From: a virus
IMG/VR virus record: IMGVR_UViG_3300007352_000009
Coordinates: 1-42,210 of that record
Strand: one strand, 5' to 3'
DNA length: 42,210 bases
Shown here piece after piece: positions 1 through 42,210 of this stretch (positions are counted from its first letter, which is position 1; each line of letters begins with the position of its first letter). The notes below the pieces were generated by a model. That model searched no databases. It had not been told where the DNA came from and saw nothing but the letters and a program-made list of their open reading frames with translations. The position numbers were made by a program, and so were the translations under genes.

Positions 1-38
1 AATTCTTTTCCAGTGTAAGATGTTTGGCCTTGGCCCAT
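1..38 (-). CDS. 5' fragment of hypothetical protein gene (complete copy at 41922-42149)
   Basis: This is the start of the 75-residue gene that is complete at the other end of the window; it is cut by the window edge and is not a second gene. The start codon is at 36-38 on the minus strand, preceded by a good ribosome binding site (GGAGGT). Confidence 0.75.
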   Translation of the reverse strand, partial: MGQGQTSYTGKE

Positions 39-99
39 TGTTATTTACCTCCACGTTGCACACTCATGGCGTAACCAGGAGTAGCAGTCTTAAAGAGAT
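1..99. repeat. Left copy of 99-bp terminal identity
   Basis: Bases 1-99 are identical to 42112-42210. The repeat holds the first 12 codons of a leftward gene and the last codons of another, so nothing marks it as a biological terminus. An exact overlap of this size at both contig ends is what a k-mer assembler leaves on a circular or circularly permuted molecule. A true short terminal repeat cannot be excluded from sequence alone. Confidence 0.9.
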
Positions 100-166
100 A
101 GCCCACAGCTGCGTGAACACTGAACAGGACTGCCAAAAACAGCGCCAGACCGACTAGAGCTTTCAT
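41..166 (-). CDS. Small membrane or secreted protein, 41 aa
   Basis: A 41-residue reading frame, too short for usual gene-calling cut-offs. The N-terminus has one Lys and then a hydrophobic run (ALVGLALFLAVLFSVHAAVG), which looks like a signal peptide or single membrane anchor, followed by a short polar tail. Its ATG overlaps the stop of the upstream gene (ATGA), and a purine-rich site (GGAAAGGACGG) precedes it. The gene downstream in the circle starts only a few bases after its stop. The function is unknown; the tight packing argues that it is real. Confidence 0.55.
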   Translation of the reverse strand: MKALVGLALFLAVLFSVHAAVGYLFKTATPGYAMSVQRGGK

Positions 167-327
167 GACTCGCCGTCCTTTCCTTCACACGCCTTAAGGA
201 AGCGTTTAGCATTGAATCGGGGATACCTGGAAGCAAAAGCAATAGCTAGATTGTGAGCAGAAATACTCCCCCTGTTACCACACACACGAATCAAATTAGC
301 GATCAATTCAAAGTCTTTTTTCGTCAT
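163..327 (-). CDS. Small conserved phage protein, 54 aa
   Basis: The 54-residue frame reads MTKKDFELIANLIR, then a middle part, then PRFNAKRFLKACEG. That pattern (basic N-terminus, helix with ELIA, C-terminal RFN..RFL.AC) resembles a small protein found in the early regions of many phages, function unknown. It starts at 327 behind a strong GGAGGATTAAGCC ribosome binding site and ends in an ATGA overlap with the next gene. It is the second gene of the leftward operon from the 543-571 promoter. Confidence 0.7.
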   Translation of the reverse strand: MTKKDFELIANLIRVCGNRGSISAHNLAIAFASRYPRFNAKRFLKACEGKDGES

Positions 328-330
328 GGC

Positions 331-486
331 TTAATCCTCCACAGTGTCGCGGATATCTTCAAGCCAATTGAGCCCTATTGCCAGTCCGCGACGAAACCCC
401 GATTGAAACCGGGTATTGCTTGCTTGCCCCTCTTGCCACGCTTTCAAGTCTTCAATGGCTTTCAGTATCATTTCTTGCTTCTTCAT
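331..486 (-). CDS. Hypothetical 51-aa protein, first gene of leftward operon
   Basis: The 51-residue frame starts at 486 behind a strong site (GGAGGGCGCGAACG), about 50 bases downstream of the -10 box at 543-548. It is charged and helical at the N-terminus (MKKQEMILKAIEDLKAWQEG), with an amphipathic C-terminal segment (RGLAIGLNWLEDIRD). No family is recognised. It ends 3 bases before the next start, so the two are probably co-translated. Confidence 0.6.
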   Translation of the reverse strand: MKKQEMILKAIEDLKAWQEGQASNTRFQSGFRRGLAIGLNWLEDIRDTVED

Positions 487-542
487 CGTTCGCGCCCTCC
501 TGCCACTGTGATAGTGCTAGAGTCATGCCACACTGTAGTGCC

Positions 543-571
543 ATTCTAGCGTCCCGCTGTCACAGTGTCAA
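543..571 (-). promoter_or_regulatory. Leftward sigma70-type promoter
   Basis: Read on the minus strand, TTGACA (566-571) is followed after 17 bp by TAGAAT (543-548). It points to the small-gene operon beginning at 486. The -35 box and spacer contain TGACAC and TGACAG in direct orientation, the half-site that recurs at the other phage promoters, so repression here is likely. Confidence 0.7.
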
Positions 572-595
572 GGGAAAATATGTAGGCTGTTACTG

Positions 596-799
596 TCATA
601 GCTGACAATAGTTGTCAGTGCAGGCAATACAGACCTGAGAGCCGGAACGAAATGAAGCACGGAGCTTAACCTTGCCGCATTGCTGGCAAGTCTTCGGTTG
701 TCGTTCCTGATGCCGTTTGTTCCAGTCTTCTGGAACACGTAAGGACTCTGTAATACGTTGCTTAATGTCGTGAATGGCATCCACGTGCTTTTGTCGCAT
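596..799 (-). CDS. Small zinc-ribbon protein, 67 aa
   Basis: The chosen ATG at 799 has a GGGAG site 8 bases upstream; a longer frame starts at 820 without one. The first 30 residues are helical and charged. The C-terminus holds two CxxC pairs (C38/C41 and C57/C60), a zinc-ribbon arrangement. It may bind nucleic acid, but the family is not recognised. The gene lies inside the regulatory hub, between the leftward promoter at 543-571 and the rightward promoter at 828-857. No good promoter of its own is seen. Confidence 0.55.
   Translation of the reverse strand: MRQKHVDAIHDIKQRITESLRVPEDWNKRHQERQPKTCQQCGKVKLRASFRSGSQVCIACTDNYCQL
603..617. promoter_or_regulatory. Putative operator, TGACAA-TAG-TTGTCA
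   Basis: A perfect inverted repeat (6-bp arms, 3-bp centre) built from the TGACA half-site, overlapping the 3' end of the zinc-ribbon gene and about 35 bp upstream of the leftward -35 box. It belongs to the cluster of TGACA palindromes in the hub. Confidence 0.5.
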
Positions 800-827
800 C
801 TTTTTTACTCCCACTGTCATTTTTTGC

Positions 828-857
828 TTGACAAATGACTGTCAACTGTGCTATAGT
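828..857 (+). promoter_or_regulatory. Rightward sigma70-type promoter with internal operator
   Basis: TTGACA (828-833), 18-bp spacer, TATAGT (852-857). The spacer contains the palindrome TGAC-T-GTCA (836-844), which would place a repressor between -35 and -10. No reading frame follows for more than 600 bases, so the transcript is either a long leader for the gene at 1513 or a non-coding RNA. Confidence 0.65.
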
Positions 858-1035
858 AGGTCTTGACAGGCATGCTACCCTAGCGAAGTCGCGCACGAGC
901 AGCGAATACGGCGCTGCCACACAAGCAGACGGCGCGCAAGGCGCCGAAGCAGCGCGAAGCAATCGCTCCAAAGCAGCTGATAGGTGCGTCCTGTCATACT
1001 GACAGGACCATTGAGTGGCAGCTTATATTGCAGTA

Positions 1036-1078
1036 ACTACATCTAGTGCTATAAGCTACTGTAAGCACTAGCTGTAGT
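1036..1078. repeat. Imperfect 43-bp inverted repeat
   Basis: The core arms CTAGTGCT (1043-1050) and AGCACTAG (1064-1071) are perfectly complementary, flanked by ACTAC/GTAGT that extends the pairing after a 2-bp internal loop. The loop is 13 nt. No T-run follows, so it is not a simple terminator. It could be a cruciform in the hub or a structured RNA in a transcript from 828-857. Confidence 0.55.
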
Positions 1079-1412
1079 ATTCGCAGATAATAGCAAGACC
1101 CCCGAATGACACTGTGTCATTAGTAGCAACATGCAGGCAGGCGCAAGTGGTAGCAGAATAGTAGCAATCCGGCAGTAAAAGCACTGCAAGCTATTGTATT
1201 TATTGCATATATAAGCTATATAGCTGCAATTCCAATATCTGCACACAGAGAAATCCGGCAGAAAATCAACAGCTTGAACCCCGTCCGGCAGAAATGACGG
1301 GGGATAGAGCCCCCAGCTCCCCCCGGCAAAAGCTGTAGTAGTCCTCCCCTTACCATTTTTGCCGTTTTTGACAGTATGTTGCGAAATTGTGACAGGCGCG
1401 TGCATTTTGTGC

Positions 1413-1442
1413 TTGACAGTGGGGGTTGAAGTGTGATATAAT
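1413..1442 (+). promoter_or_regulatory. Consensus rightward promoter for the virion arm
   Basis: TTGACA (1413-1418), 18-bp spacer, TATAAT (1437-1442): both hexamers match the sigma70 consensus exactly. The -35 overlaps a TGACAG half-site, and further TGACAG copies lie just upstream (near 1370 and 1390). Transcription would start near 1449, which argues against gene starts upstream of that point. Confidence 0.8.
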
Positions 1443-1512
1443 GCTGTTACAAAGTGGCAAAGTGTCACTGACGGTGCCCTCGACCGGATCGGGGAGAGTG
1501 GAGAGTAAGGGA

Positions 1513-2112
1513 GTGGCAACACAGGCAGAGCGGTTAGCGCGTCTTCGGAAGCGGTACGGGACGCGGAATGAGAGTTTTGAGGCTGATTTGGTTTCAATGC
1601 TCGTGGGGCGGAATTTTTCGACAGCGGCGCAGTCGGTGACAGACACGACTCGTGTCATGCTGACGGGCTCAGACATCTTGGTGCCCAAATTTGTGGCAGG
1701 GGCGCAGTTTCGTTGGCGGATCGCCATGACGAAGACAGCGGCTGGGACGGCTGCCAGTACGTTCGACATTGGCGTGGGTAAGACAGCTTCAGCGGCTGGA
1801 TTGACGGCGCGGGTGTCGTTTACGAAGCCGGCTGGCACGGCGGCGGCGGACGAGGCGTTGATTGAAATCGTGTGTACGTGCCGTAGTGTGGGCGCGTCCG
1901 GGGTGCTCGTGGGTCAGTTTCAGTTGACGCACAATTTGGCTTCGACTGGTCATGCGACGATTCCCTGTGTAGTGGTGAATACGGTGTCGTCTGGTTTCGA
2001 CAATGCCGGCTATGATAATTACGTCGGTGTTATGGTGACGGCTGGGGCATCAGATAGCTTGACGTTTGAGTTAGTGCAGGCTGAAGCGGTATACGTCAGC
2101 ACGGTGGGGTAA
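1513..2112 (+). CDS. Putative virion protein (beta-rich), 199 aa
   Basis: This is the first gene behind the consensus promoter at 1413-1442. The frame is open from 1426, but a start there would lie inside the promoter. The GTG at 1513 has a GGAG site 9 bases upstream, and an ATG at 1441 is the alternative. After a short basic N-terminus, the protein is rich in Thr, Ala, Gly and Val in alternating patterns (for example FRWRIAMTKTAAGTAASTFD), typical of beta-sandwich virion or decoration proteins. The exact role is not recognised. It resembles in style, not clearly in sequence, the gene at 7363. Confidence 0.7.
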   Translation: MATQAERLARLRKRYGTRNESFEADLVSMLVGRNFSTAAQSVTDTTRVMLTGSDILVPKFVAGAQFRWRIAMTKTAAGTAASTFDIGVGKTASAAGLTARVSFTKPAGTAAADEALIEIVCTCRSVGASGVLVGQFQLTHNLASTGHATIPCVVVNTVSSGFDNAGYDNYVGVMVTAGASDSLTFELVQAEAVYVSTVG

Positions 2113-2127
2113 GCTGGAATAAAGCAG

Positions 2128-2144
2128 CTGTCAGAGACTGTCAG
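2128..2144. promoter_or_regulatory. Direct repeat CTGTCAG-AGA-CTGTCAG before the HNH gene
   Basis: Two copies of CTGTCAG separated by 3 bases sit immediately upstream of the HNH gene. The half-site is the same as at the phage promoters, so the putative repressor could bind here and limit the downstream genes. Confidence 0.4.
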
Positions 2145-2150
2145 GAGGGT

Positions 2151-2615
2151 ATGAAGGGGTTGCACGGACAGCAGTTTGACAGACTATTTGTGATGAGGCC
2201 ATGGTCAGTTAGACACGGCTCTATGGCTACGTGGTTGTGTGAGTGCTGTTGCGGCGAATTTACAATAGCTTATCAGAAGCACTTGCTGAAAGGTGTTACG
2301 CGGTCGTGCGGGTGTCTAAGGCGACAAACAAAGAAAAAGCACGGCCATAGTCCTGACGGCCACAAAAGCCGCACATATAATTCGTGGTCTGCGATGATTC
2401 AGCGTTGTACAAATGCTCAGCATATCAGTTTCGAGTATTATGGCCGTCGTGGTATTGCGGTGTGTGGGCGTTGGCAAGAATTTAAAAACTTTTTAGCTGA
2501 CATGGGTGTAAGACCGGTTGGCAAGACGCTTGATCGCATTGATGTAGACGGCAACTATGAGCCGGGTAATTGTCGATGGGCAACGCCGGCAGAACAGATT
2601 GATAACCAGCGGTAA
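2151..2615 (+). CDS. HNH/AP2-type homing-endonuclease-like protein (copy 1)
   Basis: One of three paralogues in this genome. The N-terminus carries a cysteine cluster (CECCCGE at 30-36, SCGC at 52-55), a zinc-binding module. The C-terminus has the hallmark YGRRGIAVCGRW, FLADMG, TLDRIDVDGNYEPGNCRWAT. The usual catalytic histidine of the HNH motif corresponds to the Arg of DRI here, so cleavage activity is uncertain; the family is often free-standing and mobile. The gene sits between the first virion-arm gene and the terminase genes, a common site for such genes. The start follows AGGAGG very closely. Confidence 0.8.
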   Translation: MKGLHGQQFDRLFVMRPWSVRHGSMATWLCECCCGEFTIAYQKHLLKGVTRSCGCLRRQTKKKHGHSPDGHKSRTYNSWSAMIQRCTNAQHISFEYYGRRGIAVCGRWQEFKNFLADMGVRPVGKTLDRIDVDGNYEPGNCRWATPAEQIDNQR

Positions 2616-2623
2616 AGTGCTGT

Positions 2624-3463
2624 ATGGCATTAAGTGTGGAGGTGGTTTGCCCGGAATGTAAGCAAGTCCGGCGCATAGGCCGACAGCAGGCCCGAAACCG
2701 GAAGTCAGACGTATGTGCGGCCTGCTACCGGAAGAATCCATACAAGGGCGGGGCGGTCAAGAAAGACCGGAAAGCGGAGAAGGCCACTGTCAACGAACGG
2801 ACGCTCGATGCGCTGGCGTTGGCAGCGATGGGGTTGCCCACGGCTGAAGCGGTCGCGCAGGCCGGTATTACGTTTACGCAGTTTGAGGAAGCGAAGCAGC
2901 AAGTCGAACGGCTGAAGCCAATGGCTGAGGCCGTGAAGACGCACCAGGCGGATAAGCTGTACATCTTGGCACAGGTCTTGTTGGACTCGATTGATTCCGG
3001 CGACCTGGCCGAGATGGACGCGAAAGAGAAGATCCAGGCGGCGGCGAAAGCGATTGATACAGCCCGCATCCTGGAGGGCAAGCCGACTGAGATTGTGGCG
3101 CAGTTTAAGGCCGTCATGGAGAAATACCACGTCAAGGTCGAAACGACGAACGGAGCAGCAGCTTCAGGTGAGCATCAACGCCAGGGTGGAGAAGAGGCAG
3201 GAGTAGTCGATGGTGAAGCGGTGGTTGTCGAAGAAGGCGATGGTGCTGGGGGTGGTACTGGGGCTGCTGCTCCCGATGTCTTGCAACAGTACAGCGGAAG
3301 CGGAGAAGCCGGTCCAGATTCGGTTGGTGGATCAGGAGAATCCAGCGATGCAGGCGCTGATGGCGCAGGTGCTGTATCAGTATCACGTCAGGTTTGGCCG
3401 TTCTCGCGTGAATGCGTCGTTCCCGGAGGATCTGCTGATCGTCAAGTGGCAGGGGAGCGATAG
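2624..3463 (+). CDS. Putative terminase small subunit, apparent frameshift near 3152
   Basis: The N-terminus has a zinc-finger-like pair of motifs (C9/C12, C31/C34), then a predicted DNA-binding helix-turn-helix segment (about 58-85) and long helices to about residue 176. This layout, and its place before the large terminase, fit a small terminase subunit that recognises viral DNA. After residue 176 the frame runs into low-complexity Gly/Ala/Val sequence that overlaps the next gene by 254 bases. Reading one base forward at 3152 instead gives EQQLQVSINARVEKRQE and a stop at 3204-3206, just before the next start (3210). That 193-residue product looks much more natural. A sequencing error or a +1 frameshift would explain it. 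Confidence 0.6.
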   Translation: MALSVEVVCPECKQVRRIGRQQARNRKSDVCAACYRKNPYKGGAVKKDRKAEKATVNERTLDALALAAMGLPTAEAVAQAGITFTQFEEAKQQVERLKPMAEAVKTHQADKLYILAQVLLDSIDSGDLAEMDAKEKIQAAAKAIDTARILEGKPTEIVAQFKAVMEKYHVKVETTNGAAASGEHQRQGGEEAGVVDGEAVVVEEGDGAGGGTGAAAPDVLQQYSGSGEAGPDSVGGSGESSDAGADGAGAVSVSRQVWPFSRECVVPGGSADRQVAGER

Positions 3464-3761
3464 TGCGCTGGTGCAGAAGGTGTGCCAGTGCTATGGCGTG
3501 ACGAATGGACACATCAGCGGCACGTCGTTTACGGTGCAGTTGACGGAAGATACCGGCGATTGGACGGCTGACTTCGTGCTGGCGCACGAGTTGGTTCATG
3601 TGCTGCATGTGCTGGACGGTCGGTGGAATCCGGCCAAGCGGGGTGATTTCGAGGCTGAGGCTGATGGGATTGCCTGGTTAGCGATTACGGAATTGCGGGC
3701 GGCTGGAGTGCCACCTGTGTTTGAGGAAAGCGGAACGGATGCCATTCGGAAAACGTCCTAA
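3210..3761 (+). CDS. Exported ImmA/IrrE-like zinc metallopeptidase
   Basis: 183 residues. The N-terminus is basic then hydrophobic (residues 10-24) with a Cys at 25, so it is a signal peptide or membrane anchor; the lipobox is not canonical (PMSC). The catalytic signature is HELVH at 126-130, with a downstream FEAEADGIAW at 147-156 that supplies the third zinc ligand, as in ImmA/IrrE-like zincins. Export and zinc binding are inferred. It lies between the two terminase subunits and overlaps the next gene by 23 bases. A role at the cell envelope (entry, lysis or host modification) is possible; no substrate can be named. Confidence 0.7.
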   Translation: MVKRWLSKKAMVLGVVLGLLLPMSCNSTAEAEKPVQIRLVDQENPAMQALMAQVLYQYHVRFGRSRVNASFPEDLLIVKWQGSDSALVQKVCQCYGVTNGHISGTSFTVQLTEDTGDWTADFVLAHELVHVLHVLDGRWNPAKRGDFEAEADGIAWLAITELRAAGVPPVFEESGTDAIRKTS

Positions 3762-3933
3762 GCCCAGCATGTTGGGTACTGGCGGGGCGGCGCAAGCCGG
3801 CTCCGCATTGCAGTTGCGGAAACAGATTCAGGAAATCGAATTACGCATGACTGATCCTGACTACGTGCCTACGGAAGCAGAAAAGGCGCGGTTGAGACAG
3901 TTACGCGGCGCCCTCGAAAACCTCCGCAAATAA
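3739..3933 (+). CDS. Hypothetical 64-aa protein before terL
   Basis: The frame is open from 3721 (TTG), but the ATG at 3739 follows a GAGGAAAGCGG site and gives MPFGKRPKPSMLG. The second half is a charged helix (residues 28-63) that looks like a coiled coil. It overlaps the metallopeptidase end and stops 12 bases before terL. No family is recognised. Small coiled-coil proteins at this position may assist packaging or head assembly. Confidence 0.6.
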   Translation: MPFGKRPKPSMLGTGGAAQAGSALQLRKQIQEIELRMTDPDYVPTEAEKARLRQLRGALENLRK

Positions 3934-3945
3934 GCCGACAACGTA

Positions 3946-5334
3946 GTGCAGTTTGACTCCGCGAGATTCTTCAAGGATCTCGGGGTAGCCACCGATGACT
4001 TTCAAGATCGGATCTGTCAGTCTCCGGCTCGGTTTATCCTCAATCGCGCTGCTCGTCGAACGGGCAAAAGCTTTGTGGCTGCGAAGTGGGCTGTGGCCCA
4101 TCGACGCGGCATTCTTGTGCCTAACACCCGAGGCTGGATTGTCGGCCCGACATATGACTTGGCGGAAAAAGAGTTTCGCTACGTGGTCGAGATTCTGGAG
4201 CGGGCGCACAAGAAAGTGGGGCTGCCGAGGCCCGACGTGCTGCACCATAACGCCAAGATGGGTGACCTGTATATCAGGATGCCTTGGGGCGCGGAAGTCA
4301 TCGGCAAGTCGGCAGAGCGTCCGCTGAGTTTGGTCGGAGAAGAGAACGACTGGATCATCATGTCGGAGGCGGCGCAGCAGAAGGAAGATACCTGGTATCG
4401 GTATCTGCGTCCGACTCTTTCATCGAGAATGGGAAGTGTGATCTTCCCGACGACGCCTGATATTTCCGGGGCGTGGCTCTACGAGTTAGAGCTAAAAATG
4501 CCGGAGATGAATGCAGACGCCCGGAAAGAAGAATGGGCGTTGTACCACCGTGCGGCATGGGATACGCCGCACTACAACAAAGAGGAAATTGAGGCAGCTC
4601 GACGCGAGCTGTCTGAAGACGCCTTCCTGGAGCAATTCGGCGGGGAGTGGACGTTTCACGAGGGCCGCGTGTTCAAGGCGTATAGCCCTCTGGTGCATCT
4701 TGTTGATCCGTTCCCGCTGCCGTCGAGTTGGAAATACTGGAGTGGAGTTGATTTCGGGCATCGAGACGCCACGGCGGTGTTGTGGGCCGGGCAGTCGAGT
4801 GCCGGCGACTTTTATATCTTTCGGGAATACTACGCGAGTAATCGCCCTACGGAAGTCCACACGGCGGTGGTCAAGGCCACGGATCGGCCTCTTCCGAGGG
4901 TTATCAGAGTGTCGGACCATCATGCGCTCGGAAAGCAGTTGGCCCATGATTGGCGGACATACGGCGTCCCGACACTTGATGCCGGCGTAGACCGGAAGTC
5001 GCGGAGGGATCGCGTGATGGCGATGTTGGAGCCCCGCGACTATCACTCGCCCTACCATGTGCAGATGCGCGGGGGTGGCGTAGCGAAGTATCCCCGTTTG
5101 TACATCTTCCGTGGTCGATGTCCCAACTTGATCCGCGAGATACAGCTGCTGAAGTGGAAAGAAGGTACGCGGCAGGAAGGGACATACGGCGATACGGTCG
5201 GAGACGATCACGCCGTTGATGCGTTGGAATACATGATCTATTACGCGACTCGCGGGCGGAAGTATCGGAAGCCGGCCAGTGAGTACGCGACACCAGGACG
5301 GCGGGCTCCGGTGTCGAGCCTGACAGGGTATTAA
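3946..5334 (+). CDS. terL: Terminase large subunit (packaging ATPase-nuclease)
   Basis: 462 residues, a usual length. The N-terminal ATPase has a Walker-A-like motif ARRTGKS (36-42), and DWIIMSEAA (135-143) stands where Walker B with its catalytic Glu (E141) is expected; the usual preceding Asp is Ser140. The C-terminal RNase-H-like nuclease shows GVDFG (D269), SDHHA (D324) and DHAVDAL (D421/D425). It cuts concatemeric DNA and pumps it into the prohead through the portal encoded next. The start is GTG at 3946. Confidence 0.92.
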   Translation: MQFDSARFFKDLGVATDDFQDRICQSPARFILNRAARRTGKSFVAAKWAVAHRRGILVPNTRGWIVGPTYDLAEKEFRYVVEILERAHKKVGLPRPDVLHHNAKMGDLYIRMPWGAEVIGKSAERPLSLVGEENDWIIMSEAAQQKEDTWYRYLRPTLSSRMGSVIFPTTPDISGAWLYELELKMPEMNADARKEEWALYHRAAWDTPHYNKEEIEAARRELSEDAFLEQFGGEWTFHEGRVFKAYSPLVHLVDPFPLPSSWKYWSGVDFGHRDATAVLWAGQSSAGDFYIFREYYASNRPTEVHTAVVKATDRPLPRVIRVSDHHALGKQLAHDWRTYGVPTLDAGVDRKSRRDRVMAMLEPRDYHSPYHVQMRGGGVAKYPRLYIFRGRCPNLIREIQLLKWKEGTRQEGTYGDTVGDDHAVDALEYMIYYATRGRKYRKPASEYATPGRRAPVSSLTGY

Positions 5335-5346
5335 CACAGGGATGTA

Positions 5347-7032
5347 ATGGCTGAGTATAACGGAGATCCGCAAAAGGTTGTTGAATACGTTGTCGATGCG
5401 TACGAACGGTGGAAAGAGCAGCGACTAAGTAAAGAAGCGGTGTGGCAGGAGTGCTTGTACAACTATTTGTGCTGGGTTGATCCTGCGAAGTATCAGGGGT
5501 GGCCGTGGCGCAGTAAGGTGTGCGACACGATGAGCCAAGAGATTGCGGATGCCATTGGCTCGGCGCTGGTGACGCAGATGCTCCCTCTGGATGAAGACTA
5601 TTTCTCCATCCAGCATCTCTCTCCTGGCGGTGAAGCGTATCGAGAGATCGTCAAGGAAGAGCTGAAGCGCCGGCTTGTGCAGGCGAATTTCTCTGAGCGA
5701 TTGCTGCCAGTGGCTTCACAGCTTGCGGTGCTTGGCAATACAGCATTTACGATGCCGTGGCGTCGGAAGACGCGGATGCGCCGGATGCGTCGTGGACGCA
5801 ATATCGAGCGCGTTGAGGAAGTGAAGTACGACAACTTTGCGTTTGAGCCGCTGGACGTGCTTGACGTGGTGGTTGATCCGCACGCAGTTGTCTCGCCCAG
5901 CTCTATGATGATCTGGCGAGTGCAGACGAGCCTCGATGAGCTGAAGCAGCATAAAGAGCTGTACAAAAATCTTGATCAGCTCGAAGCGACGATTGGCCTT
6001 CCAGATGATCGAAGCCGGTCAGACAAGGTTAGTCGAGCAGCAATCTTTGGTTTCGAGTACAAGCCGGAAGACCAATTCGACATTGAGCTGTTGGTGTGCT
6101 ACGGCGACATCGTGATTGATGGCGAGATGCACCAGGACTCGCTTGCGGTGATCGGCAATCGCGGGGTATGCCTGCGTTTTGAAGAGAATCCGTACTTCGG
6201 TGGGCGTCCGTGTTTTCTCGGCACGTATAGCAGCCTCTGGTTCACGCCGTATGGCCGTGGGCCATTGGAGGCGTTGCGAGGGCAACAGGCGCTTATCAAT
6301 ACGTTCTTGAATCAGAAGGCAGACATCCTCAACCTGATCATCATGGGCGCCTTTGCCTATGTAGACGACGGGACGATTGAGCCGTCTGATTTGGTGTTGG
6401 AGCCCGGCAAGGGCATTCCGGTTGGTGACATCAACAACATCAAGCCACTGACGCCGCCTGGCAATCCTGCGTTGGCCTATCAGGAAATTGCGATGCTGCG
6501 CGATAGAGGCGATCAGTCGTCAGGAGCGAGCGATTACATGCGGGGTGTCTTCCCCGGAGGGCGGAAGACAGCGTATGAGACGCAGCAAATTGTGGCAGGG
6601 TCGTCTGCGCGGTTGAATGCGACACTCCGTCATTTGGGCGAGAGCATGATTGAGCCTGCGCTGAATTTTGCTCTGGAGTCTATTCAGCAATTTACGTACG
6701 GGCGCAACCCGGAGATTCCTGACGAGGCGTTAGAGGAACGGTACTACGCGCAGTATACCGGAGCGCAGACGGCCATTCTTCGAGAGGAACAGAAGCAGGC
6801 ATTGCGAGAATTCCTGGCAGTAATGGCGCAAGATCCAGAGATGTCGGCAGCGTTGAATCGACGGGAAGTAGCTGAGGAAGTACGGCGGCTGTCTCGAATC
6901 ACGAATCGCCGGCTGATCCTGACAGAAGAACAGATGAAGGCGAAGCAGGCAATGGATATGGCGTTGGCTGAGGCGCAGCGGTTTATGAATGCGCCGGCAG
7001 CGAATCCGATGGCTGAGGCTCAGAATGCGTAA
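5347..7032 (+). CDS. Portal (podovirus head-tail connector) protein
   Basis: 561 residues. Position directly after terL, size and sequence style (WQECLYNYLCWVD near the N-terminus; a long central region with YGRGPLEALRGQQALIN; a helical, charged C-terminus) match the head-to-tail connecting portals of short-tailed phages. Twelve copies would form the channel for packaging and ejection. The last residues are Ala/Glu rich. The stop overlaps the next start (ATGCGTAA). Confidence 0.88.
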   Translation: MAEYNGDPQKVVEYVVDAYERWKEQRLSKEAVWQECLYNYLCWVDPAKYQGWPWRSKVCDTMSQEIADAIGSALVTQMLPLDEDYFSIQHLSPGGEAYREIVKEELKRRLVQANFSERLLPVASQLAVLGNTAFTMPWRRKTRMRRMRRGRNIERVEEVKYDNFAFEPLDVLDVVVDPHAVVSPSSMMIWRVQTSLDELKQHKELYKNLDQLEATIGLPDDRSRSDKVSRAAIFGFEYKPEDQFDIELLVCYGDIVIDGEMHQDSLAVIGNRGVCLRFEENPYFGGRPCFLGTYSSLWFTPYGRGPLEALRGQQALINTFLNQKADILNLIIMGAFAYVDDGTIEPSDLVLEPGKGIPVGDINNIKPLTPPGNPALAYQEIAMLRDRGDQSSGASDYMRGVFPGGRKTAYETQQIVAGSSARLNATLRHLGESMIEPALNFALESIQQFTYGRNPEIPDEALEERYYAQYTGAQTAILREEQKQALREFLAVMAQDPEMSAALNRREVAEEVRRLSRITNRRLILTEEQMKAKQAMDMALAEAQRFMNAPAANPMAEAQNA

Positions 7033-7372
7033 GGTGTGGCAGTGGTTGCTGGCGGTGATTCGCAAGTACCGGGTAGTGCGAGTGACGCCGCCTGCAATGG
7101 AGCCAGAAGACTTCTACCGGACGCTGAAGTCTCCACAGACGGATGCGTTCTTGGTGGCATTCGAGCAGCATTTGCGGACAAATGGCTCGATGGATCTTCG
7201 CCTCAATCGTATCAAGAAGTCGGATGGCCAAGAGGGATACTGGTACACGCTGGGGTATTGTAAAGCCCATCAAGATTTACTGGGCTTTATCAAACGAGCG
7301 CGGAGAGCAGAAGGAGCGCCGGAAGTGGCAGAGCGGGCAGTTAAACGAGGGGGAGTTGCACAGTGGGCGTAA
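7025..7372 (+). CDS. Hypothetical 115-aa protein after portal
   Basis: The start at 7025 overlaps the portal stop and follows a GAGG site; the frame is open further upstream only as a shadow of the portal gene. The N-terminus is basic and hydrophobic (MRKVWQWLLAVIRKYRVVRV), the middle holds DAFLVAFEQHLRTNGS, and the C-terminus is rich in Arg, Ala and Glu. No domain is recognised. It overlaps the next gene by 10 bases. Confidence 0.65.
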   Translation: MRKVWQWLLAVIRKYRVVRVTPPAMEPEDFYRTLKSPQTDAFLVAFEQHLRTNGSMDLRLNRIKKSDGQEGYWYTLGYCKAHQDLLGFIKRARRAEGAPEVAERAVKRGGVAQWA

Positions 7373-7893
7373 GTCACAAATTGCCGTATGGATCGTTGAT
7401 CCATCTTGGGACGGCGCTGAATCTTTCAAAGAGTGCCAATTTCAGCGAGTACGATAGCCGAGAGATTGGCCACATCCAGAATTTGCTGGTCGTGTTGGAT
7501 ATTGCGTCGGCGGATCGCACTGATGCGAACGAGACGTATGACTTCTATGTCACGACTCGTATAAAGCGTGGTGGATTGGTTTATGAATGGGACTTGATTC
7601 ATTTTCCGCAAATCGCTTCGACTGGAGCGAAGCAGTATGTGGCGATGCTGCAGCATAACTCTGGCATCGGTGGTCCGAACCGCGTGACTACGGCAGTGCC
7701 CGGCGTGTCTTCGTTGGAATCCGGCACGATGAAAGTGGATACCGCTGGGGCGGATCAGGGCGTGAAGACCTTGGCGGCTGGCAATATTCGCAATGGATGG
7801 TTTGGGCAGGAGCTTGGGCACTACTTGGTTGTGGGTGGCACGACTCCTGGCCCCGTAGTCTACAGTATTTACGTGTACGCCTTCCCTGAGTAA
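7363..7893 (+). CDS. Putative virion protein (beta-rich), 176 aa
   Basis: Starts with GTG at 7363, overlapping the previous gene. The sequence alternates hydrophobic and polar residues with many Gly, Thr and Val (NLLVVLDIASADR, YDFYVTTRIKRGG, GHYLVVGGTTPG), as in beta-sandwich decoration or minor head proteins. It sits between portal and scaffold. The exact role is not recognised. Confidence 0.65.
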   Translation: MGVSHKLPYGSLIHLGTALNLSKSANFSEYDSREIGHIQNLLVVLDIASADRTDANETYDFYVTTRIKRGGLVYEWDLIHFPQIASTGAKQYVAMLQHNSGIGGPNRVTTAVPGVSSLESGTMKVDTAGADQGVKTLAAGNIRNGWFGQELGHYLVVGGTTPGPVVYSIYVYAFPE

Positions 7894-7994
7894 GGCAACG
7901 TAATCCTTACAACGTATGTAAGTTTGTTGCGGTCTTGATCAAAGGCCCGCGTGCAATGTCGCATGTGGATAACCCGAAGAAGGAGAGACGAGTA

Positions 7995-8873
7995 GTGGAA
8001 GCAGTGATCGAAGGAAAGCCTGAGCAGCGCGTGATTGGCCCAGTAGACGAATCGGAGTTGCCTGAAGTGCGTGATACCGCGATTCGGGCGTCGTCGGCTC
8101 GGTATCGCGGAGCTGAGGCAGTGGAGGCGGAAGAGAAGGAAGAGCAGAAGAAAGCCGAGGAAGCCCCGAAAGGACAAGCTAAATCGGAAGAGCAGGTGCA
8201 GTCGGAGCTGCTGTTAGGGAAATTCAAGACGGTTGAGGAAATGGGCAAGTCGTATCAAGAGTTGGAGGCTCATGCGACACGGCTTGCACAGGAGATGGCG
8301 AGCCTGAAACAGCCTCAATCGCAGTCGTCGGACGAGGATGAACAGCTGGAGATTCCGAAAGAGCTGGAACAGGAATTGTTCGACAGTCCGAAGACGGCGG
8401 TAGCAAAGATCGTCGATTTGGCTGCGAAACATGCGGTGGGCAAAGTCAGGGGCGAGCAGAAAGCTAAGACTAAGGAACAGCAGGTCAAAGAAGTCCAAGG
8501 CTGGTTTGAGAAAGAATGCTCGGACTTGAAAGGCAACCGCGCAGCGGCATTGGCGATTGAAGGGTTGGCGTCGGAAGCAGAAGGTTCGACGTTGCTGGAG
8601 AAGTTTCAAAACGCGACGAAGACCTACCGAGAATTGGTGCAAGCGGCGAAAGTAGAAGCCGGCACGCAAGCTCGGGAAACGGCGTCAGAAACGCAACGAC
8701 AAGTGGATAGGGCGACGATGCCTGAAGGCAAAAAGGCGTCAGGTAACGGACGCAAGATTTGGAAAGCTTCTGATATTGAGTGGATGATGGAGCATGACAC
8801 GGCTCAATATCAGCGGCTGCAGAACGAGATCGTCAAGGCTCGGCAAGAAGGGCGAGTACGGGAAGACCTGTAA
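7995..8873 (+). CDS. Capsid scaffold protein
   Basis: Highly charged (Glu/Lys/Gln-rich), almost entirely helical with long coiled-coil stretches and a basic C-terminus, directly upstream of the coat gene: the classic profile of a phage scaffold that guides prohead assembly and is then lost. The frame is open from 7935. The GTG at 7995 has a strong AAGGAGA site, giving 292 residues; the ATG at 7956 is the alternative, with a weaker site. The function is inferred from position and composition; scaffolds conserve little sequence. Confidence 0.75.
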   Translation: MEAVIEGKPEQRVIGPVDESELPEVRDTAIRASSARYRGAEAVEAEEKEEQKKAEEAPKGQAKSEEQVQSELLLGKFKTVEEMGKSYQELEAHATRLAQEMASLKQPQSQSSDEDEQLEIPKELEQELFDSPKTAVAKIVDLAAKHAVGKVRGEQKAKTKEQQVKEVQGWFEKECSDLKGNRAAALAIEGLASEAEGSTLLEKFQNATKTYRELVQAAKVEAGTQARETASETQRQVDRATMPEGKKASGNGRKIWKASDIEWMMEHDTAQYQRLQNEIVKARQEGRVREDL

Positions 8874-8902
8874 CACGCAAGACTTGTAAGGAGCCTTGCC
8901 GA

Positions 8903-8922
8903 CAACGCTAAGGAGGGCGTTG
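8903..8922 (+). promoter_or_regulatory. Coat-gene ribosome binding site held in a hairpin loop
   Basis: CAACGC (8903-8908) and GCGTTG (8917-8922) form a perfect 6-bp stem whose 8-nt loop is TAAGGAGG, the full Shine-Dalgarno sequence, 4 bases before the coat ATG. Display in a loop could boost or time coat translation. Confidence 0.55.
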
Positions 8923-8926
8923 GGCA

Positions 8927-9829
8927 ATGGCTGCAGGAAATGTAACTACTACCACAGCTGCGAATTTTATTCCTGAGCTGTGGGGACCGGAGATTCGGTA
9001 TTTTCTCCGGAAGAAGTTGATCATGGCGAATTTGGTCAAGCGGATCAATTTCGTCGGGAAAGCGGGGGATACGCTTCATATCCCGGATCTGTCTGAGCTT
9101 GGTACGACTGCGAAGTCGGCTTCGACGGATGTAAGTTTTGAGACGTTCACTGAGACGAAGTTTGATCTCAACATCGACAAGCACTTCTACGCGGCGTTTA
9201 AAGTTGAAGACATCGCGGAAGTGCAGAGCTTCGCGGATCTCCGGGCGGAATATACCCGCTCGGCTGGGTACGCGATGGCTCGCAAGATCGACTCGACGTT
9301 GCACGATCTGCAGTCTTCGATGACGCGAGTCATCGGAGGCGACGGTAGCACGTCGTGGTCTGCGAGCGCCGCTTCTAACGCGGGCAATGGGACGGATCTG
9401 ACCGAAGAGGGTCTTCGGAATGCGTTGGAGACTTTGGATCTGGCGGATGTCCCGAAAGAGGATCGCTACCTCGTGATCAATCCTCGGCAGCTGAACGTGC
9501 TGCGTGGGATTGCTCGGCTGAGCGAGATGCAGACGGTCGGTTTTTCGAGCCCGCTGGTGAGCGGCATGTTCGAGATGCCGGTCTTCGGGTTGCGTGTTCT
9601 GGTGACGACCAATACCGCCACGATTACGGCGGACGACACGACCACGGATTATGACGCGAATCTCCTGTTTCACAAGGATGCGATGATCCTGGCGATGCAG
9701 AAGGGTGTTCGCACTCAGGCGCAGTATTTTGTGGACAGCCTGGCGTGGAAGGTGGTCGTAGACGCAATTTGGGGCGTGGGGCTGTATCGCTCTAATCATG
9801 CGTTGGTGCTGGTCACGCCGCAAGCGTAA
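8927..9829 (+). CDS. Major capsid (coat) protein
   Basis: 300 residues. The N-terminal ANFIPELWGPEIRYFLRKKL, the segment on GDTLHIPDLSELGTT, and the FDLNIDKHFYAAFKVEDIAEV stretch are typical of HK97-fold coat proteins of short-tailed phages. It follows the scaffold, has the strongest-looking ribosome binding site in the arm, and is followed at once by a terminator, as expected for the most abundant virion protein. Confidence 0.9.
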   Translation: MAAGNVTTTTAANFIPELWGPEIRYFLRKKLIMANLVKRINFVGKAGDTLHIPDLSELGTTAKSASTDVSFETFTETKFDLNIDKHFYAAFKVEDIAEVQSFADLRAEYTRSAGYAMARKIDSTLHDLQSSMTRVIGGDGSTSWSASAASNAGNGTDLTEEGLRNALETLDLADVPKEDRYLVINPRQLNVLRGIARLSEMQTVGFSSPLVSGMFEMPVFGLRVLVTTNTATITADDTTTDYDANLLFHKDAMILAMQKGVRTQAQYFVDSLAWKVVVDAIWGVGLYRSNHALVLVTPQA

Positions 9830-9842
9830 GGAAAGGAAGGTT

Positions 9843-9874
9843 CCCGAGGGAGCAGTAGCCCCTCGGGGCTTTCT
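9843..9874 (+). terminator. Intrinsic terminator after the coat gene
   Basis: CCCGAGGG (9843-9850) pairs perfectly with CCCTCGGG (9860-9867) around a 9-nt loop, then GCTTTCT. The T-run is short, so termination is probably partial. That would lower expression of the adaptor, nozzle and fibre genes relative to coat. Confidence 0.75.
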
Positions 9875-9876
9875 GT

Positions 9877-9951
9877 AATTCCCTAATGAATGACCTGGTG
9901 ACAGGGCGACATAGTGAAACGAGGGGAGCCGGCCAGCTTCGTTAGGGAATT
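9877..9951 (+). ncRNA. Long stem-loop between coat and adaptor genes
   Basis: AATTCCCTAATGAA (9877-9890) pairs with TTCGTTAGGGAATT (9938-9951) over 14 positions with one G-U pair. Inside, CTGG (9894-9897) can pair with CCAG (9933-9936). No gene uses this interval. It may be an RNA processing signal, a structured leader for the next gene, or the trace of a mobile insertion. It does not match any RNA family I can name. Confidence 0.4.
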
Positions 9952-9986
9952 TCAGAAGGCAGTAACCGCGCAATGGAGGCGCAATA

Positions 9987-10628
9987 GTGACACGACAGCA
10001 ATTGATGGATCGCTGCTTGGAAACGGTTGGCGATTCGACGCTCACAACTCAAGCTTCTGAATGGTTGGATAACATCCTACTTGAGATTGATGGACTTGGT
10101 TATTGGCGCTTCAACGAAGACACAGACACAATTACGACAGTAGACAGCATAGGAGACTACGCGCAGCCTGCGTCGTATAGCAAGGGCCTGATTATTACTC
10201 CGGGCACAATCGGCAAGCCTCTCGATCAAGTATCACTTCACACGTTGCTTGATGCGCGATCAGACAGTGCGACAGGCACGCCCACGATGTTTGCTCTCTT
10301 TAACGGGCGAGTCTACGTTTATCCAACTCCGGTTACAGGCTCGTTGCCTGTGCTGCAGTGCTATTTCTACGAGCAGATTACGTTGCCGACTGATAGCGTG
10401 ACAGACATTGAAACATTGGTAGGCATCAAGAAGAAATGGCACAAGTACCTGCTGGACGGCATGATTGCACAGGGGTTGAAGCACATCGACGATGAGCGGC
10501 AGGGTGAAGCCCAAGCACTGTGGGATCAAGACAAGGTGATTATGATGGCGGATAACGAGGAATTTGTCACGCCCCGAGAGAAGGAAATGGACCGGCCTAC
10601 TGAGGTAATTAAGCCGAGGGAACAATAA
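9987..10628 (+). CDS. Head-tail adaptor protein (gp11-like)
   Basis: 213 residues, GTG start behind GGAGG. The opening MTRQQLMDRCLETVGD and the helical N-terminus ending in WLDNILLEIDGLGYW, followed by a beta-rich centre and C-terminal helices, fit the adaptor proteins that bind below the portal in short-tailed phages. The position after coat supports this. Assignment is by pattern and gene order. Confidence 0.65.
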   Translation: MTRQQLMDRCLETVGDSTLTTQASEWLDNILLEIDGLGYWRFNEDTDTITTVDSIGDYAQPASYSKGLIITPGTIGKPLDQVSLHTLLDARSDSATGTPTMFALFNGRVYVYPTPVTGSLPVLQCYFYEQITLPTDSVTDIETLVGIKKKWHKYLLDGMIAQGLKHIDDERQGEAQALWDQDKVIMMADNEEFVTPREKEMDRPTEVIKPREQ

Positions 10629-10631
10629 GAC

Positions 10632-11501
10632 ATGGCTGCACCATCTGCACCGACACAAGCCAGCTTAATTCGGGAAGCCCTCAACGAGTCGAATTCTATT
10701 GAGAAGTACGCCCGGGCTCGGGACGAGTGGTTTCCGCAGATTTTGCGTGACGTGGCCAGCCGTCGAGACTGGAAAGCGCTTGAAGCCACAGCTGTGATCT
10801 TGCTGACGGAGAACAAGGTGACGGCGAGTCTGCCGTCTGACTACTCGCGTTGGATTCGTTTCGTACTGTATTACGGGCACGATGGTCTGATGCAAACCGG
10901 CAGTGTTAGCTCGTTCACGCTTGCGGCTGATGAAGATGTGACGGAAGCAGACGCCGAAGGGCGTTACATTATTACGACTAGCGGGACAGGCGCGAGCCAG
11001 TACCGGGTAATTTCATCGTATAACGATTCAACGAAAGTCGGATCTCCTGATTCGAATTTTACGACGGGGGTTGCAGCGAGTACGGGCTATGTGATCGGTA
11101 CGACGCAACGAGAGCTGGGCTTGGCCTTTTGGGAAGACCGAGAATTGAATAACAAGCCTGGCATTCCAGACTCGTGGTCGGAATTCAATAAAGAGATCGT
11201 CTTCAATTGTCCGCCCGATGACACGGGAATGGCTGGGCTGCTCGACTACTACATCGACATTGATTTGCTGGATTTAAGTAGTGCAGAGATGACTGACATC
11301 TATTACCGATGGCGGCTGATCCTACATTGGGGTCTGTGTTATCGGGCCTGGCTTGAGCGGGGTGACGGTCGGGCGGTGAAGGCAGAAGCTGACTATGAAC
11401 GAGCGATTTTGACGGCGGCAAAGCTGGATGAGCGGCAGCGTCGTGGACGACGCACGATGAAGTTTACATCTGGCGGCGGTTTGCCGGTACATGGGATTTA
11501 A
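10632..11501 (+). CDS. Second adaptor-like / head-completion protein
   Basis: 289 residues. The N-terminal half (SLIREALNESNSIEKYARARDEWFPQILRDVASRRDW) is helical like the preceding adaptor, followed by a beta-rich inserted region (about 95-165) and a C-terminal helical bundle ending in basic residues (RQRRGRRTMKF). It probably forms another ring of the neck or tail. Start 3 bases after the previous stop. No precise homologue can be named. Confidence 0.55.
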   Translation: MAAPSAPTQASLIREALNESNSIEKYARARDEWFPQILRDVASRRDWKALEATAVILLTENKVTASLPSDYSRWIRFVLYYGHDGLMQTGSVSSFTLAADEDVTEADAEGRYIITTSGTGASQYRVISSYNDSTKVGSPDSNFTTGVAASTGYVIGTTQRELGLAFWEDRELNNKPGIPDSWSEFNKEIVFNCPPDDTGMAGLLDYYIDIDLLDLSSAEMTDIYYRWRLILHWGLCYRAWLERGDGRAVKAEADYERAILTAAKLDERQRRGRRTMKFTSGGGLPVHGI

Positions 11502-11504
11502 GCG

Positions 11505-13079
11505 ATGGGGATGAAGGGCGTTACGCACAGCCTCCTTCTGGACCGGGGAGGCTTTCAGTTTCCACAGAATATCGACGTGGCTGCTGAGACGGCTATGATG
11601 GACCCCACCCGCAATATCATCTTTGTAGATGGTGGACGCCAAAAACGTCGAGGGACGACGCACTCTGTCACGGCTCCCGACAATGGTTTTCTGCAGGTGG
11701 TATTGCCATACAAGAAGCTTGATGGGACGACGTATTTGATGGGTGTAACGGACGTAGGCAATGCCTATGATCTGTTGACGGGCACGGCGAAAGGTACGTA
11801 CGCCGCAGCCAATAACCCGGTTTCCGGTGTTGTGTTCAATGATACGGCGTATATCACATGCGTGGAAGCGACACCGAGGAAGTCCACAGGCGGCTCGTTC
11901 GCGGCACTCTCGAATATTCCGACTGACTGGGGTATGGTAGGCCCGAAGCAATTTCTGATTCGACGCGCAGGCAATAGCAATCGGCTCGTCGCTATCGGCG
12001 TTCCTGGCCATGAGAACGAAGTGTATTACTCTGACGCAGACTCAGATGATTTTTCTGATGTGAACGTGGAGATTGTGTCTGTCGAAGTTGGAGAAGCCGG
12101 CGGGTTAATTGGCGGGGTGGAATTTGGGAATCGGTTGATTGTGTTCTCGAAGACGCAGGCATTCATTATCGACGACTCAGATGCTACTCCGGCGAATTGG
12201 ACGTGGGACCGGGCGCAGTGGACAGGCGGGGCTGAGTACTGGCGGTTGATTTGTCGCACACAGAATGACCTATTTGCAATGGTCGGTGAGGGCGACATTT
12301 ATAGCGTGGTGACGGCGCAAGAATACGGAGACTACCGGGCGGCATCGGTGGCTCGTCCGGCTTGGGTACATCGGTGGATTAAAGACAACATCGACTTGAC
12401 GAGATTGGACGAGGCGCATTCGGTCTACGATCCTGAATTGCGCTGTGTCTATTGGTTTCTTCCTCGGGACGGCTCGTCGTTTGTCGATATGGCGCTGCTG
12501 TATTTCATCGACCGTCCGGCTGAAGAGGCGTGGATGCTGCAGGATAATCTCGCGTCAGACTCAGGTTTCCGGGCGACATGCTCTGCGTACGGGCAAGTGC
12601 CGTCCGAGTCATTCTCTCGTGTATTGACAGGTGGCCCGGTTGGCAAAGTCTGGTATCTCAACTCTGATGAGTCGCTGTTATCTGACGACAGTGCTGATTA
12701 TGAAGCTGGCTTTTCAACAACGCATTTGCACCAGGGAAATCCGAGATCCAGAAAGCGATACAAGTATGGCCATGTGCTTTCGGTGGTTGAAGGTGACTTC
12801 GAGCTGGAAATTGACATTTATGTGGACGGGATTTACAAAACCACGAAGTCAGTCAGCCTCGGTACGGAGGCCGGCTCGTATGGTTCTGGATTGTATGGTA
12901 CAGCAACATATGGCGGTGACGATTATTTGATTGCAGATTTCCCGATCAACTACATCGGCACTCGGCTGCAGTATCGTGTGCGGAATAACAATGCCGGCGA
13001 AGACTTCTTTGCGGCACGGTTGATGACAGATTTCAAGGAGCTGGGGTTGCGGCCCCTGAGTACCATTGCCAACCGATAA
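11505..13079 (+). CDS. Tail hub/nozzle (P22 gp10-like stabilisation protein)
   Basis: 524 residues, beta-rich throughout, with repeated blades such as FNDTAYITC, NRLIVFSKTQAFIIDD and NDLFAMVGEGDIYSV. This beta-propeller-like pattern, together with the place after two adaptors and before the fibre, fits the nozzle that closes the channel in P22- and T7-like phages. Near the C-terminus a Gly/Tyr/Thr-rich loop (SYGSGLYGTATYGGDDY) is typical of these proteins. It overlaps the next gene by 14 bases. Confidence 0.75.
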   Translation: MGMKGVTHSLLLDRGGFQFPQNIDVAAETAMMDPTRNIIFVDGGRQKRRGTTHSVTAPDNGFLQVVLPYKKLDGTTYLMGVTDVGNAYDLLTGTAKGTYAAANNPVSGVVFNDTAYITCVEATPRKSTGGSFAALSNIPTDWGMVGPKQFLIRRAGNSNRLVAIGVPGHENEVYYSDADSDDFSDVNVEIVSVEVGEAGGLIGGVEFGNRLIVFSKTQAFIIDDSDATPANWTWDRAQWTGGAEYWRLICRTQNDLFAMVGEGDIYSVVTAQEYGDYRAASVARPAWVHRWIKDNIDLTRLDEAHSVYDPELRCVYWFLPRDGSSFVDMALLYFIDRPAEEAWMLQDNLASDSGFRATCSAYGQVPSESFSRVLTGGPVGKVWYLNSDESLLSDDSADYEAGFSTTHLHQGNPRSRKRYKYGHVLSVVEGDFELEIDIYVDGIYKTTKSVSLGTEAGSYGSGLYGTATYGGDDYLIADFPINYIGTRLQYRVRNNNAGEDFFAARLMTDFKELGLRPLSTIANR

Positions 13080-13479
13080 ATCAAGTTATGTGACGTTCGA
13101 TGAATATGGACTCGCAGAGATCCGGTGCATGGATTGCGGCGTGCCAATGAAACGCCGGGTGCTACGAAAACAGGCCATTGTAGACGAAAAGAAGAACCTG
13201 CTTGGATATGTCACTGACGAAGCTGGAAACCGAGTGGTCGTTCCAATCTTGGTACGGACTCGTCACTTTCACGAGCAGAAAGTCTCAACCGGATCAAACT
13301 CGTTCGCAAGAATCTTCCGCTGCAAGGAATGCAGTAGTGTACCGGTGGACAAGGATAAGTTGACGCGGCAAATCAAGCTGGCATGGGTTGAGGAAATGAC
13401 GTTTGCAGGGAAGTCGCTATCAGATAAGAAGCGGCATTTGAAGGCGAATGAGCGTATGGCGGTAAGGGGAATCCTGTAA
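13066..13479 (+). CDS. Zinc-ribbon protein of unknown role, 137 aa
   Basis: Two CxxC pairs (C21/C24 and C86/C89) bracket a beta-rich centre, suggesting one zinc ribbon; the C-terminal 45 residues are basic helix (SDKKRHLKANERM). It starts with TTG at 13066, inside the nozzle gene, and its stop overlaps the fibre ATG (TAATG). Inclusion in the tail block suggests a virion or assembly role; not recognised. Confidence 0.6.
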   Translation: MPTDKSSYVTFDEYGLAEIRCMDCGVPMKRRVLRKQAIVDEKKNLLGYVTDEAGNRVVVPILVRTRHFHEQKVSTGSNSFARIFRCKECSSVPVDKDKLTRQIKLAWVEEMTFAGKSLSDKKRHLKANERMAVRGIL

Positions 13480-15263
13480 TGGGCGGCAATTACTCGTTAG
13501 TTGAAACAGTAGTGACCGGACAGACGATTACAGCGGCTGAACGGAACACGGAGCACCAAAACCACATTGATAATGCTACACCGTCCGGGTGTGACGATTA
13601 TTCAGCAACCGTGACGGAAATGCGGACGGTCACAGACCCCTACCCGGCTTCGTCTGAGTCTCAGGCCACGTCGTTGGCTGGTGAGTTAGAGCGCATTCGC
13701 TATCTGATCAAGCAAATTACTGGTGAAGCACAGTGGTACATTGATCCCGAGTCGGCGCTGACGGGTTATCGCCTTGAGTCAGCCGACCACTCGCATCAGT
13801 CAACTGGAGCGCAGGCCGGCACGTTAGATCACGGTCTTGCGACGACCGGACTGACGGACGATGACCACACGCAGTATGCGCTGTTAGCGGGAAGAGCGAC
13901 AGGGCAGGTGATTTTTGGCGGCACAGCAGCCAGCGAAACATTGACGTTGAAATCAACGTCACACGCTACCAAAGGCAAAGTCATTTTCGGCAATGCTGGT
14001 ACGACAGCCTACGATGAAGTCAACGAGCGATTTGGTATAGGTACGGCGTCTCCTTCAACTGTTATAGAGGCATCTAGGGCCGGCAGTCTTGCAGTACGTG
14101 CTACTAATTTGTCTACGTCTTCGTACGCTGAATTAGGAGAGGATGCGACTGGAGCTTATGTTGAAGCTTCTAATAGTAAACCGCTGCGTTTTTATACCGG
14201 AGTTGCAGAACGGTGGAGAATTGATGCAAATGGTCATTTAATTGGCGGGGATGATAACACCTACGACATCGGCGCTTCTGGTGCTACTCGTCCCCGCACA
14301 CTATATCTCGGGACGAGTGCTTTTGTGCCGACAATTACTGGTAGTGAGTCGGCCAGCGGCACGCTAACGCTGAAGTCTACGTCTGATGCAACTAAAGGCA
14401 AAGTGATCTTTGGTGCCGCAGGCACCACAGCCTACGATGAAGTCAATGAGCGGTTCGGCATTGGTACTGCATCTCCTACTACACCATTGCACGTGGAGAG
14501 TGCCACAGGAATTATTAAACTTGTTTCTTCTACCGGAACGAATAGTGCCCGTGTTCAAATTGAGAATACGGGCGGCGCACTATATGTGGGGAGAGAATCA
14601 AGTTCAGGTGGCGCTTTATTTACTTCTTCTGCCGCCTATAGTGGCGTCATTGGAGTAGCATCAGCTCACGCTTTTGAGTTGGCGACTACTGGAGTTTCAC
14701 GATGGAAAATTTCGTCCAGTGGGCATTTGCTTGGAGTTGTTGACAATACTTACGATATTGGTGCTCCCGGTGCCACTCGCCCTCGCAATGTATACATTGC
14801 CGGGAATCTTGTAGTGGGCGGGACAATTTCTGGTGCTACGGCAATACCGACTCCTGGTGTTGATACATCAGCCAGAGACGTGACAGCCTGGACGACGACA
14901 GAGACTGATTTAATCACTTTAGGCTCAGTAACAGTTGCGACTGGTGATATTATTCAGTTGCATTTGTTTATGCAGGCAACTGGAGCAGCCACGACGACAT
15001 GGCTTCAGACAAGGATTCGTCAATCAGCTGGCACAGCGGTGGTTAGATATGTCACCAGCTCTTCAACGGCATTAAGTGGCACTTCAAATACGCTTTGGAC
15101 AGATATTGCATCAAGTGGTATCCCGATTGGTGGACCAATGACGCTGCTGTTGAAATGCGCGACTGGCGGCACACTAACTCTAGTTATCTCGGCATGGTGC
15201 GGAACAGCAAACTGTTCGGCATCTAATATCGAAGCCCGACTGATTGCGTACGGGACAGCGTAA
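13479..15263 (+). CDS. Tail fibre with duplicated beta modules
   Basis: 594 residues. The N-terminal ~140 residues probably attach to the tail. The middle contains two copies each of two modules: LTLKSTS-ATKGKVIFG-AGTTAYDEVNERFGIGTASP (about 155-191 and 296-333), and RW-I-GHL-NTYDIG-GATRPR (about 245-277 and 407-438). Such repeats form trimeric beta-prism or helix shafts. The last ~130 residues (Thr/Ser/Ala-rich, starting near TAWTTTETDLI) form a beta-sandwich that could bind host receptors. Confidence 0.8.
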   Translation: MGGNYSLVETVVTGQTITAAERNTEHQNHIDNATPSGCDDYSATVTEMRTVTDPYPASSESQATSLAGELERIRYLIKQITGEAQWYIDPESALTGYRLESADHSHQSTGAQAGTLDHGLATTGLTDDDHTQYALLAGRATGQVIFGGTAASETLTLKSTSHATKGKVIFGNAGTTAYDEVNERFGIGTASPSTVIEASRAGSLAVRATNLSTSSYAELGEDATGAYVEASNSKPLRFYTGVAERWRIDANGHLIGGDDNTYDIGASGATRPRTLYLGTSAFVPTITGSESASGTLTLKSTSDATKGKVIFGAAGTTAYDEVNERFGIGTASPTTPLHVESATGIIKLVSSTGTNSARVQIENTGGALYVGRESSSGGALFTSSAAYSGVIGVASAHAFELATTGVSRWKISSSGHLLGVVDNTYDIGAPGATRPRNVYIAGNLVVGGTISGATAIPTPGVDTSARDVTAWTTTETDLITLGSVTVATGDIIQLHLFMQATGAATTTWLQTRIRQSAGTAVVRYVTSSSTALSGTSNTLWTDIASSGIPIGGPMTLLLKCATGGTLTLVISAWCGTANCSASNIEARLIAYGTA

Positions 15264-15265
15264 TT

Positions 15266-15778
15266 ATGAGTACAACGTGGCCTATTGCTTTGAAGCATGT
15301 CTTGAAATATGAGGGCGGCTTCGTGAATCATCCGCAAGACCCTGGAGGGGCAACCAATCTCGGTATCACAGATCGGCGTGACGGCAAGGTTGACGGCATG
15401 GTAGATGTCGATGGTAACGGCTCTGGAGATGTCGCTATTCGCAATCTCACGGCAGAGCAGGCTGGAGAGATTTATCGTCGAGAGTACTGGGCGCCGTCTG
15501 GTTGCGACGATCTTCCGGCAGGCTTCGACGTATGCGTATTTGACGCAGCGGTGAATTGCGGAGTGCGGAGAGCCCGAGGCTGGAAGTTGCTGGTAGAAGC
15601 TAGCATGACGAAGTTGAATGTAGAGCAGATGATCTGCGAGTACATGGCGGCACGGAGAGCGTACTATCGTACTCGACCCCACTTTCCGACATTCGGCAAG
15701 GGGTGGTTCAACCGATGTGATCAGGTGGAACGACTCTGCCTGAGTTTGGCAAAGGAAGCACAGAGCAATGGCAATTAA
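15266..15778 (+). CDS. Endolysin, glycoside hydrolase 108-type muramidase
   Basis: 170 residues. The start contains the signature YEGGFVNHPQDPGGATNLGIT, with Glu16 as the likely catalytic acid; further on come YRREYWAPSGCDDLPAGFD and FDAAVNCGVRRA, and a peptidoglycan-binding-like end (FGKGWFNR). It should cut the glycan backbone of the host wall at lysis. There is no signal peptide, so release depends on a holin, probably the protein at 20863. It lies 3 bases after the fibre stop and overlaps the next gene by 11 bases. Confidence 0.88.
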   Translation: MSTTWPIALKHVLKYEGGFVNHPQDPGGATNLGITDRRDGKVDGMVDVDGNGSGDVAIRNLTAEQAGEIYRREYWAPSGCDDLPAGFDVCVFDAAVNCGVRRARGWKLLVEASMTKLNVEQMICEYMAARRAYYRTRPHFPTFGKGWFNRCDQVERLCLSLAKEAQSNGN

Positions 15779-17141
15779 TCCGAGGGATGTATTTAATCGT
15801 AACCGAAGTGGGATAACACGCGGCGTACTGTCTCAAGAGCAGCAACCCGCAGCCGCTTCTGCTCCTGAAATCAATTCGGCATACGCAGACTCGCTGTCTC
15901 GATACACTCCTGAGCAGCAGGCGGCACTGAGTCAAGCCCTGGATGCGGTTGCTAAGTCGCTGAACGTAGCGACCCTTTCTCCTGAGCAAGTGGGAGCTGT
16001 TCTATCGAAGTCGTCTGACTTCCTCAAGGATATTGGTCAAGGTCGAGAATCCGTCGAAGCTCGAATTAATCGAGGGCTCTCTTCGTGGGTGAATCTGGCT
16101 CGGACGACCGGCACAGAGCAGCGGCAAGAAGAATTTGCCGGCAGAGTTCAGGAACAAATTGAAGAAGCGATGCGATCCGGCAGAGAGTTGTCGGAGCGTC
16201 AACTTGCGATTCTTGAAGAGCAGCTGAATCTCTCTCGGGAAGAAATCAAGTCGCTGCAGGCATCTCGCCAAGAGGCGCTGGGCCTGGCGAAGCAGGAAGC
16301 CGCGTCTGCTCGCACGGTGCAGGATGAGCTGTACCGGCGTGCCGGTCTCACGCCGGAGTACGACGAGTCCGGAACACTGATTGGCCTGAATCCCATGTCG
16401 GAAGAAGACATGGTATCGCAAATGACGCCGTTGCAGCAGCAGCAGTATCAGCTGGCGAAGACGACAACGCAGAAACAACTCGATGCATTGGCGGGCAAAT
16501 TCGACATGGACCCTGCGCTCACGAAGTCGCTGCAGGATCAAGAAGAGCAGTTGAAAGCGGTGTTGGCTCAAAAGCTTGGGCCGAATTTCATGAAGAGCAC
16601 GGCTGGCATCCAAGCAATGAATAAATTTATGGAAGCCAAAACTCGCATCGAGGAATCGGCTCGTCTTTCGTGGATTCAGACTGGGCAGGGGCTGGTGTCG
16701 TCGGCCCTTGGGACGCAGATTGCGTCTGAAGAGGCTGGACGGGCTCCTGTGGCGCAGGCAGCGGGTGTCGGAGCTGGACTTCGACAGGTGGGCATTACCG
16801 CACCATTGGCGGCAGGACCGATTGCTCGTCAAGCAGGGGCTGGAGAAGTCGGCGGTGTATTAAGTACGATCTTGGCTCCGACGACGCAAGCTGGAGCAGG
16901 CTTTGAGGGCTTTCAGAATATTCTGGCTCCACGGTACGCACAGACGAATTATGAGCGGCAGCTTGGATTGATTCAGGCGCAAGCTGAGGCTCAGGATTCC
17001 GGCTCTCCGTGGTCTGGTGTACTGACCGGCTTACTGGGCACAGCCGTGGGAGCCGGGACCGGAGCGTTACTTGGGCCGGCAGCCGGATTGACGGCTGGGC
17101 AGGGAGCCTTTGCCGGCGTCACTGGTGTTCTTCCCCGATAA
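15768..17141 (+). CDS. Ejection / internal virion protein 1
   Basis: 457 residues. A Gln/Ala/Glu-rich, largely helical protein with long coiled coils (about 100-180), ending in a glycine-zipper membrane-like segment (VLTGLLGTAVGAGTGALLG). It begins a run of three large helical proteins after the nozzle and fibre, as in P22 (gp7, gp20, gp16) and T7 (gp14, gp15, gp16), that are ejected to form a channel. The assignment rests on position and composition. Confidence 0.65.
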   Translation: MAINPRDVFNRNRSGITRGVLSQEQQPAAASAPEINSAYADSLSRYTPEQQAALSQALDAVAKSLNVATLSPEQVGAVLSKSSDFLKDIGQGRESVEARINRGLSSWVNLARTTGTEQRQEEFAGRVQEQIEEAMRSGRELSERQLAILEEQLNLSREEIKSLQASRQEALGLAKQEAASARTVQDELYRRAGLTPEYDESGTLIGLNPMSEEDMVSQMTPLQQQQYQLAKTTTQKQLDALAGKFDMDPALTKSLQDQEEQLKAVLAQKLGPNFMKSTAGIQAMNKFMEAKTRIEESARLSWIQTGQGLVSSALGTQIASEEAGRAPVAQAAGVGAGLRQVGITAPLAAGPIARQAGAGEVGGVLSTILAPTTQAGAGFEGFQNILAPRYAQTNYERQLGLIQAQAEAQDSGSPWSGVLTGLLGTAVGAGTGALLGPAAGLTAGQGAFAGVTGVLPR

Positions 17142-17150
17142 GAGAGTGAG

Positions 17151-18311
17151 ATGGCACGAGCAGATTTAGCATCCCCGTTCCTGCAAGGACTGCAGCTTGG
17201 GGCATCCATGATGGTCAATCTCCGCGAGATCCGACAGCGCGAGATGAAGCAGAAATCAGACGAGGCTTTGGAAGTCCTGAAGCAGGAAGTTGAGCTGACG
17301 AAGGCGCAGATGGATCAGCAGAAGGCTATCGCTGAGACAGCTTTGAAATTTGTGGCCGACGAGAAGATTACGGCTCCACAAGCGAAGCTTGAGTTATTTA
17401 ATAAATCGTTGCTGCCGTTTCTCAACAGCCTCTTGCCGGCTGAGCAGCAGGTGCAGCCGCTGACAGAGTGGAATGATAAAGCCTCTCAGCTAACAAAAGC
17501 GATGCAGGCTGTGGTAAATCTGCCTGAAGAAGTCCCGCAGGATGTGCGGATGCAGGCGCTGGCTGAGCAGCTGGCATTCTTTGGACTAGGCGAAGAGGCG
17601 TTGAAGACGCAACAGAAAGCTCTGGAGCCGTTGTCGGCTGAGCAGCAAGAGCTGGCGACGTTGACTCCGGATGAAATCCGGAAGCGGGCGTTGAAAGGCA
17701 CAGAGCCTCCGGCTCCTGAAATTCGCACTGGCGTCAAGATTGATGACAAAGGTACGGAGGCAGCCATCGAGCGAGATCCGGCAACCGGAGCTTGGAAGAT
17801 TATCACGGTGGGCGGGAAAGAGGTTAAAGGCCGAAGTCCGAAGGGCGAGGGCGACGGCAAGATTAGCGAGAGTGAACGCAAAGCTGCAGTCTTGGCGACT
17901 CGACTGCAGGACTCATTGAATGTGTTGGACTCATTGCCTGATGCAGCTGGTAAACCAGGAGCATTTGAGCGAATGTTTCAAACCGCGGGCGCAGAATCAC
18001 TGGCTAATTTCTTTCGTTCTGCTAATCGTCAACAAGCGAATGCTGCACAGTTGGATGCACTTGATGCGGCGCTGACATTGGCGACAGGAGCGGCATATAC
18101 CAAAGAGCAGATACAGAATTTGAGTACGGCGTACTTCCCACAATTAAATGATAGTCCACAAGCGGCGGCAGACAAGAATCGGCGGTTCTCTACAATCGTG
18201 GAGGCTGCAAAGCTGGCAGCCGGGAAAGCCGCTCCGTTTGTTGAGCAGATTACAGGCACACCGCAAGAAACTGATCTAGATGCACTGTATCAGCAGTTCA
18301 CGAGGCCCTAA
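17151..18311 (+). CDS. Ejection / internal virion protein 2
   Basis: 386 residues. The N-terminus has an LQGLQLGASMMVNLREIRQREM helix and coiled coil; the C-terminal region has the pattern RSANRQQANAAQLD-ALDAALTLATGAAYTKEQI, YFPQLNDSPQAAADKNRR, which recurs in structural proteins of many phages near internal virion genes. A Gly/Lys-rich linker lies at about 200-240. It starts 9 bases after the previous stop and abuts the next start. Confidence 0.65.
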   Translation: MARADLASPFLQGLQLGASMMVNLREIRQREMKQKSDEALEVLKQEVELTKAQMDQQKAIAETALKFVADEKITAPQAKLELFNKSLLPFLNSLLPAEQQVQPLTEWNDKASQLTKAMQAVVNLPEEVPQDVRMQALAEQLAFFGLGEEALKTQQKALEPLSAEQQELATLTPDEIRKRALKGTEPPAPEIRTGVKIDDKGTEAAIERDPATGAWKIITVGGKEVKGRSPKGEGDGKISESERKAAVLATRLQDSLNVLDSLPDAAGKPGAFERMFQTAGAESLANFFRSANRQQANAAQLDALDAALTLATGAAYTKEQIQNLSTAYFPQLNDSPQAAADKNRRFSTIVEAAKLAAGKAAPFVEQITGTPQETDLDALYQQFTRP

Positions 18312-20171
18312 ATGGCATTTGATGAAGCTGGATTTCGTCAAGCGGCAAAAGCAGCTGGGAAAACAGACGAAGAGATTGATGCGTACTTGGCGTCGAAGCA
18401 AGCTCCGACTGGTGGCTTGAGTGCGCTGGCTCCTGCTGCAGAACGTGCTGTGCAGAAGGGAGAGCAAGCAATTGGCGAGTCTGATGCCCGCACGCTGACC
18501 GAGTTAGCTGGAGGGATTGCAGGGGCAGCGGTAGCTGGCCGCATTCCTGGAGCGGCAAAAGTCGGGCAGGCCGTAGGCCGTATGGCTGGAGCCGCTGTCG
18601 GTGGAGCAGCCAGTGAAGCCGGATTTCAGGCTGCGACAGGTGAGCAGCTTGACCCCGGAAAAATGGTTGCAGCCGGAGGCCGGCAGGCAGCGTTTGAAGG
18701 CGTGGGCCAGGTGGCCATGCGAGCGATCAATCGGCTGATCAAGCCCACCCGTATGCCGATTGAGGCCGGCACAGAGCAGGCGGCACAGGCGTTCAAAGAA
18801 GTGGGCGGGGAATTCCTCCCGCATCAGTTGGTGCCTGAACACCGAGGAATCGGATTTGTCTCCGGCGTAGCGGAAAGCGGTATCGGTGGCGCTGGCCGCA
18901 TGGCGGCAGCGGGGAAACGCCAGCAAATCGCGGTTCAAAAGCTTTCTGAGCGCACAGCTGAGAAATTGGCCGATCAATCGTTGCGCGAGTTAACCGATGA
19001 GGAAATCGGTGCGTTGCTGCAGGATACACTGCAGGGCGGTAAAGCAGCGTACGAAGCGGCGGGGCACAAGATGTATCAGGCGCTTGATACGTCTGGTGTA
19101 AAAGTGGATATGACGCCGGCTGTGGATGTGGCTGCTGGCGTGCTCAAGCGATTTGCTGAGATCAAGAATGTCGGCAAAACAGGAGCTGCTTCGCAGATGA
19201 TGAAACGTCTGCAGGGTTTTGCATCGGTTGATCCGACAACGAAGCAGCGAACGGTACAGTCTATTACGTTTGAGCAGGCGCAGTCACTTCGGTCTGAAAT
19301 TGCAGCTGCCAAGCGGCAAGCCAAGAATCCCGGCGAGCGTCGAGCCTATGCAGAGCTGGTAACAGCTGTTGATGAGTCAATGGAAGCGGCAGCGATCAAC
19401 TCCGGCCATGCGACACTGGCGGATGATTGGCGTGCGGCTAATGCGTTCTATAAAGAAGGCAAACGAGTCTTCGACAACAAATTCCTCGCCAGGCTATTGA
19501 AGGAAGAAATGCCGGCAGAGAAAATTGGCGAGACGATTGCGGCTTCCGGCAATGTCACGACGATCAAACAGGTGCAGGAGGCGCTGAAATACGCGAAGCA
19601 GGTTGATCCTTCATTGAACGTCGAGAAAGCTATGAACGCCGTTCGCGCAGGATGGTTCACTAATGCGCTGGCCACTGCATCAACGAAAGGTCCATTGTCC
19701 GGCGAAGTCCTGGCCACGAGACTGTCGAATCCCAAAGTCCAGCGAACGATGCACACACTCTACACCCCCGAGCAGCGGGAAGCCATCATGCAATTCGCTC
19801 AGGTAGCGAAGATGACGCAAGCTTCCCCCAAGGGAGGCGGTGAAGTGCTGATCAAGCTGACACAGGCCGGGCAGGGTGCAGCTGTAGGTGCCATGCTGCT
19901 GGGCGGCTCTGCCGCGTCTCCGGTTGCTGTGCCAATCCTTATTGCGCCGAATCTGCTGTCCAGGATGCTGACGAATCCGAAGACGGCCAGTTGGCTGACG
20001 CGGGGAGCGAAGCTCCCGCTGGGCAGTCCGGCTCGTGCTGGCCTGGCCACACGTATTTTGAATGCTGCCGTTGAGATTGCACAGGACGGCGAGTTGACCA
20101 TTGATCCTAGCTGGCAGGCTCCGGCAGCGGCACAGCCTGGCAGTCCAGCGAATATGATTCAGGAGCGGTAA
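18312..20171 (+). CDS. Ejection / internal virion protein 3
   Basis: 619 residues, the largest of the three. Two Ala/Gly-rich membrane-active stretches (about 66-110, and 509-545 with VLIKLTQAGQGAAVGAMLLGG) flank a long helical region. This fits a protein that leaves the virion and inserts in the host envelope during DNA entry. No enzymatic motif (lytic transglycosylase or polymerase) is visible. The start codon directly follows the previous stop. Confidence 0.65.
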   Translation: MAFDEAGFRQAAKAAGKTDEEIDAYLASKQAPTGGLSALAPAAERAVQKGEQAIGESDARTLTELAGGIAGAAVAGRIPGAAKVGQAVGRMAGAAVGGAASEAGFQAATGEQLDPGKMVAAGGRQAAFEGVGQVAMRAINRLIKPTRMPIEAGTEQAAQAFKEVGGEFLPHQLVPEHRGIGFVSGVAESGIGGAGRMAAAGKRQQIAVQKLSERTAEKLADQSLRELTDEEIGALLQDTLQGGKAAYEAAGHKMYQALDTSGVKVDMTPAVDVAAGVLKRFAEIKNVGKTGAASQMMKRLQGFASVDPTTKQRTVQSITFEQAQSLRSEIAAAKRQAKNPGERRAYAELVTAVDESMEAAAINSGHATLADDWRAANAFYKEGKRVFDNKFLARLLKEEMPAEKIGETIAASGNVTTIKQVQEALKYAKQVDPSLNVEKAMNAVRAGWFTNALATASTKGPLSGEVLATRLSNPKVQRTMHTLYTPEQREAIMQFAQVAKMTQASPKGGGEVLIKLTQAGQGAAVGAMLLGGSAASPVAVPILIAPNLLSRMLTNPKTASWLTRGAKLPLGSPARAGLATRILNAAVEIAQDGELTIDPSWQAPAAAQPGSPANMIQER

Positions 20172-20633
20172 ATGCGAATTCCACAGAGTCTTGATGAAGT
20201 CAGGCGGATGCGACCCGAGGAACAGCGACAGGCCGGAGAAATGCTGGGCCGGCTGATGGTCATGAGCCCTGAGCAGCTGGCACAGGTGACGAAAATCACT
20301 CCCGAAGAGCTGCAAGGATTGCTGCAACCGGGGCAGCAGGAGACACCAGGAGCTGCGACACCGACAGAATCTGCGCCAGTGAAGGGGTATGCTGGGGAAC
20401 GGCTCCCAGCGAGGCGTTCTGACAGGAATTTGAAAGGAAATTACGGTGTTTTGAGCAACCTGACGCAGGAGCCGGAGGGCTTAACGATCCGTGATACACG
20501 TACTGGCGCGTCTCGTCCAGCCGCGCCTGGTGATCCGCTAGGACCGACTGAAGTCCTGATGTCAGGAAAGCAGATCCTGCGAGCGGGATTGCGAGCGCAG
20601 GCCAATCTCCGTATTCAACGGAGGGCCGAATAA
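20172..20633 (+). CDS. Hypothetical protein, 153 aa
   Basis: An N-terminal helical domain (about 1-50, rich in Glu, Gln and Met), a Pro/Thr-rich linker, and a basic C-terminus (LRAGLRAQANLRIQRRAE). Start codon abuts the previous stop; its own stop overlaps the next ATG (TAATG). It may be a virion-associated or late assembly protein; no family is recognised. Confidence 0.55.
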   Translation: MRIPQSLDEVRRMRPEEQRQAGEMLGRLMVMSPEQLAQVTKITPEELQGLLQPGQQETPGAATPTESAPVKGYAGERLPARRSDRNLKGNYGVLSNLTQEPEGLTIRDTRTGASRPAAPGDPLGPTEVLMSGKQILRAGLRAQANLRIQRRAE

Positions 20634-20863
20634 TGGACCTGTCCGTACTGCCCTCGTGGGCATGGGATTTCGCCTTTGTGGGCTTCCTGTTTGCGATGTT
20701 CTACTGGATGGTGTCTCGTACTGACAGAGTGGGAGAGAAGATCCATGCCGTGCTGACGAAGCTGACAGACGAGTTTCACTCGCATCAGCTGCAGGATGCT
20801 CAGATGTTCGCAGAGATGAAAGCAGCCACGAAGAAACCGAGAAAGCGAGCGAAAGCGAAATAA
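20633..20863 (+). CDS. Small membrane protein with cytoplasmic coiled coil (lysis accessory?)
   Basis: 76 residues: one transmembrane helix (WAWDFAFVGFLFAMFYWMV, about 9-27), then a helical segment and a strongly basic tail (KKPRKRAKAK). It sits immediately before the holin with overlapping stop/start, so it may be an accessory lysis protein or second holin. A spanin role is less likely, because the coiled-coil part is followed by a basic tail and there is no lipoprotein partner. Confidence 0.6.
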   Translation: MDLSVLPSWAWDFAFVGFLFAMFYWMVSRTDRVGEKIHAVLTKLTDEFHSHQLQDAQMFAEMKAATKKPRKRAKAK

Positions 20864-21255
20864 TGAATATCTTTAGCGCCCTGATCGGGCCAGTTGTCGA
20901 TGTGCTCAAGGGAGCGGGGATCTTGAAAGATCCGAAAGCGGAAGCCGAAGCCATGTCCGCACTCTTGGCCGCTCAGAGCAAATTTGCTGAAGTCGAATCC
21001 AAGCTCGTTGAATCGGTGAATGCCACGATGCGAGCGGAGGCAGCGTCTGACAGTTGGATGCAAAAGTCGTGGCGTCCCATTGTTGGTTTCTCGTTTGCCG
21101 GCACGATTGTCAATAACTACATGCTGCTGCCGTATTTCAAAAATGCCGGCCTGCAGCCGGTCGATATTCCGTCAGAAGTGTGGTTGGCAATGATGGCAGT
21201 GTTGGGAGTGGCTGCTTATACCAGAGGGCAAGAAAAGATCCAGCGAGGGAAGTAA
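20863..21255 (+). CDS. Holin, 3TM family
   Basis: 130 residues. The pattern SWMQKSWRPIVGFSFAGTIV, NNYMLLPYF, then VWLAMMAVLGVAAYTRGQEK closely resembles the three-transmembrane phage holins, with the conserved W-R-P before the first helix and R-G-x-E-K after the last. The N-terminal part is amphipathic. It would permeabilise the inner membrane for the endolysin encoded at 15266. The adjacent small membrane protein probably acts with it. Confidence 0.8.
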   Translation: MNIFSALIGPVVDVLKGAGILKDPKAEAEAMSALLAAQSKFAEVESKLVESVNATMRAEAASDSWMQKSWRPIVGFSFAGTIVNNYMLLPYFKNAGLQPVDIPSEVWLAMMAVLGVAAYTRGQEKIQRGK

Positions 21256-21621
21256 ATGGAGGCTCCTACCTTCTTTCTCGATGTCTCTGGAATTATTACA
21301 CCAGGCTGCGGCCCCACATTGAAGGGGTGCGACTACTATTGGTCTGGAGAGCCCTGGAATCGCCTCTCAATGGTCGTCATTCGAGAAGCGGGCACAAGCC
21401 CCTCTTGCTCTGTGAATATGCAAGTCTTACTGGGCAACGACACATGGGTGACGCTGACCGGAGCACCAGGGTATGGAATGGGAGGGCCGTTAGCTGTCAC
21501 ATACCTGGCTTATGGCCCTGCATACGCCTGTGCAAGTCTTGGCCCATTTCGACAAGCCCGATGGTGGGTGCAGAGCACTGGCGGCAACACCCTCCGAATT
21601 CAAATGTTAGCCGGTCGTTAA
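21256..21621 (+). CDS. Hypothetical beta-rich protein, last gene of virion arm
   Basis: 121 residues with several Cys, Trp and Tyr (CGPTLKGCDYYWSGEPWN) and an alternating beta pattern (SCSVNMQVLLGNDTWVTLTG). The start abuts the holin stop. It overlaps the convergent regulator gene by 15 bases. It may be a minor virion or superinfection-exclusion protein; no evidence decides. Confidence 0.55.
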   Translation: MEAPTFFLDVSGIITPGCGPTLKGCDYYWSGEPWNRLSMVVIREAGTSPSCSVNMQVLLGNDTWVTLTGAPGYGMGGPLAVTYLAYGPAYACASLGPFRQARWWVQSTGGNTLRIQMLAGR

Positions 21622-21990
21622 TTTCGCTTCTTGCCCATCCGCCCGCAATCCAATCTTCCCATCCGGGAGCTGCTTCACAGGTGATCCCTTCTTTTTGATC
21701 AGGTAGTAGACGGTGCTCCACCCCACGTTGAGATGCCGCTTCACGTCTCCCGGCATGGCAGGTCCATGCTTCGAGAGATACGACACTAGCTGCTTCTCTC
21801 GTGTCTGTTTCCCTTTCGAGTGCGTTGCGGTATCCTCTGGTGGCGGTGGCACCAATTTCTCCAACAGAGACGGCTCGATGCCAGTGTCTAGCTCTTCCAA
21901 CATGAGATTTCGAAGCTGCTGCAGCTTAGCAATGCGCTCGTTAATTTCGCTCATCACTTCTGCCAGGGCCTCTTTCCGTTTTCCGTCCAT
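21607..21990 (-). CDS. Winged-helix DNA-binding regulator
   Basis: 127 residues from the ATG at 21990, which has a GGAGGG site 7 bases upstream (the frame is open further back but would pass through the promoter). Residues 1-35 form a coiled coil likely to dimerise. A Pro-rich linker follows. Residues 63-115 form a helix-turn-helix with wing (REKQLVSYLSKHG, PGDVKRHLNVGWSTVYYLIKK). It has its own promoter (22022-22050), apart from both arms, which fits a lysogeny regulator or repressor. That role is inference. Confidence 0.65.
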   Translation of the reverse strand: MDGKRKEALAEVMSEINERIAKLQQLRNLMLEELDTGIEPSLLEKLVPPPPEDTATHSKGKQTREKQLVSYLSKHGPAMPGDVKRHLNVGWSTVYYLIKKKGSPVKQLPDGKIGLRADGQEAKLTTG

Positions 21991-22021
21991 TGTTGTACCC
22001 TCCGTAGTCAAAGAGAATTCC

Positions 22022-22050
22022 ATCCTAGCAGAGTGTAAAACCACTGTCAA
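22022..22050 (-). promoter_or_regulatory. Promoter of the winged-helix regulator
   Basis: On the minus strand, TTGACA (22045-22050), 17-bp spacer, TAGGAT (22022-22027), about 30 bases before the start codon. The sequence GCTAG(G/A)ATGG around the -10 is shared with the promoter at 543-571. The -35 overlaps a TGACAG half-site, so the gene could be autoregulated. Confidence 0.7.
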
Positions 22051-22371
22051 CAGGATTTATTCCGTCAGAGAGTGGGCTTGTGCTACCACTGTGCTACCAG
22101 GCTTGACTAAATTAGCCCAACAGCAAACAATGTGCCACAATAAGGAAATCGCAGGGATGCGGGTTTTGACGCAGGTGACAGCGAATTATATAAGTGCGAA
22201 CATCCGGCTGGATTTCATGTGAAGAAACAACGCATTGCGTAGTGCAGGATGTGGCCGATGCTACCGGATTGCTACCACCAAGTTGACAATCTGCCGAGTC
22301 TCGGCTACGCTAGTGAGCGCAAGCAGGCTATTCGGATTCGGGTCGCTGCCCTCCGTCTGACCCTGCTTGTG
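22051..22371. other. Non-coding gap between regulator and integrase; likely attP region
   Basis: No gene is seen on either strand. The attachment site of tyrosine-integrase phages usually lies beside int, so attP is probably here, but no tRNA-like core could be recognised. A TTGACA box at 22283-22288 with a poor -10 (TACGCT, 17 bp on) faces the terminator at 22372-22411 and could make a roughly 100-nt RNA. Confidence 0.45.
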
Positions 22372-22411
22372 GGAGCTTCAAGTGCGTGCAGGCGCTTGGG
22401 GCTCCTTTTTT
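22372..22411 (+). terminator. Strong intrinsic terminator facing the integrase gene
   Basis: A stem of about 14 pairs, counting G-U (GGAGC..CAAG..GC with GC..CTTG..GCTCC), with a GTGCAG loop, followed by T6. It stops rightward transcription coming from the virion arm and protects int from antisense RNA. The T6 run overlaps the int stop codon by two bases. Confidence 0.85.
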
Positions 22412-23480
22412 ATTGGGCAGCATCGAGTCGGTCTACGGCTCCGTGATTGATCGTAGGCAGCCATTTCCCGTACGTGTCTGACGTAAGCTGGATACTGGCG
22501 TGTCCCAATTGCCGTTGGACGTACGTAATGGCCTCCCCCTGCTGTAGGAGCAGGGAGGCGTAGGTATGCCGTAGGCAATGCGGCGAGAAGTGCTGAGGGA
22601 GCCCAGCCGCCTTCAGGATGCGGGACATGGCCCAGCGGACAAATCCGTCTCGCAAGGTCGCTCCGGCTGAATTAGGGAACACCCACGGTACACCAGCGTT
22701 CCGCTGATTCTGCCAGTCCGACAGCACGGCAGTCAAATGCATCGACATATCGACTGTTCGACCATGCCCAGACTTGGGCAGCTGCAGCCGGCCTTTTGAG
22801 TAGGACCGAGAGACGCGGATCGTTCGATTCGCCAAGTCCAAGTCATCCCACTGCAGCGCCAGGGCCTCCCCGAGACGTAGCCCTGTGCCGGCCAGGAGGC
22901 AGAACAAAGGATACCAACGCTCGTGATTCTTGGCTTCCGTCAGGAACGTCTGCCGCTGTTGTGCTGTCATAGCCTTGATTTGTTCTTGCCGCGTTGTGTG
23001 CGACGTAACGAGTCGAAGCTGACGCCCCAGCTTCTCAGCCGGATTAGCCGTCAGCAGACCGTCATCAACGGCTGCCCGCAGGACGGATCGGATTGTGGCG
23101 TGAATGCTTCGGACGGTGCTTTTGGAGAGTCCTGCAGAAAGTTTATCGACCAGCAGGGACTTAATGCGGCCTCGGTGGATCTGGCGAACGGGTTGTGTGC
23201 CAAAAGTGGGAAGGAGATGATCCCGCAGCAGCTGCTGGTAGTTATCAGCAGTGCTCTCTCGGACAGTGCTTTTGATGGTAGCCAACCAGTGCTGCGTGTA
23301 TGTGTCCAGGCTGATATTCGCTGCCACGACCGGCTGCGACCACTGGCGAGTCTTCGGACGCTCGATATCAAGGAAGTCTTCGGCTTCTTGTTTGGTGTCA
23401 AACGTCTTCCAGCGACGGAGACCAGCTCCGTCACGCCAATCTGCGACCCATTTCCCTCTTCGTTTCCGTACGCACGCCAT
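22410..23480 (-). CDS. int: Tyrosine recombinase integrase
   Basis: 356 residues. The N-terminal ~45 residues (VRKRRGKWVADWRDGAGLRR, then KTFDTKQEAEDF) form an AP2-like arm-binding domain; the core-binding domain follows (about 55-150). The catalytic residues are visible: R202 (TGLRLGEALAL), K236, H301 and R304 (HCLRH), H327 (LGHAS) and nucleophile Y337 (DTYGKW). It integrates and excises the phage genome at att sites. It is the last gene of the leftward arm and its 5' end overlaps the excisionase-like gene by 50 bases. Confidence 0.93.
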   Translation of the reverse strand: MACVRKRRGKWVADWRDGAGLRRWKTFDTKQEAEDFLDIERPKTRQWSQPVVAANISLDTYTQHWLATIKSTVRESTADNYQQLLRDHLLPTFGTQPVRQIHRGRIKSLLVDKLSAGLSKSTVRSIHATIRSVLRAAVDDGLLTANPAEKLGRQLRLVTSHTTRQEQIKAMTAQQRQTFLTEAKNHERWYPLFCLLAGTGLRLGEALALQWDDLDLANRTIRVSRSYSKGRLQLPKSGHGRTVDMSMHLTAVLSDWQNQRNAGVPWVFPNSAGATLRDGFVRWAMSRILKAAGLPQHFSPHCLRHTYASLLLQQGEAITYVQRQLGHASIQLTSDTYGKWLPTINHGAVDRLDAAQ

Positions 23481-23688
23481 GTAGGAAGCCCTCCAACTGT
23501 TCTGCTGTCACTCGTACCAGTCGGCCTATCTTAACATGCGGAAGCTTGCCTTGTCTAGCCAATTCGTAGGCTCGATATTCAGAGATTTGCAGGATCTGTG
23601 CCACCTGTGGCAGTGTGTAAACTCTACGTTCTGGCTGTTCGGGGATGTAGTCACGCTCCCATTCTGCTTGTTCGTTATACTCACCCAT
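23431..23688 (-). CDS. xis: Excisionase-like helix-turn-helix protein
   Basis: 85 residues with a MerR/excisionase-type domain: YTLPQVAQILQISEYRAYELARQGKLPHVKIGRLVRV (24-60), which matches the helix_turn_helix_17 pattern. It overlaps the start of int, so the two are co-expressed; the likely role is directing excision. The same fold also occurs in simple repressors, so the name is an inference from context. Confidence 0.75.
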   Translation of the reverse strand: MGEYNEQAEWERDYIPEQPERRVYTLPQVAQILQISEYRAYELARQGKLPHVKIGRLVRVTAEQLEGFLHGVRTETKREMGRRLA

Positions 23689-23689
23689 G

Positions 23690-23917
23690 TTACGGGCTGT
23701 CTCCCAGCTCTCCGTTGATCAGCTTCTTGTAGTGCTCAATCTCTGCCCGCTGTTCCGCCACGATGTCACGCAGGTCGTAGTAGGCTGCACGGAAGTAATC
23801 CCTATCACCTTCTAGCTGAGTAAATTGACGCTGTAACAGCACAAACGCGCCTAACAAAGTGTTGTAATCGTCTGTCCTGTATTTTAGCCATTTACGATTC
23901 ACCCACGGCCACTTCAT
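23690..23917 (-). CDS. Hypothetical coiled-coil protein, 75 aa
   Basis: Basic N-terminus with Trp (MKWPWVNRKWLKYR), then a long amphipathic helix (LLQRQFTQLEGDRDYFRAAY). It abuts xis and overlaps the upstream gene by 4 bases (ATGA). No family is recognised. Confidence 0.55.
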   Translation of the reverse strand: MKWPWVNRKWLKYRTDDYNTLLGAFVLLQRQFTQLEGDRDYFRAAYYDLRDIVAEQRAEIEHYKKLINGELGDSP

Positions 23918-24183
23918 TTGCCCACCAGCTGCGATAGTTTGAGAGGCTTAAACATCTGAGCCAGAACCTTATTCCACGTAGACGACAGTAAACACTCGGG
24001 GTAAAGTGCGTCATCTAGAAATCGAGCTGGCATATTGCCGCTTTTCAATGTCTCAATTTCTGTCTCTCTCACCCACTCTTCCAACCTACTGTATTTTGAC
24101 TTTAATTCTTCAATCGTTGCAGTAAGTTGAGATACTGCACCAGAGTCGTATCCGCCCAGTAATTCAATTAGCCAGCGTCTCAT
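23914..24183 (-). CDS. Hypothetical protein, 89 aa
   Basis: N-terminal helical and coiled-coil part (QLTATIEELKSKYSRLEEWV) and a hydrophobic C-terminus. The ATG at 24183 is 12 bases after the previous stop; no family is recognised. Part of the tightly packed leftward operon. Confidence 0.5.
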   Translation of the reverse strand: MRRWLIELLGGYDSGAVSQLTATIEELKSKYSRLEEWVRETEIETLKSGNMPARFLDDALYPECLLSSTWNKVLAQMFKPLKLSQLVGK

Positions 24184-24195
24184 TTGTAACCCACT

Positions 24196-24408
24196 TCAGC
24201 ATCCCCCTGCCACAAGCCACCACATGAACGACATCACGGCCAGCGTATACACCAGTACGCCGGCAGCAAATACCAGTAGTACCGTTCGCAGCACGCCGGC
24301 AAGAATGTTCCGCAACGGCTCAGAGTCGTTGCTACCGACTGCCGATTCGGGTGTTTCGTGCTGGAAAATGCTCTTCAAATGTCTTTCCAGTGTCCGCATG
24401 ATACTCAT
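24196..24408 (-). CDS. Small membrane protein, 70 aa
   Basis: The ATG at 24408 has GAGG 9 bases upstream; the frame is open to 24447 but without a site. The N-terminal half is basic and soluble, the second half (NILAGVLRTVLLVFAAGVLV, YTLAVMSFMWWLVAGG) is one or two transmembrane helices. It overlaps the end of the SLOG-domain gene by 77 bases in another frame, which lowers confidence slightly. Confidence 0.5.
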   Translation of the reverse strand: MSIMRTLERHLKSIFQHETPESAVGSNDSEPLRNILAGVLRTVLLVFAAGVLVYTLAVMSFMWWLVAGGC

Positions 24409-24751
24409 AGACAAAAACCTCGGCTCCATCTCGCTTCGCAATCGCAATCATGTGCCGCGTGCCAGGACTCTGCCCATCCCACACAGCCAACACTCGATTC
24501 GCTAGCCCGAGCATGTATTCATTTCTCAGTCGTCCAGCAGCCTGCCCGTACCGCTTCCACTCTGCCGGACATACCTTTAGCGGCAACCCGCAGTCCCTGG
24601 CAAACTCTTCAGCCCGGGTATCGACTCCGGCTGCTCCACCACTGATCACGGACGTGATTTCCCACGGACACGCCTCAATCGCCGCTGCCAGTATCTGCCA
24701 GTCGGTGATTGTGCGACTCCCGGCAATGATAGTCTTCACTCTTTCGTCCAC
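24332..24751 (-). CDS. SLOG-superfamily protein (DUF2493-like)
   Basis: 139 residues. IIAGSRTITDWQIL at the N-terminus and SVISGGAAGVDTRAEEFAR at 35-52 are the nucleotide-binding Rossmann signatures of the DUF2493/SLOG group; RLRNEYML (74-81) follows. Such domains bind nucleotides or nucleotide-derived ligands, and relatives occur in phages and in defence systems. The start is GTG at 24751, overlapping the end of a 54-residue gene; a second GTG four codons in is possible. Confidence 0.75.
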   Translation of the reverse strand: MDERVKTIIAGSRTITDWQILAAAIEACPWEITSVISGGAAGVDTRAEEFARDCGLPLKVCPAEWKRYGQAAGRLRNEYMLGLANRVLAVWDGQSPGTRHMIAIAKRDGAEVFVYEYHADTGKTFEEHFPARNTRIGSR

Positions 24752-24900
24752 CTATTACCAAAACACAAGTACTGCATTGTTCTCCAAAACCAATTCGGCT
24801 CTTTGCCTTTTAACGGCCTCCACACAATACCGTCGCCCTGATGAGCACCAAACAACGAACACTTCCACTCAGAAAAATCTGGATGCTGAATGGCGTTCAT
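24736..24900 (-). CDS. Small conserved-looking protein, 54 aa
   Basis: The 54-residue frame contains HPDFSEWKCSLFGAHQGDG and PNWFWRTMQYLCFGNRW, rich in Trp and Cys. The start overlaps the stop of the upstream gene by one base (TGATG), and its end overlaps the SLOG gene. It is below usual length cut-offs but has the coupling and composition of a real gene. Function unknown. Confidence 0.6.
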   Translation of the reverse strand: MNAIQHPDFSEWKCSLFGAHQGDGIVWRPLKGKEPNWFWRTMQYLCFGNRWTKE

Positions 24901-25082
24901 CATTTCATTGCTCCGACAATCGCCGTCTGTTTGCCAGTCGGTGCCACGATCAGCCGATTCTGCTCTTCTGCCGCCTCTTGAGCGATATGCGTTAACAGCT
25001 TCTCAATCCGCTGCAGCCGGCCTTCATGGTCCTTCAATGTGGCCATGGTGTCTACTCGTCGCTTCTTAATTGGTCTGGGCAT
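24900..25082 (-). CDS. Hypothetical helical protein, 60 aa
   Basis: The ATG at 25082 has a GGAGAGAGG site; a longer frame from 25127 lacks one. Basic N-terminus (MPRPIKKRRVDTM) then a helix that could form a coiled coil (EGRLQRIEKLLTHIAQEAAEE). Function unknown. Confidence 0.5.
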   Translation of the reverse strand: MPRPIKKRRVDTMATLKDHEGRLQRIEKLLTHIAQEAAEEQNRLIVAPTGKQTAIVGAMK

Positions 25083-25236
25083 CGATTTTCCTCTCTCCAA
25101 AATCTGCTGAAAATGTAGCGCCGTCATTAAATTTAACTATTATTTGAGAAGGCACTTCCCCTATTTCATCCGAGATTATTAACGCAGCCTTTGCCATACC
25201 GTGTGCAGCAGCTACTGCACGCGCACTATTCTCCAC
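25066..25236 (-). CDS. Hypothetical protein, 56 aa
   Basis: The GTG at 25236 follows GAGAGG. Residues 1-25 form an Ala-rich helix; the second half (PSQIIVKFNDGATFSADFGE) is beta-like. It overlaps both neighbours by 11-17 bases, the pattern of this operon. Function unknown. Confidence 0.45.
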   Translation of the reverse strand: MENSARAVAAAHGMAKAALIISDEIGEVPSQIIVKFNDGATFSADFGERKIDAQTN

Positions 25237-25534
25237 TTTGCCTCTCTTTCACGTTGGACAACCAGGATTCCAGCATCTTTGTCTCTTTCTCGATCTGCTG
25301 GAAACTGAACGGCTCCACTTCGTAGCCCCGCGCTTCCGCCGTTTTCACAATCTGCTGTCGGACAGCAGCTAGTGCTGAGATCCACGCACTCACAATCAGC
25401 TCTTCTTCCTCGGCTGTCAGGGAGCCGCCACAGCGTTCTCGTTGACAAAAGATGAAATCCTGGCTCGCTCGATAAATATGCTGCCACGCATCTATAATCA
25501 TGTCATTAAATTGCTTTAATCGATCAGCTTCCAC
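25226..25534 (-). CDS. Hypothetical helical protein, 102 aa
   Basis: The GTG at 25534 has GGAG 6 bases upstream and overlaps the HAD gene by 11 bases; an ORF is open to 25594 without a site. Mostly helical, with CQRERCGGSLTAEEEELI in the middle and a long C-terminal helix. Not recognised. Confidence 0.55.
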   Translation of the reverse strand: MEADRLKQFNDMIIDAWQHIYRASQDFIFCQRERCGGSLTAEEEELIVSAWISALAAVRQQIVKTAEARGYEVEPFSFQQIEKETKMLESWLSNVKERQSGE

Positions 25535-26003
25535 TCTGGACTCCAAACGTTGTCGGCGTGACTTCCCGCTGCCAGTTCTGCAGCTTATGCCCAAATCGCG
25601 CTTTTACAGTAGCTACAACATCTTGCCAATACATCTCGTGATCCATACTCGGATCTGGCGGATTTACAATGGAAATGGCACGATCATCGATACCAAACAA
25701 TATGTGCGTTGGTTTCGGCAACGGAAACACGTAGTCAATTGGAATGTCATTGTGCTGAGCCCACGCTTTAATTTCTTCAATGACTTGATTCACGTCTTGA
25801 TATTTTCCATCAAGCCCAAGCATTGCAGTACGAGCAGTGAAAACCATAATACGTAGGCCCATGTGTTTAAATTCATATAGGGCTTTTCGTGCTCCCGGCC
25901 TCGGCTTTCCAAAGCGGGGATAGTGATTATCTTCGCAAAGTGTTCCATCCATATCCACCCAGCACCACGGATGGCTTACGGGAATATTCGTTTGCTGGCT
26001 CAT
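25524..26003 (-). CDS. HAD-superfamily phosphatase-like protein
   Basis: 159 residues from the ATG at 26003 (site GGTGGGAAA). All four HAD motifs are present: I WVDMDGTLCE (D17, D19), II VFTAR (T56), III Lys (K97 in LPKP), IV FGIDDRAI (D106, D107). It therefore probably removes phosphate from a small molecule or nucleic acid end. It is short and lacks a large cap, as in polynucleotide 3'-phosphatases and small nucleotidases; the substrate is unknown. A role in end healing together with RtcB is speculative. Confidence 0.75.
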   Translation of the reverse strand: MSQQTNIPVSHPWCWVDMDGTLCEDNHYPRFGKPRPGARKALYEFKHMGLRIMVFTARTAMLGLDGKYQDVNQVIEEIKAWAQHNDIPIDYVFPLPKPTHILFGIDDRAISIVNPPDPSMDHEMYWQDVVATVKARFGHKLQNWQREVTPTTFGVQSGS

Positions 26004-26140
26004 TTTCCCACCCACAGCAGACAGAAGTTAGAAGCTGCGTACGTCATCAGAAGTGCAGCTACCCACACAGAACCACGCAGCCCTTCATACACAGCTCCAC
26101 CGATGTAGAGTAGTACTGATGCCACCAGAAACCAGTTCAT
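26000..26140 (-). CDS. Small membrane protein, 46 aa
   Basis: A frame of 46 residues with two hydrophobic stretches (NWFLVASVLLYIGGAVY and SVWVAALLMTYAASNFCLLW). Start and stop both overlap neighbours by 4 bases (ATGA). The precise coupling argues that it is translated; function unknown. Confidence 0.55.
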   Translation of the reverse strand: MNWFLVASVLLYIGGAVYEGLRGSVWVAALLMTYAASNFCLLWVGK

Positions 26141-26649
26141 ACTTCACCATACCCATCAGGTCGAATATCTGTGCTACGACGGCCCCATGAAGGAAATGAA
26201 AAACGCCTACCGCCGCCCTTCAAGGAACAATGGTATTCAAAATCGTATTTTATACGACGATCTGCAGGCCCTTCTCTGCGTTCTAGTGACACTGTTCTGC
26301 CGTATTCTAAAATACTCTCCTGCCTCTCCTGCTCTTTCGCAATGCCTAGTCCCAGAGGCATATAGAGGCGCACGTCAAATGCCCGGCTCTTCAGTCCCTC
26401 AGACTCCACCTTGCCAGTCTTCGCCCATGCCAGCAGTGCCAGAATGTGCTTCATCACGTAGACTGCCCACACAGCCCGAGGGCCTACCGGCTTCTGACAG
26501 TGCGGACAGCAGACCAGCTCGCCTACGGTTTTGAAGTTGTTAAGCCGGTCAGAGTTACCAATTGTGTAATCGGCTCCTTTCGTCTCCCCGAGCTTCTTAT
26601 CCTGCTCGATGCACTCGTTTAGTAATTCATTAAATTCTGCAGCTTCCAT
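26137..26649 (-). CDS. Hypothetical protein, possibly nucleotide-modification-associated
   Basis: 170 residues. The core reads TIGNSDRLNNFK, a CCPHC zinc-like knuckle (47-51), GPRAVWAVYVMKHILALLAW and SRAFDVRLYMPLG. The order (DRLxNF, W.....KH, R..D.R.Y) resembles the small helical proteins near nucleotide-modification genes (DUF1599/Nmad group), but with an inserted zinc knuckle. The C-terminal 60 residues are basic. The assignment is tentative. Confidence 0.55.
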   Translation of the reverse strand: MEAAEFNELLNECIEQDKKLGETKGADYTIGNSDRLNNFKTVGELVCCPHCQKPVGPRAVWAVYVMKHILALLAWAKTGKVESEGLKSRAFDVRLYMPLGLGIAKEQERQESILEYGRTVSLERREGPADRRIKYDFEYHCSLKGGGRRFSFPSWGRRSTDIRPDGYGEV

Positions 26650-27005
26650 TCATCACCCTTTCGTGCCAGGTACATCAGTGTCAGCAAGTGTTCTAGTGTC
26701 ACAACAGCCAATGCTTCACTGTTATTCCGCCGTGTTACCAGTACTGGACGCCGGCCTACAGCTCTGGCATTCGTCTCTGCCTGCTTCCAGCAGGCGGGGA
26801 GTGAGAACGACTCCACGGCTTTCGCCTCGAATGCCACATGAAGCGGATCTGCCAGCACCGTGTTCAGCGCCATAACATCGACGCCCTTCTCGCCCATGAT
26901 GGCGCACTTCACCAACTCAGGATCATAATTAAACACTTGGATAATTAGATCCCGAATATGCTGTTGCAACCGCCTACCTTTGGCCTTTGCGCTTTTAGGT
27001 TTCAT
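26619..27005 (-). CDS. PD-(D/E)XK nuclease, Holliday-junction-resolvase-like
   Basis: 128 residues. KGRRLQQHIRDLI begins the fold; GEKGVDVMAL supplies the Asp (D43) and HVAFEAKA the ExK (E60, K62), the arrangement of archaeal-type Holliday junction resolvases and related phage nucleases. A following CWKQAE helix and PVLVTRRN strand fit. It would act on recombination or replication intermediates with the Cas4-like nuclease encoded nearby. The start overlaps the previous gene. Confidence 0.7.
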   Translation of the reverse strand: MKPKSAKAKGRRLQQHIRDLIIQVFNYDPELVKCAIMGEKGVDVMALNTVLADPLHVAFEAKAVESFSLPACWKQAETNARAVGRRPVLVTRRNNSEALAVVTLEHLLTLMYLARKGDEWKLQNLMNY

Positions 27006-27324
27006 TGATACACAATCCTTGAAATGCGATTTTCCGCATATCAGCCAAATGTGCTCTGACTGCTTCTATTTGGCCCACAGAGCCCAACCCCTGCGTTGGA
27101 CGAATACCAGCCTCGTAAAGCTGATCCATCAACCGTTGCGCTTGCTCTGGATCTAATCGCAACGTAGGAACATACGGTTGGCCCGGTCTATATTCAGTTA
27201 ACGTCAAAGGTTGAGCGACACTACGAGAAATGCCTTCGACTTCCGAATAGAATATGATCTTGTACGTGGGATCAAAAAAAGTAACTGGCTCCACGAAGCA
27301 CTTGAGCCTGATGTCTCCTATCAT
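26995..27324 (-). CDS. Hypothetical protein, 109 aa
   Basis: Begins with beta strands (MIGDIRLKCFVEPVTFFDPT, KIIFYSEVEGIS), then a helix with LDPEQAQRLMDQLYEAGIRP. It overlaps the nuclease gene by 11 bases and its start overlaps the previous stop. Not recognised. Confidence 0.55.
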   Translation of the reverse strand: MIGDIRLKCFVEPVTFFDPTYKIIFYSEVEGISRSVAQPLTLTEYRPGQPYVPTLRLDPEQAQRLMDQLYEAGIRPTQGLGSVGQIEAVRAHLADMRKIAFQGLCINET

Positions 27325-27548
27325 TTACCCCACTCCTTTTGCGACCACTTCTCGTTCAATTCTTCAAGGTCGTGTAAAATTTCAAGCACGCCTCGGCCCG
27401 AGTCAGTCTTAGGGGTATACGCAGCTCCAAGCAATAAATCATCAGCCACCAGCTTTATTACCTGCTTAAGAATCGTGCGTTTTGTCTGCCGATACTTTCG
27501 GCTTGTCGGAATACCTATGTTGTCCAAAACGTATCTTGGAACACTCAT
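27321..27548 (-). CDS. Hypothetical protein, 75 aa
   Basis: Basic N-terminal half with KYRQTKRTILKQVIKLVADD and an acidic C-terminal helix (EILHDLEELNEKW). ATGA overlap with the next gene. No family recognised. Confidence 0.5.
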   Translation of the reverse strand: MSVPRYVLDNIGIPTSRKYRQTKRTILKQVIKLVADDLLLGAAYTPKTDSGRGVLEILHDLEELNEKWSQKEWGK

Positions 27549-27553
27549 TTACT

Positions 27554-27790
27554 TCACTTTCTCTTAAACAACAGGCTCATTCGCACTTCCCGAGAGTCTG
27601 TTAGCACGTCAATGTGTGATTCAAGTTGAGAGTACACACGGCCTGCAATACTTGCAGTGGCTTCCTCCAAATCCCGTTCAAATTTTGTTATAGCTTCTTT
27701 CCGCAATCGCTCAGCCTCTTTGCTGATAGTGCTACGCAGAGCTTCGCTCAAAGCAGACATCAACGTCTCTGTTGTAATTTGCGAAGCCAT
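27554..27790 (-). CDS. Hypothetical coiled-coil protein, 78 aa
   Basis: Almost entirely one amphipathic helix (ALRSTISKEAERLRKEAITK, then FERDLEEATASIAGRVY). It starts directly after the exonuclease stop. No family recognised. Confidence 0.5.
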   Translation of the reverse strand: MASQITTETLMSALSEALRSTISKEAERLRKEAITKFERDLEEATASIAGRVYSQLESHIDVLTDSREVRMSLLFKRK

Positions 27791-28531
27791 CTACTTCTTC
27801 TCCCCTTTCCTCGCCCTGAACCAGTGGCCGCAATCATTGCATCGGAATCTGCGATACTTGTTCTGCGTCGTGTACGTAAACCCGCGAGACTGAAGCGACC
27901 GGCTGCCGCAATTCTCGCACGCAGGACGCTCCTGAAACAGCCGAGCGTTCAACCGCGCAGGCACCCACGGAGCCAGCTTCTTGTACACTCTCGGCAACAA
28001 TGCCACGTCTCGTCGGTTATACCGCAGCATTTTCAGCAGAGCTAATTCATCACCCCTGATGCAATCCTTCCACAAGTCGAAATCAGTTTTCAGTTTCTTG
28101 CCGACTTTCAATCGCTCTGCCAGATAAACCAGCCTGTTGCTATTGAAGTTAAACACCTTCTTTGCCATCTTCTTCGTGTCGATTTGCACACACGGAGGAA
28201 GAGGCGGAAGTCCATGTATAAGACACTGAGTCATAATCCAACGTATATCGAAGTTGTCTCCGTTATGAGCGCACCAAGCATCGGCTTGACTCATCACTTC
28301 ATGCAGCTTCAGCGTCACCTGCCGGTCATCTTTCGGGCTTGCCGGATCAACGCAGACAGACTCAACCTTTGAGCTGCCATACCATAGCCAGCTTGCACAA
28401 ATGATCGTCGCTTCTTCATCTATGTTCTCAGGCGATAAGTACCCGCCGTTGACTTTGAGACGCCAAAAGTATCCTTTATTTGGCGTCGTCTCAATGTCCA
28501 AAAACAGAATCTTTGGTTTAGAACCACTCAT
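27791..28531 (-). CDS. DEDDy 3'-5' exonuclease with C-terminal zinc ribbon
   Basis: 246 residues from the ATG at 28531 (site GGAGAAGG). RNase-H-like exonuclease motifs: FLDIETTP (D12, E14), AHNGDNFDIRW (D95), YNRRDV (Y171, D175), all four acidic residues present. A C-terminal zinc ribbon follows (C205, C208, C231, C234) in a transposase-like setting (CNDCGHWFRA), probably for DNA or RNA binding. It probably trims 3' ends during replication or repair. The fusion of these two parts is unusual. Confidence 0.8.
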   Translation of the reverse strand: MSGSKPKILFLDIETTPNKGYFWRLKVNGGYLSPENIDEEATIICASWLWYGSSKVESVCVDPASPKDDRQVTLKLHEVMSQADAWCAHNGDNFDIRWIMTQCLIHGLPPLPPCVQIDTKKMAKKVFNFNSNRLVYLAERLKVGKKLKTDFDLWKDCIRGDELALLKMLRYNRRDVALLPRVYKKLAPWVPARLNARLFQERPACENCGSRSLQSRGFTYTTQNKYRRFRCNDCGHWFRARKGEKK

Positions 28532-28631
28532 CACCTTCTCCAGGTCGAGCCGGGGGATCATCTCCCGGCCATGCACCTAACAGCAGAATGCCGAAGAGCA
28601 CTGCCGCAAACAGATACAACTCTGAATACAT
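28518..28631 (-). CDS. Small membrane peptide, 37 aa
   Basis: A 37-residue frame with one transmembrane helix (YLFAAVLFGILLLGAW) and an acidic tail. It starts directly after the previous stop and overlaps the exonuclease start by 14 bases. Function unknown; kept at moderate confidence because of the operon fit. Confidence 0.45.
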   Translation of the reverse strand: MYSELYLFAAVLFGILLLGAWPGDDPPARPGEGDEWF

Positions 28632-28991
28632 CTAGCAATCCTTCCAGTAGCCATTATCAGCAGCCCAATGAATCAAATGTTGCTGCTCATACGGCGTGAG
28701 TATTCGCATCACGTCCTGCTCTACCGCGTATACACGGTTGTGGTGCCAGCCTGGTTCAAGGCAGTGGATAGCCTCGTGAACCAGTGTTTCGATCATCTTC
28801 ACCAGGGATTGCCGAGGATTGATCAGGACTCGGCTGGACGCCATATCAGCCTCACCATACAGTGTCGGCTTAGACAACTCCTTGACCGTGAAGACAACTG
28901 TGAGCTTGCCATAGCGATAGGCAGCCAAGATACGTTCTTTAATGCTGTCTCGACGTTGCGCTCGCTCAGGGCTAAGCTTTCTTTCTGCCAC
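28632..28991 (-). CDS. SprT-like zinc metallopeptidase
   Basis: The GTG at 28991 follows AAAGG; the frame is open to 29021 (TTG). In the longer numbering the signature LVHEAIHCLEPGWHH lies at 80-94, with HEAIH as zinc and catalytic site and a further His pair downstream. It resembles SprT-family proteases, which in cells resolve DNA-protein crosslinks. It has no signal peptide. It lies between two DNA nucleases, so a role in DNA repair or removing bound proteins is plausible. Confidence 0.7.
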   Translation of the reverse strand: MAERKLSPERAQRRDSIKERILAAYRYGKLTVVFTVKELSKPTLYGEADMASSRVLINPRQSLVKMIETLVHEAIHCLEPGWHHNRVYAVEQDVMRILTPYEQQHLIHWAADNGYWKDC

Positions 28992-29727
28992 GGCTTGCAC
29001 CTTTCGGCTTTGGCTCTCCAACCAGCACTCTCAGTGGATAGCGTCCTTCCGGTTTGCAATTTTCGTAGAACGGGCACACAGACTGCACTTCACCCTTGTA
29101 GATGTTCGCGCACATCCAATCCGGGCACAGGTCTACTTTCGTCGGCTGCTTCGTGTTAACCGCATCGAGCAGCCTATCTTTCTCCGCAACCAATGCATCC
29201 CGGATGTCTTTACGCTCTTGCGCCGTTAACTCGATGCGCCACGACACGATCTCAAGCGTTGAAGGCTTGGAGCCGTCCCAGCGTCTGCCTGAATTGGTGT
29301 AGAGCACGACCACATGGCCGATTGGAGCATCTTCCATAGCCATGTACGCCGTAATCTGATCCACGTACCGGGGCTCGCATTCCTCCGGCACAGTGTACTT
29401 GCGGGAAGTCTTTAGCTCTGTAGACTCACCGTCAGGCGGGCGTAAGTCTTGCGTACCGACCACTCCACAATGCTTAACCTTCTGCTCTGCATACTCAATG
29501 CCGCACACATGTTGAAACAGAAGATGCCACGCCTCACCAGCCGCAAAAAGGCCCACCATTTCGTCAGTGACACGTTCCCCGAGTAGTCGCACCCAATAAG
29601 CTTTCCGTGGTGCCAAAAGCTCAGATACATGGACTTCATCAGGTTTCAGCTCCCTCGGCTTACTGAACGCTTCTTTGACGAATGACCAGATTTCGTTAGC
29701 TCTCGCATTATCTTTTGTAATCCTCAC
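28972..29727 (-). CDS. Cas4/RecB-like PD-(D/E)XK nuclease
   Basis: 251 residues. Motifs in order: VSELLAPRKAYW (34-45), GEAWHLL (H68), a possible Asp at D94, STELKTSR (E104, K106) and YVDQITAYM (Q124, Y128). The C-terminal cysteines C201, C206, C218 and C224 could bind an iron-sulphur cluster or zinc. Canonical Cas4 has a Cys in the first motif (CPRK); here it is Ala39, while four C-terminal cysteines remain. It probably degrades DNA ends in recombination. It overlaps the metallopeptidase. Confidence 0.78.
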   Translation of the reverse strand: MRITKDNARANEIWSFVKEAFSKPRELKPDEVHVSELLAPRKAYWVRLLGERVTDEMVGLFAAGEAWHLLFQHVCGIEYAEQKVKHCGVVGTQDLRPPDGESTELKTSRKYTVPEECEPRYVDQITAYMAMEDAPIGHVVVLYTNSGRRWDGSKPSTLEIVSWRIELTAQERKDIRDALVAEKDRLLDAVNTKQPTKVDLCPDWMCANIYKGEVQSVCPFYENCKPEGRYPLRVLVGEPKPKGASRGRKKA

Positions 29728-30215
29728 GCAACATTCTTTCTCTTGTTCTCTGACTGCTGACGGTTAGTTGCCCATCGGCAGTTGCTAGGCTCGTAATTGC
29801 CATTGACATTAACGCGATCTAGCGTCATACCCGCAGGACGTTCGCCCATGTCTGCCAGGAAGTTTTCAAACTGCAACCAACGCTCACAGACCTTAATGCC
29901 TCTACCTCCGTAATGATGCCAGTCGTGGCGTTTAGCTTGTGTACAACGAGCCACCATACTGCGCCACGATTGATACGTTGAAGAGGGAGAAGATCCCTGC
30001 AAACTATGCCCATGCTTAAATAGCTTACGTCTACCTTCTTTAGTTGCGACCAACCTTCTGCGACACCCACATGATTTTATTTCTCCTGATTTGATGTGAG
30101 TATACCTCGCGATAAACCACTCTCCGCAGTGACACTCGCACCACCATTGGCTGTGTCCAGAATTAGCAATAGAATGCTGGCGAACAAGGAGAGAGTTGTC
30201 CTTAATTACCTTCAT
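29724..30215 (-). CDS. HNH/AP2-type homing-endonuclease-like protein (copy 2)
   Basis: Paralogue of the genes at 2151 and 30783, sharing YQSWRSMVARC, YGGRGIKVCERW, FLADMGERP, TLDRVNVNGNYEPSNCRWAT, and a Cys cluster (CECHCGE, SCGC) in the N-terminus. The catalytic His of the HNH motif is Arg in DRV. The start chosen is the ATG at 30215; the frame is open to 30239. It overlaps the Gly-rich gene by 14 bases and ends at the Cas4-like start. Confidence 0.8.
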   Translation of the reverse strand: MKVIKDNSLLVRQHSIANSGHSQWWCECHCGEWFIARYTHIKSGEIKSCGCRRRLVATKEGRRKLFKHGHSLQGSSPSSTYQSWRSMVARCTQAKRHDWHHYGGRGIKVCERWLQFENFLADMGERPAGMTLDRVNVNGNYEPSNCRWATNRQQSENKRKNVA

Positions 30216-30552
30216 TCCCGCCGCCCTGCTCGCTGCCATCTGAGAGCATGACGGAGAGATTCAGCATGTCGCTGTTCTTACGCTGCCCGACGTACAGCAT
30301 GTCACCCACCTGCAGGCTTTGCAGGCACTCCAAGATTTCTTCATTGATAAATACCGAATGCCCACTCTTGCCAGGGAACAAGCCCGTAATGTTCTTCCAC
30401 TCACGGTCCTGCTGCTCCTGTTGCTGTTGCCGGCCACGACCTTTGAAGTTGCTTTTGCCGCCGCCGCTATTCCCGCCACGGCGGAAGTTGCTGCCTCCAC
30501 CGCCACGATTGCCGCCACCACTGTAGCTCTTTCGACCATTCCCCCAAGCCAT
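30202..30552 (-). CDS. Gly/Arg-rich (RGG-like) nucleic-acid-binding candidate
   Basis: 116 residues. Residues 1-45 are almost all Gly, Arg, Asn, Ser (GGGGSNFRRGGNSGGGKSNF), an RGG-like low-complexity arm, then a Gln run. The C-terminal half (WKNITGLFPGKSGHSVFINE, QVGDMLYVGQRKNSDMLNLS) is a small beta-rich domain. RGG-type arms bind single-stranded nucleic acid and its neighbours are nucleases, so a role as single-strand-binding protein is plausible but unproven. Confidence 0.6.
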   Translation of the reverse strand: MAWGNGRKSYSGGGNRGGGGSNFRRGGNSGGGKSNFKGRGRQQQQEQQDREWKNITGLFPGKSGHSVFINEEILECLQSLQVGDMLYVGQRKNSDMLNLSVMLSDGSEQGGGNEGN

Positions 30553-30779
30553 TATTCAACAACCTCCATACTCAGCGTATTATCACCATCAAACACCAAT
30601 CCATACTGTTTCAGATATTCAACTTCACGAGGCCACAGTCTGACCGACCTTCCGGGGGTCAATGTCAACAATAGATGCTCTGTGCCATCGGAAGTTTCTG
30701 CCAGCAAATCAACATCCTGTCCGTCTTCTCTCAAAAAGAAGTGAAGATCATCTTTGCTATTCCGTACTTTGAATCCCAC
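30552..30779 (-). CDS. Hypothetical beta-rich protein, 75 aa
   Basis: Short strands (FFLREDGQDVDLLAETSDG, EHLLLTLTPGRSVRLW) and few helices. Its stop overlaps the start of the Gly-rich gene. It lies between two HNH genes that flank this gene pair. Not recognised. Confidence 0.55.
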   Translation of the reverse strand: MGFKVRNSKDDLHFFLREDGQDVDLLAETSDGTEHLLLTLTPGRSVRLWPREVEYLKQYGLVFDGDNTLSMEVVE

Positions 30780-30782
30780 TGC

Positions 30783-31265
30783 TTATCCCTCCTTACTTGT
30801 CTTTCGTTTGTTATACGCCTGTTGACTCCATGTTGCCCATCGGCAATTGCCAGGCTCATAATTGCCATCTACATTAATTCTATCTATCGTCATGCCTACA
30901 GACGGCTTTTCGCCCATATCTGCTAAGAAGTTTTCAAACAACATCCAGCGTTCGCAGACACTAATCCCCCTCCCACCGTAATGAATATAAGCATCATGCT
31001 TAGGATTAAAACAGCGTTGCTTCATCGCATACCAAGAAAGGTATGTGCTCCCTTTCCCTTTTTGGCTTTGACCATGCTTAAAACTTCTAGTAGCTGTAGC
31101 TTCCCGATGTAAGCATCCACAAGATTTAGTGTTGCCTGACTGCAAGTTGTACTCAAGAACAATCAGGATCTCACCGCACGAACACTCACACCAATAACGA
31201 GCTTGCCATCGTTTGCTGGATTTAGCTCGGTTAATGACAGTCAGCCTGCCAAAATTAGCCTTCAC
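30783..31265 (-). CDS. HNH/AP2-type homing-endonuclease-like protein (copy 3)
   Basis: Paralogue of 2151 and 29724: YLSWYAMKQRC, YGGRGISVCERW, FLADMGEKP, TIDRINVDGNYEPGNCRWAT, with N-terminal Cys cluster (CECSCGE, SCGC). GTG start at 31265, overlapping a 35-residue frame. The Arg-for-His change in the HNH motif is shared by all three copies. Confidence 0.8.
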   Translation of the reverse strand: MKANFGRLTVINRAKSSKRWQARYWCECSCGEILIVLEYNLQSGNTKSCGCLHREATATRSFKHGQSQKGKGSTYLSWYAMKQRCFNPKHDAYIHYGGRGISVCERWMLFENFLADMGEKPSVGMTIDRINVDGNYEPGNCRWATWSQQAYNKRKTSKEG

Positions 31266-31362
31266 GGCTAGTCAGAAACCATTGCACCAATCGCTGATCC
31301 GCGTTTGGACTGATGATCAGCCTCATCCCATTCTTCAGCAAGATCACTGTTTTGCCGTTCAT
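31255..31362 (-). CDS. Hypothetical small protein, 35 aa
   Basis: A 35-residue frame (NGKTVILLKNGMRLIISPNA) with an ATGA start overlap and an 11-base overlap with HNH copy 3. Two short strands are likely. Low complexity is absent, which favours a real gene, but the length limits confidence. Confidence 0.4.
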   Translation of the reverse strand: MNGKTVILLKNGMRLIISPNADQRLVQWFLTSREG

Positions 31363-31571
31363 ACCAGTACCTCATCGTATTCAGCAACAAGTGAGATGCC
31401 ATTCGGCGGCTCTACCTCATTGATACCGCAGTCATTTTCCTTACAAATAACATCGCGCCACTTGTCTAGAGCCTCTTCGTATGTCTTAGCTAAAACGAAC
31501 AACGGCCTATCTGAATCCTGAACATAGTAGAGATTTCGGTTTTCAGAATCGCAATGCATTTTAGGATGCAT
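31359..31571 (-). CDS. Hypothetical protein, 70 aa
   Basis: The ATG at 31571 overlaps the upstream stop (TAATG); the frame is open to 31604. Acidic, with a helix (LAKTYEEALDKWRDVICKEN) in the middle. Not recognised. Confidence 0.5.
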   Translation of the reverse strand: MHPKMHCDSENRNLYYVQDSDRPLFVLAKTYEEALDKWRDVICKENDCGINEVEPPNGISLVAEYDEVLV

Positions 31572-31915
31572 TACGCCGTCCCCCGAGGCTTCCGAGCCGG
31601 CCATGACCGCTTCGGAGCTTCTGCAGGTCCAGCAGTCTCAGTCGCAGGAGCAGCGGCCTCTTCCACCTGAGCCGTGTCTGCCGTATCCGGCGTAGGGTAT
31701 TTGGGAGCCCCCGTCACATCTCGCAACGTCTGCTTCCGAGGCCGGCCCACTGGACGCGGAGCCTGCTCAGCAGCAGCTTCCTTCGTATTCCGAATGTCGG
31801 CATTTAGCACCGCCTGCCGATACTCATGTACCAGGTCAATTAACTTACCCGGCACATTCACCGAGTCGATCATCTGCAACGCCAATTCTTGATGCTCTTG
31901 CTTGTCAAACTGCAT
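31571..31915 (-). CDS. AT-hook-like DNA-binding candidate, 114 aa
   Basis: A helical N-terminus (QEHQELALQMIDSVNVPGKL), then PRPVGRPRK (54-62), which matches the AT-hook core GRPRK, then a disordered Ala/Pro/Glu-rich tail with a basic end (KRSWPARKPRGTA). Binding to AT-rich DNA is plausible; the role is unknown. It overlaps the upstream gene by 11 bases. Confidence 0.55.
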   Translation of the reverse strand: MQFDKQEHQELALQMIDSVNVPGKLIDLVHEYRQAVLNADIRNTKEAAAEQAPRPVGRPRKQTLRDVTGAPKYPTPDTADTAQVEEAAAPATETAGPAEAPKRSWPARKPRGTA

Positions 31916-32186
31916 ACGATTTAGCCTCCGACTTAGTAGTTACAACATGTTCAACGACAAGCCTACCAATAACCCGGCGCAGGTTATGGCTGATTACACA
32001 TCTAGTAACCTGCTCCAAAGACCCCCTAGAAGAGAAGTACGACGACACCCCATCCAAATCCGCTAAAATGTACATTACGTCTGTGCCATTTAACGGAGAT
32101 CCGGCGTTTACAACAATATAGTGCTCGTTATTTTCATCCACAAAAATCTGCCCCGGCTTCACAGTTTCCGTGTTATCACACGGCAT
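31905..32186 (-). CDS. Hypothetical beta-rich protein, 93 aa
   Basis: Residues 10-70 alternate strands (GQIFVDENNEHYIVVNAGSP, DVMYILADLDG, SSYFSSRGSLEQVTR). The ATG follows the previous gene by 3 bases with a GGAGGAAAGG site. Not recognised. Confidence 0.55.
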   Translation of the reverse strand: MPCDNTETVKPGQIFVDENNEHYIVVNAGSPLNGTDVMYILADLDGVSSYFSSRGSLEQVTRCVISHNLRRVIGRLVVEHVVTTKSEAKSYAV

Positions 32187-32189
32187 GGT

Positions 32190-32351
32190 TTACCCCTTTC
32201 CTCCAAGATGGTCCATTTCAGCCTTAATGAACATATCCGCTACTTCATTCGCTGTCGGCACAGGGCGGTTAGGATCTGCCAGTGCCGAGGCGTACTCGTT
32301 GTAAAACTGCCGCTGCGCCCGAGCCAGCGCATTCTTGTCTACTTTCTCCAT
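32190..32351 (-). CDS. Hypothetical helical protein, 53 aa
   Basis: A 53-residue frame (DKNALARAQRQFYNEYASAL, EVADMFIKAEMDHL) with AGGAGA 8 bases before the ATG, which directly follows the previous stop. Helical throughout. Function unknown. Confidence 0.55.
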   Translation of the reverse strand: MEKVDKNALARAQRQFYNEYASALADPNRPVPTANEVADMFIKAEMDHLGGKG

Positions 32352-32471
32352 CTATTTCTTCTCCTTTCCGCATAACAACGCATGGTCCTTGATTTCCTTA
32401 GCAGTGAATTGGAACACTTCAGTGCAATGATCACACTTTCGATCTTTCACAGCTTTAGCTTCTCGTCCCAT
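32352..32471 (-). CDS. Small zinc-finger protein, 39 aa
   Basis: First gene after the structured region and terminator at 32491-32823. It has a strong GAAGGAGGCGTA site. KCDHCTEVFQF with C13/C16, and a later His and Cys (KDHALLCGKE), form a possible C2HC finger. It may bind nucleic acid. Its expression probably depends on read-through of the terminator 20 bases upstream. Confidence 0.55.
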   Translation of the reverse strand: MGREAKAVKDRKCDHCTEVFQFTAKEIKDHALLCGKEKK

Positions 32472-32490
32472 TACGCCTCCTTCAAGTAAT

Positions 32491-32515
32491 AAAAAACCCT
32501 GCCACCTGAGCAGGG
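32491..32515 (-). terminator. Intrinsic terminator upstream of the 32471 gene
   Basis: On the minus strand CCCTGC and GCAGGG pair perfectly around a 7-nt loop, followed by T6. It would stop leftward transcription before the middle operon. No strong promoter is seen between it and the following start, so regulated read-through is likely. Confidence 0.85.
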
Positions 32516-32823
32516 TCTAGGTTGTTGCTGGGAGCCGCCAGCGGTCCTTGCGTCCTTCAGCTATTGGCCCCAGCTAAGCTTTTTTACCAGCACTCCTAAA
32601 ATTTAAGCCCACTTCCGGCGTCCTATAAGGGAACGCTCGCCTCGTGACAGGCACTCCGATTTGAGCAGGCTGATACGCCACGGCCACCTGCTATTTGTCG
32701 GCTCTTCCGCATCAAAGTGTCAGCGTACCCGGGGTCTGACACTGGCGTTAGTTTATAATACGGAAGCGGGCTTACTGCTTTATGCTGATATTCTCTACTC
32801 GTTTAACAGTCACTATAACAGCT
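32516..32823 (-). ncRNA. Structured intergenic RNA between polymerase and middle operon
   Basis: 308 bases without a convincing gene. On the minus strand it can form a chain of hairpins: AGTGTCAG/CTGACACT (32716-32743), AGCAGG/CCTGCT (32664-32692), GCCT/AGGC (32639-32652), a bulged stem at 32618-32636, and a long stem at 32528-32537/32566-32574, ahead of the terminator at 32491-32515. Many stems before a terminator suggest a cis-acting regulator (riboswitch-like or put-type antiterminator). It matches no family I can name. Confidence 0.5.
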
Positions 32824-35217
32824 TTATTCCCACCTATCCAGCACTGCTACCTCTGCTGTAATCGGCACTGCCATATCCACGCCAAAAGCTGCCTTGATCA
32901 GCCCATTCAAATTACCAGCTACCCGCTCAACAGCTGCAAGTGCAATTGCGTCATCCTTCGGAGCCACATCATCTATAAACGCATCGTGTCCCTCTTGCAC
33001 CATCAGCGGAAGCCCCCGATGCCACACAAGCCGCTTATACTCGTCCTGCACTGCCAGCCGGTAAATCACCAGAATCGAATGCCCGGCTGACTGCACGATA
33101 CGATTGATCGCCTCTCGCTCGATGGCCGGCGTAATTGCCTGATCAAACTCCCACCACTGGCCAAACGGATTCTCGATCTCACCAGTCGAGTGTAACTTCT
33201 GCAGCACATGCTCTTTCCAGCGGCTAACGCCGGGGTAGAGATTCTGCACCTTATGGTACAGCCTCCAATCCTCCTTCCCCGCTACTGCAAATAGCTTCTC
33301 TGGCCCAGCTCCGTACACGCCGGCAAAGTTAAACGTCTTGCCGATCTTCCGTTGCTCCGGCGTCACTTGCTCAGGCCGGATGCCAAATACACGAGCAGCA
33401 GCGTCCCTATGGATATCGACACCATCAATAAAAAGCTGACAAAGTTTCGGATCTGCACTGAGATGGGAAATGATGCGGTACTCGATGGCAGACAAGTCGC
33501 TGACAAGCAACTTACCGCCGATATAACGAGAAGTAAATAGTCCACGTAGCGGTTTCTCCACATTCTGCATGTTCGGCTGCTTACATCGCAGCCTAGTTGT
33601 CTCTGCCCCTGACACCTGGTAGTGAGCATGAATCAGTCCGTCACCGTCAGGATGCCAAATCTTGCGCCGGTACTCGTAGCAATTCGTATTCAGCTTCTTA
33701 TGCGTGCTCTTGACTTCGAGCAGCAACTTCGCAGCCGGACACTTGTCTTGGATCTCGCCCAACACCTGCTCATTTGTCGCATCAACATCAAAGCCCATCG
33801 CATGAAATAGCGCCTTCATCTGCTGAGGGCTATCGACGTTAATCCCTGCTTCCTCAAATCGAGCCACAAAGTCAGCCTGCTTCTTCGGCAACTTCGACGG
33901 ATCTTTCGACTTGATTTGCGCCGTGGCGATATGTAAGAAGTCAGCCTTGTAACGCCAAGCCAGCTCCTGCAGCTCCTTCTCTTTTACTGCTGCATACGTC
34001 TCCAGCTCTGCGATCTTGTTATCAAGTGCTGCCGGATCAACCGCAATACCGTTCAGCTCCGTGTCGCGGATTGCCGGCAGATAATCCATTGCCAGCTGAA
34101 AGCTTGATGACGGATGCTCTTCCTTCTGCTGATCCCTGAATAGGGCATAGTGATACATCAAATCCAGCGTCAAGTACGGTTCAATCAGCTCCGGCATTTG
34201 ACTGGATAAGATGCCTCGATCCCACTCCGTATGCACCTTGGCTTCATATGCTGAGGCTCCGTACATTGACTTTGCCAGCCACTTCAAGCCAACACTATGA
34301 CGACTCCGCTTCGGCTGCGTCGTATGCCACAAATACGTGTCGTGAAACGTGGCTTTTGGAAACTCGATGCCTTCAGCTCCGAGGAACACCACGTCGCCCT
34401 TGATGTTGTGGCCATAGATAACGCCAGTATATTCAGCAGCCAACTTCTTCAGCAGGGAATAGAAGCCGGGATGATCGGACGGATGTAACTCAGGAATCAA
34501 ACAGAACCACGTTCCGTCCGTCAGCCCGAGCATGGCTAGCTTGCCGCCCTCGTAAGGATAGACAAACTGCTCATCCCGATCACGAGCATCTTTAGGCACG
34601 TCGATTTCAATATCCAAACCAATGGCCGGCTGTTGAAACAGCTCGATTAAATACTGATCCATAGGCAGCCCCGGCACAATAAACTTTCGATCTGGTAACT
34701 CATACTGAAATGGGCGCAGCACCGTCTCTAGTACTACTCGTGCGTGCTCTCGCTTCTCATCAAACTGCCATTGGCTGATGCCATACGTATGCTGAACAAG
34801 GTGCTGATCCTTCATGCGGGCTTTGTACAGCAGCCCACCCTTGCCTTCCAGCTTCCGCACGCCGCCATAGAGCGAGCTAACAGCTTCCTCGCCAATCGTC
34901 ACAATCGGCAGAGTCGGGTATTGCAGTAGCAGCGGGTTGACGTACGCTTCCCGGCATTCTTTGATCACCGGCAAATCCGGCTTGTACCGATTGCGGCAAT
35001 TCGCCGCAGCTACGATCACCGGAGTAATGTCAAGCCCGTCACACACCTGCTGCAACGTGTCCAGCTCATTCTGCGTCAACGGCTGCGTCACCAACAGAAT
35101 GATGTTAGGGGCCATCTCAGGGTCATCAAACGGCTCAACAAACTGCTTCTCCTTCTGTACACCCCAAGGGCAACTTGCACAGCCGGGAATCTTCAATGGC
35201 TTCTTAGCCTTTGACAC
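32824..35217 (-). CDS. polA-like: Family A DNA polymerase with N-terminal UDG-like domain
   Basis: 797 residues. Residues 1-135 resemble an iron-sulphur uracil-DNA-glycosylase-like domain (C13, C16, C74, C88; VTIGEEAV), without the usual catalytic motifs. Residues about 175-360 form a DEDD proofreading exonuclease (D202, E204, D275, D352). The polymerase follows, with motif A SDLSAIEYR (D574), motif B RKIGKTFNFAGVYG (R623, K627, F631) and motif C HDAF (H744, D745). It probably copies the phage genome with the helicase and primase encoded upstream. GTG start at 35217, overlapping rtcB by 14 bases. Confidence 0.92.
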   Translation of the reverse strand: MSKAKKPLKIPGCASCPWGVQKEKQFVEPFDDPEMAPNIILLVTQPLTQNELDTLQQVCDGLDITPVIVAAANCRNRYKPDLPVIKECREAYVNPLLLQYPTLPIVTIGEEAVSSLYGGVRKLEGKGGLLYKARMKDQHLVQHTYGISQWQFDEKREHARVVLETVLRPFQYELPDRKFIVPGLPMDQYLIELFQQPAIGLDIEIDVPKDARDRDEQFVYPYEGGKLAMLGLTDGTWFCLIPELHPSDHPGFYSLLKKLAAEYTGVIYGHNIKGDVVFLGAEGIEFPKATFHDTYLWHTTQPKRSRHSVGLKWLAKSMYGASAYEAKVHTEWDRGILSSQMPELIEPYLTLDLMYHYALFRDQQKEEHPSSSFQLAMDYLPAIRDTELNGIAVDPAALDNKIAELETYAAVKEKELQELAWRYKADFLHIATAQIKSKDPSKLPKKQADFVARFEEAGINVDSPQQMKALFHAMGFDVDATNEQVLGEIQDKCPAAKLLLEVKSTHKKLNTNCYEYRRKIWHPDGDGLIHAHYQVSGAETTRLRCKQPNMQNVEKPLRGLFTSRYIGGKLLVSDLSAIEYRIISHLSADPKLCQLFIDGVDIHRDAAARVFGIRPEQVTPEQRKIGKTFNFAGVYGAGPEKLFAVAGKEDWRLYHKVQNLYPGVSRWKEHVLQKLHSTGEIENPFGQWWEFDQAITPAIEREAINRIVQSAGHSILVIYRLAVQDEYKRLVWHRGLPLMVQEGHDAFIDDVAPKDDAIALAAVERVAGNLNGLIKAAFGVDMAVPITAEVAVLDRWE

Positions 35218-36364
35218 ACAGCACCTGTCGCAATTGCGTGACTATTTTGACTAGATCCTCTTGCTGCTGAATAACTGATTCAATCGGTTTGTAAGCACCA
35301 GGAATCTCGTCAAGCACAGCAGCATCCTTACGGCACTCGACCCCATGGGTCTGGGCTGCCAGATCGTCGATGGTGAACGATCGCTTGGCCTGCCCACGAG
35401 ACATCTTTCGCCCGGCCCCATGCGACGCAGAGCAGAACGACTCGGGATTGCCGAGACCGCGCACAATGAACGACGAGGTACCCATTGAGCCCGGGATAAT
35501 GCCGAATTCGCCTTCTCGGGCGCTGATCGCACCCTTCCGGGTGACGAAGACTTCTTCCCCGAAATGGACTTCCTCCGAGACATAGTTGTGGTGGCACTGA
35601 ATCGGCGGATCGAAGTTAACCATCAGGCCATGAAACGCCGCGCTGACCACGGCCATAAGACGCGCCAGCATCACCGACCGGTTCAGGTACGCATACCGCT
35701 GTGCCCACAGCAGATCATGGCGGTACGCGGCCATTTCTGGCGTGCCAGCCAAGAACACGGCGAGGTCTCGATCGGGCAGGTCATGATTGTGTGCGAGCGT
35801 CTTGGCAGTCTCAATATGGATCTCGGCCAGCGTTTTGCCGATGTTGCGTGACCCCGAGTGCAGCATGATCCACACCGTGTCGTGGGTATCCAGGCATACC
35901 TCAATGAAGTGATTCCCGCCCCCGAGCGTCCCGAGCTGGCGCCGTGCCCGGCCTTCCAGATCCTGGACCTCACGCGCTAAGCACTCGAAGGTCTCAAACA
36001 GGTCCGCCCCGCTATGGACGGGATCGGGATGGTCACTGAACCCTACCGGAATGGTCGCCTCTATCTCAGCGCGCAAGGCAGAGAGGGTATCTGGAAGCTG
36101 TGCGGCCGTCAGGGAGGTCTTCACCGCCGCCATGCCGCATCCAATGTCCACGCCCACGGCTGCGGGGCTTATGGCGTTCTTCATCGCAATGACGGAGCCA
36201 ACGGTAGCACCCTTCCCGTAATGCACATCTGGCATGACTGCAACGTGGTGATACGCCCACGGCAACGCAGCGATGTTCTTCAACTGATCAAGTGCCTGTA
36301 ACTCCACTTCATACACAGGAGCCCACAGCTTAATCGGCACTACCTTTCCTTGAAGAGTATCCAT
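35204..36364 (-). CDS. rtcB: RtcB RNA ligase
   Basis: 386 residues, close to bacterial RtcB. It joins RNA 2',3'-cyclic phosphate ends (or 3'-phosphates) to 5'-OH ends using GTP and Mn2+. Visible residues: D73 and C76 in VGVDIGCGMAAV, H152 in GGGNHFIE, H169 in LHSGSRN, H259 in CHHNY, and the guanylated His (H315) in SHGAGRKMSR; all look intact. The ATG follows an AGGAGA site. A tRNA gene lies 17 bases upstream, so the phage may repair its own or host tRNAs cut by anticodon nucleases. Confidence 0.95.
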   Translation of the reverse strand: MDTLQGKVVPIKLWAPVYEVELQALDQLKNIAALPWAYHHVAVMPDVHYGKGATVGSVIAMKNAISPAAVGVDIGCGMAAVKTSLTAAQLPDTLSALRAEIEATIPVGFSDHPDPVHSGADLFETFECLAREVQDLEGRARRQLGTLGGGNHFIEVCLDTHDTVWIMLHSGSRNIGKTLAEIHIETAKTLAHNHDLPDRDLAVFLAGTPEMAAYRHDLLWAQRYAYLNRSVMLARLMAVVSAAFHGLMVNFDPPIQCHHNYVSEEVHFGEEVFVTRKGAISAREGEFGIIPGSMGTSSFIVRGLGNPESFCSASHGAGRKMSRGQAKRSFTIDDLAAQTHGVECRKDAAVLDEIPGAYKPIESVIQQQEDLVKIVTQLRQVLCVKG

Positions 36365-36381
36365 CCGTTTTTCTCCTAAAA

Positions 36382-36458
36382 TGGTCTGCGAGGCAGGATT
36401 TGAACCTGCGGCCTCCTGGTTCCAAGCCAGGTCGTCTACCAGACTGACTTACTCGCAG
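36382..36458 (-). tRNA. tRNA-Pro(UGG), CCA encoded
   Basis: A 77-nt cloverleaf: acceptor CTGCGAG/CTCGCAG (perfect), D-loop with GG, anticodon stem CCTGG/CCAGG with loop CTTGGAA (anticodon UGG), T-arm GCAGG-TTCAAAT-CCTGC, and encoded CCA. The D-stem has one weak pair. It lies between the primase stop (its 5' end abuts it) and rtcB, within one leftward transcript. Confidence 0.93.
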
Positions 36459-37223
36459 TTAACTAAGCATCTCCTGCACCTGCGCTTCGCTAAAATCCGT
36501 GGGGTCTTTCCCGTCTACGCTATAAATCTTTACCGTCTTTGCTACGGTGGACAACTGCTCCGCAATCTCCACCGAGCCGGCAAAGCCGGGCAAATCTCCG
36601 TCCAGCGCAATCACCACATCCCGGCCTGCCAATTGAGCATTGAGACTACCGTTGTAGTGCCTACCACACAAGCCCACGCTATCAGCCCATTGCGAAATGT
36701 AGGCTGCGTCTCCGATGCCTTCACAGAGTACGACCTTGCCGTACTTCTTCGGCCCCAGCGCCCAGCTGATCCAATGGTGCCGAGGGCCGGGCGGATTAAG
36801 ATAGGGGCGAGGGGCGTCACCCATTGCCCGAGCCACGAACCATTTGCACTGTTGCTGCTCGTCGTAGACGGGAAGAATCAGGTACCAACAATCACCAATG
36901 AACCGTTCAAGCTCCGGATACGTAGCAGATAACACATCAGGTAAGCACCAACCAATTCTATGCTGCAGTATCGTCGTCATCGGAACAGGCCACGGTTGCA
37001 GATTTGCCCACTCGTCATCAGCCACAAACTGTTTTGTGGGTGGCAGCCCTCGCCACTCTCCAGCCACCCGCATCGAGTGCTCTGATTCCTCTGCTTCCCA
37101 CACCGAGCCGCAACCAAAGCACTTCATCAGCTTATTACCGTCTCGGCTAAACTCTGACCAATAGCTCTCTCTACGGCAGCTACACGTCACGTTCCACCTG
37201 TCCTTCAATCTGCATGGTGTCAA
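36459..37223 (-). CDS. DNA primase with zinc finger and TOPRIM domain
   Basis: 254 residues. The N-terminus holds a zinc finger (C14, C16, C35, C38), as in T7 gp4-type primases, and the C-terminal half a TOPRIM fold: VVLCEGIGDA (E168), VVIALDGDLPG (D208, D210), GKDPTDF (239-245). It makes RNA primers and probably works with the helicase encoded by the overlapping upstream gene; in T7 the two are one protein. The start is uncertain: the ATG at 37223 lies inside the helicase gene, and a GTG at 37190 has a nearer AGGTGG site. Confidence 0.85.
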   Translation of the reverse strand: MTPCRLKDRWNVTCSCRRESYWSEFSRDGNKLMKCFGCGSVWEAEESEHSMRVAGEWRGLPPTKQFVADDEWANLQPWPVPMTTILQHRIGWCLPDVLSATYPELERFIGDCWYLILPVYDEQQQCKWFVARAMGDAPRPYLNPPGPRHHWISWALGPKKYGKVVLCEGIGDAAYISQWADSVGLCGRHYNGSLNAQLAGRDVVIALDGDLPGFAGSVEIAEQLSTVAKTVKIYSVDGKDPTDFSEAQVQEMLS

Positions 37224-38079
37224 AATTACATTCCCATGCGCTATACCGATGCTTAATCCTCCGGCCCTTCCCCTTGCCCAGCTCCAGCTGGTAGTACGTG
37301 TCGTGGTTCTCTACCAGCAACAGCATCACGTCTGCGTGAGACGATTTGCCGACTCGACTACGATACAACCGCGTCATGGCCGAGCGTCGAAAGCTACTCC
37401 GCTGCCGGCCTTGAGCATCGGGCGGATAATTCAGCTGCGTGCCGGTAATCACCGTAGTCTGGTACTTCTTCGCCAGGCCACGCAGGGCTTTTGTGGTGTA
37501 GCTCACATCCAGCCAATCGGCCTCATGCCCGCTACCAGTAATCAGGTCCAAGTAATCCACTACCACGAAGTCAGGCGGCGCTGTCTTCGCCAGCTCGCCA
37601 ATCGTGGCGTCTATCGACGCAATACTAAAGCTCTGATCCTGAACATCGGCCACGTACAAATTCTCCGGCCGCTGATCCAGCGTCGAAGCCTTCTCATAGA
37701 TTTCCAGTACGTCACCTACCAGATCCTCGCCATTGAAATGCAGGATGGTGGCTCCCTGATTCAGGTAACAGCTCGCCGTGAAGACCATGAAGTGTGTCTT
37801 CCCCTGGTGAGGCACTCCGCCGATGATCATTAGCTCTTCTTGGCGCAGACCACCACCAAGAATTTCGTCGTACCAGTCTAGGCCGGTACTGAGGAACGGC
37901 TTTTTAAGACCTTCAGGAGGGAGTTCATTAACGCGATATATAGGAATAGCCGCGTGAGTACTGTCTTCCCCGATTGCCTGCTCAAGCGTAGCGATTGCAC
38001 GGCGTACGTCGGCCTCTGATCCGCTCGTCCAAGCTTGCTGTATGTGTTTAGCTCCGTCACTCAGTTTCCCTTTGTCCAC
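37180..38079 (-). CDS. DnaB/RecA-type replicative helicase
   Basis: 299 residues. A RecA-fold ATPase with Walker A GVPHQGKT (88-95), Glu118 in NGEDL, Walker B FVVVDYLDLI (D175), and a Gln/Asn motif at 215-217 (TQLNY). It lacks the N-terminal domain of DnaB, as in T7 gp4-like helicase halves. It unwinds DNA ahead of the polymerase; the primase follows with a 44-base overlap. GTG start at 38079 with a weak site. Confidence 0.88.
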   Translation of the reverse strand: MDKGKLSDGAKHIQQAWTSGSEADVRRAIATLEQAIGEDSTHAAIPIYRVNELPPEGLKKPFLSTGLDWYDEILGGGLRQEELMIIGGVPHQGKTHFMVFTASCYLNQGATILHFNGEDLVGDVLEIYEKASTLDQRPENLYVADVQDQSFSIASIDATIGELAKTAPPDFVVVDYLDLITGSGHEADWLDVSYTTKALRGLAKKYQTTVITGTQLNYPPDAQGRQRSSFRRSAMTRLYRSRVGKSSHADVMLLLVENHDTYYQLELGKGKGRRIKHRYSAWECNFDTMQIEGQVERDV

Positions 38080-38233
38080 TCTTTTTCACTCGTTCCAGCT
38101 CATGAATCAGCCCAATGACATCATCGTTATTATAGCTTTCGTACAACCCAAATTCTGCATCAACAGACTCAAACATATGACAACTGAGCACATCCAGAAT
38201 CTTATCCATCAATTCTTGAGAGATGTTGTACAT
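38057..38233 (-). CDS. Hypothetical acidic protein, 58 aa
   Basis: A 58-residue frame (MYNISQELMDKILDVLSCHM, DAEFGLYESYNNDD). Its ATG overlaps the upstream stop (TAATG) and its end overlaps the helicase start by 23 bases. Acidic; a DNA-mimic role cannot be judged. Confidence 0.55.
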   Translation of the reverse strand: MYNISQELMDKILDVLSCHMFESVDAEFGLYESYNNDDVIGLIHELERVKKSGQRETE

Positions 38234-38613
38234 TAGACCGCTCCATCTAATCTACGCTGCAACTTTCTCACAATTGATGGTGCCGCGGTACGTATTGCGT
38301 GCTCCTGCGCCCAGTTTTCAACCCACCGCAAGGTAGATGTCCCTGCCGGCAGCCGGGGAGTGGCCGAATCTTGCAACAACCCTCCGTCTACCAAGTCCCG
38401 CAACCGGCGTCCAGTACTGTGTGCTTCCGCTCCTTCCTCGTACAAGGTAACTGGCAGACGCACAGAATCCAGAGTAAGTATGCCACGATTTAAGTAACAA
38501 TTAACCGCACGCCGCATTTCTCGTCGTACTTCTTCTACTTCTATAGCGGTCATCTCGCTGGGGTTAACCGCCATATCTATCCCCATGTAGTAGCGTGCTG
38601 CATCACCGTACAA
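38233..38613 (-). CDS. Hypothetical protein, 126 aa
   Basis: TTG start at 38613 with a strong GGGAGG site; ATG alternatives lie 9 codons in. Helical, with IEVEEVRREMRRAVNCYLNR, and a C-terminal basic helix (SIVRKLQRRLDG). The position before the helicase suggests a replication accessory or loader; no motif confirms it. Confidence 0.55.
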   Translation of the reverse strand: MYGDAARYYMGIDMAVNPSEMTAIEVEEVRREMRRAVNCYLNRGILTLDSVRLPVTLYEEGAEAHSTGRRLRDLVDGGLLQDSATPRLPAGTSTLRWVENWAQEHAIRTAAPSIVRKLQRRLDGAV

Positions 38614-38714
38614 AGTACCTACCTCCCATGAGCGTACTTCCTGCTCGACCGCGTGTTCCCGCCTCGCTTGCGTTGTAGTCTCTGCTTCCGGTCACATGCC
38701 GGATGTGTGACTAC

Positions 38715-39089
38715 TTATGCTTCTAATCCCAGCTTCTGCCGCTTCGCTTTCGTCCCGAACAGCTGCTTTACCCTCCGCTCGATGGCGCGATAGGTGCGCT
38801 TTGCTTTGCCATAAAAATAATAGTCTACTTCATCAAAAAAGCGCATACCAAGATGCTCTAACTGTGTTGTAGGATCAAAAATTCCACTGCAACTAGCAAT
38901 CTTAGGATCGCGCTGATAAAGCTCCTTCGGATCAACCTTCAATTTCATAGCCTGCTCACCAACAGCGCAGGTGTCCCAATTTCTTGCCCTTTCGTAGATC
39001 TCTTCTTGGGCATTCTTATCCCCAGCTTGCGCCAGGTCCAGCAATGCCATACACTTCAATTTTGACGCTTGCTTCTTCGTAATCGCCAT
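38715..39089 (-). CDS. Hypothetical helical protein, 124 aa
   Basis: The ATG at 39089 has an AAGGAGGG site; the frame is open to 39116. N-terminal basic helix (AITKKQASKLKCMALLDLAQ), acidic middle, C-terminal basic helix (RAIERRVKQLFGTKAKR). Mostly helical; no family recognised. About 100 bases without a convincing gene follow. Confidence 0.55.
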   Translation of the reverse strand: MAITKKQASKLKCMALLDLAQAGDKNAQEEIYERARNWDTCAVGEQAMKLKVDPKELYQRDPKIASCSGIFDPTTQLEHLGMRFFDEVDYYFYGKAKRTYRAIERRVKQLFGTKAKRQKLGLEA

Positions 39090-39090
39090 G

Positions 39091-39363
39091 TCACGATCCC
39101 TCCTTCTCACCTTCACGCTTCACAATCACTTCAGATCCCCCGAAATCGTAGTCCGACAGGGGGATACCACCATTCCGAAACGTCGGGATTGCTGTTGCTC
39201 CCCCGACCTGCTCTGACTTCGGAGGCTTCGGGTACTCGACAAATCCGCAATTGACACACTTCCAATGCCCGTCCAACCGTTCCCCAGCGCCTTCTGTTGC
39301 AAACTCATAGATAACGTCCGACACCCACCCGTAGGCACTGCCACCGCACTTGGGACACTGCAC
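39091..39363 (-). CDS. Zinc-ribbon protein, 90 aa
   Basis: First gene behind the operator-bearing promoter at 39388-39417. Two CxxC pairs (C3/C6, C36/C39) form a zinc ribbon; the tail is disordered and charged (VIVKREGEKEGS). GTG start, site AAAGGAAA. It may be a regulator or nucleic-acid-binding protein that starts the replication transcript. Confidence 0.65.
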   Translation of the reverse strand: MQCPKCGGSAYGWVSDVIYEFATEGAGERLDGHWKCVNCGFVEYPKPPKSEQVGGATAIPTFRNGGIPLSDYDFGGSEVIVKREGEKEGS

Positions 39364-39387
39364 GCTGTTTCCTTTCGCTGTGACAGT

Positions 39388-39417
39388 ACTATATCACATC
39401 CCTGACAGCACTGTCAA
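39388..39417 (-). promoter_or_regulatory. Leftward promoter of the replication operon
   Basis: On the minus strand TTGACA (39412-39417), 18-bp spacer, TATAGT (39388-39393). The start of transcription would lie near 39381, giving a leader of about 18 nt. It drives primase, helicase, rtcB and polymerase. The -35 overlaps the short membrane frames at 39394-39584. Confidence 0.8.
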
Positions 39418-39495
39418 GAGAAATCGTGCAACCTCCATGCCACAAACAAACCCGAATGCGGCTCCTGTTGCACAGCCGATAATAAACCAGGCCAC
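39394..39495 (-). CDS. Tiny membrane protein, 33 aa
   Basis: A GTG overlaps the stop of the preceding 29-residue frame. A hydrophobic core (WFIIGCATGAAFGFVCGM) suggests one membrane helix. The same frame stays open to 39576, giving a 60-residue alternative. Its 3' end lies in the promoter region, so the two functions overlap. Confidence 0.4.
   Translation of the reverse strand: MAWFIIGCATGAAFGFVCGMEVARFLLTVLSGM
39403..39416. promoter_or_regulatory. Putative operator, TGACAG-CA-CTGTCA
   Basis: A perfect inverted repeat of 6-bp arms with a 2-bp centre, placed over the -35 box and the start of the spacer. A further TGACAG lies at 39381-39386. The same half-site occurs at the other phage promoters, so this looks like the best copy of a common repressor site. 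Confidence 0.65.
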
Positions 39496-39584
39496 TATTG
39501 CACCAACCGCTCGAACCACTGTGCCAGTGCCACCGCCACCGCTGACGCCAATGCAACCGGCCACGACTCGCGCCAATAACTCAT
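39495..39584 (-). CDS. Tiny membrane protein, 29 aa
   Basis: A 29-residue frame starting 5 bases after the upstream stop, with an Ala/Val hydrophobic segment (WPVALASAVAVALAQWF). Coupled to the next frame by one-base stop/start overlap. Function unknown; it may be a membrane-active peptide. Confidence 0.35.
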   Translation of the reverse strand: MSYWRESWPVALASAVAVALAQWFERLVQ

Positions 39585-39588
39585 GCTG

Positions 39589-39783
39589 TCACCCTTTCAA
39601 GGCTTCCCCGCCCTCGACGTTGCCAAACCGCTTTTTCAGGGCTCGCAACTCAGCTTTAATTTCCTTGAATCGCCCCACTAACCAGTGTTCTGTGTCTTCC
39701 TGTATGCTGGGAAGATGCAACAACGCGGCAGTAAACAGTAAGCGTTTCCTTAATTCTGCCATTCTATGATGTATGTTTACCAT
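39589..39783 (-). CDS. Hypothetical helical protein, 64 aa
   Basis: The ATG at 39783 overlaps the upstream stop by 7 bases; a longer frame to 39903 is less likely. Helical with several basic clusters (MAELRKRLLFTAALLHL, EIKAELRALKKRFG). No family recognised. Confidence 0.5.
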   Translation of the reverse strand: MVNIHHRMAELRKRLLFTAALLHLPSIQEDTEHWLVGRFKEIKAELRALKKRFGNVEGGEALKG

Positions 39784-40178
39784 GTCGCCGTCACCACTGG
39801 AAACACCACCGCTACCGGCACATCCGGCCATCGTTCTTTGTTCAGTGCCACCGCTCGCACATGTAACACTGTCCATGTCAGCATAACAGCTTTCGCTTGC
39901 CAATTATTCCACCGCTCTAGCCGCTGTGCTGCCACCACTGCCACTATGCCGGCTGCGATCTCTCCGTAGGCCGTCCGGCTCCGTACCAAAGGTCGTGCAA
40001 ATGGATCATTCTCCGGGTAGTCATGCCGAGTAACTTGATAACGCAAGACTTGACCGGATGGACTACGTACCGGAGTCACGGACTCGTACTGCCTCGCGGT
40101 AAAGTGCGCGGTCTGCGACAAATCCGAGAGATTCGCAGAGAGTAGCGTTAGCACGAGACAGCACACGTCAATGGTCAT
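39777..40178 (-). CDS. Signal-anchored hypothetical protein, 133 aa
   Basis: An N-terminal hydrophobic segment (CCLVLTLLSANLS) looks like a signal peptide; later stretches (YGEIAAGIVAVVAAQ and VPVAVVFPVVTATW) may be further membrane segments. The ATGA overlap with the upstream gene supports it. A role at the cell envelope is possible. Not recognised. Confidence 0.55.
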   Translation of the reverse strand: MTIDVCCLVLTLLSANLSDLSQTAHFTARQYESVTPVRSPSGQVLRYQVTRHDYPENDPFARPLVRSRTAYGEIAAGIVAVVAAQRLERWNNWQAKAVMLTWTVLHVRAVALNKERWPDVPVAVVFPVVTATW

Positions 40179-40459
40179 ATTTCGTAGTCCTTCTCCCTTG
40201 CTTTCTCAATTGCCAATTCGCAGTGAAGAGCGATATTCATTTCTCCTTTAGCCCGCAGCACTTCACACGCCAATTTACATGCTGCCAGCAAATCAGGAGC
40301 GGCAGCGATCAAACGTGCGTTTGCTTCATCGTTCTCGTCATTGTTGCCAGTAAGAGTAGTAGCTACTACACTAATACCGCCCATTGGTTGCCTTGTGTCT
40401 ACTTCTGCCCATACGGTAGTGCCTCTTGCTATCCACGGACCAGGAGTATGCTTAGACAT
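40175..40459 (-). CDS. Conserved phage protein with HTPGPW motif, 94 aa
   Basis: The pattern HTPGPW near the start and ANARLIAAAPDLL at 47-59 is a well-known feature of a widespread family of small phage proteins, often beside other early genes. The biochemical function is not known. ATG start at 40459, overlapping the upstream gene by 8 bases. Confidence 0.8.
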   Translation of the reverse strand: MSKHTPGPWIARGTTVWAEVDTRQPMGGISVVATTLTGNNDENDEANARLIAAAPDLLAACKLACEVLRAKGEMNIALHCELAIEKAREKDYEI

Positions 40460-40808
40460 TGTTGCCTCCGCTTTTGTCTACGTCTTCCAGGAACGCATCC
40501 GCAATTTCAAACCATTCCACACGGCCTAACGCATGGTTAAGCAGGTCATGGTATACACCAAGCTGTTCCGGTAAAAACTGTCCTGCGCCCTCGTCCAAAT
40601 CTTCTTTCAATTCATCCGCGAGTCGAATTCTAGCGTTCTGCTCATGGTTCGCAAACTCATTCGGGTGCTTGTCCCCGGTCTCGTCGAATGCCGCTTGCGC
40701 TCGCTCGCGCCAATGGTTATAGCTACCTTGATCGTTTGTTAACCAAAGGTTGACACACCATGTTTCATAATTTGCCCATCCGTTGTAACGTTCACCTTCT
40801 CCGCTCAT
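40452..40808 (-). CDS. Hypothetical protein with NYETW motif (DUF7249-like)
   Basis: 118 residues. NGWANYETWCVNLWLTNDQG at the N-terminus resembles a family seen in phage early regions; the rest is acidic and helical (ADELKEDLDEGAGQFLPEQL). The acidity would fit a DNA mimic such as an anti-restriction protein, but that is speculative. Confidence 0.65.
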   Translation of the reverse strand: MSGEGERYNGWANYETWCVNLWLTNDQGSYNHWRERAQAAFDETGDKHPNEFANHEQNARIRLADELKEDLDEGAGQFLPEQLGVYHDLLNHALGRVEWFEIADAFLEDVDKSGGNNV

Positions 40809-40811
40809 GAT

Positions 40812-41027
40812 TTACGCTCCTTCCTGGGTTAAGCTGGACGCTGTTCCAAGTTTCACTTCCAATTTGGTGTACTGCCGAATCTTACGGCGTATTTCCCTTT
40901 CTTCATCCGCTGTATAATCATCGAAATGAGAGTGATCTAGCTTGTCCTGCAAGTCTTCGCAAGCACGTTGCAAAGCTTCGCAAATCTTACTGCATTCGGA
41001 TTTTGTTAGCTTAATTTCTACAACCAT
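40812..41027 (-). CDS. Hypothetical protein, 71 aa
   Basis: The ATG at 41027 has AGGAG 8 bases upstream; the frame is open to 41183 only as a shadow of the gene before it. Mostly helical, charged (TKSECSKICEALQRACEDLQ). Function unknown. Confidence 0.55.
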   Translation of the reverse strand: MVVEIKLTKSECSKICEALQRACEDLQDKLDHSHFDDYTADEEREIRRKIRQYTKLEVKLGTASSLTQEGA

Positions 41028-41028
41028 G

Positions 41029-41169
41029 CTAGGCTCCTTTCTTCTCGATGTTCGCTTCACGAATTGCGCGGAAATCGATAACCCAGCCTGTTCCTTCACA
41101 CTGGGGACAGTTATCGCGGTATATCCCCGGTTTGCATCCACAGCGTTGACCAGTCTTCGGTTGATACAT
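41029..41169 (-). CDS. Small zinc-finger protein, 46 aa
   Basis: A 46-residue frame with CGC (10-12) and CPQCEGTGW (21-29), as in DnaJ-type zinc motifs (CxxCxGxG). It starts 4 bases after the previous stop; the next gene follows after one base. Probably binds nucleic acid or protein; function unknown. Confidence 0.55.
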   Translation of the reverse strand: MYQPKTGQRCGCKPGIYRDNCPQCEGTGWVIDFRAIREANIEKKGA

Positions 41170-41172
41170 GGC

Positions 41173-41508
41173 TCAATCCTCACTTTCGCCGTAAAAGTCT
41201 CCGTAAAAGTCTCTCAAATTCCGTTCAAGGCGTTTGAGATTGCGGTCATAATGCCAGTCCGTGCAATCGAGATAACCGGGCATCGAATAGCGACCAGCAT
41301 ACCAAGATTTTCCTAAGAATTGAAACGTGTCAGGATCGGCCCTACCAACGCGACATTCGTAACATGCCAATGTTCCGGCTTGCATAGCGTCCCTACGCTC
41401 GTTATGATCCACGTATGCCCATTCGTGCGTATACAACGTCGCTCCACATCGCTTACACTCAGCGGAATACAAGTGTCCCTTGACCGTGATTTCAAGCTCC
41501 ATGCTCAT
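41173..41508 (-). CDS. Zinc-ribbon protein, 111 aa
   Basis: Two CxxC pairs (C18/C21, C49/C52) form a ribbon in the first half; the second half is aromatic and charged (WYAGRYSMPGYLDCTDWHYD) with repeated DFYG at the end. It follows the previous gene closely. Not recognised. Confidence 0.6.
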   Translation of the reverse strand: MSMELEITVKGHLYSAECKRCGATLYTHEWAYVDHNERRDAMQAGTLACYECRVGRADPDTFQFLGKSWYAGRYSMPGYLDCTDWHYDRNLKRLERNLRDFYGDFYGESED

Positions 41509-41510
41509 AG

Positions 41511-41672
41511 CTACGCCTTGCCTTTCTGCCAGTCCGTTTTCTGCAAGCCGGATACTGGCCGATGGGGTGTGGCGCTATCCTGCTTCACTTCTGCCGGACG
41601 TTTGAGTAACGAGCCCGTCACAGCGTTTAGCACAGCCTTTGCGTAGGCTTTCTTTTCGTCGATGGTTAACAC
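41511..41672 (-). CDS. Hypothetical basic protein, 53 aa
   Basis: A GTG at 41672 with GGAGG 6 bases upstream. Lys-rich (EKKAYAKAVLNAVTGSLLKR), helical first half. It ends 2 bases before the next start. Function unknown. Confidence 0.5.
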   Translation of the reverse strand: MLTIDEKKAYAKAVLNAVTGSLLKRPAEVKQDSATPHRPVSGLQKTDWQKGKA

Positions 41673-41687
41673 GGTCTGCCTCCGTTG

Positions 41688-41744
41688 TTAACACGTATAG
41701 TAAAGCACTGACAGCGCAAACCCGAACCAAAACCAGGGACTCAT
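41688..41744 (-). CDS. Candidate tiny membrane peptide, 18 aa
   Basis: Nearly all hydrophobic and aromatic (SPWFWFGFALSVLYYT), with AAGGGAG before the ATG and an ATGA overlap with the upstream gene. It may be only a translational coupling device. Low confidence because of length. Confidence 0.25.
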   Translation of the reverse strand: MSPWFWFGFALSVLYYTC

Positions 41745-41908
41745 GACTCCCTTTCTTCCAGTTTAAATTCATAATAGTCATTGAGGTACTTTGAAATTGC
41801 GTTGAATACTAAAGTTTCTGCATCCATAAACCCCATTTCGGTGGATACTCGGTTAATCTCTTTAGCCATGCGTTCAGGTACGATCATGTGAATTTCACGG
41901 TTTATCAT
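41741..41908 (-). CDS. Ribbon-helix-helix-like protein, 55 aa
   Basis: The strand REIHMIVPERM followed by two helices (AKEINRVSTEMG and DAETLVFNAISKYLND) fits the Arc/CopG ribbon-helix-helix fold, a common type of small phage repressor. GAGG lies 7 bases before the ATG. Such proteins bind short palindromes as dimers of dimers, so it could recognise the TGACAG/CTGTCA sites. This link is inference. Confidence 0.55.
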   Translation of the reverse strand: MINREIHMIVPERMAKEINRVSTEMGFMDAETLVFNAISKYLNDYYEFKLEERES

Positions 41909-41921
41909 TTGACACCTCTTT

Positions 41922-42149
41922 CTATAAAAGCTCAGTAAATGAGGCTACATTGTTGGTGCAACATTCCGTAGTGATAACAAGTAACCGCGCTCCGCTATTG
42001 TCAACCTGGACGTACCATTTGTCTAACAGCAATTTGTGGCAATGTTGTTTTGATGTGCTTTTCGGTAAAAGGGATTGCTGAAAGCGAACAATCGAACGTG
42101 CAGCATTGGCTAATTCTTTTCCAGTGTAAGATGTTTGGCCTTGGCCCAT
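41922..42149 (-). CDS. Hypothetical protein spanning the contig junction, 75 aa
   Basis: ATG at 42149 with GGAGGT upstream; helical N-terminus (GKELANAARSIVRFQQSLLP) and a beta-like C-terminus (WYVQVDNSGARLLVITTE). Its first 12 codons are duplicated at 1-38 by the terminal overlap. Not recognised. It directly precedes the ribbon-helix-helix gene. Confidence 0.6.
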   Translation of the reverse strand: MGQGQTSYTGKELANAARSIVRFQQSLLPKSTSKQHCHKLLLDKWYVQVDNSGARLLVITTECCTNNVASFTELL

Positions 42150-42210
42150 TGTTATTTACCTCCACGTTGCACACTCATGGCGTAACCAGGAGTAGCAGTC
42201 TTAAAGAGAT
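42112..42210. repeat. Right copy of 99-bp terminal identity
   Basis: Identical to bases 1-99 and explained there. It gives a circular unit of 42,111 bp. Confidence 0.9.
42152..42210 (-). CDS. 3' fragment of small membrane protein gene (complete copy at 41-166)
   Basis: The last codons and stop of the 41-residue membrane protein, truncated by the window edge. It is the same gene as at 41-166, counted twice because of the terminal overlap. Confidence 0.7.
   Translation of the reverse strand, partial: LFKTATPGYAMSVQRGGK

Follow-up and report, generated by a model that had tools for sequence, protein, structure and literature searches.

The window analysed here is the whole 42,210-bp record of a phage, which is complete and circular, with ends that overlap by 99 bp. 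The portal is kin to T7-like podophage portals, and with its tyrosine integrase gene the phage is described as temperate. Early genes on the minus strand run in the order helicase, primase, tRNA-Pro, RtcB RNA ligase and family-A DNA polymerase, followed by a gap and, 3′ of it on the same strand, by a series that ends with the integrase and consists of small genes, HNH endonucleases and nucleases. The gap spans 32823–32489, between the polymerase stop (32824) and the next start (32471). A neutral spacer of about 300 nt would be out of the ordinary in this region, where the genes are tightly packed. The first downstream ORF encodes 39 residues and returned no match in a family search.

The neighbourhood has further features. 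Within the replication operon, tRNA-Pro(TGG) is followed directly by the RtcB RNA ligase gene (36458–35204, minus). Both are missing from the matching place in the one whole relative recovered (below), and the pair possibly serves tRNA repair against host anticodon nucleases. Three free-standing HNH endonuclease-like genes that resemble one another occur in this 42-kb genome, at 2151–2615 (+), 29724–30239 (−) and 30783–31265 (−), of which a PHROGs scan covered the third only. On the minus strand 3′ of the integrase, GGTAGCA and GTAGCAATCCGG repeats at 22080–22300 resemble integrase arm sites, and the GTAGCAATCCGG motif is found again near 1160.

The gap is non-coding. It contains no sense-strand ORF longer than 39 aa and, pol-antisense ORFs excepted, no antisense ORF longer than 66 aa. 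A tblastx search for a coding remnant gave nothing convincing, and the start codon that follows is well placed behind a GGAGG ribosome site. A group I intron was considered and rejected, given that Rfam returned no match and that an alignment with other polymerases shows the C-terminus of this one to be complete. The stretch has the look of a separate transcript, with a promoter that is likely its own, a non-coding RNA that folds and a strong signal to stop. The features are collected in Table 1.

Table 1. Features at the junction between the polymerase gene and the downstream operon; positions are those of the window.
Feature	Position	Strand	Details
Family-A DNA polymerase (upstream gene)	32824–35217	−	PF00476, E 7.8e-46
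Promoter-like site	32812–32840	−	TGGATA-17-TATAGT, extended −10 (TG); overlaps the polymerase stop; CTGTTA after the −10
Predicted non-coding transcript, ~316 nt	32489–32806	−	Predicted start after the −10 to the end of the T-run; fold z −3.14
Closed domain	32585–32790	−	P0 + P1, enclosing P2, an ambiguous P3, P4 and P5; from pair probabilities
P0	32790–32782/32593–32585	−	9 bp, two G-U pairs; p = 0.024 for the flanks
P1	32774–32761/32617–32604	−	14 bp, one G-U pair; pair probability 0.99
P2	32743–32736/32723–32716	−	Pair probability 0.89
P4	32652–32649/32642–32639	−	Pair probability 0.88
P5	32636–32631/32623–32618	−	Pair probability 0.64
P6, separate hairpin	32527–32574	−	GCUGGGGCC...GGC..CCCAGC; pair probability 0.99
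Intrinsic terminator hairpin	32494–32518	−	AGACCCTGCT-CAGGT-GGCAGGGTTT + TTTATT; T-run to ~32489
First downstream ORF, 39 aa	32352–32471	−	CxxC...H...C, zinc-finger-like; GGAGG ribosome site 32480–32476

The gap closes with a strong intrinsic terminator, which upholds a claim of the preliminary description. A 10-bp stem with a loop of 5 nt (−14.7 kcal/mol) precedes the T-run. In terminator scans covering 1–20000 and 22300–42210, the total number of matches equals that expected by chance, so the scan by itself is no proof, and the weight lies on how strong the hairpin is. By that measure, only one other match combines at least 10 bp with a long T-run, at 22371–22406 (+), where the late genes end. 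No other strong terminator follows further along the minus strand in the scan. The terminator ends 20 nt ahead of the next ATG, and GGAGG follows the T-run after about 10 nt. Such an interval is too short to hold a promoter, and the next gene therefore needs read-through. The promoter just downstream of the terminator that would have spoken against such dependence is not found; a promoter-like site lies upstream of the RNA instead. Read-through had been proposed to extend through the integrase. It may serve at most about 32471–24000, as a promoter-like site at 23557–23528 belongs to the integrase itself. In the weight-matrix scan, the next sites of note on the minus strand come only at a distance, at 28471 and, ahead of the integrase, at 23533.

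A simple weight-matrix scan of both strands puts the promoter-like site overlapping the polymerase stop at rank 17 among all positions; the −35 of this site (TGGATA) is poor. Transcription would be expected to start near 32806, giving a predicted RNA of about 316 nt. Three promoters in the genome match the consensus at 11 or 12 of 12 positions and have TG ahead of the −10; they lie at 39417–39388 (−), 828–857 (+) and 1413–1442 (+). CTGT(C/T)A stands directly 3′ of the −10 in two of these three and in the polymerase-stop site. The pattern TATARTN(0-3)CTGTYA occurs four times in the genome, including the polymerase-stop site and two strong promoters, against an expectation of 0.02 that is optimistic, the pattern having been devised after the sites were aligned. 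By prediction, this signature puts the polymerase-stop site among the promoters of the phage itself. The earlier view that the region has no clear internal promoter is thus probably wrong.

These promoters have surroundings of interest in their own right. The strongest, which are these three and one at 571–543 (−), overlap TGACAG/CTGTCA half-site repeats, for example TTGACAGTGCTGTCA at 39403, which look like a shared repressor operator. Between the near-consensus promoters at 828–857 and 1413–1442 lies a stretch of about 550 nt without a convincing gene (860–1412, +). It is far more structured than the gap, with 160-nt windows reaching z −5.9 at 881 and −5.1 at 961, and it holds TCCGGCAG(A/T)AA repeats (1168, 1254 and 1284), perfect hairpins and the GC-skew minimum at 1363. 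This stretch is a candidate replication origin or large non-coding RNA.

The RNA of the gap had been described as at least five hairpins in series. In the best computed fold, the hairpins are mostly nested within a single domain, closed by the long-range helix P1 and its extension P0, with P6 and then the terminator following. P1 is what is unusual here, since a helix of this kind was reached in 1 of 1000 shuffles (p = 0.001). The predicted transcript (32806–32488) has a z of −3.14, with 1 of 150 shuffles equally stable. The overall stability of the gap is only moderately unusual (−118.7 kcal/mol against −105.9 for shuffles, z −2.29; opposite strand, z −1.89), and 160-nt local windows at the gap give z values of about 0. 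The term 'highly structured', taken to mean many strong hairpins, is thus not upheld.

These values bear on the plainest explanation of the locus, an ordinary boundary in which a strong terminator closing the replication genes comes with a neutral spacer, the fold is incidental and leakage or an unseen promoter expresses the next genes. The flat local z fits this explanation, as do the 16 of 176 equal-length minus-strand windows that have a lower z than the gap and the finding of no conservation. P1, its P0 extension (p = 0.024), the promoter-like site ahead of the spacer and the oddity of a neutral 300-nt spacer among tightly packed genes all argue against it. Because the overall stability is unremarkable and the searches gave no homologue for covariation, a plain boundary retains some probability, and we regard it as rather unlikely.

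The arms of P1 also allow the stretch to be read as a small inverted-repeat insertion element, with TA-flanked ends, TAAGCCCGCTTCCG and CGGAAGTGGGCTTA, inverted at 13 of 14 bases; in its favour, the stretch is missing in the relative. However, pairing runs on outside the arms with G-U pairs (P0), and no second copy was found in the window, phages, plasmids, E. coli or 274 genomes. This explanation is the least probable of those considered, and we give it very little credence.

The fold was further assessed for a competing structure at the terminator. While the 3′ arm is still to be transcribed, the 5′ arm of the terminator can pair with the beginning of the transcript. Masking of the arm shows no excess over shuffled leaders (mean pairing 0.64 against 0.68, p 0.53). 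Because shuffled leaders pair with the arm alike, no signal or regulated read-through is indicated. An antiterminator formed by repeated segments (CCUGCUCA, present twice) was rejected, its pairing being not above chance, and the locus contains no boxA-like sites.

Homologues of the gap were sought at several levels. A 'distant' blastn search against phages, plasmids and E. coli gave no match, nor did 274 whole genomes of the relative's class, a search that had no positive control. Against 18 RtcB-bearing phage records, only chance matches of 14–21 nt appeared. Rfam 15 returned nothing on the gap strand within the gap, either at the gathering score or at E up to 5, and two chance snoRNA matches on the same strand both fall outside it. 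A covariance model of the P0/P1 domain, built from the single sequence, recovered only itself among 53 sources and nothing among 101 genomes. Close relatives were sought in viral and genome sets with PolA, portal, TerL, RtcB, helicase and a Pol motif fragment, which yielded TerL and portal fragments at 50–68% identity and RtcB relatives without this Pol.

One whole relative was obtained, contig JAJFKZ010000176.1 (L054; 39,097 bp), binned in a gammaproteobacterial MAG, with a TerL of 56% identity and a gene order that matches the phage in the head and replication parts. Its polymerase shows about 37–41% identity in the C-terminal part and is split in two: at 2985–6708 (−), other ORFs separate an exonuclease-like ORF of 351 aa for the N-terminal part from a polymerase ORF of 397 aa for the C-terminal part. 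In another related contig, L002, the large terminase at 640–2985 (781 aa) contains an intein-like insertion of about 320 aa.

At the polymerase junction of L054, the next ORF begins about 60 nt after the polymerase stop. The spacer carries TTGACA-17-TATACT (2963–2935, minus, 11 of 12 bases) and small inverted repeats directly before that ORF, and both the RNA and the terminator are missing. To judge from the two sequences, a promoter at this junction is common to both phages by position, while the RNA and terminator occur in this phage only, a comparison of two genomes that fits gain here and loss there alike. Since L054 keeps its promoter right before the next ORF without an RNA, the polymerase-stop promoter likely drives the downstream operon, which would place the RNA in the operon's leader.

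The best single reading is thus that promoter, RNA and terminator form a cis-acting leader or attenuator that throttles the downstream operon and also releases a 316-nt RNA, a tentative proposal to which we assign a probability of roughly 0.4. It preserves the cis-acting regulator of the preliminary description, without the riboswitch and put identities suggested for it. The cassette sits between the replication genes (helicase, primase, tRNA-Pro, RtcB and PolA) and the next operon. A predicted σ70-type promoter over the polymerase stop would start a transcript near 32806, which would fold into the long-range-helix domain, one hairpin and the intrinsic terminator. Most polymerases, whether from this promoter or from an early promoter further upstream, would stop at the terminator, and the fraction reading through would form the mRNA of the downstream operon, as the geometry suggests. 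With the downstream operon presumably transcribed by such read-through, the terminator would act as its throttle.

Several observations favour the cassette, namely the position of the terminator, the promoter with the phage signature, P1 and P0 beyond chance, the z of the transcript and the promoter in L054. Against it are the lack of a homologue, the moderate stability, an antiterminator no better than chance, the poor −35 and a promoter pattern formed post hoc. The main rival is that promoter and terminator delimit a stand-alone phage gene, whose small RNA of about 316 nt would work in trans on a protein or RNA of the host or the phage. This accounts for the facts nearly as well as a leader does: a promoter-like site lies directly 5′ and a strong terminator directly 3′ of a folded non-coding stretch, which is missing in L054 as expected of an accessory gene. 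Yet the terminator lies right before the next ribosome site and makes the next gene depend on read-through, no relative exists in the collections searched and no target is known. We consider a trans-acting role unlikely, if less so than a plain boundary.

The more ambitious proposal of a new class of phage regulatory RNA, in which the 200-nt domain would sense a phage or host factor and set read-through behind the replication genes, is improbable and is unsupported by the present evidence, which includes no relative with the RNA. If the leader were confirmed, it would provide a further case of an integrase phage gating its replication genes from the next operon with an RNA and a terminator. 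Because L054 has the promoter but no RNA at the junction, deleting the RNA would be a direct test of its effect. Wider interest would follow only if close relatives showed a conserved structure or a read-through signal emerged.

Among known systems, put RNA needs no protein to suppress, in cis, the terminators that follow it. The put RNAs of HK022 are about 70 nt long, form two stem-loops near early promoters and act on several terminators, at least 10 kb away (PMC9378689). Like them, the RNA described here is a folded phage RNA that lies in cis ahead of a terminator, here between that terminator and a promoter-like site in a temperate phage. A put-like role, in which RNA polymerase would ignore this and later terminators, had been suggested for it. 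Such a role is very unlikely: the RNA exceeds 290 nt, has a long-range closed domain and lies behind the polymerase gene, so that size, fold and place all differ, and no other strong terminator follows on the minus strand, whereas put acts on several.

GOLLD, ROOL and OLE, large ornate RNAs of phages and bacteria, are in Rfam or far larger. They share with the present RNA the character of a long folded non-coding RNA, some of them phage-borne (PMC12286853), whereas the RNA here has no Rfam match. Nor does it match any known riboswitch aptamer family in Rfam 15, which leaves the riboswitch suggestion unsupported. Phage-encoded stand-alone small RNAs have their own promoter and intrinsic terminator. 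The predicted discrete non-coding transcript resembles them in having both signals, the terminator clear and the promoter predicted, with a poor −35 and the phage's signature; it differs in that its terminator adjoins the next gene and in that no sequence relative was found.

Transcription-attenuation leaders comprise terminator-type 5′ leaders of operons and terminator-type riboswitches. The present locus has no competing antiterminator fold beyond chance, and ORF and Rfam searches recognised no leader peptide or ligand domain. It shares their plan: a promoter-like site, a folded leader and a terminator close before the first ribosome site. By prediction, the cassette is orphan in sequence and ordinary in plan, and with modest confidence that general plan is the one known from attenuator leaders.
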